This document shows positions 1 to 64,000 of a stretch of DNA of 64,000 nucleotides, piece by piece. The position numbers were made by a program, and so were the translations under genes. Below the pieces are notes generated by a model, which saw only the letters and a list, made by a program, of their open reading frames with translations, searched no databases and was not told where the DNA came from. Origin of the DNA: Trichomonas vaginalis G3 (lineage: Eukaryota > Parabasalia > Trichomonadida > Trichomonadidae); the NCBI RefSeq assembly GCF_026262505.1, contig NC_067208.1, forward strand, positions 18,981,962 to 19,045,961. The letters are read 5' to 3'. How positions within the stretch are numbered: the stretch's first letter is position 1; the number at the start of each line of letters is the position of its first letter.

Positions 1-389
1 CCATAGTCTGTAATTTCAATTGTTTCATCTTCTAGTTCGTCGACAAATTCGAATACAATATCTCTTAATTTACCTTTGTTCTTATTGTTTTCAGAACAAG
101 TGACCCAACGCAAGTTTTCAAGTCTATTGTCATTTCTTATACGGTTTATATGGTCTACAAAAGGTAGATTGTTAGGGTTCGGTATAAAATGAGTTGCAAT
201 GACAACATGTTTAAGATAGTGTTTTCCACCAATCCTCATCCTAGCATATCCGTCATTTCGCTCACATTCGCTTAAAACTCTTTTTGTCTTTTTGTTTCTG
301 ACTTCAAATGACTCACAACAGTGAATTTCATATTTCTCATCTAACAAACAAGTTTCCCAACGGTCTTCTCCAACAAACTCAGCGTACAT
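1..389 (-). CDS. HNH homing-type endonuclease, 3' end outside window
   Basis: Reading left from the ATG at 389, 129 codons stay open to the window edge. The translation has an N-terminal stretch rich in aromatic and charged residues and then VDHINRIRNDNRLENLRWVT, a textbook HNH core of the kind found in phage and NCLDV homing endonucleases (HNH_3 family, often with a NUMOD4 domain). Such enzymes nick or cut DNA and can spread their own gene. It sits 42 bp downstream of the PolB pseudogene, where element B has a different gene (26801-27661), so this looks like a lineage-specific insertion. An AT-rich block with the usual element promoter look precedes the ATG. The missing C-terminus prevents a judgement on integrity, but no break is visible. 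Confidence 0.8.
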   Translation of the reverse strand, partial: MYAEFVGEDRWETCLLDEKYEIHCCESFEVRNKKTKRVLSECERNDGYARMRIGGKHYLKHVVIATHFIPNPNNLPFVDHINRIRNDNRLENLRWVTCSENNKNKGKLRDIVFEFVDELEDETIEITDY

Positions 390-430
390 TTCAAATAAAA
401 TAAAAAAAATATATTGTTTTAAAAAATGTT

Positions 431-2584
431 TTATTTCATGCAATGTTTAACTATTTCACCATCTTCCTTAACAGCCCAGTACTTACGCTTCGATATTACA
501 TGAACTTCGGAAAATACCTTATCTAGCTTAAAACAGCCCATCTTCTCACCGACCATTCCCATTTCAATGAGTTTGTTGTACCCTTCTTCGTTCGTCATGA
601 GTGCGTCAATGTTCTCATAGTAAACCTTCACTTTCGATTTGACTTCGGAGAAGAATTTGTTGTAGTTGTCAAGGACTGCCTTTGCGAACTGAGGGTAAGA
701 CCAATGTTCGACAATAGGTTTTAATGTGGTTACTAAGCCACTTTGACCTTGAGTGAATTCGTACTTCAAAACAAAAGGAGAAAACCTTTCAACAAAGTTG
801 TCGACCTTCTCATAATGTTTTACTCTTCATCTCTTGAGGTTTTTTAATGGAATATCCCCATGTCGAATTCATAAGCAATTGAGTGTCATTGCAAGTTTGG
901 GGTTTGAAGCTTTCCTAATATCATAGAGTTGTTGTATGACTTTTCCAACTGTATAGTTCCTTCCCGGGAACTCACCATCTTCGTTTGGAATTCCAGTCGG
1001 GATATATTGACAAACCTCATGTATGCAGCGTTAAGGTCGACATAGTATATCTTTTCATCTGAGTCGAACTTGTCGCAACCAATTGGTCCAGTTTGTGGAA
1101 ATTCAAGTGAGTCTTATCTTCTGAGAAACTTCTCCTGTTATCTCATAAACATCGTCGAAGCAACCTGTTTCATATAAAACCTTCTGACCTAACTCAGATG
1201 CTCTCCAATACAATTTGACGTCAATTGGATGTCTCAATGGAAGTTTGTTTATAGCATCTTGAAGTTCTTGCAACCTCATTGGAAGTTCTTCTGGTTCAGG
1301 TTGGTATCCGAACAATCCAACTCCTTGTGGAATTGTGTACTTCTTTTGTACTAGAACTTTGTCTGGAACAACTTTTGGTCTTGCTAACAGTGAAAAGTTT
1401 GTTTCGTCTTTTGGTACAAAAGTTTCTGTCAGCTTGTCATCTGGAATTGGTTCCAACAAACCTTTCTCGAAAAGAATGTTAACAGCTCTGACAATGTTGC
1501 ACTTGCCTTTCCGAACAATGGGTTTGTAAGACTTTCGTTCAACATGAAGTGGTTGTGGACAATTACAATCTTCAACCATGGTAAGTCTTTGTCAACAACA
1601 TAGTCGTCATGTGAAGAACCTTTAGCTGTAGGTATGTTGACTCGGATATTGACATTTGCCAACGGTGCAACTTTTTGCCAATTGACCTCTGAGAATGTAC
1701 CTTGTCTTCACACCATGACTCAAGATACTTCATCTTCTCTTCTGTAAACAAGACCAGAGTTCCTGAGACATGTAAGAATACAAGGTTCATATGACAATTG
1801 TTTCAATTGAATTGTAAATTCCATACCTTGTCAAGTCAATGTCAGACTTATTTATGAACGGGAAGTATCCAGCATGTTGTCTGACTGCTTGAGGGTTAGG
1901 TTGGTACCATTCGAACTTGACACTTGCAATTCCTTCAATTGCGTTCAAAATGTCTGAGTCGGAGTCAAACATTTGTTCTCTCTTTGTAGTCTTGAAAGCG
2001 TCGAGAAGTTGTGCGGCTGTTTGTTCATTGCCATGTGCATAGTATATATGACCGTCCAAATCTGTTATGGTTAGTCTGAGATTGTATCCTTTCTTATTTC
2101 CGTCTTGTATAGCAGCAAGTACACCCATAAAGCCTTCTTTGTTCTTTCCATCGTCAAAGTTTACTGTAAAGGTTTGACCTGAACCAATTTTACTTCTAAC
2201 TTCACGATACTTTTCATATGCATATCTTGTTCTTTCCATGGGAGCATGACCATCCTCTGCACTACCTTTTTTCCTTCTCAAAGGATGCAATTGTTCGTCA
2301 TGTTTCCAGTAGAATCTGGCAAAGCCGTCGTGTCCTTCAACTTGAGGTTCACTAACATCGAAAGGCATGTCCATAAGACGTTCTTCTTCTAACCTCTCTA
2401 ATCTGTTTGGATAATTGGCACGTGCTGTTTCCAAATCCATTTCGTAGCGAAGACCAGACAATTTGTCATAAACTTTTATGGGTCTTCCCTTCCTATATTT
2501 AAAATTCTTTGAAACTCTCCAACCATATCTTTCTAACTCTGCTTTTATTCTAGCAGATTTTCTGTCCATTCTATATGGGGGCAT
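431..2584 (-). pseudogene. Family B DNA polymerase, broken (element A)
   Basis: Homologous along its length to the intact 717-residue PolB at 24591-26744. It starts with the same MPPYRMDRKS at 2584 and ends with the same EIVKHCMK. The reading frame breaks several times: open pieces are 1787-2584, 1572-1790, 1429-1662, 1103-1579 and 431-769, and the stretch 770-1100 around motifs A and B is also out of frame. The motif C region (YYENIDALM) is present in the last piece. In an intact element this enzyme would replicate the element. The number of independent indels makes this copy non-functional. Confidence 0.9.
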
Positions 2585-2617
2585 TTTTATAAAAATAAAA
2601 AAAATATTTTTTTTTCT

Positions 2618-3194
2618 TTACTTTACATAACCGCCTGCTGCCATAAGTCTTTGACGCCAACCCATACCAGCTAATGAAGGTTGACTTGGTTTAGTTTGGA
2701 AACTAAACTTTGGTTTTGGTTTATCTTCAGTTTTTGGTTTTTCTTCTTCTATCGGTTTTTCGTCACTTTTTGGTTCCTCACTTTACTTCACTTGCAGGAA
2801 CAGTGTGTCGTCAACATCTTCATAAATATCATATGCCATTTGTTTTTGTTTTCCTTTCAACTTTTTGTTTTGTTGTAAAGTTTAGAATATTTCGACTCTA
2901 AGTCAATGAGATGTTCTATAATGAACTGTTGGTCAGTAAGTATACCTTCCCATCTGTTGTCTCGAAAGCTCCTTCAGACTTCAATATTTATTTGTGAGAG
3001 TCTGTTTCTTTTTGAGATACTAGCCGTTCCATTTCTATGAAAAGTGACTTTATAGTTAGGGTTTGTATTTCCAGACCTGGCACTTCTATTATTGAATTTT
3101 TCTCTTCATCTGTAAGTTCTTTGACAGGTTTTGACAATGGTTCTGAACTTTTTGTTTGTGGTGTCAAATCTACCGTTTCAACTTCTTCGGTCAT
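2618..3194 (-). pseudogene. Charged low-complexity Maverick protein, broken
   Basis: Counterpart of the intact 194-residue protein at 23977-24561. The first 50 or so residues (MTEEVETVDLTPQTKSSEP...) are nearly identical, then the frame is lost near 3080 and again near 2780-2960. The last codons (GYVK, stop) are retained at 2618. It precedes PolB in the same orientation, as in B. The leader has the same TTTTTTACTGAGATGAAATG sequence as the gene upstream. Function unknown. Confidence 0.85.
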
Positions 3195-3213
3195 TTCATC
3201 TCAGTAAAAAATT

Positions 3214-3366
3214 TTAGTTTGGTTTGTTTTCAACTGGTTGTTTAGGTTTTTTAAGTCGGTCTAAAACTTCCTGAGGTATAGGAAGAACTTGACAAACACG
3301 TTGTGTAACTGCTGGAAGCCGACAAATCCATCTTGAACCCATTTGTCTCAATGCTGTATTGTTCAT
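3214..3366 (-). CDS. Conserved 50-residue Maverick protein
   Basis: Small open frame MNNTALRQMGSRWICRLPAV..., ending VENKPN. It is kept intact in both A and B (23802-23957, 51 residues) with mostly synonymous or conservative changes, which argues it is a real gene. Basic N-terminal half, proline- and glutamine-rich C-terminus, no membrane segment. It lies between the amphipathic protein gene and the charged protein gene, all in one direction. The leader is shared exactly with the next gene (ACTGAGATGAAATG). No family recognised; a virion or packaging accessory is only a guess from position. Confidence 0.7.
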   Translation of the reverse strand: MNNTALRQMGSRWICRLPAVTQRVCQVLPIPQEVLDRLKKPKQPVENKPN

Positions 3367-3385
3367 TTCATCTCAGTAAAAAAAT

Positions 3386-3785
3386 TTACATTCCCCACGT
3401 TTGAGGCGGTTGCGGTTGGTTGTTGTTTACCCACTGTTGTGCATGGTTATATCCTCTGTTAAAGAATCTTTCACCTTGGTCCATATAGTGCCCTGCTTGG
3501 TTATAGTAGTCATTTGCTTTGTTATAGTAGTTTCCTGCTTGTCTTCCTACATTATCCATCCATCCTTGAACTTTTCCTCTTGTTTCAGGATTTGGAATAA
3601 GATTTGCTGCATCTCGTGCTACCTCCCAACCTTTCTGTACAGTTTGTATAATAGGTTGTGCTTTCTCTTTAAGTATACCTAATGTACTCAAAATCTTCCT
3701 TCCAACTCCAAATACACCTCTGGCTATTGTTCCACTGCGGGCAAAAATCTGGATGCAACTCCTGCTAATGCGCCAAATAAACCCA
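3386..3785 (-). pseudogene. Amphipathic minor virion-type protein, broken
   Basis: Counterpart of the intact 133-residue protein at 23381-23782. The ATG at 3785 and the hydrophobic glycine/alanine-rich N-terminus (MGLFGALAGVASRFLP) are present, but two small deletions around 3731-3745 throw the frame. From 3691 down the original frame is open again to the stop. It is divergent from the integrase at 3804, with 18 bp between the two start codons. Confidence 0.85.
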
Positions 3786-3803
3786 TTTCTTATGGGTTAA
3801 AAA

Positions 3804-4763
3804 ATGACGAATCCAAACAAGGACCCCTATGTTTCTAAGGCAACAAAGAAAGCACTCATGATAAAAATCTTTAGTTCAACACCAAATGCTTGGTTTATGG
3901 ATATCTTGGAAAACATTCCGAGGTATAGAGAAGATGGACCTCCATACTGGCTAATATTTGTCGGTCAAAACACAAGATACTGTGAAGCCATACCATTATG
4001 GTCCAAAAATATTTTAGATGTGAAAACTGCTTTGACAATATTCGTTGACAAATACCATCCAACAAAACTGACATCTGACTGTGAAAGTTCTTTCAAATCA
4101 GACGATATTAAAACTATCTGCGTTCAAAAAATGTAAACCAATATTTCATTGTCGACCAAAACCATTCTGCTCTTGGTGTCATTGACAGTTGTATAAAAAT
4201 CTTAAGAGACTTAAACCAACCACAAGGTGGTGAGGTAGATGAAATGTCATATGACGACAAATATAGACACTTCTCCATGGCAAAGATGAGACAAGTTTTA
4301 AATATTTACAATAGCCGTAAACAAAAAGGTTTAGGAAACCACTCTCCCGAAGAAATGAAAAACAACCCTGACTTAGAGAAAGACTATATATTTAATAGTT
4401 TAGTCAAAAGAGACAAACAAGAAAGAATGCCAGGCTTCAAACTTAAGAAAGGTGACAAAGTAAAAATAGAAATACCTAAACGCGACCCATATGAAAATAC
4501 TATTGACTATGAACAACAATGGGAACTCGACAGGTACTCGCATTCGTGTTCGTAAAAATAGAAGAAAGTATACAAGAGAATATTATGAAGTTTTAGGCAA
4601 ACATGGCAAAATGTACAGACTGCAAGCAGAAGATAAAACTACTATTGTCAGACCTCGTTTCAAACTTGTCAAAGTTCAAGGTGGTATACTTTCAAAGACA
4701 GTTCCTAACAAATATAAGACAACTCCTGACGAATATGCTAAAGAAGTTGAAAATGACGACTAA
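3804..4763 (+). pseudogene. DDE integrase (rve type), two frameshifts
   Basis: Nearly identical to the intact integrase at 22405-23364. Two single-base changes break it: one A lost in the run at about 4110-4113 and one A gained at about 4511. The catalytic region reads as in B: first Asp in WFMDI, second in TSDCES, and Asp rather than Glu at the third position (GVIDSC). It converges on the fibre gene and overlaps its last bases, the same arrangement as in B. Integrases of this type insert the linear element with 5-6 bp target duplications. Confidence 0.92.
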
Positions 4764-6041
4764 GCATTTCTATACCATGCGTAAACTGTCATGTAAGGTG
4801 CATATAGTCTTTACTTTGTCCCGTTGTTTGCGTATACCCTGAAACGCGATGTGTATGGTTTCCTCCTCCCTCAGTGTTACTCCAGTAACAATCTATAGCA
4901 AACTTAACGTTGTCTTTAACATCATATCCTTTACCTTTTATCATTCCTGACCAATCCCAATATCTATGCTTATGCCAACCTGCTTGAGATGTACTTAAAT
5001 CTATGTAGTGACTATGCGCAGGTAAATTTTCACCTGAAATCGTTTTACTTCCACCTGTTTCCTTTGAAGAGTTTGCACAATACAAAAACCTGTCGACTAT
5101 TTGAGTCCAAGTTCCAAAACCAAGTACTACTTCTGGTTTGGTAGAGTTCATTGACGTATAAATAGAACCTATAGGATATACTGTTTGAAGTATTTCTGTC
5201 TTTAACGTTTGAAGCTCTGTTTTGTCTGCTTTTTTATCTAACTCATCGTTAACATATGTTTTGTCAGCTTTGTTGTCATATAAATCTTGAGCAGTGAATT
5301 TAACTTTGTTTTCATCCTCCATGACAAAAACATTTCTACATCTAGTGTATTTCATCGTTGTTATGTCTTCATCCGATGTTAAACCTTGTGGAAAGTTAGG
5401 AGGTTTCCAATTTAATACATCCCCACCAGTTCCATCAGGTTCTTCAACCGTTCCTGCAATATTTTCTATACCAACAGTTGCGAAGAAATCGTGTGTATGT
5501 CCAACGTCACTTTTCCTGTTTAAGGTTTCTTGTAAGTTTGTAATATTTGCAATGGTATGTGTATGAGTCTTTTTAGAATATTCTTTGTCAGCTCTTGTCA
5601 CTTCACTTGACATTTTATTGTCAACATATGTTTTATCCGCTTTGTCATCTAACATTTCTTGAAGTTCATCTACGTCATAGATGTTATGTGTATGATGTTT
5701 TTGTGGGTATGTTCTATCTGTCCATGCGAGAATATAGTCTCTTGTTGCATCTACATACTCTTTGTCAGCTTTGTTGTCAATATCTGCCTTCAAAAGAAGT
5801 TCATCTATAGGTTTCTCGTTTAAAGTTCTTTTTGTTGGATTTATAAAACAGTATGGTTCTTACTGTCTTGAAACAGAAACTCGTCTGTCAATGGGTTTAT
5901 CGTCAGTTTTAAGTTTCCTTCTTTCAATGACTCAGATATCTTAGAATAGTTTGAAAAGTTTGTTGTGTTCTTATTTAGAGCTTGCAAAATGAGTTGTCGG
6001 TTGTGTTGTATTTCTCTCATAGACGCTGTTTCATTTGACAT
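4760..6041 (-). pseudogene. Phage-like trimeric fibre protein, broken
   Basis: Homologue of the intact fibre at 20945-22408. It has an N-terminal anchor (MSNETASMREIQHNRQ), repeats of the KADKxYVD / HTH type, and a C-terminal collar-like domain starting YPIGSIYTSMNSTKPE. Frames break near 5841 and again near 4805, where a C is missing before the final PPYMTVYAWYR segment. It carries only one copy of the 22-residue HTHTIANITNLQ repeat (B has four) and has a different stalk block (YILAWTDRTYPQKHHTHN) from B, so stalk modules have been exchanged. Confidence 0.9.
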
Positions 6042-6059
6042 TTTTATTCTAGATAAAAT

Positions 6060-6908
6060 ATGCTTCCAATAGAAAAAGAAAATTCAAGAGTTGCTACAAC
6101 TAAACCATTAGATGAACTTTTTACTAATGTCGGTCAAAAGTTTGAGACAGAGACCGTAAAGCATGAAGGCTATCGTTTTGACTACCCATTAAGATGGCTA
6201 AGAGACCCATCTGTCACAAAAGCTATTGGCTTTCGTAGAATGAAGTTTGTGTCTGTAGAAGATAAAAGTTTTCCATTTATTGTAAGGTTTCATATAGATT
6301 ATATATCTGAAGGGAAACGAAAAATGTGGGAAGAAATTGAGCTAATACAAGTTGACCTTTCATCTTCTCTACAGACTGCGTTAAAAAATATAGAAGATAA
6401 AATAAATTCATGTTATGCAAAATATGCTGATGAATATGCAAATACCGAGAGCACACTTTATGTGAGAATTGTATATGACAAACAAAATTCACAAGTGTCA
6501 TTTCAAATCTACGAAGACAATCCAAAGAAAGACGAACAAATATATACAGAATTCACTGCAATGTCATGGTATTATTTGCAAAGAATGTTAAATCAGAAAG
6601 TCGAACTTCCTTTAGCAAATATTTACAGTCGATATGCAAGAGATGAACCATATTTATTTAAAGATGTTTTCGACCCAGCTGCTATTATTGTTCATGCTTC
6701 ATTTTCTGGCGCCCAAAACTCTTTCTTATGCTTGGCAAATGACTTTTACGAAAAACCTACAAAGTTATATGAGCCGCCGAGTGGAAGTATTTCAGACTTT
6801 CAAGTATGGTTTACTACAGATGGAAGAAAAAGAATAATTCCATTATACCATGCGTTTTACTTAGAACTTAGTTTCATATACAACTACTATCGAACGGTAA
6901 AAATATAA
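6060..6908 (+). CDS. Conserved 282-residue Maverick protein, possible capsid-type protein
   Basis: Intact here; the equivalent in B (20079-20926) is frameshifted, B has a paralogue at 26801-27661, and C has a distant relative at 59426-60307. Shared features are YRFDYPLRW near residue 40, KAIGFRR, a middle YDKxNSxVSF strand, and a C-terminal block SFLCLANDFYE...FQVWFTTDG...IIPLYHAFYLELSFIY. Beta-rich with no membrane segment. The alternating hydrophobic C-terminus resembles that of the minor capsid candidate at 56466, but this is weak evidence. It is divergent from the fibre gene, 18 bp apart, so the two may share a promoter. Conservation in all three elements implies a core role. Confidence 0.8.
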   Translation: MLPIEKENSRVATTKPLDELFTNVGQKFETETVKHEGYRFDYPLRWLRDPSVTKAIGFRRMKFVSVEDKSFPFIVRFHIDYISEGKRKMWEEIELIQVDLSSSLQTALKNIEDKINSCYAKYADEYANTESTLYVRIVYDKQNSQVSFQIYEDNPKKDEQIYTEFTAMSWYYLQRMLNQKVELPLANIYSRYARDEPYLFKDVFDPAAIIVHASFSGAQNSFLCLANDFYEKPTKLYEPPSGSISDFQVWFTTDGRKRIIPLYHAFYLELSFIYNYYRTVKI

Positions 6909-6912
6909 TTTT

Positions 6913-7155
6913 TTAATACGGTTGAGGTGTTGGATTTGGTTGCCAACTAGACTGTGGTGCAGGTTCAGGCTGTTGTATAACAGGAGCTTGTTCTTCTGGT
7001 TCAGGGTCTTTAGGTATAATACCAACGAACTGACCTACTCTTTTACCAATATTTTTGACACCGTTCCATACTCCTCTTCCGACAGATTTTATTCCATTCC
7101 ATATACCTCTTCCAACATTTCGAAAGAAGTTTCCAATACTACTGAAGAAACCCAT
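6913..7155 (-). CDS. Small amphipathic GRGIWNG-repeat protein (80 residues)
   Basis: MGFFSSIGNFFRNVGRGIWNGIKSVGRGVWNGVKNIG is followed by a proline/glutamine-rich tail ending QPNPTPQPY. The unit VGRGxWNGxK occurs twice and would make a cationic amphipathic helix with glycine every few residues, similar in style to membrane-lytic segments of capsid-internal proteins such as adenovirus protein VI. The family is not established. The copy in B (19838) has the same body but a one-base loss near its end, giving a longer, different tail, so the A version is the ancestral form. Confidence 0.8.
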   Translation of the reverse strand: MGFFSSIGNFFRNVGRGIWNGIKSVGRGVWNGVKNIGKRVGQFVGIIPKDPEPEEQAPVIQQPEPAPQSSWQPNPTPQPY

Positions 7156-7173
7156 TTTACTATATGTAAAAAT

Positions 7174-7534
7174 CTAATGTCCGCCTAGTCTCTTACGTTT
7201 CCTGTTGAGTTCCATAGCATTCTTTAACTGGAGCTCATACATTCTGTTTCTCCTCTGGTAAAACATATTCTGGGTCAACTCCTGTGTTCGCGTCATCTGC
7301 ATAAAGTTGTTTATATCCCACTTCAGGGTTTGTATAAAACTCTTTCCATCTCATATTTGCATACCATGGTGGCAAACCTAACGCAGCGTCATTTGACATG
7401 GCAGTTTGCATTTGTACATCTGTTGGCACTTGACCATAGTTTGCCATTGCAGTTTGTATTCTAACTTCATTTGGAATATTCTCTGGGTTTGGTTGTCCAG
7501 GTTGCTGTGCATTCGCTAAGTTCTGTGCGTCCAT
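7174..7534 (-). pseudogene. Conserved small Maverick protein, frameshifted
   Basis: The 99-residue open frame MDAQNLANAQQPGQPNPENIPNE... stops early at 7235. Comparison with B (19458-19819) shows a 2-nt loss at about 7262; beyond it the other frame encodes a basic tail (YELQLKNAMELNRK..RLGGH) ending at 7174. B is broken at a different point (after NPEV), so the parent protein was about 120 residues. It contains two direct repeats of the type RIQTAMANYGQVPTDV. Function unknown. Confidence 0.75.
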
Positions 7535-7557
7535 TTAATATTAGATAAAAATATCTC

Positions 7558-7689
7558 TTACGAGTACATATACTGGACATTTGCAGGCATTGGTTCATCT
7601 TCATATTCTCTGTACTTTTCTGCCACGTCAAAGAAATAAATGACACAATGGAAAAAACCTAAAACAAGTAGTCCTATTTCAAACCACAT
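7558..7689 (-). CDS. 43-residue single-pass membrane protein
   Basis: Very small gene MWFEIGLLVLGFFHCVIYFFDVAEKY... with one clear membrane segment at residues 4-20 and an acidic, tyrosine-rich tail ending MYS. It starts inside the last codons of the methyltransferase gene (overlap 7674-7689), which suggests coupled expression. B has the same sequence at 19304-19434 but lost one G at codon 3, so only the A copy is intact. The family is unknown; a virion or host-membrane protein would fit. Confidence 0.65.
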   Translation of the reverse strand: MWFEIGLLVLGFFHCVIYFFDVAEKYREYEDEPMPANVQYMYS

Positions 7690-8491
7690 TTACTTACCAA
7701 TAAAATTTCTTTATTGTGACACTTTCTCCAGTTTATAGGACCTCTCTCATATTCTATCTTGTCATATATAAACTCATAGTCATGTATGTCCTCTAACCAT
7801 CTCATAACGGTTTCCAAACCACTTTTATCGGATGTAAAGTAAAAGCATGGATGGTTATGTAAAACGTCTAAAGTTTCTAAAGAGTCTCTCAAAGTCCAGT
7901 CTACTTGGTATTGAAAATCCCATGTGTTATAGAACGGCGGGTCCACTATAAGAAAACATTTTCCTTGTCTTTATATTTTTCATACAACTCTGTCCAATGA
8001 CATCTCACAAACTCTATACCCTCAATATATTTTTCTATGTCCTCTTTGAAAACATTTGTATAGTTAAGATATAAAACTTTTGACATAAGTGTTTCAATGT
8101 CATGAACTCTTATAGAACCACTATATAATAGTCTAGCAGATATACTATCCCAGTCTATATATTCTGCTTTTTTCAAAACCTCTCTCACAATATTTTTCTT
8201 ATCTAATGGTATACGTTCCATCTTACCTATAGGTATCTTTTCTTTTAACTCTTTCAATATATTGTTTGTGTCTGGTATATGTTTGAGACGGTCCATATAG
8301 TTGTCGAAGTCATTGCATATAATCTTTGAGTCTGGGAATATTGTATGACATAAATGGGATATATAGAAACTTCCACCGAACAAATCTACAAATGTTAGAC
8401 CATTCGGTAGTTTCTTAAGTTCTCTCAATATAATATCTTTACATCTACTCTTATTTCCAAAGAACGGTAACGGTGGTTTTGTAAAATTCAT
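7674..8491 (-). pseudogene. Dam-type DNA N6-adenine methyltransferase, one frameshift
   Basis: D12-class adenine methyltransferase of about 271 residues. Near the start is LPFFGNKSRCKD (the FxGxK SAM/DNA contact), then FVDLFGGSFY (SAM-binding FxGxG), and DPPFYNTWDF (catalytic motif IV, DPPY variant). It is the outermost gene of the element, about 160 bp from the TIR. One base is missing at about 7946, just before the DPPF motif; the B copy (18502) reads through here but is broken elsewhere. Family members methylate adenine in short DNA words. T. vaginalis DNA is known to carry N6-methyladenine. Confidence 0.9.
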
Positions 8492-8656
8492 TTATATATA
8501 ATAATAAAAATGTTTTTACCCGAAAAGTGACAGAAAAGTGACAAAACATGAAAACATATATAATTTGTGAAAAGCGACACATTATATAATGTTTTCGACC
8601 CAGAAGAAGGCTTCTTCCCAGAAGCAATGGAGGAAGAAGAAGAGTCCTCCGAATAA

Positions 8657-8722
8657 AAACTTCATTTATACTAAACATCAACATCAGGGCTAGAAGGCAC
8701 GAAGTGCCTGGAAGCCCCACTA

Positions 8723-8752
<30 letters not shown>
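8657..8752. repeat. Right terminal inverted repeat of Maverick A
   Basis: Reverse complement of the B terminus with changes: TATACTAAACATC, then GGGCTAGA, a hairpin AGGCAC-GAA-GTGCCT, then GGAAGCCCC and a T tract (8725-8752). The B terminus has a different hairpin in the same place (GGGGC-GCA-GCCC), so the stem is kept while its bases differ. Confidence 0.85.
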
Positions 8753-8753
<1 letters not shown>

Positions 8754-8943
8754 TTTAGAAGTTAAATGAAGTTAATTATAAAAAATGAATTACATTTTTC
8801 TAAAGAATATCAGTTCTAGAGATTCTTCTTTTAAAAATGCATTGTTTTGTGTGTTTGGAAGGGTAATGACAAATATAACAATTCTTTAAAAAAACAAAAT
8901 ATTGTTAATAATAAAAATATAAGAGCTTTGGAAGTATAAAAAG

Positions 8944-9468
8944 TTAAAATGGAATTGGGGTTGGTTGTGTACCTGCATTTAATTTCTTCTTTATATGATT
9001 ATATTTGAAACGACATTGAACATCAGTTCTATTTCCGAATTGAGCAGCCACTCTTGTCCAGGCTTTATTTCCATACTGCTCAACTACTTGGAGAAGTTTC
9101 TCCTCTTCTTCTTTGCTCCAATTGGATTTTGAAATTCTTGGATCAATAACTCTGTGAAATCTTTGTGAGCATTGTGCCTTTGTTCTACCATTTCCAACAA
9201 ATGTAGCAACAGCAGCCCAATTAGAATTACCTTGTTCATGAACAGCTTGTAATAATCTTTCATCCTCTTCTGGAGTCCAAGGAGTTGACCTCTGCCTTGT
9301 TCCAGATGCTTTTCCGTCGCGAAGGGCAGCTGCCGAATATAATTCTTGTGCCTTTTGATGTAAAAATTTTGGATCATAATAATTGGCTGCATTTCGTGCC
9401 ATTGCATCATCTGCTGGATCTGGAAGCTCGTGCTTGAATTGGTCACCTTCTAATGGATTATTATCCAT
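8944..9468 (-). CDS. R2R3-type Myb DNA-binding protein (host)
   Basis: 174 residues counted from the ATG at 9468; a longer frame uses a TTG codon and is not preferred. There are two Myb repeats: STPWTPEEDERLLQAV...AQCSQRFHRV and SNWSKEEEEKLLQVV...VQCRFKYNHIKKK, each with the expected tryptophans. Trichomonads have large families of such small Myb proteins, several of which bind promoter initiator and Myb-recognition elements. It probably acts in the nucleus as a transcription regulator. It is a single gene without neighbours in the same direction, and base use is richer in GC than the Mavericks. Which Myb subfamily it belongs to cannot be told. Confidence 0.92.
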   Translation of the reverse strand: MDNNPLEGDQFKHELPDPADDAMARNAANYYDPKFLHQKAQELYSAAALRDGKASGTRQRSTPWTPEEDERLLQAVHEQGNSNWAAVATFVGNGRTKAQCSQRFHRVIDPRISKSNWSKEEEEKLLQVVEQYGNKAWTRVAAQFGNRTDVQCRFKYNHIKKKLNAGTQPTPIPF

Positions 9469-9489
9469 TTCAAATTCTACACCAAACAA

Positions 9490-10028
9490 AGATGTTCAAA
9501 TAATGGCGGGATTTTTCTAAAAACAGAAAAATTAACGTTCATGTATCAAAATTTTTATACAAAGAATAATAAATATGTAAATGAATTTTTGAAAATTTTG
9601 ATTGAAAGCATCCTTTCAAAAAATATTTCTAATATCCTTCATTCACGATGATTGATTTGTTTTCATTCAGTGTAAAGATAATAATTATACACATGAGTCC
9701 ATATTGACGCATGTAGCTATCGGAAGATTTAACCCACTTAAACTATTCCATATATTGAATTCACTATTACAATTAATAGGGAATTCAGATGGAGTATACC
9801 TAAAACTTTCCAGATGAGTATACCTATCTTTCGTTAATTCAAAATAAAGAGCAATTTGTTCATGCATGTAAAAAACAAATTCATTAATAAAAGCGTGTAA
9901 AATACAGATAATTAAATTAATATTTTTATTAATATTATTAGGGGAGATTTATAAATATGAGTGATAAAAATTCTGTATTTCGAATTTTAAATTATGAAAA
10001 ACAAATAAAAATACACGAAGTATAGGAA
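9490..10028. other. Host intergenic region, nothing recognised
   Basis: AT-rich spacer between the Myb gene and the end of the aminotransferase gene, both on the minus strand. A short open frame at 9685-9867 has no conserved features and is taken as chance. Confidence 0.6.
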
Positions 10029-11519
10029 TTACTGATACTTATTCATGAAATCGTTTTGGAACTTTGTCAGGCGCTCGATCATCTCATCCATCTGCTCGGC
10101 TTCTGGTAAGAATGTTGTTCTAAAGTGATGAGTACCTGGAACTTGACCGAAACCAGATCCTGGAACGACAGCAATTCCTGTCTGCTCCAGAAGCTGAAGA
10201 GACCAGAACATATCTGGCGATACATGCTTTCCATTAACTCTGAAAGATTTTGCAGCTTCTAGAGCTTTGAGAGGAAGATGGATTGAAGGGAAGAGATACA
10301 TTGCGCCGTCAGCTGGTTGAGACTCAAGTCCTGGAAGAGAGTTTATACAATTCAACAATCTTTGTGACTTATTCTTAAGATTTGTAAGTTCGGTGTCTCT
10401 CTCGTGGTCCCATTGCTTACGGCATTCAGGGGATTCTGGTGGATGACACATGATGTCAAGAATGACTTGACCAACAGTATTTGGACAAAGTTGGATTGAA
10501 GCCATCTTATAGAATTGAGCTTTAACATCATCTGGGATGTGGTAGAGTTCCATGTAGCCTGCTCTGTGACCACACTCTCCCATGAAGCCTTTGGAAATAG
10601 AGTTAAGGGAAATGAGTTGAACAGAAGACTTCATTTCAGAAGCAACTTTCTTGAACGAAATGAAAGACTTCTCTGGATTGTATGTATTGAATTGATAAAC
10701 TTCATCAGCAATGAGAAGAATATTGTTTTGTTCGCAGAATTCAATAACATCACGCATTTGTTGAGCGGTTAATACAGAACCTGTTGGATTACCCGGGTTA
10801 ATAACAACAATTGCCTTTATATCAACACCTGATTTTGAGGCAACAGTGTATGATTCATTAAGTTCTTCAAGATCGAGACTCCACCTAGAAGATTCCTTCA
10901 AATAGTATGGAACAACACGGCCGTTCTTAAGAGCAATCTCTGCTGTGTAGAGAGGATACTGTGGGAATGGAATCATAATACCGACGTTTGGTTTGGCGAT
11001 AATCATATTCAAAATTGTCGTAACAGCAGAACTTGCACCAGTTGTAATGAAAATTTTATCCGGATGTGCTGGGATACCGTCATCACGATTCTTGATATAT
11101 TCTGCAATGTGCTCTCTGACGAAATCCAAACCCTGAGAATGAGTGTAAGCTCCTAAACCAGCTGGAAAATGTTTAAATACCTGTGCTGCTCTGTGGCGAG
11201 CTTCCTCAGGGATTTCCTTGATATTTAAGAGGTCTGGGTTCTCAATGCATGAAATAACTTGTCTTGGAAAAGTGATGGCCTTCTTTCCGACAACAAAAGG
11301 ATTACCAATGTTGCACGAAATGATATTCTTGAATGGAAGCTTTTCCCCTGATTGGAGTTTCTTCCGAAGGATGTCTGCACGAATCGCCAGTTCACCTCTG
11401 ACAGCATACTCAGCTTTGATGACCTGCGGATTGAGAGTCGCCATAGAGAGAGCTGAATTGAGCTTGCCATAATTATATGAATTAGATGAAGATCGAACGT
11501 TCTTGCTCTGAAGAGACAT
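10029..11519 (-). CDS. Alanine aminotransferase (host)
   Basis: 496 residues, typical eukaryotic alanine transaminase length. It converts alanine + 2-oxoglutarate to pyruvate + glutamate with pyridoxal phosphate. Visible motifs: ITTGASSAV (phosphate-binding start, about 158-166), NPGNPTGSVL (about 241-250), IADEVYQ with the cofactor-pairing Asp near 272, and the Schiff-base lysine in SISKGFMGECGHRAGY near 310. A C-terminal GTHHFRTTFLP contains the substrate-carboxylate arginine. No targeting signal is obvious; cytosolic use is likely, where it would support alanine formation, a known end product of trichomonad metabolism. The frame is intact with a host-type initiator just upstream. Confidence 0.97.
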   Translation of the reverse strand: MSLQSKNVRSSSNSYNYGKLNSALSMATLNPQVIKAEYAVRGELAIRADILRKKLQSGEKLPFKNIISCNIGNPFVVGKKAITFPRQVISCIENPDLLNIKEIPEEARHRAAQVFKHFPAGLGAYTHSQGLDFVREHIAEYIKNRDDGIPAHPDKIFITTGASSAVTTILNMIIAKPNVGIMIPFPQYPLYTAEIALKNGRVVPYYLKESSRWSLDLEELNESYTVASKSGVDIKAIVVINPGNPTGSVLTAQQMRDVIEFCEQNNILLIADEVYQFNTYNPEKSFISFKKVASEMKSSVQLISLNSISKGFMGECGHRAGYMELYHIPDDVKAQFYKMASIQLCPNTVGQVILDIMCHPPESPECRKQWDHERDTELTNLKNKSQRLLNCINSLPGLESQPADGAMYLFPSIHLPLKALEAAKSFRVNGKHVSPDMFWSLQLLEQTGIAVVPGSGFGQVPGTHHFRTTFLPEAEQMDEMIERLTKFQNDFMNKYQ

Positions 11520-11523
11520 GGTT

Positions 11524-11531
11524 AAAAATGA
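11524..11531 (-). promoter_or_regulatory. Trichomonad initiator element (TCATTTTT)
   Basis: On the minus strand TCATTTTT lies a few bases before the aminotransferase ATG. It fits the T. vaginalis Inr consensus (TCA followed by pyrimidine, with transcription starting at the A) and the very short 5' leaders of that organism. Confidence 0.7.
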
Positions 11532-12883
11532 AGTTAATTCGAAGTTGAATTCTACCTCAATATTTGAATAGGTAAAAGACCGATCATTAATTTAAAATAA
11601 AATATTCAATAGATGATTGACCAAACAATTTGGTATTAATTGCTGAAAATTTATTAGCAAGAACATGGTACAAAATATGTGATAATTTGTAAACTTGGTT
11701 AATTCAATTTATGAATAATGGAGTTCAAAAGAAAATTCAGTCATTAAGCTGAAAAATTGTACACTTATAGAAAATTTGTTATTAAAAGGAGAAAACTTTA
11801 GTCAGAAAAGTGACATCACTCTATTCAATTTGATTATCACAATTTCATGATATTGTTAAAATAGCATTCATAAAGATATGAATTTAAGAAAATTGCAAAA
11901 CAGAATTATTTTTAAAATAAAATTTTCATGAAAAAAATTGAAGCAAACCAGTGAATTATTTATGAGCTAAACCGTTTGTCCCATTCAAAAGTTGAAATTG
12001 TATTTTATAAATAAAAATAAATATTTTAGCATTTTATTTTAAATAGTATATATTAAAAATTTTCCGAGATGTCACTTTTGGAATTTAACCAAAATAAAAT
12101 CTCACAGTTACCTGAACAATATGTTATTCAATGATCGAATGTCTTAAAATACTTTGGAATTAAATAAGCATCTATTTATAATCGCTAAACCTCTGAATTA
12201 TAAAAAATGAATGCAAATCTACGATAATTCAATATTATCACTCAAACAATAGAACTATCTGATAGCAATATAATTCTTTTAGTATTAATATTTAAGCTGT
12301 CTGAGTTATTAGATCAAAATACAGAGGAAAATGAGCTATGGAGTTGATAAAATATATGTTTGTATATACTTTAATAATTAGAACACACCACTTTGTTCAT
12401 ACTTCAATATTTTGGGAATTCAAAAATATTCAATTTCAGAGTCTCAATAGGAAGATAAAATATGATTCATGAATTCAACAAAAAACAAAGAGGTGGAAGT
12501 TAATTTAAACTCTATTCATGATATCAGTCTTCTTATCATGCACTCTCCTTGATAATTGAGAGAATCTCACTGAAAAAATTGAATTTATGACAATATTTGT
12601 GAAAATAGTTTTACCTTCTTCTTTAATTCATTATATGATTAAACAACGAATTTAACAATTGTATTTACAATATTCGTTATAAATCTTTTTCGATAAAAAA
12701 TAATTAGCAATCGCATATCAGTAATTATTGTGATAATGGATAATAAAAATTGAAAACTCTTGCAGAAATTTCGGAAATTTATTGGCTACATTAATACACA
12801 AATGTTCAAAAGACCATTGCCAGCATCAGATTTGTCAAAAATTTTGAGGAAAAAAATTATTGACAAAAATAATAAATATTTGA
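11532..12883. other. Host intergenic region, no gene seen
   Basis: About 1.35 kb of very AT-rich DNA between divergent host genes. No frame with coding character, no RNA gene and no long repeat was seen. Confidence 0.6.
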
Positions 12884-13642
12884 ATGGAAAACGAAGAAAC
12901 TCCTCTCATCAGCAACGTAGATCCTCACGATATGGATATTTGTGTCACTGCTGTATTTCCTGATGGTACTAAGAAAGTCTACAACTTCGATAATAACGAC
13001 ACAGTTGATCATATGATGAAGCTGATCAAAAACGATCCATCAATTCAAATACCTTCCGGTCGAAATTTATGCATTATGTATCAAGCCAAAATGCTAAAAG
13101 ACTCACAAAAATTTGCAGAAATTTCTGATCTACCAGCTTTTTCTGTTATTATTATGTTCAGAATGAATCAGGCAGACATACATCTTGATTCCTCAAATAA
13201 TACAACAGAGCTGCGTGGTTTCGATCGTCTTACAAGGATGAATTACACTCAAGAACAAATCGAAGAAATCAGGCAGCACTTCCACGAAATGAGAGGTGGC
13301 CTAGATGATGCAGATGAGCAGAAATATGAAGCTGAAGAAGAATGGTTACCTGTCATATTCAATTGCGATAATCCTCTTGATGCCTTTGAAACACTGGACG
13401 CTCAAAGACCTAGGAGGAGACGTCATCATACTCACGAGCAACGAGTCGAAACAGTGGATCAAGTATCTCCTTCTGCCATTTCTACCTTTATTTTCGCAGT
13501 GGCAATTGGAATTATTTTTGGACCTCTTTCATTGATTTGCTTCTTCTTTTCTTTTCAAGACCTACCAGGCTTTATTGGAATCATTTCTGGTGCCTTAATT
13601 CATTTCTTATTGTTCGCATTACATGACTTTAAGTACTTTTGA
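12884..13642 (+). CDS. Dsc3-like ubiquitin-like membrane protein (host)
   Basis: 252 residues. Residues about 17-95 form a ubiquitin-like domain (ICVTAVFPDGTKKVYNF...NLCIMYQAKMLKDSQKF). Then comes GFDRLTRMNYTQEQIEEIRQ, which matches the start of the DUF2407 C-terminal region of fungal Dsc3, where GFDRL is characteristic. Two hydrophobic segments follow (about 202-222 and 230-248) near the C-terminus. Dsc3 is a subunit of a Golgi/endosome transmembrane E3 ubiquitin ligase complex. The role here is inferred from domain order. An alternative is another UBL membrane protein such as a TMUB relative. Intact, single-exon. Confidence 0.75.
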   Translation: MENEETPLISNVDPHDMDICVTAVFPDGTKKVYNFDNNDTVDHMMKLIKNDPSIQIPSGRNLCIMYQAKMLKDSQKFAEISDLPAFSVIIMFRMNQADIHLDSSNNTTELRGFDRLTRMNYTQEQIEEIRQHFHEMRGGLDDADEQKYEAEEEWLPVIFNCDNPLDAFETLDAQRPRRRRHHTHEQRVETVDQVSPSAISTFIFAVAIGIIFGPLSLICFFFSFQDLPGFIGIISGALIHFLLFALHDFKYF

Positions 13643-14456
13643 TTGGTAATATTAATAGGACATGTCATATCGCCAAATATTTTCTGTAATTAATTTATAT
13701 TTTTGTATTCTTATATTAAAAACTTGATTGTTTTCGAGTAATATATTCTTATTGCTTTGTGTAGAAGTGATTTAATAATAAATATCGATAGATGGTTTTT
13801 GTTTTATGATAATTTTTCATTTGAGTATATTAATATTATTCAATTCATAAAATTAAATGCATCCATAGTTTTTCTACACATATCTAATACTTTTTATAGA
13901 ATAAATAAGGTCCTTTTTTCATTTAAGGTACCCTATTCAAAAAATGAAAGGGGGTCCCTCACAAAATTGAAGGGGTACCATTCAAATTCTATCGAAATAG
14001 TACCTTACCGTACCTTGAATAACCGGCGAACCATTCAATTGGTCATAGACCAATTTGAGATACCCTTTTCAGAGGAATCTAAAATGTTGTTTATATGGTT
14101 ATTTATATATTATTTAATCATTTTCTTAAATAAAAATCATAAGTTCTCAATTTTTCTTCATAACGATTCTTATAAATTTTAATGTTTTTACTATGAGTGC
14201 TAAATATTATTAATTACTAAATGATTTTAAAAAGAAAAAACATGTTTTTACTTTGTACGTTAACATACGTTAATATCACTTCGGCTATGGATAGAGGCCA
14301 ACAGCGCCTTATTAATGAGAAAAACATTAGCCTCTTATCAATGAGATGGAAGTGTATTCGTGGATTACAATTGTGAATTCAGATACACTTCCATCTCAAA
14401 AAATGCAATCAAATTTGTATTGAATTGCATTTTTTGAATACATGCTATTGGCAGTT
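13643..14456. other. Host intergenic region with small fold-back sequences
   Basis: No gene supported. It holds several small palindromes: AATTGGTC-ATA-GACCAATT near 14037-14055, and GAGATGGAAGTGTAT with its complement about 14341-14399 followed by a second stem around AAAAAATGCAAT. An open frame at 13757-14182 runs through these repeats and is not convincing. Confidence 0.5.
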
Positions 14457-14805
14457 GGGTTTTTAGTGCATTTATATTACATTGGTACTAAGGCTTTTGG
14501 AAAATTTACAAAATAAATTTAATATTTTGTAAATGTTATCGGTTCTTACGCTTTTGGAAGGAGGGATGGTATTTTTGGAGCATTTATATTACATTGGTAC
14601 TAAGGCTTTTGGAAAATTTACAAAATAAATTTAATATTTTGTAAATGTTATCGGTTCTTACGCTTTTGGAAGGAGGGATGGTATTTTTGGAGCATTTATA
14701 TTACATTGGTACTAAGGCTTTTGGAAAATTTACAAAATAAATTTAATATTTTGTAAATGTTATCGGTTCTTACGCTTTTGGAAGGAGGGATGGTATTGTT
14801 GTAAA
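14457..14805. repeat. 112-bp tandem repeat, three copies
   Basis: CATTTATATTACATTGG recurs at 14469, 14581 and 14693, giving a period of 112 bp. Each unit holds a short palindrome (TTACAAAAT...ATTTTGTAA). The first copy differs at its left edge. One further partial copy lies at 42780-42873 beside element B. Confidence 0.9.
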
Positions 14806-15405
14806 CAGAAATTCATCAAAAGTGACACCTCAGAAAAGCTAAAATATTGAATTTTTGGAACTTTTGATAGAGCACGTTTTTAAATATTAATTAAAGTAAA
14901 TGTATATTTTGTAAAGATTCTTTTTAATAAAAAAATAAAATTTTGAAGAAGAACACAAAATCTTCTGAAAAATAATATCACATAAACTCATATTATTTTC
15001 TAATATATAACTATTTTATATAAAAATCAAATTCAATGATCTTAAAAGCGAAGGATAAACCTCAAAATTTACGAATATAATGAGTGGGAATATAATGCTT
15101 ATCTATCATAAAACCATATGAAATATCAATTTTTGCTTTACGCCTAATTTTTGACGACAATTAGCAAAAAATGTTAAATGTTAACACTCAGTCCATTTGA
15201 ATATGAAAAATAAAATTGACTTCGATTAAATGTTTTTATTTATCATGCAATTCTTCTTGCGACCAAAGATTTGAATAAAACTTAAAAAAATAAGATAGCT
15301 TAAAAAATAATATACGGTAGTGTTTACTAATAGATGAATAGTATATAAATTCTATTAAAATGGATTTGATCCAAAAAAATATAAAACCAAAAATAATTGT
15401 TATAA

Positions 15406-17681
15406 TTTAAGGATACCCTTACATTGCGTAGTTAGAAAGAGAATATGATATTGTCATGATTGCTAAAGTTTTAGGCTCCAGAAATGAATATACATCAAAC
15501 TGAAACAATTGATAAATTGAATGAACTTTTGAGAGGTTCTCAAATAAAAAAAATTATCTAATTTTTTACAATATTACTATTATTTTATCCACATATGTAT
15601 ATATAGTAATTTGAGAAAACATTTAGGAAAAAATAAGTTTAATAAAAATCTGAATTTTACTTGTTGTGGGATTGTTATTAATTGACACTCCAGACGTATT
15701 ACTAATAGTTATGCGTATGCAATTAAAGTATTTCTGATGGACAAAATGTGAGATTTATATCAGATAATTCATTTCTACTATTAAGTTATTCATTTATGAG
15801 TTTGCACTTATTCGCACTAAATAAATAACTATTAAAAATTGTTTTAATTAATTGACACCATATAATAGAGTGAATTTTGTTTGATCAAACAACAATAGAT
15901 GATAGATATAAAGCCAAGAAACTTGCTATTAATATGCTCTACTTGCTATTTCAATGTAAGTATGATATTTTCTAAATGTTTCGTTCAGATAACTTAGATA
16001 TATTAGTCAAAATTTGAAATTTTAATAGCACATATATTAAAAATAATTATTATTCATAAAAGATTAATGAAATAGTAAAAAAATCAATCAAATTATAAAA
16101 ATACAACATTTAGAAGAATTCTTATTATCCTTCAAAAAGTCAGTATTTCTGCTGTAATTTTCTACAACATTGTAGTTATTGCACTTTGTCTATGGATTTG
16201 TATATATGTTATATATAAATTATATATCTAAACTGCCATAAGTGCAATTTTTATATAAATTGTTTATTTCTTTAACAATTTCATATGAAATATGCTTTTT
16301 TAAGCGTATCAAAGCTGTGTTCTTAATGTGCATGGATATATCAAGAAAAATGTCGAAAAAAATGTGAATTCACAAATTCACTGAATTTTCGCCGTTTTTT
16401 GAATTTTGCTACAGCACTAATATTAAATAATACTAAAATCTTCTGTCTTTGTAAAAGAATAAATTCTGACAAAAAGTGCTCGTTTAAATTTAATGATCAT
16501 CTGTATGACTAAGTGGTAAAAAGTGTTTATGACCAAAAAGGGTTACATGCTTAGTCTATTTTTCTGACAGGATACTCTAGATTTACATGATCTCTATTTC
16601 ATATCTCCGTTTTTAGATTCTTCGACAGATTTTATGATAGAAAACCAAGATTAACAAATTTCCGGCATGTTAATGAAGAAATCTGCAGCTACCCTCAATA
16701 TTATTTCAATAATCAGTATCGTTTCTCTTACAATTTATTTTTTCTCAATAATTTAACAAGAAATAACAATACACACTTGGTTTTACGTATAAAAGCTAAG
16801 TGTCGAACTTAATCAACTTTACTTACTTAGCAAATGAATATTTTTGTGGTTGCGAGTTCTGAATGCTGAAGTTTTAGATTTCTCTATAAATGATATCATT
16901 GCACTTACAATGTTGTTCCAGCCTATCGCATAAATCATAGAAAATCCAAAAAAAAATAATATAAAGAAAATTCATGTCATGAAGTTCAAAAAATACCGTG
17001 TAACATTAAAATTTGTTATGCATAATACATTTTAGCTATTATTGATTTTTTTAATTTTCGAGAAATTGAATGGTGAGTCCGATAGAGAAATTTTTAAAAA
17101 TCCTAGTGCCTCATAGAAGTAATTTCCCTCGTCTCCCATACTTCCAAATATATGCATATGACATAAACTTTTATGCATTACACAAGTGGCCAATAATATC
17201 TATAGAGTAAAAAATTAGAAATTTAATTTTTTTATATGATAGTTATATTTCAGATTTGCGAGCGTAACTTTTTTCTCCATGGCATACTTGTTTTAAGAGC
17301 AAATGATCAAAATCGTCCTTCAATTATTGAAGGAGCTGATATCTTTTGAAAATTGAATTGAAAGGGTATTCAATTTTCAAATTTCCTCTCAATTTTGGAA
17401 ACATATCAACTCTATGAATTAACAAGTATGTGCCTTCACAGTTTATCAGTCATATAAGGTGCTTATAAAGAAAAAGTTACGCTCGCAAAATATGTTTTTA
17501 TATAGATTTCACATAAAATAATTATGTAATTTCTAAAAAGAATATTTTTGTTCTTGAATATTAAAGTGTATTGTAGTTTAAAAAGTTTTAAATATGTTGC
17601 TAAAATTTCAGGTTTATAGCTCATGTCTAGCATGACTTCTTCGTATGCGCAAAAAATCTGACACGTAAGGGTATCCTTAAA
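15406..17681. mobile_element. Inner 2.3-kb unit bounded by a 17-bp inverted repeat
   Basis: TTTAAGGATACCCTTAC at 15406 is exactly mirrored at 17665-17681. It lies just inside the 427-bp arms, and the sequences beyond the 17 bp diverge. It may be the real terminal repeat of an element nested in or derived from the larger fold-back. No coding frame seen. Confidence 0.6.
17255..17489. mobile_element. 235-bp MITE-like element
   Basis: Perfect 19-bp terminal inverted repeats, TTTGCGAGCGTAACTTTTT at 17255 and its complement ending at 17489. Further inward pairing is visible (GGCATACTTGTT with AACAAGTATGTGCC). Non-coding. Flanking duplication is not clear. Confidence 0.75.
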
Positions 17682-18223
17682 TGAAGAAGTAATTTAAAAC
17701 GATTTTATTTATGATCAAATTTTATATATTTTTTTGGATCAAATCCATTTTAATAGAATTTATATACTATTCATCTATTAGTAAACACTACCGTATATTA
17801 TTTTTTAAGCTATCTTATTTTTTTAAGTTTTATTCAAATCTTTGGTCGCAAGAAGAATTGCATGATAAATAAAAACATTTAATCGAAGTCAATTTTATTT
17901 TTCATATTCAAATGGACTGAGTGTTAACATTTAACATTTTTTGCTAATTGTCGTCAAAAATTAGGCGTAAAGCAAAAATTGATATTTCATATGGTTTTAT
18001 GATAGATAAGCATTATATTCCCACTCATTATATTCGTAAATTTTGAGGTTTATCCTTCGCTTTTAAGATCATTGAATTTGATTTTTATATAAAATAGTTA
18101 TATATTAGAAAATAATATGAGTTTATGTGATATTATTTTTCAGAAGATTTCATTCTATATGCCTATGAAAAGTACTCTCAAAACTAACTTTTTCCTAATT
18201 ATAATTAAATCTAGAATATTGTA

Positions 18224-18229
18224 TTATGC
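18224..18229. repeat. Target-site duplication of Maverick B, left (TTATGC)
   Basis: TTATGC directly before the terminal A tract; the same six bases follow the T tract at the other end (42680-42685). Six bp fits Maverick integrase chemistry. Confidence 0.85.
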
Positions 18230-18302
18230 AAAAAAAAAAAAAAAAAGGTATTGGGGCTTCCAGGGCTGCGCCCCTCTAGCCCCCTGAAGATGTTTAGTAT
18301 AA
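18230..18302. repeat. Left terminal inverted repeat of Maverick B
   Basis: 17 A, then GGTATTGGGGCTTCCAGGG and on to ATGTTTAGTATAA. Mirrored at 42616-42679 with one mismatch (GGTATT versus GGCATT) and a shorter A tract. It contains a GC-rich hairpin. Confidence 0.92.
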
Positions 18303-18501
18303 CACCAGGTCCCTCGGTCCCTCGGTTAAACGAACTTCTCTGAAAAAATGAGACAACATGACATTTTGACAACAGTCCAGGAAGTCTTAACAAGATAGGA
18401 TGGTTATTTTACAAAACCGACAAGACCTTAACCGAGTAGTTTTCATGTTTTGTCACTTTTCTGTCACTTTTCAGGGAAAAAACATTTTTATTAAATATAA
18501 A

Positions 18502-19313
18502 ATGAATTTTACAAAACCACCGTTACCCTTCTTTGGAAATAAGAGTAGATGTAAAGATATTCTATTGAGAGAACTTAAGAAACTACCGAATGGTCTAACA
18601 TTTGTAGATTTGTTCGGTGGAAGTTTCTATATATCTCATTTGTGCCATACCGTATTCCCAAACTCAAAGATTATATGCAATGACTTCGACAACTATACGA
18701 ACCGTCTCAAACATATACCAGACACAAACAAAATATTGAAAGAGTTAAAAGAAAAGATACCTATAGGTAAGATGGAACGTATACCATTAGATAAGAAAAA
18801 TACTGTCAGAGAGGTTTTGAAAAAAGCAGAGTATATTGACTGGGATAGTATATCTTCTAGACTATTATATAGTGGTGCTATAGAGTTCATGACATTGAAA
18901 CACTTATGTCAAAAGTTTTATATCTTAACTATACAAAGGTTTTCAAAGAGAACATAGAAAAATATACTGAGGGTATAGAGTTTGTGAGATGTCGTTGGAC
19001 AGAGTTGTATGAAAAATATAAAGACAAGGAAAATGTTTTCTTTATAGTGGACCCGCCGTTCTATAACACATGGGATTTTCAATACCAAGTAGACTGGACT
19101 TTGAGAGACTCTTTAGAAACTTTAGACGTTTTACATAACCATCCATGCTTTTACTTTACATCCGATAAAAGTGGTTTGGAAAGTGTCATGAGATGGTTAG
19201 AGGACATACATGACTATGATTTTAGATACGATAAGATAGAATATGAGAGAGGTCCTATAAACTGGAGAAAGTGTCATAACAAAGAAATTTTATTGGTAAG
19301 TAAATGTGTTTGA
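18502..19313 (+). pseudogene. Dam-type DNA N6-adenine methyltransferase, one frameshift (B)
   Basis: Same protein as at 7674-8491: FFGNKSRCKD, FVDLFGGSFY and DPPFYNTWDF are all present. It starts at ATG 18502; the upstream in-frame ATG at 18400 lies in terminal DNA and is not used in A. One A is missing at about 18880 (TATAGAG against TATAAGAG in A), so the first frame ends at 18957 and the rest continues in another frame from 18906. The A copy is intact at this point, so the ancestral enzyme was whole. Confidence 0.9.
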
Positions 19314-19434
19314 AATAGGACTACTTGTTTTAGGTTTTTTCCATTGTGTCATTTACTTATTTGACGTGGCAGAAAGATATAGAGAATATGAAGATGAACC
19401 AATACCAGCAAATGTTCAGCATATGTACTCGTAA
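19304..19434 (+). pseudogene. Small single-pass membrane protein, frameshifted at codon 3 (B)
   Basis: Counterpart of the 43-residue protein at 7558-7689. B has AAATGTGTTTG where A has AAATGTGGTTTG, so translation from the ATG meets a stop at codon 5. The rest is conserved up to MYS and stop. It overlaps the end of the methyltransferase gene. Confidence 0.7.
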
Positions 19435-19457
19435 GAGATATTTTTATCTAATATTAA

Positions 19458-19819
19458 ATGGACGCACAGAACTTAGCGAATGCACAGCAACCTGGACAAC
19501 CAAACCCAGAGAATATTCCAAATGAAGTTAGAATACAAACTGCAATGGCAAACTATGGTCAAGTGCCAACAGATGTACAAATGCAAACTGCCATGTCAAA
19601 TGACGCTGCGTTAGGTTTGCCACCATGGTATGCAAATATGAGATGGAAAGAGTTTTATACAAACCCTGAAGTGGATATAAACAACTCTATGCAGATGACG
19701 CGAACACAGGAGTTGACCCAGAGTATGTTTTCTACCAGAGGAGAAATAGAATGTATGAGCTCCAGTTAAAGAATGCAATGGAACTCAACAGGAAACATAA
19801 GAGACTAGGCGGACATTAG
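19458..19819 (+). pseudogene. Conserved small Maverick protein, frameshifted (B)
   Basis: Starts MDAQNLANAQQPGQ like 7174-7534. The frame is lost after TNPEV (about 19670); translation would end at 19769 with an unrelated tail. The original basic tail ending RKHKRLGGH is visible in another frame to 19819. The preceding ATATTTTTATCTAATATTAAATG is of the common element promoter type. Confidence 0.75.
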
Positions 19820-19837
19820 ATTTTTACATATAGTAAA

Positions 19838-20113
19838 ATGGGTTTCTTCAGTAAGATAGGAAACTTCTTTCGAAATGTTGGAAGAGGTATATGGAATGGA
19901 ATAAAAACCGTAGGAAGAGGAATTTGGAACGGAGTCAAAAATATTGGTAAAAGAGTAGGTCAGTTTGTTGGTATTATACCTAAAGACCCTGAACCAGAAG
20001 AACAAGCTCCTGTTATACAACAACCTGAACCTGCACCACAGTCTAGTTGGCAACCAATCCAACACCTCAACCATAAAATTATATTTTTACCGTTCGATAG
20101 TAGTTGTATATGA
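19838..20113 (+). CDS. Small amphipathic GRGIWNG-repeat protein, altered tail (B)
   Basis: The first 72 or so residues equal the A protein (6913-7155), with two VGRGIWNG units and the PKDPEPEEQAPVIQQPEPAPQ segment. One A is missing at about 20058, so the A-type ending is replaced by a frameshifted tail (IQHLNHKIIFLPFDS...) running into the neighbouring convergent gene. The helical part thought to act on membranes is unaffected, so the product may still work. Confidence 0.75.
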   Translation: MGFFSKIGNFFRNVGRGIWNGIKTVGRGIWNGVKNIGKRVGQFVGIIPKDPEPEEQAPVIQQPEPAPQSSWQPIQHLNHKIIFLPFDSSCI

Positions 20114-20926
20114 AACTAAGTTCTAAGTAAAACGCATGGTATAATGGAACTATTCTCTTTCTTCCATCTGTAGTAAACCATACTTGAAAGTCTGAAATAC
20201 TTCCACTCGGCGGTTCATATAGCTTTGTAGGTTTTTCGTAAAAGTCATTTGCCAAGCATAAAAAAGAGTTTTGTGCACCAGAAAATGAAGCATGAACTAT
20301 AATAGCATCTGAGTCGAAAACATTTTCATATGTTCCATTAGGGTTTTCGACTTCATAAAGTTCGGGTGTACTGGATATTCTGCAGGCTGATTTAACATCC
20401 TCAAAAACCTATACCATGCCAAGTTGTTATATTTTGTAGAAATATAAACGTCTTCTCCAAGGTCTTCTATTCTATTGATTTTAACAGTTGCATTTTTCCT
20501 GTCATAAACAATATCGAGATGGTACTCTCCTTCGTCAATGTTAAACTGGTTTGCATATTCGAGATAGATATCGTTTATTTTTTCTTGAAAAGCTTGAAGA
20601 GTTGTTTCTAAGTTTACAAGCAAATTCACTTGTAAAAGTTTTCCCTGTTCAAATTTCTCATACGTACGTTTTTCTTTGTTATAGTATCGAACTTCAAAAG
20701 CGACCGTAAATGGGAAACCATGTATGGCTTCTGAAATGAACTTCATTCTACGAAAGCCAATAGCTTTTGTGACGGATGGGTCTCTTAGCCATCTTAGTGG
20801 GTAGTCAAAACGATAGCCTTCATGCTTTACGGTCTCTGTCTCAAACTTTTGACCGACATTAGTAAAAAGTTCATCTAATGGTTTAGTTGTAGCAACTCTT
20901 GAATTTTCTTTTTCTATTGAAAGCAT
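20079..20926 (-). pseudogene. Conserved 282-residue Maverick protein, frameshifted (B)
   Basis: Homologue of 6060-6908, with the same start (MLSIEKENSRVATTKPLDELF) and end (YNYYRTVKI). The middle third differs strongly from A (KAIGFRRMKFISEAIHGFPFTVAFEVRYYNKEKR), more than the flanks, which suggests a recombined block. The frame is lost near 20320. A paralogue at 26801-27661 is intact and may cover its role. It is divergent from the fibre gene with an 18-bp gap. Confidence 0.85.
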
Positions 20927-20944
20927 ATTTTATCTATAATAAAA

Positions 20945-22408
20945 ATGTCGAAAGATATTGCTTCCATAAGAGAAATACAACACAACCGACAACTCATTTT
21001 GCAAGCTCTAAATAAGAACACAACAAACTTTTCAAACTATTCTAAGATATCTGAGTCATTGAAAGAAGGAAACTTAAAACTGACGATAAACCCAATGACA
21101 GATGAGTTTCTGTTTCAAGACAGTAAGAACCATACTGTCTGTGTAAATCCAACAAAAGGAACTTTAAACGAGAAGCCTATAAAAGAACTTCTTTTGAAAG
21201 CAGATGTTGACAACAAAGCTGACAAAGAGTATGTCATTGAAAAAGTTCAAGAAGAACATGACAGAGCAGATGCAACATATGCAACGAAAGAACATACTCA
21301 TCCTGAACTAGCGGACAAAACATATGTTGACAATAAAATGTCAAGTGAAGTGACAAGAGCTGACAAAGAATATTCTAAAAAGACTCATACACATACCATT
21401 GCAAATATTACAAACTTACAAGAAACCTTAAACAGGAAAAGTGACGTTGGACATACACATACCATTGCAAATATTACAAACTTACAAGAAACCTTAAACA
21501 GGAAAAGTGACGTTGGACATACACATACCATTGCAAATATTACAAACTTACAAGAAACCTTAAACAGGAAAAGTGACGTTGGACATACACATACCATTGC
21601 AAATATTACAAACTTACAAGAAACCTTAAACAGGAAAAGTGACGTTGGACATACACATACATCTTCTGAAATAACAGACTTAAACGTTAGCCTTGAAAAG
21701 AAGGCAGATAAGAACCATACACACGATTTCTTCGCAACTGTTGGTATAGAAAATATTGAAGGAACGGTTGAAGAAACTGGTGGGGATGTATTAAATTGGA
21801 AACCTCCTAACTTTCCACAAGGTTTAACATCGGAGGATGACATAACAACGATGAAATACACTAGATGTAGAAATGTCTATGTCATGGAGGATGAAAACAA
21901 TGTTAAATTCACTGCTCAAGATTTATATGATAAAAAAGCTGACAAAACAGAGCTTCAAACGTTAAAGACAGAAATACTTCAAACAGTATATCCTATAGGT
22001 TCTATTTACACGTCAATGAACTCTACCAAACCAGAAGTAGTACTTGGTTTTGGAACTTGGACTCAAATAGTCGACAGGTTTTTGTATTGTGCAAACTCTT
22101 CAAAGGAAACAGGTGGAAGTAAAACGATTTCAGGTGAAAACTTACCTGCGCACAGTCACTACGTAGATTTAAGTACATCTCAAGCAGGTTGGCATAAGCA
22201 TAGATTTTGGGATTGGTCAGCAATGAAAAAAGGTAAAGGATATGATGTTAAAGACGACGTTCAGTTTGCTATAAATTGTTTCTGGGGTAGCACACAGGGA
22301 GAAGGAAACCATACACATCGCGTTTCAGGATATACGCAAACAACGGGACAAAGTAAAGACTACATGCCACCTTACATGACAGTTTACGCATGGTATAGAA
22401 TTGCTTAG
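20945..22408 (+). CDS. Phage-like trimeric fibre protein with HxH repeats (intact)
   Basis: 487 residues. N-terminus about 1-85 is a likely anchor. Next come KADKEYV spacers, then four nearly perfect 22-residue repeats HTHTIANITNLQETLNRKSD at about 147-235 (66-bp DNA repeats, 21383-21660), then NHTHDFF and a linker. The C-terminal domain from about 345 (YPIGSIYTSMNS...FGTWTQI...NLPAHSH...NHTHRVSG...MPPYMTVYAWYR) resembles receptor-binding collar domains of phage short tail fibres. HxH motifs coordinate metal inside trimeric phage fibres. It is probably a virion surface fibre. The last 4 bases overlap the convergent integrase gene. The copies in A and C are broken. Confidence 0.88.
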   Translation: MSKDIASIREIQHNRQLILQALNKNTTNFSNYSKISESLKEGNLKLTINPMTDEFLFQDSKNHTVCVNPTKGTLNEKPIKELLLKADVDNKADKEYVIEKVQEEHDRADATYATKEHTHPELADKTYVDNKMSSEVTRADKEYSKKTHTHTIANITNLQETLNRKSDVGHTHTIANITNLQETLNRKSDVGHTHTIANITNLQETLNRKSDVGHTHTIANITNLQETLNRKSDVGHTHTSSEITDLNVSLEKKADKNHTHDFFATVGIENIEGTVEETGGDVLNWKPPNFPQGLTSEDDITTMKYTRCRNVYVMEDENNVKFTAQDLYDKKADKTELQTLKTEILQTVYPIGSIYTSMNSTKPEVVLGFGTWTQIVDRFLYCANSSKETGGSKTISGENLPAHSHYVDLSTSQAGWHKHRFWDWSAMKKGKGYDVKDDVQFAINCFWGSTQGEGNHTHRVSGYTQTTGQSKDYMPPYMTVYAWYRIA

Positions 22409-23364
22409 TCGTCATTTTCAACTTCTTTAGCATATTCGTCAGGAGTTGTCTTATATTTGTTAGGAACTGTCTTTGAAAGTATACCACCTTGAACCTTAAC
22501 AAGTTTGAAACGAGGTCTGACAATAGTAGTTTTATCTTCTGCTTGCAGTCTGTACATTTTGCCATGTTTGCCTAAAACTTCATAATATTCTCTTGTATAC
22601 TTTCTTCTATTTTTACGAACACGAATGCGAGTACCTGTCGAGTTCCCATTGTTGTCATAGTCAATAGTATTTTCATATGGGTCGCGTTTAGGTATTTCTA
22701 TTTTTACTTTGTCACCTTTCTTAAGTTTGAAGCCTGGCATTCTTTCTTGTTTGTCTCTTTTGACTAAACTATTAAATATATAGTCTTTCTCTAAGTCGGG
22801 GTTGTTTTTCATTTCTTCGGGGGAATGGTTTCCCAAACCTTTTTGTTTACGGCTATTGTAAATATTTAAAACTTGTCTCATCTTTGCCATGGAGAAGTGT
22901 CTATATTTGTCGTCATATGACATTTCATTTGCTTCACCACCTTGTGGTTGGTTTAAGTCTCTTAAGATTTTTATACAACTGTCAATGACACCAAGAGCAG
23001 AATGGTTTTGGTCGACAATGAAATATTGGTTTACATTTTTTGAACGCAGATAGTTTTTAATATCGTCTGATTTGAAAGAACTTTCACAGTCAGATGTCAG
23101 TTTTGTTGGATGGTATTTGTCAACGAATATTGTCAAAGCAGTTTTCACATCTAAAATATTTTTGGACCATAATGGTATGGCTTCACAGTATCTTGTGTTT
23201 TGACCGACAAATATTAGCCAGTATGGTGGTCCATCTTCTCTATACCTCGGAATGTTTTCCAAGATATCCATAAACCAAGCATTTGGTGTTGAACTAAAGA
23301 TTTTTACCATGAGTGCTTTCTTTGTCGCTTTAGAAACATACGGGTCCTTGTTTGAATTCGTCAT
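22405..23364 (-). CDS. DDE integrase (rve type), intact
   Basis: 319 residues, full length for the element. First catalytic Asp near 33 (WFMDILEN), second near 92 (TSDCES). Exactly 35 residues further, GVIDSC, the residue is Asp (about 128) instead of the usual Glu, giving a D-D35-D pattern. The C-terminal part (about 220-300) is basic and beta-rich, as in DNA-binding integrase tails (LKKGDKVKIEIPKRD..., RVRKNRRKYTREYYEV). It would insert the linear element and make the 6-bp duplication. It is divergent from the amphipathic protein gene with an 16-bp gap. Confidence 0.93.
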   Translation of the reverse strand: MTNSNKDPYVSKATKKALMVKIFSSTPNAWFMDILENIPRYREDGPPYWLIFVGQNTRYCEAIPLWSKNILDVKTALTIFVDKYHPTKLTSDCESSFKSDDIKNYLRSKNVNQYFIVDQNHSALGVIDSCIKILRDLNQPQGGEANEMSYDDKYRHFSMAKMRQVLNIYNSRKQKGLGNHSPEEMKNNPDLEKDYIFNSLVKRDKQERMPGFKLKKGDKVKIEIPKRDPYENTIDYDNNGNSTGTRIRVRKNRRKYTREYYEVLGKHGKMYRLQAEDKTTIVRPRFKLVKVQGGILSKTVPNKYKTTPDEYAKEVENDD

Positions 23365-23380
23365 TTTTAACCCATAAGAA

Positions 23381-23782
23381 ATGGGTTTATTTGGCGCATT
23401 AGCAGGAGTCGCATCTAGATTTTTACCCGCAGTGGGAACACTAGCCAGAGGTGCATTTGGAATTGGAAGGAAGATTTTGAGTACATTAGGTATACTGAAA
23501 GAGAAAGCACAACCTATTATACAAACTGTACAGAAAGGTTGGGAGGTAGCACGAGATGCAGCAAATCTTATTCCAAATCCTGAAACAAGAGGAAAAGTTC
23601 AAGGATGGATGGACAATGTAGGAAGACAAGCAGGAAACTACTATAACAAAGCAAATGACTACTATAACCAAGCAGGGCACTATATGGACCAAGGTGAAAG
23701 ATTCTTTAACAGAGGATATAACCATGCACAACAGTGGGTAAACAACAACCAACCTCAACCACCTCAAACTTGGGGAATGTAA
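23381..23782 (+). CDS. Amphipathic glycine/alanine-rich minor virion-type protein
   Basis: 133 residues. Residues 1-40 (MGLFGALAGVASRFLPAVGT...) are hydrophobic with small residues, resembling a membrane-active or capsid-embedded helix. The middle is helical (KAQPIIQTVQKGWEVARDAANL). The C-terminus has repeats of Y-N-x-A/G (NYYNKANDYYNQAGHYM) and ends PQPPQTWGM. C has a protein of similar style at 60533-61059. A minor capsid or membrane-disrupting protein is the best guess; no homologue is firmly recognised. The A copy is broken. Confidence 0.75.
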   Translation: MGLFGALAGVASRFLPAVGTLARGAFGIGRKILSTLGILKEKAQPIIQTVQKGWEVARDAANLIPNPETRGKVQGWMDNVGRQAGNYYNKANDYYNQAGHYMDQGERFFNRGYNHAQQWVNNNQPQPPQTWGM

Positions 23783-23801
23783 AATTTTTTACTGAGATGA
23801 A

Positions 23802-23957
23802 ATGAACAATACAGCATTGAGACAAATGGGTTCAAGATGGATTTGTCGGCTTCCAGCAGTTACACCACCACGTGTTTGTCAAGTTTTTCCTATACCTCAG
23901 GAAGTTTTAGACCGACTTAAAAAACAACAACAACCAGTTGAAAACAAACCAAACTAA
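23802..23957 (+). CDS. Conserved 51-residue Maverick protein
   Basis: Same small protein as 3214-3366 (MNNTALRQMGSRWICRLPAV), with a small internal difference (TPPRVC against TQRVC) but an open frame in both, which supports real coding. The leader TTTTTTACTGAGATGAAATG is identical to that of the next gene, so the pair probably share expression. Basic, no membrane segment, function unknown. Confidence 0.7.
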   Translation: MNNTALRQMGSRWICRLPAVTPPRVCQVFPIPQEVLDRLKKQQQPVENKPN

Positions 23958-23976
23958 AATTTTTTACTGAGATGAA

Positions 23977-24561
23977 ATGACCGAAGAAGTTGAAACGGTA
24001 GATTTGACACCACAAACAAAAAGTTCAGAACCATTGTCAAAACCTGTCAAAGAACTTACAGATGAAGAGAAAAATTCAATAATAGAAAGTGCCAGGTCTG
24101 GAAATACAAACCCTAACTATAAAGTCACTTTTCATAAAAATGGAACGGCAAGTATCTCAAAAAAGAAACAGACTCTCACAAATAAAATATTGAAGTCTGA
24201 AGGAGCTTTCGAGACAACAGATGGAAAAGTTTACTTCACTGACCAACAGTTCATTATAGAACATCTCATTGACTTAGAGTCAAAATATTCTAAACTTTAC
24301 AACAAACACAAAAAGTTGAAAGGAAAACAGAAACAAATGGCATATGACATTTATGAAGATGTTAACGACACAACCATACCAGCAAGTGAGGTAAAGTCAA
24401 ATGAACCGAAAAGTGACGAAAAACCAATAGAAGAAGGGAAGCCAAAAACTGAAGATAAACCAAAACCAAAGTTTAGTCTGGAGACTAAACCAAGCCAACC
24501 TTCATTAGCTGGTATGGGTTGGCGTCAAAGACTTATGGCAGCAGGTGGTTATGTAAAGTAA
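23977..24561 (+). CDS. Charged Maverick protein ending GWRQRLMAAGGYVK
   Basis: 194 residues, intact. N-terminus acidic (MTEEVETVDL...). Residues about 45-70 (YKVTFHKNGTASISKKK) look like a beta hairpin, followed by a helical region with a lysine-rich patch (NKHKKLKGKQKQ). The segment 128-175 is acidic/proline-rich and disordered (EPKSDEKPIEEGKPKTED). The C-terminal 20 residues are conserved in A. It lies directly before PolB, 29 bp away. Protein-primed polymerases need a terminal protein, and this could be a candidate from position and charge, but no motif shows it. Confidence 0.65.
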   Translation: MTEEVETVDLTPQTKSSEPLSKPVKELTDEEKNSIIESARSGNTNPNYKVTFHKNGTASISKKKQTLTNKILKSEGAFETTDGKVYFTDQQFIIEHLIDLESKYSKLYNKHKKLKGKQKQMAYDIYEDVNDTTIPASEVKSNEPKSDEKPIEEGKPKTEDKPKPKFSLETKPSQPSLAGMGWRQRLMAAGGYVK

Positions 24562-24590
24562 AGAAAAAACATTTTTTTATTTTTATAAAA

Positions 24591-26744
24591 ATGCCCCCAT
24601 ATAGAATGGATAGAAAGTCTGCTAAAATAAAAGCAGAGTTAGAAAGATATGGTTGGAGAGTTTCAAAGAATTTTAAATATAGGAAGGGAAGACCCATAAA
24701 AGTCTATGACAAATTGTCTGGTCTTCGCTATGAAATGGACTTGGAAACAGCACGCGCAAATTATCCAAACAGACTAGAGAGGTTAGAAGAAGAACGTCTT
24801 ATGGACATGCCTTTCGATGTTAGTGAGCCTCAAGTTAAAGGACACGACGGCTTTGCCAGATTCTACTGGAAACATGACGAACAATTGTATCCTTTGAGAA
24901 GGAAAAAAGGGAAGGGTGAAGACGCACATGCTCCCATGGAAAGAACAAGATATGCATATGAAAAGTATCGTGAAGTTAGAAGTAAAATTGCTTCTGGTCG
25001 AACCTTTACAGTAAACTTTGACGAAGGAAAGAACAAAGAAGGCTTCATGGGTGTACTTGCTGCCATACAAGACGGAAATAAGAAAGGATACAATCTCAGA
25101 CTAACCGTAACAGATTTAGATGGTCATATTTACTATGCACATGGCAATGTCACAACAGCCGCACAACTTCTTGACGCTTTCAAGACTACAAAGAGAGAAC
25201 AAATGTTTGACTCCGACTCAGATATTTTGAATGCGATTGAAGGAATTGCAAGCGTGAAGTTCGAATGGTACCAACCCAACCCTCAAGCAGTCAGACAACA
25301 TGCTGGTTATTTCCCGTTCAGAAATAAATCTGACATTAACCTGACAAGGTATGGAATTTATAATACAATTGAAACAATTGTCAATGAACCTTGTATTCTT
25401 ACATGTCTCAGGAACTCTGGTCTTGTTACAGATGAGAAGATGAAGTATCTTGAGTCATGTGTGAAGACAAGGTACATTCTCAGAAGTCAATTGACAAAGA
25501 TTGCACCGTTGGCAAATGTGAATATCCGAGTCAACATTCCGACTGAGAAAGGTTCTTCACATGACGACTATGTTATTGACTTCAAATTGCCATGGTTGAA
25601 GATTGTACTTGTCCACAACCACTTCATGTTGAACGAAAGTCTTACAAACCCATTGTTCGGAAAAGGTAAGTGCAACATTGTCAGAGCTGTTAACATTCTT
25701 TTCGAGAAAGGCTTGTTGGAACCAATTCCAGATGACAAGCTGACAGAAACTTTTGTACCAAAAGACGAAACAAACTTTTCATTGTTGGTAAGACCAAAAG
25801 TTGTTCCGGACAAAGTTATAGCACAAAAGAAGTACACAGCTCCAAAAGGAGTTGGATTGTTCGGATACCAACCTGAACCAGAAGAACTTCCAATGAGGTT
25901 GCAAGAACTTCAAGATGCTATAAACAAACTTCCATTGAGAAATCCAATCGACGTCAAATTGTATTGGAGAGCATCTGAGTTAGGTCAGAAGGTTTTATAT
26001 GAAACAGGTTGCTTCGACGATGTTTATGAGATAACAGGAGAAGTTTCTCAGAAGATAAGAGACTCGCTTGAATTTCCACGAACTGGGCCGATTGGTTGCG
26101 ACAAGTTCGACTCATATGAAAAAATATACTATGTCGACCTTAACGCTGCGTACATGAGGTTCGTCCAATATATCCCGACTGGAATTCCAAACGAAAATGG
26201 CGAGTTCCCGGGAAGGAACTATACAGTTGGAAAAGTCATACAACAACTCTATGATATTAGGAAAGCTTCAAACCCCAAACTTGCAATGACAATCAAATTG
26301 CTTATGAATTCGACATGGGGATATTCCATTAAGAAACCTCAAAAGATGAAGAGTAAACACTATGAGAAGGTCGACAACTTTGTTGAAAGGTTCTCCCCTT
26401 TTGTTTTGAAATACGAGTTCACCGAAGGTCAATGTGGCTTAGTAACCACAGTAAAACCTATTGTCGAACATTGGTCTTATCCTCAGTTCGCAAAGGCAGT
26501 CCTTGACAACTACAACAAATTCTTCTCAGAGGTTAAATCCAAAGTGAAGGTATACTATGAGAACATTGACGCACTCATGACGAACGAAGAAGGCTATAAC
26601 AAACTCATTGAAATGGGTTTAGTCGGTGAAAAGATGGGCTGTTTTAAGCTAGACAAGGTATTTTCCGAAGTTCATGTAATATCGAAAAGGAAGTACTGGG
26701 GTGTTAAAGAAGATGGTGAAATAGTTAAACATTGCATGAAATAA
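24591..26744 (+). CDS. Family B DNA polymerase, 717 residues (B)
   Basis: The start at 24591 (MPPYRMDRKS) matches A and follows a TTTTTATTTTTATAAAA box; the in-frame upstream ATG at 24519 lies inside the previous gene. Motif A is at about 515 (YYVDLNAAYMRFV, with I-P-x-G following). Motif B is at about 565-580 (KLAMTIKLLMNSTWGYSIKKP, the Kx3NSxYG type). Motif C is at about 655-662 as YYENIDALM, where the first Asp of the usual YxDTDS is Asn. No 3'-5' exonuclease DxE motif was found between the N-terminal region and motif A, and the protein is shorter than the PolB remnant in C. It should replicate the element; activity of the variant motif C is uncertain. Confidence 0.88.
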   Translation: MPPYRMDRKSAKIKAELERYGWRVSKNFKYRKGRPIKVYDKLSGLRYEMDLETARANYPNRLERLEEERLMDMPFDVSEPQVKGHDGFARFYWKHDEQLYPLRRKKGKGEDAHAPMERTRYAYEKYREVRSKIASGRTFTVNFDEGKNKEGFMGVLAAIQDGNKKGYNLRLTVTDLDGHIYYAHGNVTTAAQLLDAFKTTKREQMFDSDSDILNAIEGIASVKFEWYQPNPQAVRQHAGYFPFRNKSDINLTRYGIYNTIETIVNEPCILTCLRNSGLVTDEKMKYLESCVKTRYILRSQLTKIAPLANVNIRVNIPTEKGSSHDDYVIDFKLPWLKIVLVHNHFMLNESLTNPLFGKGKCNIVRAVNILFEKGLLEPIPDDKLTETFVPKDETNFSLLVRPKVVPDKVIAQKKYTAPKGVGLFGYQPEPEELPMRLQELQDAINKLPLRNPIDVKLYWRASELGQKVLYETGCFDDVYEITGEVSQKIRDSLEFPRTGPIGCDKFDSYEKIYYVDLNAAYMRFVQYIPTGIPNENGEFPGRNYTVGKVIQQLYDIRKASNPKLAMTIKLLMNSTWGYSIKKPQKMKSKHYEKVDNFVERFSPFVLKYEFTEGQCGLVTTVKPIVEHWSYPQFAKAVLDNYNKFFSEVKSKVKVYYENIDALMTNEEGYNKLIEMGLVGEKMGCFKLDKVFSEVHVISKRKYWGVKEDGEIVKHCMK

Positions 26745-26800
26745 AACATTGCATACCATTTTAAAACGTTTTTAAAACAGTATATTTTTACATATATAAA

Positions 26801-27661
26801 ATGCTTCAGGTTGAAAAACAAAGAACAAAAGCAGCAGATACAAAACCGTTAGACTATATCTTTACAAACGCTGGTAGGACTATATCAGATGAAGAAATTT
26901 TATCCCGAACTTACAGGTTTGACTATCCAATTCGTTGGCTTCAAAGTCCTTCAGATGCAAAGGCAATAGGATTTAGAAGAGTTTTGTTTTCAAATAGAAC
27001 TAACGCGTTTATGTTCGCAGTATATTTTCATGGGCAGTTTAAAGGTTCTGATGGTCTAATAGAAAAATTTGATGAAATGAAAATCTTTACAATTCGTTCA
27101 GACGAAAGTCTTGAAAAAACTCTAAATGACTTTCAAACTCAAATAAACAAATACTACTGGGAATTTCAAGAAAAATACGACTCTTTACTAAATGGAACAT
27201 ACTATCTGAAACTAGAATATGACAAGATGAACTCCACCGTTTCATTTCAAAAGATTGAAATTAACCCTCCAAGAGATACAGAGTTTTTATATTGGGGAGT
27301 AGACAAACGTTCTTGGGCACAATTTCTTCGGTTACTAAACCAGAACGAACCATTGCCACCAGATGGTCCATTTAAATTTATACTTCCACCAGCAGATTTG
27401 ACAGTTTATAGAAACGTGTTTGACCCTCAAAATGTCATGTGTCATGCAAGTTTCAGTTCAAGCAACAACAGTTTTCTGTGTATCGGTAAGGACTTTTATG
27501 ACTTTGCTTCTAAATTCTACGAACCACCTAGTAACAGTTTCTCTGACTTTCAAGTCTGGTTCACAACAAACGGTGTGCAGCATATTATACCACTGTACTA
27601 TGACTTTTATCTCGAATTGTCTTTCATATACAACTACGGAAAAGTGCTGAAAAAGTATTGA
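26801..27661 (+). CDS. Paralogue of the conserved 282-residue Maverick protein (286 residues)
   Basis: Intact. Aligns with 6060-6908 and 20079-20926 throughout: TKPLDYIFTNAG, YRFDYPIRWL, KAIGFRRV, YDKMNSTVSFQ, NSFLCIGKDFYD, FQVWFTTNG and YLELSFIYNYG. So B has two divergent members, one in the PolB operon direction and one next to the fibre. Beta-rich, no membrane segment. Role unknown; two copies might form hetero-oligomers in a virion, but this is inference. Confidence 0.8.
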   Translation: MLQVEKQRTKAADTKPLDYIFTNAGRTISDEEILSRTYRFDYPIRWLQSPSDAKAIGFRRVLFSNRTNAFMFAVYFHGQFKGSDGLIEKFDEMKIFTIRSDESLEKTLNDFQTQINKYYWEFQEKYDSLLNGTYYLKLEYDKMNSTVSFQKIEINPPRDTEFLYWGVDKRSWAQFLRLLNQNEPLPPDGPFKFILPPADLTVYRNVFDPQNVMCHASFSSSNNSFLCIGKDFYDFASKFYEPPSNSFSDFQVWFTTNGVQHIIPLYYDFYLELSFIYNYGKVLKKY

Positions 27662-27677
27662 AAAATATATTTTAGAT

Positions 27678-27770
27678 CTCACCAGGTCCCTCGGTCCCTC
27701 GGTCCCTCGGTCATTTTAACTTCTCTGAAAAAGTGTGACAACATGACATTTAGACAACAACACAGGAGAT
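27678..27770 (+). repeat. Dispersed box 1, B-type (three 9-nt iterons)
   Basis: ACCA, then GGTCCCTCG three times, then TTTTAACTTCTCTGAAAAA and TGACAACATGACATTTAGAC. Other B copies are at 18303-18380, 28678-28755 and 30229-30319 (reverse). The last three flank the KilA-N genes; 18303 is just inside the left TIR. An AGATCT half-site precedes this copy. Confidence 0.85.
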
Positions 27771-27805
27771 AGATTTCACCCGTTGAATTTTGTATAAAAA
27801 AGCAA

Positions 27806-27823
27806 CCGCCGGAATTCCGGCGG
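27806..27823. repeat. GCCGGAATTCCGGC hairpin, intergenic copy
   Basis: CCGCCGGAATTCCGGCGG, an 18-bp palindrome, inside a stretch whose reverse complement matches the KilA-N coding segment at about 28135-28200. Next to it, 27862-27913, is a 26-bp direct repeat (GCCACAAACGAATGTCCGAC...). Confidence 0.85.
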
Positions 27824-27950
27824 GTGGTATATTCTTCACAAAATGCTTGTTTTGAGGTCGAGCCACAAACGAATGTCCGACGGTTAAGCCACAAACGAAT
27901 GTCCGACGGTTAAGCCAAAAATATTTTTTATTTTTATTGTAAGAACTGAA

Positions 27951-28612
27951 ATGACAGTCGAAGCAAAAACGTTCACGAACAAATCTAATGGCGAAACATT
28001 CACAAAAGGCACTTACAACGGTATTGAAGTCTTACGTAGAGACAAGGATGGTTATATAAATGCAACAAAGATATGTCAGCAGTTTAGGAAAGACTTTAGA
28101 AAGTTGTTGGAAAATAAGTCCTGGGAAGAGTATTTTAAGGCATTTTGTGAAGAATATACCACCCGCCGGAATTCCGGCGGGTGCTTTTTATACAATGTTA
28201 ATGCAGGAATTCCGATGAAATCAAACAGGTTAGAGGAACGTATGTAGACCCAAGACTCGTAAACTATATAGCAATGTGGGCTTCTCCAAAATATTGCATA
28301 GCAGTTGGAAAAATTATGGACTCCATAGACAAGAAAGTTCATGAGAAATTAGATGAAGAAGAACTTGAAGATACAGCAGAGAATGCAAAACCTTTGTTCG
28401 AAGAAGAAGTTAGAAAAATGCATGAAAAACAAATAGAACATGAACATGAGATATGTTCTGGTTATAGAGACTCTCCATACGAACTAAACCAATGGGAACA
28501 AGAAGATTTAAAGAGAGAATTTAGAGAATATGAACTCGCTAAAGTTTCATTAGAAGCTGCAGAAGAGAGGTTAAAAGTTTGGGGTCCTTTTGTACAAAAA
28601 TATTATGAGTAA
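27951..28612 (+). pseudogene. KilA-N domain protein, one frameshift
   Basis: First frame 27951-28247 starts MTVEAKTF and has the KilA-N core GIEVLRRDKDGYINATKICQ. The second part, in another frame, gives RGTYVDPRLVNYIAMWASP, the typical KilA-N C-terminal block, then a long charged helix to 28612. The break is one base near 28205-28215. KilA-N proteins bind DNA in large DNA viruses, phages and their relatives. A 24-bp palindrome lies in the coding sequence at 28160-28183 and encodes RRNSGGC. The promoter is the GTAAGAAC type shared with three other genes here. Confidence 0.88.
28160..28183. repeat. 24-bp perfect palindrome inside the KilA-N gene
   Basis: CACCC, then GCCGGAATTCCGGC, then GGGTG, lying in frame in the KilA-N gene. 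Intergenic relatives at 27806, 28823 and 28905 keep the core but change the outer arms in matched pairs. Confidence 0.9.
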
Positions 28613-28771
28613 ATGAACCATTTTATTTTTATTGAATTCGGCAAAAATATATTTTAGGTTAGATGGTTTTTAGGTGTCACCAGGTCCCTCGGTCCCTCGG
28701 TTAAACGAACTTCTCTGAAAAAGTGTGACAACATGACATTTAGACAACAACACTGGAGATAGATTTCTTCG

Positions 28772-28996
28772 TCAATGTTTTGTCAAGACTTTCATCGTAA
28801 ATGTTTTGTATAAAAAGCAATAGCCGGAATTCCGGCGATTGGTATATTCTTCACGAAATGCTTGTTTTGTTGAGACTTTCATCGTATATGCTTTGTATAA
28901 AAAGCAATAGCCGGAATTCCGGCTATTGGTATATTCTTCACGAAATGCTTGTTTTGAGGTCGAGCCACTTTTGGCTCCACCTGTTTTTTCAACCAA
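28772..28996. repeat. Tandem decayed copies of a KilA-N gene segment with hairpins
   Basis: Two direct repeats of about 80 bp, each with TTTGTATAAAAAGCAATAG, a GCCGGAATTCCGGC palindrome (28823-28836 and 28905-28928) and TATATTCTTCACGAAATGCTTG. The reverse strand reads AFREEYTNSRNSGYCFLYK twice, a relative of the KilA-N segment at 28140-28200. Confidence 0.8.
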
Positions 28997-29035
28997 AACT
29001 CATTTTACTCAGCAAAAATATATTTTAGGTGAAGT

Positions 29036-29049
29036 GGTGAGATCTCACC
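29036..29049. repeat. Box 2 palindrome GGTGAGATCTCACC
   Basis: Perfect 14-bp palindrome next to TATATTTTAGGTGAAGT. Relatives: 30098-30111 (same sequence, inverted context), 43954-43967 (GGTTAGATCTAACC), 61081-61094 (GGTGAGATTTCACC) and 52232-52245 (GGGTATAAATACCC). Confidence 0.85.
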
Positions 29050-29152
29050 TCTTTTTTCACCTGTTTTCTCACCCGTTGAATTTTCATGAATTTTCCCGAA
29101 ATAAAAAAGTTAGTTTTTTAAAAAAAATATTTTTTATTTTTATTGTAAGAAC

Positions 29153-30067
29153 ATGTTAGCAACAACAGCACCAAACTCGTTAGTCATGAACCCAACATCT
29201 ATGTTAGTAGAGATGAAAAGCTTCATTCCTTCTTCATATACTTTCGAAACAGAAATCCAGAAGATAAAGCAAGAACTTCTCCAAGGAGATTTAGACTGTA
29301 GTGCGAAAGATGAAACAAATGAACAATATCTTTATGAAATGCAGGATATTATTGAACATCTACCTAAACTTCCTGAAATACAACAACAAAAGCTTACTAT
29401 TCCAGAATTCGATGAAATAGAAGTGAAACCAACTGACTCAGTAGAAACCAAGAAGTTCATACGTAAGGTAAACTATGAGTTTCTTGGATTTCATTGCAAC
29501 CACAAAGTCATGGACAAAGACTGCGATATGGTATATAAGAATGTTTCTGACATATACAAATCTGAAGAATTTAAGACCTACGACAACTTTGTTTCGTTAG
29601 TTGCAAAATGTGTATGGCAGATAAGAGATAAAGATAAAAGAGGTAAAGTATGGAACGAACAGATAAAACCAGCAACTTTTGAGTTAAAGAAAACCATTGA
29701 CGCCTTAGTTGTTCTAGCTGGTTTTATTTCAATGTACAATGCTAAAATGAACCCACAATGTTCAAAATGTAAAGCAGCAATGAGGAAATATAACTACTCC
29801 GTCAAAGAGATAGAAAGAATGAGAAACGACTATGCAGATTTAAAGAAAGAAGCAGAGAAACCAGCAGAAGATAAAATGGACATGTTGACATTTCTAAACA
29901 AAAACTATCCAACAGCTGACGATTTCCTTCTTTCAGATGTCAAGAAGAAATATAAAGAAACCTTCGGCATTGTGAAAACTTTTGACATACTGACAGAAGA
30001 AATAGAAGCTACAAAACTGTTTAGAATTTCAAATATACATCGTACAATTCATGTAAAACGTTTGTGA
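29153..30067 (+). CDS. Unknown 304-residue Maverick protein in the KilA-N gene group
   Basis: Starts MLATTAPNSL after an ATTTTTTATTTTTATTGTAAGAAC promoter, the same class as the KilA-N genes. Mostly helical and charged. There is a possible metal site NPQCSKCKAAMRKYN (about 202-216) and a region FHCNHKVMDKDCD (about 119-131) with more Cys/His. The C-terminal 60 residues (MLTFLNKNYPTADDFLLSDVKKKYKETFG) look like a winged-helix/HTH segment. No family is recognised; a DNA-binding regulator would fit its neighbours. It is bracketed by box 2 palindromes at 29036 and 30098. Confidence 0.7.
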   Translation: MLATTAPNSLVMNPTSMLVEMKSFIPSSYTFETEIQKIKQELLQGDLDCSAKDETNEQYLYEMQDIIEHLPKLPEIQQQKLTIPEFDEIEVKPTDSVETKKFIRKVNYEFLGFHCNHKVMDKDCDMVYKNVSDIYKSEEFKTYDNFVSLVAKCVWQIRDKDKRGKVWNEQIKPATFELKKTIDALVVLAGFISMYNAKMNPQCSKCKAAMRKYNYSVKEIERMRNDYADLKKEAEKPAEDKMDMLTFLNKNYPTADDFLLSDVKKKYKETFGIVKTFDILTEEIEATKLFRISNIHRTIHVKRL

Positions 30068-30228
30068 AAAAGAGGTGAGAAAAGAGGTGAGAAAACAGGT
30101 GAGATCTCACCACTTCACCTAAAATATATTTTTGCTGAGTAAAAATGACCAAATTTCATTATATAACTGTTATGAGTGACGAAGAGAACTTTGACACTTC
30201 GTAAAAAAAACATATACGAAGAAATCTA

Positions 30229-30319
30229 TTTCCTGTGTTGTTGTCAAAATGTCATGTTGTCACACTTTTTCAGAGAAGTTCATTTGACCGAGGGACCGAG
30301 GGACCGAGGGACCTGGTGA
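30229..30319 (-). repeat. Dispersed box 1, B-type, reverse orientation
   Basis: TGTTGTCAAAATGTCATGTTGTCACAC, AGAGAAGTT, then CGAGGGACC three times and TGGTGAGATCT. It is the mirror of the copy at 27678, so the gene 29153-30067 and the hairpin block lie between facing boxes. Confidence 0.85.
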
Positions 30320-30379
30320 GATCTAAAATATATTTTTGCTGAAAAAAATGACCAAATTTCATGAATTTCCTCATATGTT

Positions 30380-30640
30380 TGCTACCCCGAGAAAAACCGG
30401 GGTAGAGATTCCATTCGAAAATCGTAAAAAAACTCTATGAAAATCGTGAAAAATTGCGACCCGCGGAAAACCGAGGGTCGAGATTCCATTCGAAAATCGT
30501 AAAAAAACTCTATGAAAATCGTGAAAAAATGCGACCCCGACTTTTACAGGGGTCGCCTAAAACTCATGAAAATCGTGAAAAAATGCGAGTGGGAGAAAAA
30601 CCCTGGTCGCCAAAACTCTATGAAAATCGTAAAAAAACTC
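30380..30640. repeat. Array of four hairpins with GAAAATCGTGAAAAA spacers
   Basis: Stems at about 30382 (CTACCCCG/CGGGGTAG), 30456 (CGACCC/GGGTCG), 30530 (GCGACCCC/GGGGTCGC) and 30586 (GCGA..GGG/CCC..TCGC), separated by CTATGAAAATCGTGAAAAA. The stem bases change in matched pairs. The same kind of segment occurs once inside the KilA-N gene at about 31660 (GCGACCGGTAGAAAACCGCG). Non-coding here. Confidence 0.75.
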
Positions 30641-30734
30641 TATGAAATCATATCTTTTATACAAGATAGAAAAAATAAAATTAACGCTAGTTTTTTTAAA
30701 ATATTTTTTTTTATTTTGTATGTAAGAACAGGAA

Positions 30735-31349
30735 ATGACAAGCACTGAGTTTGAAACAGTTAGAAAGATAGACAATGAGACCAAGGTGGTTAGAATAGGT
30801 GATTTAAACGTAAGATACTCAAAGAAATACAAAAAATATTCTTTGTCAGACATTTTAACACTATCTGAAGGAAAGAAAGCACACGACTGGGTTAAAAATG
30901 CTTCAACTCAGAAAATTTTGACAAAAAATCCTGAGCTTATGATATCAGTAAGATTCTATGGAACAAGAGCATATCTTATAGACAAAAGTCTTATACCAGT
31001 AGTTTTGTTCTGGATTGACCCAGTTGTTGGATATAATTTCATAACATATGGTTCATTCGATACGGAACGTTGCTGTGAAGGCTTACTTTACATCGTTCAG
31101 AAACCGAAGGACTTCAATACAAAGAGATATAAGATAGGAAGAACATTTAATATAACTCAAAGATATGACAGTATAGTCAATAGAGTTAAGGTTGCGTTTG
31201 TTAACGATATGAGAGCTGCTGAAACAGAACTACTTGAAAAGTTTGAGAAAATGTATGGTGCTCCCACGAGAGGTAAAGAAACGTTTGAAGTAGATGAGAT
31301 CGACAAAGCTATAAAAGTATTTGACGAAGTTGCTGAAAAATACATGTAA
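30735..31349 (+). CDS. KilA-N + GIY-YIG (T5orf172-like) protein
   Basis: 204 residues, intact. N-terminal part (VVRIGDLNVRYSKKYKKYSLSD...AHDWVKNASTQKILTKNPEL) is KilA-N/MSV199-like. The C-terminal part from about 115 (GLLYIVQKPKDF...RYKIGRTFNITQRYDS) matches the T5orf172/GIY-YIG domain seen joined to KilA-N in large DNA viruses. These proteins may cut or bind DNA; the catalytic Arg of IGRT is present. The promoter is TTTTATTTTGTATGTAAGAACA, shared with 31438 and 62008. A chimeric, shortened relative is at 62008-62346. Confidence 0.85.
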   Translation: MTSTEFETVRKIDNETKVVRIGDLNVRYSKKYKKYSLSDILTLSEGKKAHDWVKNASTQKILTKNPELMISVRFYGTRAYLIDKSLIPVVLFWIDPVVGYNFITYGSFDTERCCEGLLYIVQKPKDFNTKRYKIGRTFNITQRYDSIVNRVKVAFVNDMRAAETELLEKFEKMYGAPTRGKETFEVDEIDKAIKVFDEVAEKYM

Positions 31350-31437
31350 AGCGTTTATTTTTGGTCTTTTATACAAGATAGAAAATAACGCTAATTTTAT
31401 TTTTTTTTATTTTTTTATTTTGTATGTAAGAACAGAA

Positions 31438-32244
31438 ATGTCAACATCAGAGAAGACAACAACTGCTATCGTTCATGAAGATATAAATGAAGAATACGAG
31501 TGGGTTCAGTATAACAAACAGTTACGTCTCATTCGTTCGGTCAAAGATGACATGTACCAAATGCAAAGTATTTTGAATGCTCTTCGTTCTACAAAGCAAG
31601 CATACCATTGGTTTGAAAACCAACAGACAAAAGAACTTTTAGAAGAATTTCCTCATATGTTTGCGACCGGTAGAAAACCGCGGGTCGAGATTCCGTACGA
31701 AAATCGTCAAAATTTGCCAAATGGTTTGAGAGGTTGGTATGTACATAGACTTCTTGTAAATGCTGTTGCAATGTGGGCTTCACCTCGTTACGCTTGTTAT
31801 ATTTTCATGATGTTAGATGAAATTCATAGACAAGAACGTGAAGAGCTAGAGAACAAGCTTGAAGCAAAAGACAAAAACATACAGAAAAGAATACCACGTT
31901 CGGTACCAAAAGGAAAGGAAAAGAACTATAAGTATATGATTTACACTGAAGAGATGGAAAATGAAGAAGACAGAGATATGGTTATTTTGCATTTAGTCAG
32001 AAGAAACAACAAAAGCTTTTACGACCTTGCTAAGATTTACAAATCTGACAGAAATTGGTTCTATCGCGAAAACTTACCGATTTCAATGACACCAAATGAA
32101 GATGTTAAACAGATAGTTCAAGATACGTTACCTCAAACACACTATGATATGAAAGGTTGTACAATACTTACATTCAAAGAAGATTTACCGCTACTGAAGG
32201 AAAAGATAACAGAGTATTTTGACAACTTCAAAGAGGAAGAGTAA
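31438..32244 (+). CDS. KilA-N domain protein (268 residues)
   Basis: Start 31438 (MSTSEKTTTA) is chosen because the GTAAGAACA promoter box ends 4 bases before it; an in-frame upstream ATG lies in the promoter. The core is LRSTKQAYHWFENQQTKELL and GLRGWYVHRLLVNAVAMWASPRYACYIFMMLDEI, which is KilA-N. It is followed by a charged linker and a C-terminal domain (RNNKSFYDLAKIYKSDRNWFYRENLP) like the DUF3627-type tails of viral KilA-N proteins. A hairpin-forming stretch at about 31660 encodes ATGRKPRVE. Probably a DNA-binding regulator. Confidence 0.85.
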   Translation: MSTSEKTTTAIVHEDINEEYEWVQYNKQLRLIRSVKDDMYQMQSILNALRSTKQAYHWFENQQTKELLEEFPHMFATGRKPRVEIPYENRQNLPNGLRGWYVHRLLVNAVAMWASPRYACYIFMMLDEIHRQEREELENKLEAKDKNIQKRIPRSVPKGKEKNYKYMIYTEEMENEEDRDMVILHLVRRNNKSFYDLAKIYKSDRNWFYRENLPISMTPNEDVKQIVQDTLPQTHYDMKGCTILTFKEDLPLLKEKITEYFDNFKEEE

Positions 32245-32338
32245 ATGAACCATATATTTTTCAAGCTTGACACCAAAGATGGCTCAGGTAGCTCTATAAT
32301 GTAAATTGCCTCATCTGCTGGGTCTATGTCGGTCATTG

Positions 32339-32708
32339 TTTCAAGACAAGTCTTTTACTTTTTCAAGACAAGTCTTTTACTTTTTCAAGACAAGTCTTTT
32401 ACTTTTTCAAGACAAGTCTTTTACTTTTTCAAGACAAGTCTTTTACTTTTTCAAGACAAGACCCGTTATTTTTCAAGAAATTTTTTGGTGTAAAGTTCTC
32501 AAATTTGAGAACAGTGGTCTTGATTGAAGACGATACCCGTACTTTTTCAAGACAAGTCTTTTACTTTTTCAAGACAAGTCTTTTACTTTTTCAAGACAAG
32601 TCTTTTACTTTTTCAAGACAAGTCTTTTACTTTTTCAAGACAAGTCTTTTATTGTTTCAAGACAAGTCTTTTACTTTTTCAAGACAAGTCTTTTATTGTT
32701 TCAAGACA
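32339..32708. repeat. 22-bp palindromic repeat arrays flanking an 18-bp palindrome
   Basis: Unit CAAGACAAGTCTTTTACTTTTT, period 22 bp, about 5.7 copies at 32339-32465 and about 7.7 copies at 32540-32708. Each unit holds AAGAC-AA-GTCTT. The spacer carries GTTCTCAAATTTGAGAAC at 32495-32512. Non-coding; the open frames across it are repeat artefacts. Confidence 0.9.
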
Positions 32709-32783
32709 ATGTCCGACGTACCACCAACCGAGTCCATTCCAAAGCCAGAAGAACCGACAGCCCCAGCACCACAAGCAGACTAA
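32709..32783 (+). CDS. Possible 24-residue peptide
   Basis: MSDVPPTESIPKPEEPTAPAPQAD begins right at the end of the 22-bp array. Acidic, proline-rich and tail-like. No copy exists elsewhere in the window to test it. It may be the remnant of a longer gene. Low confidence. Confidence 0.3.
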   Translation: MSDVPPTESIPKPEEPTAPAPQAD

Positions 32784-32800
32784 GACTAACACTTACATTT

Positions 32801-33675
32801 TTACGCTTGACTTTTTACAATTTGAACTTTGTTCGCGTAGATGTGAATTCTGAAAGAAGTATGAGGGTCTTGTATGACTTTGTACTTCTCCCATAGTTCA
32901 TGTCTGTCAAACTTACCTGCCATGGACTCTTTCATAAGTTCCATGAAATCGTCTTCGGACAATCCGGGGAAAAGTATGATATCAGTAAGTATTCTCTTTA
33001 CATCCTTACTTAAACTCTTGGCTGTCTGTACACAAATGACAACTGAAATGTTAAAGTGTCTGAGCTTCTTAAGAATTCGACACATGTCTTGTTCTCTATT
33101 CTTTAACAAAGGATGAGAAGCAAAGTCATCTAAGATAAGAAGACATCTGTGAGGGTAAGTCTTCCAATCGTAAGATTGCAATTTCTTCGAAATGTATTCT
33201 ATCTCTTTCTGTTTGTTTCTGAAGTGTTTCTTCTCTAATATTCTCTGCATTTCCTCATTTGGGTCTTTAAACTTCGAGTTTATTACTCATTTATAGCATT
33301 GTACTTCAAAACTCTTCTTTGGTACTTCTTTATCCAATCTAACAACTCAGAGTCTTTTATACATACTAACTTAGACTTTTTTATAATATCTTTGAACGAA
33401 TTGACGGTTTGGTCAAATTGACCAGAAGTACTACAAATGACTACTAACTCATAGAATGGGTTCTTCTCATCTAGTTCTTGTTGTTGTGCAGCCATTTTAA
33501 GATAAGTGAAAGTCTTACCCGACCCAGGCGGTGCGATTAGACCTGTTATACCATTCTGAGCAAATAAGAACTTGTCATGTATGGGTTTTATCTGAGCATT
33601 TTCCAACTTCCTCTTGTTCTTGTTTAAAACATTCTCAAATTTCTTGTCAATGTCAGCAAACTTTTTTTCTAACAT
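32801..33675 (-). pseudogene. FtsK/A32-type genome-packaging ATPase, one frameshift (B)
   Basis: Start at 33675 (MLEKKFADIDKK), fitting the short divergent promoter shared with the gene at 33712. Walker A is GLIAPPGSGKT; Walker B is HRCLLILDDFAS. The two open pieces (33283 upward and 32801-33250) join by a single-base change at about 33280, placed by comparison with the intact ATPase in C (58522-59409): KYNAINE here, KYYAIVEF there. Family members pump DNA into capsids in Polintons and NCLDVs. The final third (RILTDIILFPGLSEDDF...) is conserved between B and C. Confidence 0.9.
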
Positions 33676-33711
33676 ATTTTTAGAAAAATTAAAAATTTTA
33701 TCTTTTAGGAA

Positions 33712-34161
33712 ATGTCTAGCGATTTCGCTATCTATATTCGAGACAAGCTTTTCGACAGCAAAACATCTGTCGACCATAAAATCTTACATAGTGTAAACAA
33801 GAAAGGTGAATTTGTTCTAAAGTTCTGTTTCTGGGAATATGACAAGAACCATAAAACCTTAAGCAGAGAAGTCTTAAAATTTGTCAATGACAGACTTGTT
33901 GACAGAGATGACGCCTCTTGGAGAGATGAAGTCCAACAAAACTTCTTAGAATGCAAAGAAGACACATGCGCTGTTCTTGAAAATGAAATAGAAAACAGAA
34001 TAGAAGAGCTATTAAATGACAAAGCACTTTTACAAAAATATGGTTCTGAGAAGTTTGACATAACTCCACCAGAGAAGAAGAAGAAGAGAGAAAAGAAGGA
34101 AGGGAGAGTAGAAGAAGAGAAGAAAGAACCAGAGCCAGAGAAGGGGAGATATGACATGTAA
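33712..34161 (+). CDS. Unknown 149-residue protein with a charged tail
   Basis: Intact frame MSSDFAIYIRDKLFDSK... with an alpha/beta N-terminal 100 residues, then helix and a highly charged C-terminus (EKKKKREKKEGRVEEEKKEPEPEK). It shares a 36-bp divergent promoter region with the packaging ATPase. There is no equivalent in the C part of the window. No family recognised. Confidence 0.65.
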   Translation: MSSDFAIYIRDKLFDSKTSVDHKILHSVNKKGEFVLKFCFWEYDKNHKTLSREVLKFVNDRLVDRDDASWRDEVQQNFLECKEDTCAVLENEIENRIEELLNDKALLQKYGSEKFDITPPEKKKKREKKEGRVEEEKKEPEPEKGRYDM

Positions 34162-34177
34162 AAATAAAATTTTATTT

Positions 34178-34597
34178 TTAGAACATTTCTGGGTCAATGT
34201 CAATGTTCTCTTCCTCTTTAGGAGCAAACACTGGCTTAGACTCTAAAATCTTTTTACCCAATTTACCTTGAACTTCAACTATCTTAGACTCATAATATTC
34301 ATAGTCGTCTGCTTTCTTTGGTTCATAAGGTATAACAAGTTTGTATGCTTTGCCTTCTTTAAGGTTTGAGAACCTTCTGTCAAAACTTTCTTTGACTGTT
34401 AACAAACCTTCTATGTCTAAGTCTTCAAATTTCGCACCATTTTTAGTCACAATAGCAAACTTAACTGGTTCGATGTTCCAAACTTTGTCAAATGAAGACT
34501 TTTCAAAATGGTAGAAGTAAACATTCAAATATGTGAATGGGTCTAGTTCTTCTTTAAGTCCTGACATGTACTTGTTGACTGAGATGAATTTCGTCAT
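34178..34597 (-). CDS. Candidate single-stranded DNA-binding protein (139 residues)
   Basis: Beta-rich body (YLNVYFYHFEKSSFDKVW, PVKFAIVTKNGAKF, KAYKLVIPYEPKK) followed by a disordered linker and an acidic end EEENIDIDPEMF. An OB-like body with an acidic tail ending in a hydrophobic/aromatic residue is the layout of bacterial SSB and T7-type gp2.5. It lies next to the helicase gene, same strand, upstream of which it would be co-expressed. The C protein at 62871 ends similarly (EEIDPEAL) and is next to PolB. The assignment rests on layout only. Confidence 0.5.
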   Translation of the reverse strand: MTKFISVNKYMSGLKEELDPFTYLNVYFYHFEKSSFDKVWNIEPVKFAIVTKNGAKFEDLDIEGLLTVKESFDRRFSNLKEGKAYKLVIPYEPKKADDYEYYESKIVEVQGKLGKKILESKPVFAPKEEENIDIDPEMF

Positions 34598-34633
34598 CTT
34601 TTCTATCGGATAAAAAAATATTTTTTTTAAAAT

Positions 34634-35861
34634 TTACTCAGAAAAATTTTTCTTTGTATATACACCATTCTGTACGTCTAAAAGACTTTTGACATTTGCC
34701 AAGAATGTTCGTTTAGACGCTGTCATATAACCATACTCTTGCAATACTGTTTATACGAATCGTACAATGACCTTTCATCTAAACACTCAAAGTCAGTTTC
34801 ATCTATGAACAGTTCATATACACTCTTGTTTGCTTCTAACAATGTTTGTCTCTCTTCGGTATGTGGAATTTGTCTTGGATTGAACTTAGAAATATCTAAT
34901 GTCATGAAATATGAGAACAAGTGGTTGTAAAAGTTAGTGTCAAAGTTTCTGCTAAGTCGTCAAAATATTCTGTATCTTGCATATGAGCTTCTGACGTTCT
35001 GACAACTACATATCTTCTGTCAGAACTTTCTAACTTCATCGGAACGGCGTTGTTTGAAACCATGACGAAGTTTGCAACATTTTCACAAACTCTTTGGTCT
35101 CTATACTTTCTTTCAACAACTCCAACTTTGTCTGTTATAAGACTCTTCAAAGCATCGAGTTCAAAACTTTTGTTGTATCTATACTTTGAAGTTCGTTACA
35201 TACTATAAGTTTCATATTCTCTATTGAGGAGTTAAATTTACCGCAGATTTTCTAAGTTTGTCATATTAGGGTTCGAATAGCCTTCTAACAGTTTGCACAA
35301 AATATCTGTAAAGAAAGTGTTCTTACCTGTTCCTTGTTTTCCAATTATAATGAGAGCAGTTTCATTTTTAGCACTTGGATGTTGTAAGATGTTTGCAAAC
35401 CAACATAAGATATACTCATAGACTCTTTCGTTTCCATTGCATATAATTTCTTTGACATGGTCTAACCAAGCTTCTATAATATTTTCTTTCCATTCTACTT
35501 GTTCGTATTTATATCCAGTGAAGATAGAATAGAAGTTTGGAGATGGTGTATAAACTTTATACCACGAACTGAAAAATCTTCTAACTTTGACAATAAGATA
35601 TCCCAAGCATCTAACATCTTCATGCCAACTTGTACGACTTTTATTTTCTTAAGTTTCTGTTTACATTCTTGTTCTGAAACTATTGTCGCTTTGGTTTGTT
35701 AAAGACTACATCCCATTCTTTCATGACATAACATTCTGGGGCAGAGTCGACATAAATGACTAAACGTTTCAAATTCTCGACTGCTTTGTTATAGTCTCTA
35801 AATGGACACATATTTCTGAACGCTTGGAAGTCATAAAAATCTGAACATCTATTCTGTACAT
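34634..35861 (-). pseudogene. SF3 helicase (D5-like), frameshifted (B)
   Basis: Pieces carry FTGYKYEQVEW, Walker A ALIIIGKQGTGKNTFF, a B motif region (LIVCNELQS), and the SF3 C motif region FVMVSNNAVPMKLESSDRRYVVV. Frames change just after the start, near 35600-35700, 35240, 35160, 34920 and 34740. The last codons (YTKKNFSE) end at 34634. It aligns to the helicase half of the intact protein at 49550-51862, but no Prim-Pol half is present, so B encodes a shorter helicase. It would unwind DNA for PolB. Confidence 0.88.
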
Positions 35862-35889
35862 TTTTTATAAAAATAAAAAAAATATTTTT

Positions 35890-36695
35890 TTATTCTTGAG
35901 CTTGTTGTTGCATTTGTTCCATTTGTTGCATTTGTTGTTCTTGAGCTATTTGTTGTTGAAGTTGTTCTTGTAGTACAATACTTTCACCAGTTGCATCTTC
36001 CAATTCGAAACTTTCTGCCGTCATTGACAAATACATAGGACATAAAAGTTTTACAGGAACAAAGTTTGCGTCAACTAAGGTTAAGTTTATGTTTGCTAAA
36101 GTGTTTGAGTTTACTAAAGCTGAAAACTCTGCATTCGAATGAACAATAGGCAACCAGCAGAGAAAGTGTTGTTTATACGCATGAGTATCTTTTGGTCATA
36201 GTAGTTTCTGTCGACATTCGAATAGCACTTTGAACCTAAGTTTGAAAACAATATATAAAATAGGTGTACTTAAAGTCAATGGAACAGACATTCCTTGTAT
36301 GACACCTTTTCCTGTTATAGGAAACTGTTGGTAGTAAAAACCAGATATAAGTTTTGTATTATAGCTCATATCGTTTATAGTAAACTCAGTCGGACATCCA
36401 AACATAATGAAACCTGCTCTAGTTGCAGCACATGTTACATCCGTCCTTAAAGTATTAAATAAGTCAACAAAACCTGTTGGTGGTATATCTGAGTAAGTAT
36501 CTTCAAAGGAGTATTTTTACCATTCACAACAATAAAATCTTCTGGTGTCAAAAGAGCAAAACAGGCTTTAGTCGTCATCGTGTTTAAGGTCAGTTTACAA
36601 TATCGTCCTTGAGGACTTTGTAAGTTTGTTGTTATAGAATTATATGACTCAGGGTTTTTAGTCGTAATAGTATAAACCACTATGTCTTCTGCCAT
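35890..36695 (-). pseudogene. Candidate minor capsid (penton-type) protein, frameshifted
   Basis: Begins MAEDIVVYTITTKNPESYNSI at 36695. The frame changes near 36450 and near 36200, and the last piece ends in a glutamine-rich tail at 35890. The block LANINLTLVDANFVPVKLLCPMYLSMT resembles the C-terminal strands of the intact C protein at 56466-57230 (MQFRLVDFQGEPVELKAPVRMTVEV). Both lie beside the same CCG-motif gene. The single jelly-roll/penton assignment follows from Polinton gene order and beta content; it is an inference. Confidence 0.65.
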
Positions 36696-36699
36696 TTAC

Positions 36700-37278
36700 T
36701 TAGCAACTAAATTTTAATGAAATGTTGTGGTCGTCAAATATTTTTATAACGTCTGGGAAACTATATTTTAAGTTCAACGTTTCACCTCCTTTCATAACGT
36801 ATATCTTGTCAATGACATTGTATGAAACACCACAGCAAGCAATGTCGGGTTCTATTTCTTTGATGTTTATATCGTCTGCCTCTGTCAAAAGTTTCAATAG
36901 TTCTTTCAAAATTTCATGAGGTGCAATGACATATGAGTTCACTTTTACAGGGTTGTGCTCAACCAAGTTTAACATTATACCCAAAGCTTGACAAATCTTC
37001 TCCTGAGTTTTAAGTTTGTCTTTAAGTTGTTGGTAGTCATTTCGAATATCTGCAACAGAACTTAAGTCTCTGCTAACTTCAGGGTATGTTGGTTCTTTTA
37101 CAGGAACTATTGTTATACCATCTTCGTCTTCGTATGGTTTCCCCACTTCAACATCTCTGTCTTTGACATTGACAACAACACTTTGACTGTTTGTTTGAGT
37201 TGGTGAATTTAACTTCACATCTGCCATCGCCATTAAACCTTTTGAAACACTTACGCTTCTATTTTTCGGAAATGACAT
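36700..37278 (-). CDS. Conserved CCG-motif protein next to capsid genes
   Basis: 192 residues from ATG 37278 (MSFPKNRSVSVSKG), preceded by a TTTTTATTCTAAGTAAA box. Disordered N-terminal 60 residues, then a helical region (RNDYQQLKDKLKTQEKICQALGIML), then IEPDIACCGVSYNVIDKIYVMKGG...LNLKYSFPDVI. The last block is shared with the C protein at 57484-58098 (LDPEIECCGQ...VEFKYKYSNEY), and in both elements the gene adjoins the minor-capsid candidate. Probably a virion or assembly protein conserved between two divergent Maverick lineages. No named family is recognised. Confidence 0.75.
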   Translation of the reverse strand: MSFPKNRSVSVSKGLMAMADVKLNSPTQTNSQSVVVNVKDRDVEVGKPYEDEDGITIVPVKEPTYPEVSRDLSSVADIRNDYQQLKDKLKTQEKICQALGIMLNLVEHNPVKVNSYVIAPHEILKELLKLLTEADDINIKEIEPDIACCGVSYNVIDKIYVMKGGETLNLKYSFPDVIKIFDDHNISLKFSC

Positions 37279-37296
37279 TTTACTTAGAATAAAAAG

Positions 37297-37715
37297 ATGG
37301 ACGTATTTGAGTATCTCTTCGAATTGAAGCAAACAAAGTTTACACACACAAACAATACAAGTTCATTGACAGAATAGTTCTTTATACAAACAATGGTAAA
37401 TGTTATAGAATAGCAGTCTTTGCTGAACCAAAATATTTTCATAAAGCAAAGAAAGTTGGTATAACCGAGATGGTGAAAGTTCTTGACGTTGACAAAAATA
37501 TAACAACAAAACTGACCGATATTTCTAAAGGTAAGTTTATAATACAATATTATATCAAAACTGGCGTACTGTCAATATTTGACGGAGAGAAGTCAGTTCA
37601 AGAACAACTTACTGACCTGCTGCCAAAATCTGCTCGATGGAAGCTGTCGTTATACCAATCTGAGGAGCCCCAGCAGGTTTCATCGAACGAATTTTCAAAA
37701 GAGCATCTTCCGTGA
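37297..37715 (+). pseudogene. Small unknown gene, frameshifted, overlapping MCP end
   Basis: MDVFEYLFELKQ starts at 37297, 18 bp from the divergent gene at 37278. The frame is lost within about 70 bases, and the rest (IDRIVLYTNNGKCYRIAVFAEPKY...VKVLDVDKNITTKL...EKSVQEQLTDLL) continues in another frame. It resembles in size and position the small protein at 57191-57433 of C. The 3' end runs into the convergent capsid gene, so the true end is uncertain. No cysteine-protease motif could be identified in it. Confidence 0.5.
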
Positions 37716-39209
37716 AAAGTGCTATTGGTTTTGTAAACTTCTTTGCTTTCAATTCATCTGGACCGTCTCTGTCACCAGTATATTGTATTTGAACTGTACC
37801 AACAGTTGAAATACCACCCATAAAGTCTTCTGAGTCAGCAAATGGAATGCCAAGCCAAAAGTTTGAACGGTCTCCATTTGTATATTGAGTGTTTTGACCT
37901 CCTGTATGAGTCCATACTTTCACATATGGCATAATAGAACTTTGCATTTCAGGGTTAATGGTTGTTGTGAAGTTGTTGTTAAAGTTCATAGCATCTAATG
38001 TCAAGTTGTATGACCTCATATCCTCAACTGTAGAATATTCTTCTCTTGGATAGTATTTGCCATCTATGTTTATATGGTATTTAATACCAGGGTTGTAGAA
38101 GCAAGAATAGTCATTTATAGTTCGTCTGAACAGTACAAACATAGTATCTGCATGTTTCATTGCAGTTGTTAAGGCAATATCTGTTCTTGCACCTGGTTCA
38201 GCACTTTGGTTTCCAACTTCACCTGCAAAGTCTTTGACAGATATTTGGTGTATAGGGAACATAAGTGGAACTGCAATATATTTGGCAGCTAAAGCATTTG
38301 AAATATCTGGGTCCAACATATAGACTGCAAGTCTGCTTTCTATTCTCTTGCATTCAAACTTTTCGCATGTGAACTTAACTGGGTCCCAAGCAGTTCCAGC
38401 AGCATTGAAGTAGTAGTTTACTTCAGTGTTGAGGTTTGAGAAACCAAAGTCTAAGTCAACTTTGTCTTTGCAAAAGTCACAGAACTTGGCTCCACCAGTT
38501 CCAGCTACAGCAATGCTGAATGGGTCTTGTGTTGGTGCAATGACTAAGTTATTTTTGCTTGGAGTAAGTTCGATAGAAATTTTTCCTGCCCAGTTTGGCA
38601 AGTATCTTAAAAACCTGAAGATGAGGAAAGATGACAAAGGAACTCTAAGTTTCAATTTTACTTTGGTTACTGCTGCTGCAGTTTGTCCAGAAAGGTCAAC
38701 ATAAACTCCTGGAACGTTAGGGTCAAGTCTTCTTATTTTCTCAATAGTTGCATACTGGTCTGTTTGTTCTCTAGCTTGTGGTTGTACTGAGTTTCTCAAG
38801 CGAACCATTCATAGTTTGCCCATGTTACTGTTTGAACTAAGTCAGAGTTAGAATATATCTTATATCCCATGAAAACTTCTGGAGCATATTGGTATCCGAC
38901 ATAGAAAATTCCATTGCAACCTTTCTTGTCAGACAACTTGGCAGAAGGTTTTATTTCAATGTCTTGTTCCACGTATAAGAAAGAGTTGTCATAGAAATAA
39001 TATGAAACCTGTCGCAACAATATCTACTGTTGTTGAAGAACCTTCTCCAAACTCACCTACGTTTCCATAAGAAACAGCAGTTGTATATTCGTAAGTTCCA
39101 GGAACTATTTCTGACCTTCTATGGCATTGTCGCATTCGTTATACCATTCGGAAACATTTCCATTCATGGCATCCAAAACTGTTGGCGTTATATTCTGAGC
39201 GGCGTACAT
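37609..39209 (-). pseudogene. Candidate major capsid protein (double jelly roll), frameshifted
   Basis: Starts MYAAQNITPTVLDAMNG at 39209. The frame is broken near 39110, near 39010 and at about 38800, and the last 399 codons (37609-38808) are open. Features of Polinton-type capsid proteins: an N-terminal sheet (YVEQDIEIKPSAKL, EVFMGYKIYSNSDLVQTV), IRRLDPNVPGVYVDLSG, long beta-rich loops, and VPLMFPIHQISVKDF. It is the longest beta-rich protein of the element and lies between the minor capsid candidate and long structural proteins. Homology was judged from pattern and context, not from a search. Confidence 0.7.
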
Positions 39210-39240
39210 TTCATATGGGTAAAAATATAGAATAGTTGGA

Positions 39241-40199
39241 TTATATGTCATAATAGAACCCACTCCGACCAAGCTTTACTTTCTTCCTGACTGAGTTTTT
39301 AACTCTTCTTTTTCCTTCATTGCCACTACTTTCACTAGATGAAGTTACTTCTTCACTACTTTCACTTTGTTCTACTCTTCTTCTTTGGTGTCGCTTTGGT
39401 AACTTGCCCTGCTTGAAGTTGTTGCATCTTTGCATTATGTTCATCTAGTATGTTGCAAATTTCCCATGTCCTTTTTGCCTTTGGCTCTGGTCGCCCATCT
39501 CAGGTAACCTATATCCTAGAAAGAGTTTGTCATAGTCTGTATTTGAGTCTTCGCGTATTGTTTGCATGACTCTTTCCTGAGTTTCCGGTTCAAGCTCTTC
39601 AAAACAGTGCCTGTCCATATGGATATGCTCGTTTCCAAATATATGTTTTTGTAGCCATTCTGGTTTTCTTTCCATGTTACCAATATATCTTTTGTGAATG
39701 GAAAGCTTTTACCCAATCTTTCAGTCTTGCGTCGTTTATTTCTGTAGTTGGTTTATTTTGTCAAGGAACATGTTTTTCAATACTAACATTTCATTTGTAC
39801 TGTCCATTTGAGTTTTACTTAAATATTCATCCCTTCTCGGTTCATTGTCTGCAAAGTAAGTTTTTATGACATTTTGTAAACTTTCATTTGCAAGGTCATG
39901 TACAATAGGTTCTCTTCCTTCTCTGTCCATAACTTTCTTTCTAAACTCTTCACCAAATATACCATCTTTATGGTTCTGTGTAGTTCTTTGAGATAAATGT
40001 TCTAGAACGTCAGGTGTTATATTTCCATCAGCCATGTTCATTTCATACTGGTTCAAAATATCTGCATGTTTCATATCTTTCAATGGCATTAAAGCCGCGC
40101 TTAAAATACCAGCTATATCTTGTTCACCATTCAATTCCATTGCGTCTACAACTTCTTGGAATTTGGTTGTAAGTTTATGAACCACCTATCCGGATTAGC
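39241..40199 (-). pseudogene. C-terminal parts of the long structural protein, broken frames
   Basis: Open pieces 39736-40185, 39445-39675 and 39241-39444 continue the protein encoded at 40214-42139 after successive frameshifts (near 40210, 39730 and 39450). The end is serine/glutamate-rich then strongly basic (KRRVKNSVRKKVKLGRSGFYYDI), like a DNA-binding or nuclear-targeting tail. Several pieces are helical. It is probably one long gene in the ancestor. Confidence 0.65.
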
Positions 40200-40213
40200 T
40201 TTATGACCCCATC

Positions 40214-42139
40214 TCATTGTAGTTCCATAGTCTGCAGAAACAAAAGTAGGTTTGTTTCCATCTTGGTTAGGTTCTGAATGAACTTTAAACAATGTTTCAT
40301 TTCTATATTTTTGTTGAAATTTAACCTTTTATTTTCACCGAGTTCATCCAAAGATTGAACGTTAAATGCTCGTAAGTAAAAAGGGTTGTTGTATTTGTGT
40401 ACATTTTCTTTCAGTACTTCCATTCTATGCTGAATATTTTCATCTGGTGTTGGAGTCTTTTGTATGTCGGCAAACATTTTTCGATATTCTTCTACTATGT
40501 CAGCCGAATTTTTTTTAGACTCTTGGAAATATTCCATATTCTCCGCATACTCTTGTTGAGGGTCAAGATTTTTCGGCTGTTCCAAATCTTCATCTAGTTC
40601 TGTGAAGTTAGTTTCCAAAGGAAGGACTTGTTCGTTTCCTTCAGGCTCTTCTAGCTGTTGTTGCTGAACTATTTCTTCCATGTCTGGTTGTATCTGAACT
40701 TCTTCCTGCGGAGTTTCTTGTACCTCATCTGCTGGCATTTCATATATTCCGAGACCGTTTTCAACAATTTCCCTATCTAAGTCATCCGGACTCATAAACC
40801 TTTCTTCTTTCGTTCCGTCTCTATTTTTTACGCGTTTCATGACGGGAGTTGAATTGTCATTTAGCTCTGACATCAAATATCTCGGAGTAAATTCGTTCAT
40901 GTCATTTGGATGATATGCTATTAAATCATATCCCTTAGCGAGCTTGTATTTTCCAGGTTTGAAATTATATCCCCTTTGGTGCTGAGCCATAAAGCTAAAT
41001 AGGTCCGGGTCAGTATTTCCATCCTTGAACTTTCTAATAGCTTCTTTATATCTGTCACTAAAGTCAATACTATCTGGGTAACCATAGTCTTCCTTAAGCC
41101 TTTTTAAGAATTCTTGGTTTCCTTGTTCTCTACTTCTTTTATGTCCTTGCTCTGGTTGTGGAGGTGGTTGTTGTGCAGGGTTTTGAACTGTTGGTTGTTG
41201 TGCTGGTTGTGGAGGTGGTTGTTGTGCAGGGTTTTGAATTGTTGGTTGTGGAGGTGGTTGTTGTGCTGGATTTTGAACTGTTGGTTTTGCTGCATGCCTG
41301 TGTCTGTGTCCATGTGACGATGTAAATGTTTTAGGTAGTCCTGGTGCAGGTGCTTCTCTTGGAGGGTTTGGTGGTATATAAGTTCCATTAGCTAGTATAT
41401 AAGTTCCACCAGCTGGTATATAAGTTCCACCAGCTGGCACATATGTTCCATCTGCAGCGTAATGTCCTACCTGACTTTTCGTTTTTAAGAAAGCATTTAC
41501 TAGGTCTGTTTTGGTCTGTTGTAACTCTTTTTCTTGACTTTCCACAACAGTTGCTCTAACGGCGTCATAGGCACTTTGAACTGCCTGTCTCGTTGCTGCA
41601 TCTGTTATTTTCGTCATATTTTGTGCTACTTCTTTTAACTCTTTGTCAAAACCTTCAGACTTCAGTTTCTTTCCAGATGAGAAATCGTTCACTTGTTTCA
41701 CCTTACTATGAAGAGCTTCGAAGGCGTTCTTAAAGTCAGCATTTGTTAAAGCTTCATTTGAACTGTCTTCATCCGCTTGTATTTTTGTCCTTATTGACCC
41801 TATGAGTTGGGCTGCTTTGGCGTTGGCTTGGGCATCTAACCAGTCATTGTTAGCTTTTATATATTCTGCGCTTTTCATTGCCTTTTGCATGGCTGCGTCG
41901 TTATTTTTACTTTCTTGTGCTAAGTTTTCATACTGTACGGTTTGGTTTTGCAACTGTAAAAGTTTTTCTGCCTTTACATTTGCTTCAACTTCTTTTTTAT
42001 ACTCATCGCTATCCATATATGTCTTCAGGGCTTTTTGTTTTATCTCTTCATCTTTCAGTACTTTATATTGAGTAGTATGGTTTTTCAAATTTATGACATC
42101 TTGTTCCATTTTTGCTACTTCTGCTGCTTTTTCTGACAT
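40214..42139 (-). CDS. Long coiled-coil structural protein (641 residues, truncated)
   Basis: N-terminal 230 residues are coiled coil (AEVAKMEQDVINLKNHTTQYKVLKDEEI...). Then four tyrosine repeats of the type AGGTYIPAGGTYILANGTYIP (about 232-253), a proline/glutamine repeat PTxQNPAQQPPPQP (about 285-330), a globular part (EFLKRLKEDYGYPDSIDFSDR...), and an acidic segment. The last 30 residues follow a frameshift near 40330; the original continuation runs in another frame toward 40199. It begins inside the end of the gene at 42115-42591, in the -1 frame at an A6 run. Likely tegument- or core-like. Confidence 0.7.
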   Translation of the reverse strand: MSEKAAEVAKMEQDVINLKNHTTQYKVLKDEEIKQKALKTYMDSDEYKKEVEANVKAEKLLQLQNQTVQYENLAQESKNNDAAMQKAMKSAEYIKANNDWLDAQANAKAAQLIGSIRTKIQADEDSSNEALTNADFKNAFEALHSKVKQVNDFSSGKKLKSEGFDKELKEVAQNMTKITDAATRQAVQSAYDAVRATVVESQEKELQQTKTDLVNAFLKTKSQVGHYAADGTYVPAGGTYIPAGGTYILANGTYIPPNPPREAPAPGLPKTFTSSHGHRHRHAAKPTVQNPAQQPPPQPTIQNPAQQPPPQPAQQPTVQNPAQQPPPQPEQGHKRSREQGNQEFLKRLKEDYGYPDSIDFSDRYKEAIRKFKDGNTDPDLFSFMAQHQRGYNFKPGKYKLAKGYDLIAYHPNDMNEFTPRYLMSELNDNSTPVMKRVKNRDGTKEERFMSPDDLDREIVENGLGIYEMPADEVQETPQEEVQIQPDMEEIVQQQQLEEPEGNEQVLPLETNFTELDEDLEQPKNLDPQQEYAENMEYFQESKKNSADIVEEYRKMFADIQKTPTPDENIQHRMEVLKENVHKYNNPFYLRAFNVQSLDELGENKRLNFNKNIEMKHCLKFIQNLTKMETNLLLFLQTMELQ

Positions 42140-42591
42140 TTTTTCGCATATTCCTCTGTACTTAGTTCTTTCAGTTGTTCTTCTTTCTTCTTTTTCTCTA
42201 CGTTTAACTCATTGAGTTTCTTTGTGTGTCTGTCATATTCTAGTTTCTTTTCGTTTTCACTTATTTGCTTCTGTATGTCTATGTTTGACTTTTTGACATC
42301 TGTTATTTGATTTTTGAGTGAACTCAAATTCATTTGACTTTGAGGGTTATAGGCTGTTCCGTCTGCAGCTCCACCATAGCCTGCCATTTTCGCTAAAAGT
42401 GCCGCTCTTAAACCTCCACTCTGTGCACCAACAACTCGGTTTAAAAGCATAGGATTGCTTGACATTTGTTGCAACATAGTGGGGTCATTCAGCATTTGTT
42501 GTTGCAACTGTTGTTGTGGTGTTAGTCTTACTATTGGATGTTTCAATGCTCTCTTCCTCTTACGTATATTCTTACGTAGCTTACGTGGCAT
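42115..42591 (-). CDS. Basic/coiled-coil protein at the right end of B (158 residues)
   Basis: MPRKLRKNIRKRKRALKHPIV is a strongly basic N-terminus, suitable for DNA binding or nuclear import. It is followed by a glutamine-rich stretch (QQQLQQQMLNDPTMLQQM), RVVGAQSGGLRAALLAKMAGYGG and a coiled coil (NIDIQKQISENEKKLEYDRHTKKLNELNVEKKKKEEQLKEL). The last 25 bases overlap the start of the 641-residue protein in the -1 frame. It may be the N-terminal part of the same protein made by frameshifting, or a separate gene. It is the first gene inside the right TIR. Confidence 0.7.
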   Translation of the reverse strand: MPRKLRKNIRKRKRALKHPIVRLTPQQQLQQQMLNDPTMLQQMSSNPMLLNRVVGAQSGGLRAALLAKMAGYGGAADGTAYNPQSQMNLSSLKNQITDVKKSNIDIQKQISENEKKLEYDRHTKKLNELNVEKKKKEEQLKELSTEEYAKKCQKKQQK

Positions 42592-42615
42592 TTTAAGTGA
42601 AGTTAAAAAGCGGTT

Positions 42616-42679
42616 TTATACTAAACATCTTCAGGGGGCTAGAGGGGCGCAGCCCTGGAAGCCCCAATGCCTTTTTTTT
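42616..42679. repeat. Right terminal inverted repeat of Maverick B
   Basis: Reverse complement of 18247-18302 with one mismatch plus a T tract. Inside is GGGGC-GCA-GCCC. TTATGC follows at 42680-42685 as the second copy of the target duplication. Confidence 0.92.
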
Positions 42680-42779
42680 TTATGCTTAGTATTATTTCAT
42701 TTTTCTCATTCAATTTAGAATTTACGAATGTCAAAAAATTGAGAGCTGTCACTTTTGATGAATTTCTGTTTATTACAGT

Positions 42780-42873
42780 ATTTTTGGAGCATTTATATTA
42801 CATTGGTACTAAGGCTTTTGGAAAATTTACAAAATAAATTTAATATTTTGTAAATGTTATCGGTTCTTACGCT
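42780..42873. repeat. Partial copy of the 112-bp host repeat
   Basis: TATTTTTGGAGCATTTATATTAC through ATCGGTTCTTACGCTT, equal to the unit at 14457-14805. The stretch just before it (GTCACTTTTGATGAATTTCTG) is the reverse complement of what follows the array at 14811-14835. Confidence 0.9.
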
Positions 42874-42897
42874 TCCTCTCTTCATCAAGATGCTTCC

Positions 42898-43371
42898 TCA
42901 CTCCATCATGCATCCATCATGCAGCTTCCTCTCTTCATCAAGGTGCTTCCTCTCTTGATCAAGATGCTTCCTCTCTTCATCATGCAGCTTCCTCTCTTGA
43001 TCAAGATGCTTCCTCTCTTGATCAAGATGCTTCCTCTCTTGATCAAGGTGCCTCCTCTCTTCATCAAGATGCTTCCTCTCTTCAACAAAGTGCTTCCTCT
43101 CTTCTTCAAAGTACTTCCTCTCTTGATCAAGGTGCTTCCTCTCTTCAACAAAGTACTTCCTCTCTTGATCAAGATGCTTCCTCTCTTCATCAAGATGCTT
43201 CCTCTCTTCTTCAAAGTACTTCCTCTCTTGATCAAGATGCTTCCTCTCTTCATCAAGATGCTTCCTCTCTTGATCAAGATGCTTCCTCTCTTCATCAAGA
43301 TGCTTCCTCACTCCATCATGCAGCTTCCTCTCTTGATCAAGATGCTTCCTCTCTTGATAGTTAGTATACAT
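42898..43371 (-). CDS. 21-bp minisatellite encoding charged heptads (157 residues)
   Basis: About 22 units of 21 bp (CTTCCTCTCTTGATCAAGATG type). On the minus strand they read ERKHLDQ / ERKHLDE / ERKYFEE heptads from MYTNYQERK to the end, a pattern that forms a single charged alpha helix or coiled coil. Because the unit length is a multiple of three and lacks stops, other frames are open too, so coding is not proved by the open frame. The heptad composition and a start codon just before the array favour the minus strand. Its relation to element C or to host DNA is unclear. Confidence 0.45.
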   Translation of the reverse strand: MYTNYQERKHLDQERKLHDGVRKHLDEERKHLDQERKHLDEERKHLDQERKYFEEERKHLDEERKHLDQERKYFVEERKHLDQERKYFEEERKHFVEERKHLDEERRHLDQERKHLDQERKHLDQERKLHDEERKHLDQERKHLDEERKLHDGCMME

Positions 43372-43375
43372 ATCA

Positions 43376-43408
43376 AGGGTACGGAGGCACTGCGTTCCAC
43401 CGTACCCA
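43376..43408. repeat. Hairpin GGGTACGG/CCGTACCC
   Basis: Eight-base stem upstream of the heptad array with AGGCACTGCGTTCCA in the loop. Could be a terminator or structural signal. Confidence 0.6.
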
Positions 43409-43645
43409 TTATATGTGAATTTGACACTTTACAAAACCGTTAACGTATATTTTACAACACAAACGACAACACTAACTTAACCTTAAATATTTACAAAACC
43501 ACCAACCACTTCACTTCACTACTGTAAAAATAAACGTTCTCACTTACAAAAGTATTGCAACTCCTCCCATTGCTGTGCTTCACACAATACTTCATATTCT
43601 TCAGTATCGCTGCTGTCGCTCCAATCGTCAGAGTCAAAGTCACTG

Positions 43646-43867
43646 TCAAAAATAAATGTTAGTAAGTTTTGACAAAGCTAATGAAACACGTTTACCGTTT
43701 GTATCGTATGCTTGTATAAACTTTCCATTCTTCATTCCTTCATAAACGCTCAAACTAACTTTACCCTTTCTCCCTCGTATCTGATAGAATGTATTTTCAC
43801 GAGGAACGAAGAACAAGTTCTTGAACTCATGACCGTTGTAGTTTGTTATCTCAATAGTTTTCGTCAT
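43646..43867 (-). CDS. Unknown 73-residue protein
   Basis: MTKTIEITNYNGHEFKNLFFVPRENTFYQIRGRKGKVSLSVYEG... is beta-rich with a basic middle and has an AT-rich TTTATTTTTATATAA leader of the element type. Downstream, another frame encodes an acidic stretch (FDSDFDSDDWSDSSDTEEY) ending about 43540; a one-base shift would attach it as an acidic tail. Its upstream DNA (43868-44030) is repeated in inverted form at about 61030-61190. No family recognised. Confidence 0.5.
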   Translation of the reverse strand: MTKTIEITNYNGHEFKNLFFVPRENTFYQIRGRKGKVSLSVYEGMKNGKFIQAYDTNGKRVSLALSKLTNIYF

Positions 43868-44006
43868 TTATATAAAAATAAACTTAAAAATTAATGATAT
43901 CACCACCCTCACACGTATGAAAACATAGCACAAAAATAAATTTAGGGTAGATGGTTAGATCTAACCCGATTTCTAACCTCTTTTCTACCCTGTTGAATTC
44001 ATTGCT

Positions 44007-44165
44007 TTATAACTCTCTTCCTTTCTCCAACTCTTCTAACTTCTTCTTAAGTTCAGCAATGTTGTCCTCATGAAGTTTAATCTTCCTTAATATACCTTCT
44101 CTATCTAATGGTTGCTTTATCTTTCTAAACTGAACTCTACCATCGCAGTATTGTAAAATCTACGC
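44007..44165 (-). pseudogene. Remnant of a coiled-coil protein (3' end only)
   Basis: Minus-strand frame VQFRKIKQPLDREGILRKIKL...ELKKKLEELEKGREL, stop at 44007. There is no start codon; the 5' side runs into the 37-bp tandem array, which appears to have replaced it. The DNA around its stop matches 61040-61070. Confidence 0.5.
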
Positions 44166-44174
44166 TAGCTTTAT

Positions 44175-44941
44175 TTTTATCACGAATGACCTCATTCATG
44201 ACCTCATTCATGACCTCATTCATGACCTCATTGCTGACAAAAATAAATGACCTCATTCATGACCTCATTGCTGACAAAAATAAATGACCTCATTCATGAC
44301 CTCATTGCTGACAAAAATAAATGACCTCATTCATGACCTCATTCATGACCTCATTGCTGACAAAAATAAATGACCTCATTCATGACCTCATTGCTGACAA
44401 AAATAAATGACCTCATTCATGACCTCATTGCTGACAAAAATAAATGACCTCATTCATGACCTCATTCATGACCTCATTGCTGACAAAAATAAATGACCTC
44501 ATTCATGACCTCATTGCTGACAAAAATAAATGACCTCATTCATGACCTCATTCATGACCTCATTGCTGACAAAAATAAATGACCTCATTCATGACCTCAT
44601 TGCTGACAAAAATAAATGACCTCATTCATGACCTCATTGCTGACAAAAATAAATGACCTCATTCATGACCTCATTCATGACCTCATTGCTGACAAAAATA
44701 AATGACCTCATTCATGACCTCATTGCTGACAAAAATAAATGACCTCATTCATGACCTCATTGCTGACAAAAATAAATGACCTCATTCATGACCTCATTCA
44801 TGACCTCATTGCTGACAAAAATAAATGACCTCATTCATGACCTCATTGCTGACAAAAATAAATGACCTCATTCATGACCTCATTGCTGACAAAAATAAAT
44901 GACCTCATTCATGACCTCATTGCTGACAAAAATAAATGACC
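44175..44941. repeat. Tandem array of 37- and 49-bp units
   Basis: ATGACCTCATTC repeats 2 or 3 times, then ATGACCTCATTGCTGACAAAAATAA. Reading left to right the number of ATGACCTCATT words per unit is 4,2,2,3,2,2,3,2,3,2,2,3,2,2,3,2,2,2, showing a higher-order unit of 123 bp (2,2,3). It ends directly at the stop of the PolB remnant. Confidence 0.95.
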
Positions 44942-47900
44942 TCAGAACTTCAACTTACGAATAAAGCTTGTTTTAGTCGTTATTGAGAAGTTAAACTTTT
45001 CAGCAAAGCAAGGACTAGAAGACTTACATAAGTCAAATCCAATCTCTTGACCATCATGAAGTGCTTTGTAAAGTTTCATTAAACTGAACTCAGAGTCTTT
45101 GTCATATGTTCCAACAGGTATGTGAATGTTCTTATCTTCATTGTAATAACATTGTATAGCTTCAGGAAACATTTCATTTGCTGTTAAAGCAAGGACGTCT
45201 TGTTTGACACCTTTACAACGTGCATGAATGCAACTTCATTAAATCGTTAGTGAGTAAGTCTATGTAGGTCTTCTTTCCACAAAATATTGACTTGTATGCT
45301 AAACTTTGTTTTCCAGGTGTTATTTCTGCGAAGTCAGAATGAAATTGACCAAAGTTCTTTCCTATAAGTTCTCTACGTATCTCTTCTTAAACTCTGCTGC
45401 AAGCTTTGGTATGTCTTCATTGAAAATATGCATGCTATCACAGTCCTGTAAAATATTTGAAGTCCCATATCTTCAGCAGTACAGAATACTTCATTCATTA
45501 TTCTCTTCGACATTGACAGAATGTTAACACCAAGTGACAGAAGTTAAAGTGTCTGCAAATACTTTTCGTTAGCTTGAAAATAGTTTTATCTGAACCATCC
45601 AAACCTTCGAACTTCACTATATGGTTGTAGTTTCTGATGGCATATCTTATAGCATCTTTGTCATTTACTATGGTTATTTTTGACTCAATAGGAGATAGAA
45701 TAGTTTTGCCATAAATACTGTTCAGAATGAGCTTATATTTCTTGCAAAGGATTTCCTTCTTTCTTATACTTTAACCTTACTCAAACAACTTCTTTACTTC
45801 ATCTCTTTTCTAATATCTCTGTTTCCATCGTAATAGTATCCTTGCAACACTTCACATTTGACACCTTGATATTTTATGAGTCTTGTAATGTTATATGGTC
45901 AACATACATTAAACAGCAAGTGTTTGAATTCTGGGAACGTTAAGTTCTGGATTTAGTTCAGGGCCACAAACTATTAAAGGAAAGTGTCTATGTATTCCAA
46001 TCTCTGTTATCTTAATGAGAACAAAGAAGCCAGACATAAACTTTTCACCAATGGGTTCCTTTTGGTCGTCATCGAATAAATGTCTCATGAGATACTCTGT
46101 GCTTAACATTTCTTTTTCATAACCTTTGGAATACCTTCTAAAGTATAAAGTCTTGCTATAGCTGATGGATATAATGAAACAGCGTCGAAATCAGCAATGA
46201 GTTTCTTTTCGCTCTTTTGTTTCATGTTATCTGACAGCATACATCTTCCACCTTGAATACAGCGTGAAATAAATTTCTTGGTTTATTTGAGAGGTCATAT
46301 AAATTTCCATTCGGGAAGTACACTCTGTTCTCAAACAATTTGTTAGCAATAGAACAAATACTAACGTAGTCATAAACGTTTAAATCAATTCTTTCATATG
46401 TCATGCGGAACTTAACAAAACCTTCTCTTAAAATTCTTACATCTTGTTTGCAATAAAATGAGCTATATTTTTCTAAATCGAAATGGTTCTCATCTATTCT
46501 GCAACCTTTGAGAATCTATGTTTTCATGAACGTATCCCGCATCATGGATAAACTTACACGCTTCAGAAATGACACCAGTTCTGTTGTTTCATTTGCTAAC
46601 AAACAACTGCTGTAGTAGTTGTATGGAAATACTTCTTTCGGTCCTTTGTAAGTTAAACATAGCAGGAAATAGTTTAAGCTTCTTATTTATAACACTGTAA
46701 GAGTCTTTTATAATAATTGCCCTTCCTTTATATAAGCCAGTTATTTGCATTGTTCGTGAACCTTTAATGATGGGAGTTCCTTTCACTTCTGTCATGTGTC
46801 TTAGATGAAGTTTATATCATAATTGAGGTTATGGAAATATATTAAACTCTTGTCAGGAAGTCGTTCCAAAAATTCTGTTGCACAGTTCTGACCCCAAATG
46901 CTTTCACTCACTGAACCATCTTCACTGTCATAACAAATGTTAAAGGCTTTATGAAAGCCGTCTGTGCTACATTCAAAGTCAGCAAAGAAAACGTGCTCAG
47001 GAATGAACTTACATTTAGCTTTATTTACTTCTTTTGACTCGGCTTTCTTCTTCAGCTGTACACAATACTTTGGAAGTATGTCAAATCTTTAAATGGTGCA
47101 AGGTTCTGTTTATATAAGTCAGTCGTATATGTGAAAAGTTCTCCATAAGAAATAGGTTCGAAATATTTGCACTCCACAAATTTTTCATAACATCCCATAA
47201 CAGTGTTGTTCTATCATAACGAACTACATATTTGTTCTCTCTCTTTGTAAAATCTTCATCTGTTTCTCAATGTTACTCCACCACACTCCTTCAAGATTTC
47301 TATATAGTTGCGAATGAAATATGTTGTCATTGGTAATCTTTCGTTTAGCATGTATGGTCTTCAACAAGAAGTAAGTCAAGAGTTTAACAGTTTCACATTC
47401 TTTTGGTATGTATCTCTTTATTTCATTATTGTCTTGAGTCATTGAAGTAACCAATGGTAACATTAAATGCTATACCTGTTGCGTCAGAAATTTCTTGTAC
47501 TTTACTTTGAGGAAAGTCTCTAACACGAATGACTTCTCTCATGTGGTCAATAGTTTCTTCATTTACTCCAGCCTGAATGCAAGCATAAACGAAGCAGTTA
47601 TCTTCTGTCATAAGTGTTGCAGTTCTTTTGTTCAGTTCATTGAAGATTTGGTAGCGCTCAAGATTTATAGGTAATGTGCAAAGATACTTCCAGAACTGAC
47701 CGCTTCTCTTCTTATAAAACTTCTTTTCACCATTATCTTTTCCAAAAGCTTTCTATAAGTGCTGGGTTCCTGTTTGCTTAAGAGCTTCCAAAATGGCTTT
47801 CTGTCATTTGTCAGTGTGCTTTCATCTCTATATGGTCTCTTTTTTGGTTTGCCTTTCTTTACATCTGACATCGTTAAGCCTTCATATTCTGTTAAATCAT

Positions 47901-48696
47901 ACATCTTTATTTCAGTAAGATTCTTTATGTTTGTCAAGAAGAAGTCATAGTGCATTTCAACAATACCTGCAGCATTTGCTTCTATCTCTGATATAAAGTT
48001 CTCCTTCAAGAGCTGATGTAGTAATGTTCCAATATTATTGAGGTTTAACGTAGAACATTCATACTTTCCACCAAGTTTATAACATACCATCCATCTTTGT
48101 TGGGAGTTTATTTTAATCTTCTCTAAGAGTCTCATGAAAACCTTACCGAAATGTTTGTGTAAGTAGTCTCTGTTTGGTTCATCTAAAGCTCGATGTTAAA
48201 GTCAATGAGTCTATTGCCTGTCTTAACATTCCTCTTCCTATTCTCTTCATCTTTCTTTAACCATCTCTCACCTTCTTTTGGTTGTCGTCAATGAACGAAG
48301 GACATCGTTAGCTTGCGAACTTGTTCTATAGCGCTCTTAAACATCTCTCTTCTCTGTTGTTTCAGTGTGTCGTTCTTCTTCTTGTTTCACCAACGTTTGC
48401 ATTTGTTATGTCAAACATTTCTCTTCTTACTTCATGAGGTACTGAACGTCTATGATATAAGTCAATAGCAACGTCATTTAACGGAAATGCTCTTGCATGG
48501 ACTTCGTCCTCGCCGCGTTGCGGCTTTATGAACTCATGAATTCTATCATAACTTATTGCACCATTATAGTCATTGAGGATGTCAGCGAGTGCTTTTTTGT
48601 TTGTCGCGTAATGCTTTGCAACATCTATGTTTAGCTTCTGTAAGAAGTAGTTGTTTTATTTCCGAGTGTTTCTAACTTAGACAACTTCCGATACAT
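44942..48696 (-). pseudogene. Family B DNA polymerase, heavily broken (element C lineage)
   Basis: About 1,250 codons in many frames. Recognisable pieces from the start: MYRKLSKLEH region (48696), NCFVYACIQAGVNEETIDHM with VRDFPQSK (47430-47610), an exonuclease-like FFADFECSTDG (about 46990), canonical motif A DFDAVSLYPSAIARLY (46145-46200), and motif C QDCDSMHIF (about 45425-45450). It ends KTSFIRKLKF. Unlike the B polymerase, it had both the exonuclease region and the normal DxDS motif. A second copy of its 5' end starts at 63435 on the other strand. Confidence 0.9.
48499..48524. repeat. Double hairpin inside the PolB remnant
   Basis: GGAC-TTC-GTCC then TC then GCCGC-GTT-GCGGC; the same element as 63602-63627 on the other strand. 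It is part of the coding sequence (PQRGEDEV). Confidence 0.85.
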
Positions 48697-48789
48697 CTTT
48701 TAGTAGGAAATAAAAAAAATATTTTTTGAAAAAAAGTAGATTAGATTTTTTCAAGTTATTTTTCAAAATAATTTAATATTTTTATTTTA

Positions 48790-49263
48790 ATGAAACACAT
48801 GCAAGATTGCAAGTTCTTTCATACAATGCTCTCGCTACTGCCATCAAGAATGAGTTCAATAATGCTTTCAAATGTTAATGTTATCTTTAACAAGAAGTTT
48901 GTGAAAGAATCTAAGTGTTGGTCAGTATGTCAGACCATTAGCTATCGTCATTGACCGCAAACGTTATACTTCACAAGAGTTAGCAGTAGTTTTTGAAACA
49001 AAGAGTTTCTTCGTGAATGTCAAAGATATCATTATACTGTCATAAAGAACTCTAACGTTGACTTCTTCAGTATTGCTTTAAATCTTTCCGAACAGAAAGA
49101 ATATAAGAAAGGTGAAACATCTGTGAAATATTATCCTTCATCTCTGAAGACAATAACGAACAAAGATGTTATACAGAAATTCTTACCAAAGGTTGAAGAA
49201 GCTTCTATTGACATTGACGAAGGAAGTGAAATGGTTGAAGAAATTGACCCTGAAGCTTTATAA
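48790..49263 (+). pseudogene. SSB-like 157-residue protein, broken copy
   Basis: Inverted duplicate of the intact gene at 62871-63344. It starts MKHMQDCKFF, then the frame is lost by a missing T; further indels occur near 48915 and 49020. The end EEIDPEAL and stop is retained. It is divergent from the PolB remnant, with about 93 bp between starts. Confidence 0.88.
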
Positions 49264-49289
49264 GAAAATTTATTTTTGAATAACTGATG

Positions 49290-49520
49290 GTGTCACCACG
49301 TCACTATGTGTCACCAGGTTAATTAACTTCTCTTAAAAATGATGACAACATGACATTTAGACAACAGCATGGGTTGAATGCAAAAATATTTTTAGGAGAG
49401 AATGCAGCATTTATGAATTATTTTTGAAGAACTGAAAGTGTCACCACGTCACCACGTCACCAGGTTAATTAACTTCTTTTAAAAATGATGACAACATGAC
49501 ATTTAGACATCACAGCAGGA
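49290..49520 (+). repeat. Box 1, C-type, two direct copies
   Basis: GTCACCACG iterons, CACCAGGTTAATTAACTTCT, AAAAATGATGACAACATGACATTTAGAC at 49290-49375 and again at 49438-49520. Same core as the box in B but with GTCACCACG in place of GGTCCCTCG. They sit just downstream of the helicase gene. Confidence 0.88.
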
Positions 49521-49549
49521 TTAATGCAAAAATAAATTCAAATCATACT

Positions 49550-51862
49550 TTATAAAGCTTCATTTACAGGTATTTCATCGTCAGTAAATGAATCCTCATT
49601 ATCGTTTGGTTCAACCTGTTTATATAATCCTTTCATTTCTTCTTTCAAAACATAACACCATGTTTGTTTACCATCTATTCTTCTCTGTTTCCTTTCACAT
49701 TTATCCTTAATGCTCATTTGAAAGTTTTTGTCTTTCATGTCTGATGGTTTGCAGAATAGAGCATTTTTACACGTCATACCTGCACACAATTCATCATAAT
49801 GTGTATTTATCCATACATCTAAAGGATTTGTTGATAATTCTATTAAATCTTGTTTGGCTTCAGTCATCGGTATGATTCGTACATTAAATGATGAAAGGTC
49901 GTAATTGATAAAATATGTTAAAAGGTTATCATAAAATTCCTTTGTGCATGAATTCATCAAATTCTTGAAATAATCAAATTGACCCTTGAATTTACCATTA
50001 ACTCTTAAAACTACGTATCTTCTGTCTCCAACTTCAATTTTGACAGGGTAGACGTTGTTAGTTACGAAAATGAAGTTTGCAACGTTCTGAGCAGTTCTTC
50101 TGGGTTGATTCTTTTCATTAATTCTAATCTCATTATCCGTAATAATTGATTTCAAAGCGTTGAAGTTTGCGAGTCTGTCTTCACCTACATTCTTGAGTTC
50201 ATTAAGTACAAGAAACATTTTATTCTCAACTACTGAGTTGAAATTACCCGTTAGCTCACTTATTTCGGTAATGTTTTTACATGAATAACCAGCGAGAAGT
50301 TCAGAAATAATGTCTGTAAATCTGTTTTTACCTGTTCCCTGAAGTCCTTTCAAAATAATTGCTGTTTCATTCTTGATTCCTGGATGTTGAATCATTGATG
50401 CAATCCAGCCGAGAAGGTATTTATACACTTCATCGTTATTATCACAAATGGCTTCTTTAATGAAATTCATAAACATCTCAATTTTTGAGTAATCAGGCTT
50501 TTCGAGAACGTTGTATTTATAACCTTGAAACGTTGAGAAAACATCTGGGGAATCAGATTTAAACCAAACACCCTTAACGGTTAATGAGGATAATTGATTT
50601 AGTAGTACGTCCCATGCTGTTATGGTTTTACCTTCTTCTTTAAATAATTTAATCATTTTGAGTGACTCTTTCATGTTTGATTGAAGAACGAATGATATTT
50701 GATTCATTTTATCGTGTATGTTGTAATCTTTCTGAATGAAATATTTATTTCCACAATCTACAAAACGGATTACACGTGATAAATCCTCAATTACTTCAGA
50801 ACTGTTTTTATACTGATGATTTTCAGCCTTGCGTCTAATATCTGTTATCAAAAACGAGTCATCAAGTTTTATATCAAATGTTATTTTTGGCTTACGTAAT
50901 AAAGGTAAAACGTATTCATCATAATATTCCTTTGGATATAGTTTTAGAATCTTCACTAAAACAAATGGAGAAGTCATTAAATGTGCATATCTACTACGTG
51001 CTTTTTCAAAATTACTTTTTGCATTTTCAGTTAAATTGCAGAAGTTATAAACGTTATCGTATGCTTCATTAATTAAATGATTATGTAACGAATTAATTGC
51101 TTGAAACAGTGTGAATAATGTAACTTCTTTTTCTAAATTCATGTTTCCACCGTCATTATGTACTTCAAAATCACTAATACCATCGACTATGCTTTGAGCT
51201 AGTTTATCGTCAATGTTTACATCTTTGTTTTCATTCATGATAGTCTTTATTTCTTCGTTCTTCTGTTCAACTCTTACCTTAATATTCAAATCATTTAATA
51301 TATCATTCACTGTTCTAGTTAATGTTGAATCATAACTTCCACGAATGAATGAGTATGTATTGATTGGTTCTGTTGCATTCTTGCGAACTCTTGAATCAGC
51401 CATAACCACTAATGAACGTTTTGAATCATCAATAGAAGTCATGATATCAATATCATAATCATTGCAGGAATAGCATTTAATCATTCTGTTCGAAACTGCA
51501 TAGAAGAAATTAGTGTTGCAATAAATGTGAAGACCTCCTGAAGCGGTTTTAACGATAACATCTTTATCCGAAAGTTTTGATAAAATATCTTTTCTAACCG
51601 TTTCTTTAAGTTCATCATTGTATGATTTATTGATATCAACATCTATAATCGTTAAATTTGATATTTTATTTACTAATAAAGCCGTACCAGTTTTCCTTCC
51701 TCTTCCTCCATCGTGTTTGAGGTAGTTATGTAAATCAATCTTGTTTTCACCAATTCTTTCGTTGAGGGTTTTAGTTTCTGCCACAACTAATTCCTCAGCT
51801 AATGAATCAATAACTTTTTCATCAGAAACGATATAGTTGCTGTTATTGTTTGTTGCTGTCAT
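49550..51862 (-). CDS. Prim-Pol (AEP) / SF3 helicase fusion, 770 residues
   Basis: Intact. N-terminal Prim-Pol domain: LTIIDVDINK (metal-binding DxD, about 71-78), VKTASGGLHIYC (about 103-113, the sGGxHxY motif), then a CNDYDIDIM region. The middle is helical. C-terminal SF3/D5 helicase: Walker A ILKGLQGTGKNRF (about 498-510), B motif MFLVLNELKN, and the C motif region NFIFVTNNVYPVKIEVGDRRYVVLRV with an Arg finger. Such fusions prime and unwind DNA in NCLDVs, virophages and some Polintons. Two box 1 copies flank it on each side, so they may mark a replication origin or regulate it. The B relative lacks the Prim-Pol half. Confidence 0.92.
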   Translation of the reverse strand: MTATNNNSNYIVSDEKVIDSLAEELVVAETKTLNERIGENKIDLHNYLKHDGGRGRKTGTALLVNKISNLTIIDVDINKSYNDELKETVRKDILSKLSDKDVIVKTASGGLHIYCNTNFFYAVSNRMIKCYSCNDYDIDIMTSIDDSKRSLVVMADSRVRKNATEPINTYSFIRGSYDSTLTRTVNDILNDLNIKVRVEQKNEEIKTIMNENKDVNIDDKLAQSIVDGISDFEVHNDGGNMNLEKEVTLFTLFQAINSLHNHLINEAYDNVYNFCNLTENAKSNFEKARSRYAHLMTSPFVLVKILKLYPKEYYDEYVLPLLRKPKITFDIKLDDSFLITDIRRKAENHQYKNSSEVIEDLSRVIRFVDCGNKYFIQKDYNIHDKMNQISFVLQSNMKESLKMIKLFKEEGKTITAWDVLLNQLSSLTVKGVWFKSDSPDVFSTFQGYKYNVLEKPDYSKIEMFMNFIKEAICDNNDEVYKYLLGWIASMIQHPGIKNETAIILKGLQGTGKNRFTDIISELLAGYSCKNITEISELTGNFNSVVENKMFLVLNELKNVGEDRLANFNALKSIITDNEIRINEKNQPRRTAQNVANFIFVTNNVYPVKIEVGDRRYVVLRVNGKFKGQFDYFKNLMNSCTKEFYDNLLTYFINYDLSSFNVRIIPMTEAKQDLIELSTNPLDVWINTHYDELCAGMTCKNALFCKPSDMKDKNFQMSIKDKCERKQRRIDGKQTWCYVLKEEMKGLYKQVEPNDNEDSFTDDEIPVNEAL

Positions 51863-51935
51863 TTATATAGGAATAAAAAAATAAAAATAATTTTAAAACT
51901 AACTTTATTTTTGGGCTGCATCAAATTTCCGGGAA

Positions 51936-52160
51936 TGTTGTCTAAATGTCATGTTGTCATCATTTTTTAAAGAAGTTAATTAACCAGGTGACACATGGTG
52001 ACGTGGTGACACTGAAAACATTTACGAAAAAATTAATGAAAACATTAACGTAAACATAAACGATAAAATTTATTTCCAGGACTGTTGTCGAAATGTCATG
52101 TTGTCATCATTTTTAAAAGAAGTTAATTAACCTGGTGACATGGTGACGTGGTGACACTGA
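51936..52160 (-). repeat. Box 1, C-type, two reverse copies
   Basis: TGTCATGTTGTCATCATTTTT, AAGAAGTTAATTAACC, AGGTGACA, then GTGACGTGGTGACAC at 51936-52015 and 52083-52160. Mirror of the pair at 49290-49520, so four boxes face each other around the Prim-Pol/helicase gene. The spacer has AAACATTAACG words related to the array at 62442. Confidence 0.85.
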
Positions 52161-52231
52161 AAACATAAACGAAAACATTAACGAAAACATTAATATATAA
52201 AATTCATGAAAATTCATGAGTGTAGAAATGA

Positions 52232-52298
52232 GGGTATAAATACCCATCTACCCTAAAAATTATTTTTGGTCATGGGCTATGCCCCGCCGCTTTGCGTC
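52232..52298. repeat. Box 2-like palindrome and double hairpin
   Basis: GGGTATAAATACCC at 52232-52245, then GGGC-TAT-GCCC (52274-52284) and GCCGC-TTT-GCGTC (52286-52298, one mismatch). Lies between the helicase promoter side and the 3' end of the integrase gene. Confidence 0.75.
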
Positions 52299-52377
52299 TT
52301 TATGTTAAAATAAATGGTACCATTAATGATATCATGACTGTTCTCATTCATGTCTGATTTACATCCAATGAAAAAGT

Positions 52378-53463
52378 TTAGAAGAATTTTCTTATTCTTT
52401 CTGGCTTATTTTTATCTTTCCAGTACTCCCGCTCTAATGGTCCCAGATGTGTTGGCTTCGACTCTCTCAAGTTCTTAGATGGTATAACATCTTCAACGCC
52501 TCCTTCATATCTTACTTTATAAGTGTCATCGTTTATGTTATAGCCAAGTATTTCAATAACCACTCCTCGCTTTGCTTCGTCAATGGTTTCAGCGAGTTTG
52601 CCATTACTACTTTCGACTAATTTATGTCGAGGGTAAAACGCAATAGAGTCGTCGGCAGCTTTTATAAGATATCCATTACCTTGCGTAGAGTCTACGATAT
52701 AATAATTTCGACTTAACCTTAAACGTTTCTTTGTCAACGGTTTGTCGTCAAGAACTACACGAACTTTTGTTCCAGGAATGAGGGTAAATTGTGTTGAATT
52801 TCTGATATTTTGTGTTTGGCTTCGTTTCTTTTGTATATACTTTTCTTCTTGTTGTTGTGTCATTGAATTTGGTGTATGTCCTGTTGTAGAGTGTGTTGAG
52901 GAATTATATACTTCGAGAAAATGTTTCATTGTTTCTTCGGTAAAGTCTCGCTCTTGGTTTAAATCTCTGAGCGTTCTTATGAAGCGGTTTATGATGCCGA
53001 GTATGTTATGGTTATGGTCTTCAGTAGTGTAGTGAGTTATGTTATGCTTAATGAGAAATTCTGTGATTTCATTACTGAGGTATGCACCGTCTTGGTCTGA
53101 TGTTAATGAAGTGGGATGATGTTCTGCCACGAACGTCTGCAAAACTCTTAAAACTTCATGAGTTCATTTATTTTTCATTGGATATGCATATGCTTTGCGA
53201 GTGTTAACATTAATGAAGATGAGGAATGGTTTATGTCCTCCTTTTCTGCTTTGAATGAGAGTGTCAAATTGGTATGCGTCAGGAGCGTTGGAGTAAATTG
53301 GTAAAAAGTAGTCGTAAGGGTTTATTTTTGTTTGATGTACAACATTTTTGTCAAAGAACCTTTTCACTTCAGCTCTGTTAGTAAATCCCCAACTCTTTGC
53401 AGCTTCATTGAATTTCTTAAATGACCTCCATGGATGTTGTTCGAATACTTCTTTCAAGCTCAT
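52378..53463 (-). pseudogene. DDE integrase with chromo-like tail, one in-frame TGA
   Basis: The two open pieces are in the same frame, separated only by TGA at 53164-53166 (...AYPMKNK, stop, THEVLRVLQTFV...). First Asp in YQFDTLIQ, second in TSDQDGAYL; 35 residues on, GIINRF has Asn where Glu is expected. The tail from about residue 300 (RGVVIEILGYNINDDTYKVRYEGGVEDVIPSKNLRE) looks like a chromo/Tudor-type barrel, known in some integrases for chromatin targeting and absent in the B integrase. Without read-through the enzyme would be split. Confidence 0.88.
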
Positions 53464-53497
53464 TTATGTAAAGTTAAAGATTTTATTCAAGACGGTA

Positions 53498-53522
53498 AGC
53501 CTTGACCCAAAGGGTCTAGGCT
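53498..53522. terminator. Strong stem-loop after the fibre stop codon
   Basis: AGCCT-T-GACCC-AAA-GGGTC-T-AGGCT, an 11-bp stem with one mismatch, 10 bp past the fibre gene stop and before the integrase gene on the same strand. It may be an RNA end signal or a member of the hairpin family. Confidence 0.5.
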
Positions 53523-53531
53523 CAAGCGCGT

Positions 53532-55118
53532 TCATTGAACGCGGTACCATGCGAATACAGTCACAAATGGTGGCATATAATCTGCACCCGAGCCTGTTGG
53601 ATTTGTTGTGAAAGTATGGACATGATTTCCTCCTGGTTCAGTTGGTCGAAAAGTCTTTTTTGCTGCATTGTTATAAGATGGAGATAAAACGTCATTGCCA
53701 GCTTCATAGTCTGAGTTGTATAATGGGTGGTCTCTTAATGAGTGGCTATGGTCGCCAGAAAAGTTTGTCGTTCCTGTATGAGTGTGCGCAGGTAAGTTTG
53801 CTTCTTTAATTTTCTTCGAACCTCCTGTTTGCTTTGAATAGTTAGCACAGTATAAGAATTTATCTACAATCTGCTTCCACGTACCAAAACCTAAAACTGT
53901 TGCTGGATTTGTTGAATTCATCGACGTATAAATAGAGCCTATAGGATATATGGTTTGAAGAATCTGAGCCTTCATTGTTTGAAGTTCATGTTTAACGTTT
54001 ATAACTGTATTGCCATCTTCAATATTTATATTGTTTGTTATTAAACCATTAGGAAAAGTAGGAGGATAAATTCTTTGTTCTTGTACAGTTGCACCGTTTC
54101 TTTCCTGTTTTTTGTTACTATTTCGATGCATGCTTTAATTTCTTTAATCTTGATTGTTTGAAATTCTTCATGTGTATGGTTCTTGTCGGCTTTTCCATTA
54201 AGCGCAGCATTTACTTCCGACTTCTTTGCATAATTTTCATCTACATAAGTTTTGTCAGCTTTCTTATCTAACATTGCTGGTAGTTCGTATGCTTCAAAGT
54301 TTCTGGCATGACCTTCAATGTTCATACATCTGTTATCTAAATTGTTTAGTGTATCTTTTACGCTTGTACTTGGATTCTCTAAAGGTGCACTTGAACCAAG
54401 GGTATAGTTCAATATTATGTCGTCTGCTCTAACAGTAGTGAAGGATTCATGTGTATGGTTCTTGTCAGCTTTACTATTTAATGTAGCTTGAAGTTCATTT
54501 ATATCGGAGATATTGTGTTTATGAGATTTCAAAACTTTGTTCGTTGCGTCAAGTTCATCTTTGTCAGCTTTACTTTTAATAGCATCTTCAAAAGTTATTT
54601 TTGCCTTAACTCTCAAAGCAAATCTTGGTTCAACTAATACACCGTTAACAGAGAAGTATGAAGCATAAATTTCATCGTTATAACCAAATGCTTCTGGTGC
54701 TTTACCTGTGTCATACTGTACAGTACAGTGTATGTCATAACCTTTAGCACGAATGTATTTATATCTTCTTTCATTAACATCTTTTGTCTTCACTTCTTCT
54801 TCAGTTCGTGTTAAATATCCATGGTAGTCCGTTATAATCTGTTCGTCTGAACTTATATAATGAACATGGCTTTTATCTGCTTTTTCGGCTAATTTCTCTT
54901 CTATCTCATTTATTTCAAGTTCATGCCTACCACCACCCCCGAAGAAGTATTTTTCTTCAGCTCTTGAAGAACGTCCACTTCGCCATCTTTGGTGTCAATA
55001 ATGAACTTTGAGTTAAAACCTTTCCTGTCTTAATGGATGTTTGTAAAACTTCTTCTTCACCGTGTTCGGGGTCATGGTCGTCATCATATCTTGTGAAATC
55101 AGAGATGTTGTCATACAT
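53532..55118 (-). pseudogene. Phage-like fibre protein of C, frameshifted
   Basis: Starts MYDNISDFTRYDDDHD at 55118, overlapping the previous stop by 8 bases. Frames change near 55010, 54960, 54800 and 54060. Blocks: KADKSHVHYIS, SKADKDELDATNK, HKHNISDINELQATLNSKADKN, NHTHESF, KADKTYVDENYAKKSE, then the C-terminal domain YPIGSIYTSMNSTNPATVLGFGTW...NLPAHTH...HSHSLRDH...GNHVHTF...MPPFVTVFAWYR. The same architecture as the B fibre with different stalk and loops, so it could bind a different receptor. Confidence 0.88.
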
Positions 55119-56448
55119 TAAGCATATCTGTCTCAAAAGTTCTGCTATTTGAAACTGGAACGAAAGATATTACAGAACTTTCATCATCTCCTAAAGTCAA
55201 GTCTGCTTTCTTAAGTATTTCTTGAATGTATGCAATGAGAACAGAGTACCTTGGAAAATATTCGAACAATATTTCATTAGCTTGTTGGTTTGGTGGTTCT
55301 TCTGGAGTTTCTGTTGTTTCAGTTCCTTCTGTAGGTTCTGTTGGAGTTTTCTGCATCTCTTGATTCAATGCTCTTGCTCTCAAAGACCTAAATGTTAGAG
55401 CACCAGGTTTTACAAAGGACTTTATAAATGCTTTAATAGTTCCTGGTAAGTTATTGTTAGCATTAAGTAAGTTTCTTATGCTTCCATCATGTACGTCCAT
55501 AGCACTATGTAAAAAATCTATACTTTTCTTGTAGTCAGCAATAGACTTGACTGTGATTTTTTAAAGATTTGTCAATACCTTTAAGCCAATCTTCATGCAT
55601 GTCTGATACTGAGCCAAGAATATCAATTTGCTTCCTTTAGTGTATTTTGTGCTTCTCGTAAAGTATCCAATCCCGTACGTGCATTGTTTGCTATACGTCT
55701 TACAGTATCTATTTGACTCCTTGTTTCTTGCATCCAACCAGATAAAGTTTTTAATAGTATCCGAACCATTTGAAATGAAGTTCAAAGCATTTTTAACGTC
55801 ATCTAAAACTTCTTCACCAAGTACTGCCCATATCTTTCCGATTTGGTATTGAAGAACTCCATATGAAGCAGCTGTTAAACCAGTATTTATAAGGTTCCAT
55901 ATCCATGATTTAGCAGTTTTTCCATCCTTTCCATCTTCACCATCCAAACCGTTTTCGCCTTGAGGTCCTTGTATTCCTTGTATTCCTTGTATTCCTTGTG
56001 GTCCTTGAGGTCCAGTGTCACCCTTCTCTCCTTTCAGTTCATCTTTATGTTCGTTATAATATTCTAATGTCATAAGGTGTACATCATTACTGCTACCAGC
56101 AACGCCGAGAATTTGTTTCTCATTCATGACTAAATTCTTTAGGCATTTAATGTTGTCGTCAAATCGAAAGCTCTTTAACAATTCAATGAGAACATTTAAT
56201 ACTTTCACTAATGAGGCATCTACTGTAGAATTTATATATTGCACCGTTCCATCATTTATGATAGGAACTTTACTTATTGTAATGAATGGGTCATAAGTGT
56301 TAAAAGTATCGAAATCAATGACTTTTTTAGTTTTTCCATCGTCAATGACTAAATCATTGCCTTCAATGGTTAAAGTTGAGTTTTCGTTTACTAGTTCAAG
56401 TGCTCTTCTTGCTTCATTTGTTTCATACGCATATGCAGCAATAGTCAT
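55111..56448 (-). pseudogene. Collagen-like fibrous protein, frameshifted
   Basis: Starts MTIAAYAYETNEARRALELVN at 56448. Residues about 138-180 are Gly-X-Y triplets (GEKGDTGPQGPQGIQGIQGIQ...DGK), then helical segments. After a frameshift near 55720 the coiled coil TVRRIANNARTGLDTLREAQN is in another frame; another shift near 55560 leads to the piece 55111-55500 (MDVHDGSIRNLL...), which has a proline/threonine/glutamate linker. It lies directly upstream of the fibre gene, so it is probably a second surface-fibre component. Collagen-like virion fibres are known in giant viruses and phages. Confidence 0.8.
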
Positions 56449-56465
56449 ATTTTAATGAGAATAAA

Positions 56466-57230
56466 ATGTTGTTCTATTTGCAAAGTACAGACCCAAACGA
56501 ATACGGGACAGTAAAGCTACAAACAAACTTAGGACTTCAGAATGAAGCACTTGCTTTCAGAGTTGTTGACTTCAATACTATCGCAACTTTTGTCATAACA
56601 GATGAAACAGATTTCATAGAGATTGAAATAGATGACAAAAGAAGTTTTATAACATTTCCTAACAGAGCCGAGTACAGAATAGCTAAAATTGCTGGAGTCA
56701 TAAATACTCTCATAAATGAAGAAACTATTGACAACATAGATGTCGAACTCTCTTCTGAGGGAACATTGAAGTTCAGTTATGCGAAGGAGTTTAAGATAAC
56801 ACGAATGAGTCATAGAGTTCAATTGCTTCTGGGTGCATACCATATGCAACTACCTTTGAAAAGTGTTAGTGGAGTTATTGAGATGAAATCTGTTCCATAC
56901 GTATGTTATGGCAATTGTTTGTACATTGAGTCTAAAATAGCTAATGTCACAGGTATTTCAGGAGTTAATAGTAAAGGTTCAGTAGAATATAAATCCTTCT
57001 GTTATGAAGTAAATTCAATGTTCATTCCAAACGTTCCTGTCATAGCAACTCATTTAGGTAAATGGGTTCGCATTAGTCCTCATAATTTGAAAGACATGCA
57101 ATTCAGACTTGTTGACTTTCAAGGAGAGCCTGTAGAACTGAAGGCACCAGTGCGAATGACTGTTGAAGTTGACTTTTTAGAAAATATTAAATGCAACAGC
57201 TTACAAGAGAACTCAGAGCTAAAAATATAA
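56466..57230 (+). CDS. Candidate minor capsid protein (254 residues)
   Basis: Intact, beta-rich throughout: MLFYLQSTDPNEYGTVKLQ...YRIAKIAGVINTLI...SHRVQLLLGAYHMQLPL...VPYVCYGNCLYIESKIANVTG...VIATHLGKWVRISPHNLKDMQFRLVDFQGEPVELKAPVRMTVEVDF. The C-terminal block matches the pattern in the broken B gene 35890-36695. A single jelly-roll minor capsid role fits the neighbours (CCG-motif protein, packaging ATPase) and Polinton gene content. It is divergent from the collagen-like gene with only 17 bp between the start codons. Confidence 0.65.
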   Translation: MLFYLQSTDPNEYGTVKLQTNLGLQNEALAFRVVDFNTIATFVITDETDFIEIEIDDKRSFITFPNRAEYRIAKIAGVINTLINEETIDNIDVELSSEGTLKFSYAKEFKITRMSHRVQLLLGAYHMQLPLKSVSGVIEMKSVPYVCYGNCLYIESKIANVTGISGVNSKGSVEYKSFCYEVNSMFIPNVPVIATHLGKWVRISPHNLKDMQFRLVDFQGEPVELKAPVRMTVEVDFLENIKCNSLQENSELKI

Positions 57231-57433
57231 AGTATGAATGTTATGTATTAGGTCATGAACTTTGGTTGTTGCTGTTTGATGAAACAAATGAGTTAGTTAT
57301 GTCAGTTAAGAGAACAGAAAAATATTGTGTTAGTGAAAACTGCACCAAGTCAATAAGATTAGGTTTGCATTATGAAGATGAGTTCGATACTGTTGAAGAA
57401 GTTTTGGATAGATATTACAAATTGCTAACTTGA
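57191..57433 (+). CDS. Small unknown protein overlapping the capsid gene end
   Basis: 80 residues, MQQLTRELRAKNIKYECYVLGHELWLLLFDETNELVMSVK..., ending DTVEEVLDRYYKLLT. It starts 40 bases before the end of the previous gene in another frame, so translation is probably coupled. Possibly the counterpart of 37297-37715 in B by position and size. A double hairpin follows the stop. Function unknown. Confidence 0.6.
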   Translation: MQQLTRELRAKNIKYECYVLGHELWLLLFDETNELVMSVKRTEKYCVSENCTKSIRLGLHYEDEFDTVEEVLDRYYKLLT

Positions 57434-57448
57434 AATTTTTTGACTGAC

Positions 57449-57474
57449 GGCGCAAAGCGCCAAGACCGAAGGTC
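57449..57474. repeat. Double hairpin between convergent genes
   Basis: GGCGC-AAA-GCGCC, AA, GACC-GAA-GGTC. It lies between the stop at 57433 and the stop of the opposite gene at 57484, a typical terminator place, but it is also a member of the hairpin family found inside genes at 60418 and 63602. Confidence 0.85.
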
Positions 57475-57483
57475 CTGACTGCT

Positions 57484-58098
57484 TTAATTTACTAAAACAT
57501 ATTTCAAGCAAAGTTTATATTCTGTTGAAAGTTTTGTATATTCATTCGAATATTTATACTTAAACTCAACTCCTGTAGTTCCTGGAGTTTCAATGATGCG
57601 GATGTTACCTATTTTCATGAATAGTGGAGTTTGACCACAGCATTCGATTTCAGGGTCGAGATGGTCAATGACACATTGCTTTCCTGTTATTCGTGATATA
57701 ACATTTTCTAAATCCTCCTTTGTTAGAATTATTTGGTTCTTGCTTATAAGATTTACCAAAAGCTTCTTATCGTCTTTGAGTAAAATTGTTTGGTATAACT
57801 GAAGAAGGTAATGGTCTACGTTATCTGAAGGATTTGTTTGAACATTTGTGTAAGGATTGTCGTTGGCTTCTCTTGAAAGAATTTGGTCCAGTGGTGGATA
57901 CTCTAACTTAACATCTGATGTAGCGTTAGCGTTTGATGCTGAGTTTAAATTCACGGATTTCAGTTCTGGTTCTTTTTCTTTCAAACACTCTGAACTATAG
58001 TTCTTTATGACAATATTGTTTGTCGTTCGTGAGTCAACATTTGATGTTGGTTCAATTGGAACATTAACGGCACCAGCTAAGATGGATTTGCTTCTCAT
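57484..58098 (-). CDS. Conserved CCG-motif protein (C version, 204 residues)
   Basis: Disordered, asparagine- and serine-rich N-terminal 100 residues, then a helix (YLLQLYQTILLKDDKKLLVNLI), then DPEIECCGQTPLFMKIGNIRIIETPG...VEFKYKYSNEY. The last block aligns with the B protein 36700-37278. Both adjoin the minor-capsid candidate, so the pair is a conserved module. It is divergent from 58124, sharing a CATATAGAATAAAAACC promoter region. Confidence 0.75.
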   Translation of the reverse strand: MRSKSILAGAVNVPIEPTSNVDSRTTNNIVIKNYSSECLKEKEPELKSVNLNSASNANATSDVKLEYPPLDQILSREANDNPYTNVQTNPSDNVDHYLLQLYQTILLKDDKKLLVNLISKNQIILTKEDLENVISRITGKQCVIDHLDPEIECCGQTPLFMKIGNIRIIETPGTTGVEFKYKYSNEYTKLSTEYKLCLKYVLVN

Positions 58099-58123
58099 TT
58101 CATATAGAATAAAAACCTTTTAT

Positions 58124-58525
58124 ATGTATGAAATGAACAATATACTCGACAAGGGTTTGAATGTAAAGCTAACGAATGAAAATATTGTTGAATTCACTGA
58201 GACAGGAGCTGTGTATAAAGATGTAGAACTACTGAACAAAAGAGCTAAGGGAAGAAGCAGGAACATGAACAAAGGGTGGAAGCCTATAAAAATTTATGTC
58301 AATGATGGCTCAGGAGGTTCAAACATAAAGTATGCAGAAAGTTATAGAGTTTATGCTCGCAAAGGTGAAAAGCCTTCATTTAAGAACAGCTATTCTAACG
58401 CATATCCTCAAAAGCTAACGGATGGGGAAGTGGATGATATGAATGACAGCAAAAATATTAACAGAAATGGCGACAGAGATGCATGGAATTTGTTTACCAT
58501 CAGTCAATTGAAGGTTAAACTTTAA
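58124..58525 (+). CDS. Unknown basic protein (133 residues)
   Basis: Start at 58124 (MYEMNNILDKG) or 58133; a longer frame reaching into the divergent gene is unlikely. It is rich in Lys/Arg and Asn (NKRAKGRSRNMNKGWKPIKIYVNDGSGGSNIKYAESYRVYARKGEKPSFKNSYSNAY) with an acidic NGDRDAWNLF end. Overlaps the end of the convergent ATPase by 4 bases. Could be a DNA-associated core protein; no family recognised. Confidence 0.55.
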   Translation: MYEMNNILDKGLNVKLTNENIVEFTETGAVYKDVELLNKRAKGRSRNMNKGWKPIKIYVNDGSGGSNIKYAESYRVYARKGEKPSFKNSYSNAYPQKLTDGEVDDMNDSKNINRNGDRDAWNLFTISQLKVKL

Positions 58526-59409
58526 AACAATGTTGGTCGTTCCCATGGAATATTTTTGACTTTAATGGTATTAGTCATGATATGAATCTCAAGGTATGAA
58601 CGAGGAGAGATGAGAGACTTATATGCTTCCCAAATTTCTTCAAAAGGTAATGTTATACCTGACTGTTTCCAAATGAGTTCAATATCATAACGTGAGAAAC
58701 CTTGAAAGATAACGAAGTCGGTTATGAGACGTTTTATGTTTAAAGCAAGAAAACGCCATGTTTGCATAAGTATTGCTACAGTTAAATGGTAATGTCTGAC
58801 TTTAGTTATGATGTTAGCTAATGGTGAGTCAGGCTTTGAAACTAAACCTTTTCCGGCGAAGTCGTCGCAAACGAGCAGAGTGTTTGAAGGATATTTTTTG
58901 AAGGGGTATTTTGAAAGTTTTGATAGAATGTAGTTTGTCAGTCGTTTCATATCGTAAACTCCTGAGTATTGACGTAAGTGGTGTTTGCCAATAATTCTTT
59001 CCATCTCCTCAGAAGTCTTTTGCATTCCTGACTGTATAAATTCAACGATGGCATAATATTTCCTCTTACGTCGAATGTAACGTTGAAGAAATTCAATGAG
59101 TTCACTGTCTGGAACTTTAACGACAGAGGCTTGAACTTTTGACATAAATGTTTTCGCTGTTGAATACATAGAGTCTGAAGTTGCTGATATAATGATTTGG
59201 TCATAGTAAGAGTCGTTTCCTAAACGCTCTGTTATGAGTATATGACGAATTAAATTAAATGTCTTACCTGAACCCATCTTTCCACAATAGAAATAAACAC
59301 CATTTGAACAGAACTCATAGTCCTTACTGAAAGGAAGAATGAGAGAACTGTTGAGCTTTTCACTGCTTTCATTCATGTCTTCATCTACGTCATGTATTAA
59401 ATGCTTCAT
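58522..59409 (-). CDS. FtsK/A32-type genome-packaging ATPase, intact (C)
   Basis: 295 residues. Walker A GKMGSGKTFNL at about 43-53, Walker B SNTLLVCDDFAGKG at about 183-196, and a following sensor-like region VAILMQTWRF. C-terminal part (RLITDFVIFQGFSRYDIELIW) is shared with the B ATPase. The only intact packaging ATPase in the window. The enzyme would drive element DNA into a capsid. It is divergent from the gene at 59426, with 16 bp between start codons. Confidence 0.93.
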   Translation of the reverse strand: MKHLIHDVDEDMNESSEKLNSSLILPFSKDYEFCSNGVYFYCGKMGSGKTFNLIRHILITERLGNDSYYDQIIISATSDSMYSTAKTFMSKVQASVVKVPDSELIEFLQRYIRRKRKYYAIVEFIQSGMQKTSEEMERIIGKHHLRQYSGVYDMKRLTNYILSKLSKYPFKKYPSNTLLVCDDFAGKGLVSKPDSPLANIITKVRHYHLTVAILMQTWRFLALNIKRLITDFVIFQGFSRYDIELIWKQSGITLPFEEIWEAYKSLISPRSYLEIHIMTNTIKVKNIPWERPTLF

Positions 59410-59425
59410 TTTATCTCCATTAAAA

Positions 59426-60307
59426 ATGCAAGTCAGAAATATTCAGAACATAGCACCGAGTCTAACTGACAAGAGTATAAAGATATACTATGAACATGTT
59501 ATGATGAAACCAACCAAAATTCAAGAAAGTCAGTATACTTATGAATATCCAAGACACTGGGTAGAGTATGTAGGAGGTGAGAAAGCTATTGAAATCAGAC
59601 AGGTTCGAAGTATTCCAGCAGGAAGAACAATATTATTGAAGAACTTTAATGTTTTGAGATATAATGATGAAACAAAGAAGCAAGATAGTTTCCCTGTTGC
59701 TGTGTATGTGAACTTAGATACAGGAGATGACATGAAAGTTTTTAATACAAAGCTTCAAACGGTAGTGAGAGAACAACTGACTGCGGAAGGGCATCCATTA
59801 CCTTCAGAAGTTACCATAGCATATAATTTTGAAACAAACTCAATAGATTTTAAAGTCATCTCTGCAAAGAAGTCAGGTTTTACATTTAATGAAGCAGATG
59901 TATATTCGAATGAAAACTTCAAAGCTATTGCATGGTTAGATAATGACGATTGCTTTAAGAAAATCTTTAAATTCAGTGACTCAAAGATGTCAATAGATGA
60001 CCTTCGTGGAATGTTACCATCGACGTTTACAGTAGAAGGTTCAGCAGGATTGCTTACAAGATTGTCAATTGGTGGTATTTGATCTCGTGAAAACATTGTT
60101 ATAAAATCCAGTATAAGTGAATTTGCTGAAGAATCTATATTATGTCTTTCAAACTACATGTATTCGCCGCCGAAGCATTATAGTATAACAAACTTTGTCA
60201 GTAAGTTTAACATAAGACTTGTCGAACCTTCTTCAATGAAAGATGTTGTGCTACCAAAAGACGGAAAGGATGGACTCATTATTGAGATGATTTTAATAGC
60301 ATATTAA
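59426..60307 (+). pseudogene. C relative of the 282-residue conserved protein, one in-frame TGA
   Basis: Start ATG 59426. It matches the A/B family by YTYEYPRHWVEY, KAIEIRQVRSI, YNFETNSIDFKV, FKAIAWL and, beyond the TGA at 60080-60082, SILCLSNYMYSPPKHY...LIIEMILIAY. The two parts are in the same frame, so only the TGA interrupts a 293-residue protein. The next gene starts right after its TAA. Role unknown; shared by all three elements. Confidence 0.75.
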
Positions 60308-60532
60308 ATGAGCTTGTTCTTGAAGGTCATTCATGATGAAATAACTGTTGTAGAAGATGTTAGCAATTGTTCAGACATTTTGAAGCGTATAGATGATATA
60401 AGAAATAAGTTAGATAGACCGCAAAGTGGTGAGGGCGAAGCCCGTGAGAACGCTTATGTTTCATTGACTTTCTCCAGTAACGAGAACTTTTATGAGATAA
60501 TATTGAAGAGAGATGATTTTAATATGGTGTAA
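60308..60532 (+). CDS. Unknown 74-residue protein containing a hairpin insert
   Basis: MSLFLKVIHDEITVVEDVSNCSDILKRIDDIRNKLDRPQSGEGEARENAYVSLTFSSNENFYEIILKRDDFNMV. The segment DRPQSGEGEAREN is encoded by the double hairpin 60418-60443 and looks inserted between two beta/helix parts. Starts directly after the previous stop and ends directly before the next ATG, so it is part of a tight operon. No family recognised. Confidence 0.55.
   Translation: MSLFLKVIHDEITVVEDVSNCSDILKRIDDIRNKLDRPQSGEGEARENAYVSLTFSSNENFYEIILKRDDFNMV
60418..60443. repeat. Double hairpin in frame inside 60308-60532
   Basis: ACCGC-AAA-GTGGT (one G-T pair), GA, GGGC-GAA-GCCC. Same architecture as 63602-63627 with different stem bases; encodes RPQSGEGEA against KPQRGEDEV. 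Confidence 0.85.
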
Positions 60533-61059
60533 ATGGTAGCTTGGGCAGCTTTAGGCGCAATGGGAACAAAAGCATTAGCATTTGGAGCAAAAGCACTTGG
60601 AGCTTATGACGCAGTAAATAAAATGAGTGGAGGAAGGTTTCGAAGACATTAGATGCAAATAAAGGGAAGATTGGAGGCTGGGTTGCAAAGAAGTTAAGAT
60701 TAAATAAAACAGGGCTCATAAATAAAGCATCCAATTTGGTTGCGACTGAGTCAGAAAATGCTTTAGGAAAGGACGATGAGTTTGCAAAACACGCAAAAGA
60801 CTTTAATGACCAGATGAAAGGTGAAACAATGCATTTAAATAGAGTCGATGGAACTAAAGAAAATGTTTCTTCTCCACCAGCGGTTTATCCATACGGACCT
60901 TATGGAATGTATGGAAACCCTTATGAACGACCATTTGACCCATTGACTGGTGGAAGTAATTGGTATCATTATGGACGAAGAAGAAAGACAGTCAAGTTGG
61001 AGACAGACGTGAAGAAAGCAACTAAAAAGAAACCAAGGAAGAGAGTTATAAAGCAATGA
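60533..61059 (+). pseudogene. Amphipathic minor virion-type protein of C, one frameshift
   Basis: MVAWAALGAMGTKALAFGAKALGAYDAVNKMSGG is a small-residue hydrophobic N-terminus like that of 23381-23782. A one-base loss near 60640 ends the first frame; the other continues KVSKTLDANKGKIGGWVAKKLR...VYPYGPYGMYGNPYERPFDPLTGGSNWYHYGRRRK to a very basic end (KKATKKKPRKRVIKQ). It is probably a capsid-internal protein that contacts membrane and DNA; this is inferred from composition. Confidence 0.6.
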
Positions 61060-61204
61060 ATTCAACAGGGTGAAAAAAGAGGTGAGATTTCACCACTTCA
61101 CCTAAATTTATTTTTGTGCTATGTTTTCATACGTGTGAGGGTGGTGATATCATTAATTTTTAAGTTTATTTTTAAATAAATGTGGGAACAAAAATAAAGC
61201 ATAT

Positions 61205-61561
61205 CTACTCAACAGGAATGAGACCCTTACTGACTATGTATTCGTTTAATGCTTGATGAAAACAATGGTACATATTATCGTATGGGTATACACAACGTCT
61301 GTTTCCATCGTCGTCGTATATGTAGAGCTCAAATCCAGTCCAACCTTCTTTTGTACAATATGTAGCTTTATTTAAGTATGCATTTATGTAGATAAGGCAA
61401 TTTTCTTCATCGCTCCAGAAATAATTTTTCGTCATTGTTGAAATAGTTTTCGTTCCTCTGCGACCATAAGGAATGTATGCAATGAACTTTGCGTCATAAG
61501 GGATTGTAATATATTCAGGGTTTCTTTCATCCTCAATGGGTCTGTCTTTGTTAAAATGCAT
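61205..61561 (-). CDS. Unknown 118-residue protein
   Basis: MHFNKDRPIEDERNPEYITIPYDAKFIAYIPYGRRGTKTISTMTKNYFWSDEENCLIYINAYL...GWTGFELYIYDDDGNRRCVYPYDNMYHCFHQALNEYIVSKGLIPVE. Alpha/beta, rich in Tyr, with four Cys. Intact. It occupies the same place next to the inverted 61030-61190 segment as 43646-43867 does on the left. No family recognised. Confidence 0.55.
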   Translation of the reverse strand: MHFNKDRPIEDERNPEYITIPYDAKFIAYIPYGRRGTKTISTMTKNYFWSDEENCLIYINAYLNKATYCTKEGWTGFELYIYDDDGNRRCVYPYDNMYHCFHQALNEYIVSKGLIPVE

Positions 61562-62007
61562 GTTTCTCAGTTTTACTTGAGTTTTGAATAGTTCACGGAA
61601 ACGTTCTGGGAAAGAGTCTATCTCATACCGAAATGGCTCACCAAAAAGGTGACATTTTTGGCGCCAATAATTTGATTTTTCTGATTCTTTCTATTTAGAT
61701 ATATTTATTTAATATTCATATTCCTTTATATTGCCTCATATTATTTCCCATTTTTAATCATATTATACAAATCTTTAATAATTTTTAATGTTTTGAGCTT
61801 CAAAATCTTGTTCTAACTATTTTCATTCATATATCCTAGAAAAAATCAAAAAGTTTTTTAGAAATAAAAATGTTTGTATGTAAAGTATTGAAAATATTCT
61901 AGATGAGAAGACATTCTCCAGAAAGTATTTCATGAATTTTCATAAAAGATAAAAATAAAGTTAGTTTTATTTTTATTTATTTTTTTATTTTGTATGTAAA
62001 GACAGTA
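61562..62007. other. Non-coding AT-rich stretch before a GTAAAGACAG promoter
   Basis: No gene supported. It ends in TTATTTTTTTATTTTGTATGTAAAGACAG, the same promoter class as the KilA-N genes in B. Confidence 0.6.
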
Positions 62008-62346
62008 ATGTCAAACATTGAGTTTGAAACAGTTAGAAAGATTGACAATGACACCAAAGTGGTTAGAATTGGTGATTTAAACGTAAGATACTGTAAGAAA
62101 TACAACAAATATTCTTTGTCAGACATTATAACGCCTTCTGGAAAGAAAACAAAGGACTGGGTTAGAATTGCTTCTACTCAAAGAAGACTTAACATTACTG
62201 AAGGAAAAAATAACAGAATATTTCGACAACTTCAAAGAGGAAGAATAAAAAAAAATCTCGTCGGGTGCCACGTTAGGACCATAGTGGAGAAAACCATGAT
62301 AAAAAACAAAACCTTTCGTCAAGTTTATTTTGTTTTTACCATTTAA
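62008..62346 (+). pseudogene. Chimeric shortened KilA-N gene
   Basis: The first 60 or so codons (MSNIEFETVRKIDND...ASTQRR) match the N-terminus of 30735-31349. Then LNITEGKNNRIFRQLQRGRIKK is DNA homologous to the 3' end of 31438-32244 (ACTGAAGGAAAA...GACAACTTCAAAGAGGAAGA) read in a different frame. A deletion between two neighbouring KilA-N genes would produce exactly this. The start at 62008 follows the promoter box. Confidence 0.8.
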
Positions 62347-62441
62347 TTGTTTCCATAAACGCTCCATGTCGAACATAATTGACGAAGAGAGAATCGTCTG
62401 ATCGTCAAGTTTATTTTGTTTTTACCATTTAATTGTTTCCA

Positions 62442-62749
62442 TTAACGATAACATTAACGATAACATAAACGATAACATAAACGATAACATTAACGATAAC
62501 ATTAACGATAACATTAACGATAACATTAACGATAACATAAACGATAACATAAACGATAACATTAACGATAACATAAACGATAACATAAACGATAACATAA
62601 ACGATAACATTAACGATAACATAAACGATAACATTAACGATAACATAAATGCTCCATGTCAATTATGTTCGACACTGATAACATTAACGATAACATAAAC
62701 GATAACATTAACGATAACATAAACGATAACATTAACGATAACATTCATT
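62442..62749. repeat. 12-bp tandem array (AACATWAACGAT), two blocks
   Basis: Blocks at 62442-62646 and 62676-62745 with A/T alternation at one position. Between and before them is an inverted pair, ATGTCGAACATAATTGAC (about 62365) and its complement (about 62655), and a 40-bp direct repeat (62318-62357, 62403-62442). Confidence 0.92.
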
Positions 62750-62769
62750 TTTGCATTAATCCTGCTGTG

Positions 62770-62855
62770 TTGTCAAAATGTCATGTTGTCATCATTTTTA
62801 AGAGAAGTTAATTAACCTGGTGACACATAGTGACGTGGTGACACCATCAGTTATT
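62770..62855 (-). repeat. Box 1, C-type, reverse copy
   Basis: TGTCAAAATGTCATGTTGTCATCATTTTTAAGAGAAGTTAATTAACC with GGTGACAC iterons. Mirror of the box at 49290 in the inverted duplication, located after the SSB-like gene. Confidence 0.85.
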
Positions 62856-62870
62856 CAAAAATAAATTTTC

Positions 62871-63344
62871 TTATAAAGCTTCAGGGTCAATTTCTTCAAC
62901 CATTTCACTTCCTTCGTCAATGTCAATAGAAGCTTCTTCAACCTTTGGTAAGAATTTCTGTATAACATCTTTGTTCGTTATTGTCTTCAGAGATGAAGGA
63001 TAATATTTCACAGATGTTTCACCTTTCTTATATTCTTTCTGTTCGGAAAGATTTAAAGCAATACTGAAGAAGTCAACGTTAGAGTTCTTTATGACAGTAT
63101 AATGAGTATCTTTGACATTCACGAAGAAACTCTTTTGTTTCAAAACTACTGCTAACTCTTGTGAAGTATAACGTTTGCGGTCAATGACGATAGCTAATGG
63201 TCTGACATACTGACCAAACTTAGATTCTTTCACAAACTTCTTGTTAAAGATAACATTAACATTTGAAGCATTATTGAACTCATTCTTGATGGCAGTAGCG
63301 AGAGCATTGTATGAAAAGAACTTGCAATCTTGCATGTGTTTCAT
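62871..63344 (-). CDS. Candidate single-stranded DNA-binding protein of C (157 residues)
   Basis: MKHMQDCKFFSYNALATAIKNEFNNASNVNVIFNKKFVKES... alternating strands (RPLAIVIDRKRYTSQELAVVL, FFVNVKDTHYTVIKNSNVDFFSIAL, ETSVKYYPSSLKTI), then an acidic tail SIDIDEGSEMVEEIDPEAL. This layout, a compact beta body with an acidic tail ending in a hydrophobic residue, is that of SSB proteins. It is divergent from PolB (90 bp), matching a replication role. Intact here; the inverted copy at 48790 is broken. Confidence 0.55.
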   Translation of the reverse strand: MKHMQDCKFFSYNALATAIKNEFNNASNVNVIFNKKFVKESKFGQYVRPLAIVIDRKRYTSQELAVVLKQKSFFVNVKDTHYTVIKNSNVDFFSIALNLSEQKEYKKGETSVKYYPSSLKTITNKDVIQKFLPKVEEASIDIDEGSEMVEEIDPEAL

Positions 63345-63434
63345 TAAAATAAAAATATTAAATTATTTTGAAAAATAACTTGAAAAAATCTAATCTACTT
63401 TTTTCAAAAAATATTTTTTTATTTCCTACTAAAG

Positions 63435-64000
63435 ATGTATCGGAAGTTGTCTAAGTTAGAACACTCGGAAATAAAACAACTTCTTACAGAAGCTAACATA
63501 GATGTTGCAAAACATTACGCGACAAACAAAAAAGCACTCGCTGACATCCTCAATGACTATAATGGTGCAATAAGTTATGATAGAATTCATGAGTTCATAA
63601 AGCCGCAACGCGGCGAGGACGAAGTCCATGCAAGAGCATTTCCGTTAAATGACGTTGCTATTGACTTATATCATAGACGTTCAGTACCTCATGAAGTAAG
63701 AAGAGAAATGTTTGACATAACAAATGCAAACGTTGGTGAAACAAGAAGAAGAGACGACACACTGAAACAACAGAGAAGAGAGATGTTTAAGAGCGCTATA
63801 GAACAAGTTCGCAAAGCTAACGATGTCCTTCGTTCCATTGACGACAACAAAAGAAGGTGAGAGATGGTTAAAGAAAGATGAAGAGAATAGGAAGAGGAAT
63901 GTTAAGACAGGCAATAGACTCATTGACTTTAACATCGAAGCTTTAGATGAACCAAACAGAGACTACTTACACAAACATTTCGGTAAGGTTTTCATGAGAC
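63435..64000 (+). pseudogene. Start of family B DNA polymerase (C), runs off the window
   Basis: MYRKLSKLEHSEIKQLLTEANI... is open for 141 codons; after about 63855 the continuation (GERWLKKDEENRKRNV...LHKHFGKVFMRL) is in another frame, so at least one base is changed. The region matches the left remnant 48130-48696 in inverted form. The predicted N-terminus is helical and basic; the catalytic parts lie outside the window. The double hairpin 63602-63627 is inside the coding sequence. Confidence 0.85.
63602..63627. repeat. Double hairpin in frame inside PolB N-terminus
   Basis: GCCGC-AAC-GCGGC, GA, GGAC-GAA-GTCC. Encodes PQRGEDEV. Same arrangement as at 60418 and 57449. Confidence 0.88.

Follow-up and report, generated by a model that had tools for sequence, protein, structure and literature searches.

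How the same small pair of hairpins comes to stand inside genes that are otherwise unlike each other, and also in the junctions between genes, is the question raised by a 64,000-nt stretch of the Trichomonas vaginalis G3 genome (hereafter the window; C6:18981962-19045961 in the 181-Mb assembly). The region encodes an A32-like ATPase (PF04665, E 3.3e-07), a helicase/primase-like protein (PF19263, E 1.5e-20) and a DNA polymerase B (PF03175, E 5.9e-38, scored on the open copy L187), and by this gene set together with known biology we take it to be a Maverick. A first-pass annotation had placed five double hairpins here, and all five are present. The inverted copy at 48499 (48498..48524, minus strand) cannot be counted as a separate event, since it lies with the element at 63602 in a 258-nt inverted repeat of 100% identity (48374-48631 / 63495-63752), in the twin of the polymerase start; it represents one insertion that was duplicated. 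The member at 52274 is slightly irregular: stem 1 contains one A.G mismatch, and the linker is 1 nt long. The window also holds an imperfect inverted repeat with arms of about 8 kb (425-26750; pieces 90-99% complementary) and, at about 62440-62750, AACATTAACGAT/AACATAAACGAT units in a tandem array between genes.

The unit of the first group consists of two triloop hairpins, together 26 nt, and one further base, which makes 27 nt or nine codons. Double hairpins of a second group measure 29-36 nt, and the comparison of empty with filled copies gives a length of 27-36 nt over all sites. A strict scan for the 5-3-5 / 2 / 4-3-4 geometry, with G-U allowed and at least six G-C pairs, returns just 57449, 60418 and 63602 on the plus strand of the window, and this geometry did not occur in any of 100 first-order shuffles. 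A looser scan with at least seven G-C pairs, in which one palindrome may count once per strand, gave 14 matches on both strands versus 0 in each of six shuffles; lower thresholds bring in unrelated hairpin pairs. Some other hairpin arrangements were noticed. At 53504-53543, GC-rich GACCC-AAA-GGGTC and CGCGTTC-ATT-GAACGCG hairpins lie next to each other where a gene ends. A GGGGCTAGAG-hairpin-TGGAAGCCCC repeat occurs beside a poly-A/T run at 8695-8709, 18263-18273 and 42645-42655 of the window and near position 556 of L008; its inner hairpin varies by copy (AGGCAC-GAA-GTGCCT or GGGC-GCA-GCCC), as if swapped in place. The sequence GGAAGATGAAGTT, which is unrelated to the hairpins, has 71 matches genome-wide versus 5 in a reversed control.

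The proposal that structure and not sequence is kept proved half right. The paired changes are real: over seven positions, standard pairs fill 95.2% of paired cells (82.2% in shuffles; 0/500 reach 95.2%), and the covariation score is likewise reached by 0/500 shuffles, a control that is indicative because the seven sequences are few and mutually related. Support is weaker from two of the five covariation measures: 19/500 shuffles reach the count of pairs changed on both sides, and 82/500 that of pair types. At pair 18-24, every one of the four Watson-Crick types occurs, and the signal is lost when the partner is slid. On the other hand, 14 of the 26 columns are invariant across the seven positions, and a genome search that barred G-C at the pair beside the innermost one gave 4 matches versus 3 in the reversed-pattern control. 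The triloops and inner pairs are conserved too, and sequence is therefore kept as well as structure. Folded as single-strand DNA, each of six forms is predicted to make two hairpins (z-scores -1.4 to -4.0), with equally good folding in 14/200 shuffles for 60418 and 13/200 for 52274.

What decides whether such units move is their presence or absence at the same position in related copies, and one case is the DNA polymerase gene. The N-terminal part of DNA polymerase B1 (PolB1) is open over 141 aa in the window (63435..63860, plus strand), and an open copy of 1259 aa exists at L187:88-3864. At 63602..63628 a 27-nt segment consisting of GCCGC-AAC-GCGGC, GA, GGAC-GAA-GTCC and a final A is inserted in frame and adds the peptide KPQRGEDEV. 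The empty site predicted from it, TTCATAAA^TGCAAG, was found in 61 of 69 matches of a flank search. At the protein level, the relatives P0001 and P0002 (74% and 63% identity) have exactly nine residues fewer there, and a third relative (43% identity) shows a wider gap that is uninformative here. The insert forms residues 56-64; in a weak AlphaFold model of residues 1-450 (mean pLDDT 58.7, four sequences), a stretch of low confidence (58-107) begins there, a hint that the insert lies in a loop. Tolerance of such coding inserts would presumably be explained by their whole-codon length and their position in a loop. In PolB2, the filled/empty difference is seen in one pair of copies that shows an additional 10-residue gap close by. 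A divergent polymerase copy (L191) carries an element around which the reading frame is broken, and in L003, L065/L192 and L206 the element lies in an open frame; these cases are counted apart from the empty/filled comparisons.

Gene X (60308..60532, plus strand) encodes 74 aa here and 65 aa in translated empty copies. Its element at 60418..60444 (ACCGC-AAA-GTGGT, GA, GGGC-GAA-GCCC, plus G) is read in frame as RPQSGEGEAR, and a flank search found the empty sequence in 93 of the 100 matches listed (162 in all). The alleles of this gene range from empty through A, B (another double hairpin) and an A/B hybrid (L016) to hairpin 1 alone and nested forms. The single-hairpin allele differs from the double one by 15 nt with GTGAG repeats at the edges. 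In five copies, hairpin 1 carries in its loop a nested double hairpin of 33 or 36 nt. A single hairpin distinguishes these two variants, and that of the shorter, GGTC-GTA-GACC, is also the second hairpin of PolB2. An identical 26-nt core is found in unrelated genes. Combinations of flanking SNPs are common to filled and empty gene X alleles (42 allele instances), and gene X and PolB1 occur in each of the four filled/empty combinations (33, 9, 5 and 1; contig C1 up to about 18 Mb, with 17 of 67 gene X rows lacking a partner and most GCCGC rows assigned to PolB1 by distance and strand). Exchange between homologous Maverick copies, or else repeated gain and loss, is therefore frequent, and many copies do not equal many insertions.

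Two of the sites are intergenic. The element at 57449..57475 (plus strand; GGCGC-AAA-GCGCC, AA, GACC-GAA-GGTC, plus C) lies between two convergent genes. Of 28 flank-search matches, 15 have the empty sequence GACTGACTGACTGC, 11 are one TGAC unit shorter and 2 show other forms; the flank is a TGAC repeat, in which slippage can change length too. In L207, GGCGC-AAA-GCGCC / GGACC-GAA-GGTCC pairs in inverted orientation (3975-4003 and 5753-5781) also stand beside TGAC repeats like those at 57449. The other intergenic element, at 52274..52298 on the minus strand (the INT site; GACGC-AAA-GCGGC, G, GGGC-ATA-GCCC), lies 3′ of an open frame at 52378-52929 (minus strand), which by its position, not by a family match, is taken as a putative integrase. 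In other copies its second hairpin is GGAC-GAA-GTCC. The flank search for an empty copy of the INT site gave 0 matches, which is read as a fixed element or altered flanks.

Two sites of the second group are empty in the window and filled elsewhere. The site of a 31-nt insertion in the copy L035 corresponds to 61067..61068 (plus strand), and it is filled in 1 of 23 copies compared, the gap being 0 in the other 22. Filled copies are similarly rare at the sites of L041 (1/9), L048 (1/6) and L014 (1/4). Within gene Z (62871-63344, minus strand), the position 63024..63025 on the same strand is empty here and filled elsewhere by a 36-nt in-frame double hairpin, known from one other copy (L196 and L207 are the same genome place). 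The second-hairpin loop of the 31-nt element is TTT in L035 and AAA in L041 and L048, which is equivalent to an inversion of that hairpin.

The points of entry resemble each other. The first-group target is mostly AAA^TGA: at five positions the element is bordered by TAAA^TGC, by TAAA^TGA in three cases, and by TGAA^TGA. When five window positions were drawn at random 200,000 times, no draw contained four with the same 6-mer. The flanks are TGAC^TGA at 57449 and TAG^TGA for gene X allele A; the second group and gene Z have A^GGTGA, A^GGGTGA or A^GGTTA. In-frame entry into otherwise unlike genes, as the first-pass annotation had it, is seen in PolB1, PolB2, gene X and gene Z. AAATGA-type targets are open in one forward frame and have stops in the other two, so PolB1, PolB2, gene X and the fibre gene would be expected to read the insert alike; judged from the sequences, the shared frame in unlike proteins is probably due to the target and not to selection of the peptide. 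At PolB1, X allele A, X allele B, 57449, L065 and the INT site, the 26-nt core has the same base on either side. In PolB2 the two bases differ (A/G), so that duplication of a single base is ambiguous: it is likely, though short of proof. A MITE of a cut-and-paste transposon would have a fixed duplication of at least 2 bp, against 0-1 bp at the compared sites; L014 is an exception, where a flank duplication of up to 2 bp is possible.

Over the genome, a pattern with the outer stem positions left free gave 664 matches and a second one, with C, G or T as first base, 1028, the reversed controls giving 0 in both cases; the two sets overlap in part, and since both patterns fix the triloops and inner stem pairs, the counts cover these forms only. 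Among the 100 matches listed for the first pattern, the ACC/ACT form accounts for 83 and lies in gene X in every fetched copy; among the 100 listed for the second, GCCGC/GCGGC-AAC accounts for 76, GGCGC for 12, GACGC for 7 and GTCGC for 5. Of 27 instances of the GCCGC/GCGGC-AAC form, including the two of the window, 25 are in PolB1 and 2 in gene X. Filled copies thus number hundreds in the Mavericks of one nuclear genome, and empty ones are many. Copies at one site are mostly inherited with the Maverick, and independent insertions are therefore few: about a dozen positions were seen, not hundreds. A pattern scan of IMG/VR for relatives gave at least 120 stretches; among 122 pattern instances checked, both stems pair in two, L187, which is from T. 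vaginalis itself, and L099, which is taken as chance. A length difference of 27 nt is established at three Maverick positions with many copies per state and at a fourth by one pair. Because sister copies exist without exactly that stretch, the elements look like very small mobile DNA. The segment is not carried by all homologous proteins, and the first suggestion, that a Maverick lineage harbours a mobile family of palindromes, is borne out by presence and absence at the same position. We infer insertion rather than precise loss, and give a probability of roughly 0.8 to a minimal non-autonomous insertion element, namely a palindrome pair inserted as a unit at A-rich targets in T. vaginalis Mavericks.

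The double hairpins could instead be ancestral and the empty copies products of precise deletion. This is plausible for the single-hairpin allele of gene X, with its 15 nt between GTGAG repeats, and the INT site gave no empty copy. As a general account, however, it is very unlikely, given the PolB1 relatives at 74% and 63% identity that lack exactly the nine residues, the rarity of the filled state at L035, L041, L048 and L014, and the identical core in unrelated genes; moreover, both halves of the target are kept in empty alleles, unlike in repeat-mediated deletion. Palindromes favour template switching and slippage, and a local origin through such errors of the Maverick polymerase, with no copying between sites, would suit the inverted loop forms (AAA in L041/L048, TTT in L035) and the exchange of single hairpins. 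Identical sequences at unrelated sites, shared triloops and a shared target are left unexplained by it, and it is unlikely as the source of the family; template switching or slippage may act on an element after insertion.

The first-pass annotation had proposed for 57449 that it may mark RNA ends; in the corresponding rival account, a signal or terminator of this kind is selected at gene junctions and the coding copies are by-products. The short gap between two convergent genes in which this element lies speaks for such a role, as does the position of 52274 at the 3′ side of an open frame with no empty copy found. Yet copies of 57449 without the element exist, PolB1, PolB2 and gene X carry members of the family within their open frames, and Rfam at gathering score gave 0 matches to known structured RNAs in the 18 kb searched (46000-64000); selection as a signal is accordingly a highly improbable origin. 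A further rival is transposition as single-strand DNA, in the manner of IS200/IS605 or REP. REP/BIME sequences with RAYT, and IS200/IS605 elements, combine hairpin pairs with a fixed target word, and the present elements resemble them in hairpin pairs, in a fixed target intact on one side and in the lack of a clear duplication. They differ in that no Y1 transposase domain (PF01797) was found in the T. vaginalis assembly, while the control was positive in 5 of 14 genomes. An IS200/IS605-type mover with this domain is therefore rejected, and single-strand transposition of this kind, which would have to rely on an unrecognised enzyme, is quite unlikely.

For the insertion element preferred here, the following course may be envisaged. 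A hairpin unit would be inserted at an A-rich target by a transposition or copying activity presumably supplied in trans, and would then spread with its Maverick and through homologous exchange among Maverick copies. Strand-displacement replication is expected for a protein-primed polymerase, and could expose single strands on which triloop hairpins might form. A broader proposal goes further: paired triloop hairpins of 27-36 nt in nuclear virus-like elements might form a new class, copied in trans into AAA^TGA or A^GGTGA by an undescribed enzyme or replication process, nesting, swapping hairpins and adding in-frame peptides. We hold this tentatively, at slightly less than even odds. Such an element would be a very small mobile DNA able to add a ready-made peptide to a protein. 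Through it a eukaryotic virus-like element would acquire protein insertions in frame, and what a palindromic insert does to a DNA polymerase becomes testable.

Among the titles and abstract openings searched, no published account of such elements in T. vaginalis or Mavericks was found. As far as the portions of the literature considered here go, mobile double hairpins are known already from mitochondria and in-frame palindromes from Rickettsia, and for several of these elements the available text describes the movement as unsettled (PMC2800124, PMC10969869). The GC clusters of Saccharomyces mitochondria are described as short GC-rich palindromes in AT-rich DNA, whose position varies by strain and which are mostly non-coding, those within rps3/VAR1 and rRNA genes altering product size (PMC4464245). 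The T. vaginalis elements are like them in being GC-rich palindromes that are optional at homologous sites (gene X, PolB1, 57449) and, as far as descriptions can be compared, unlike them in consisting of two adjacent triloop hairpins of 27-36 nt, against 30-80 bp, in nuclear virus-like transposons; contigs of 20-35 Mb carry the window and the copies fetched, which does not fit a mitochondrial location. Closer in form are the double-hairpin elements of Allomyces mitochondria, for which two adjacent hairpins, evidence of mobility, location in genes and a lack of flanking duplications are reported (cited in PMC2800124). The likeness, by description, lies in two adjacent hairpins with varying stems; the Allomyces elements are mitochondrial, whereas those of T. 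vaginalis belong to nuclear Mavericks. The parallel with Rickettsia palindromic elements, drawn at the outset, holds in one respect and fails in another, as far as the excerpted description goes: in both, insertion in frame in unrelated genes (here PolB1, PolB2, gene X and gene Z) adds a peptide, but the bacterial elements measure about 150 bp and those of T. vaginalis 27-36 nt (PMC10969869). Since filled and empty copies are plentiful in one nuclear genome, the target, the length, the intermediates and the exchange of modules can here be read directly.
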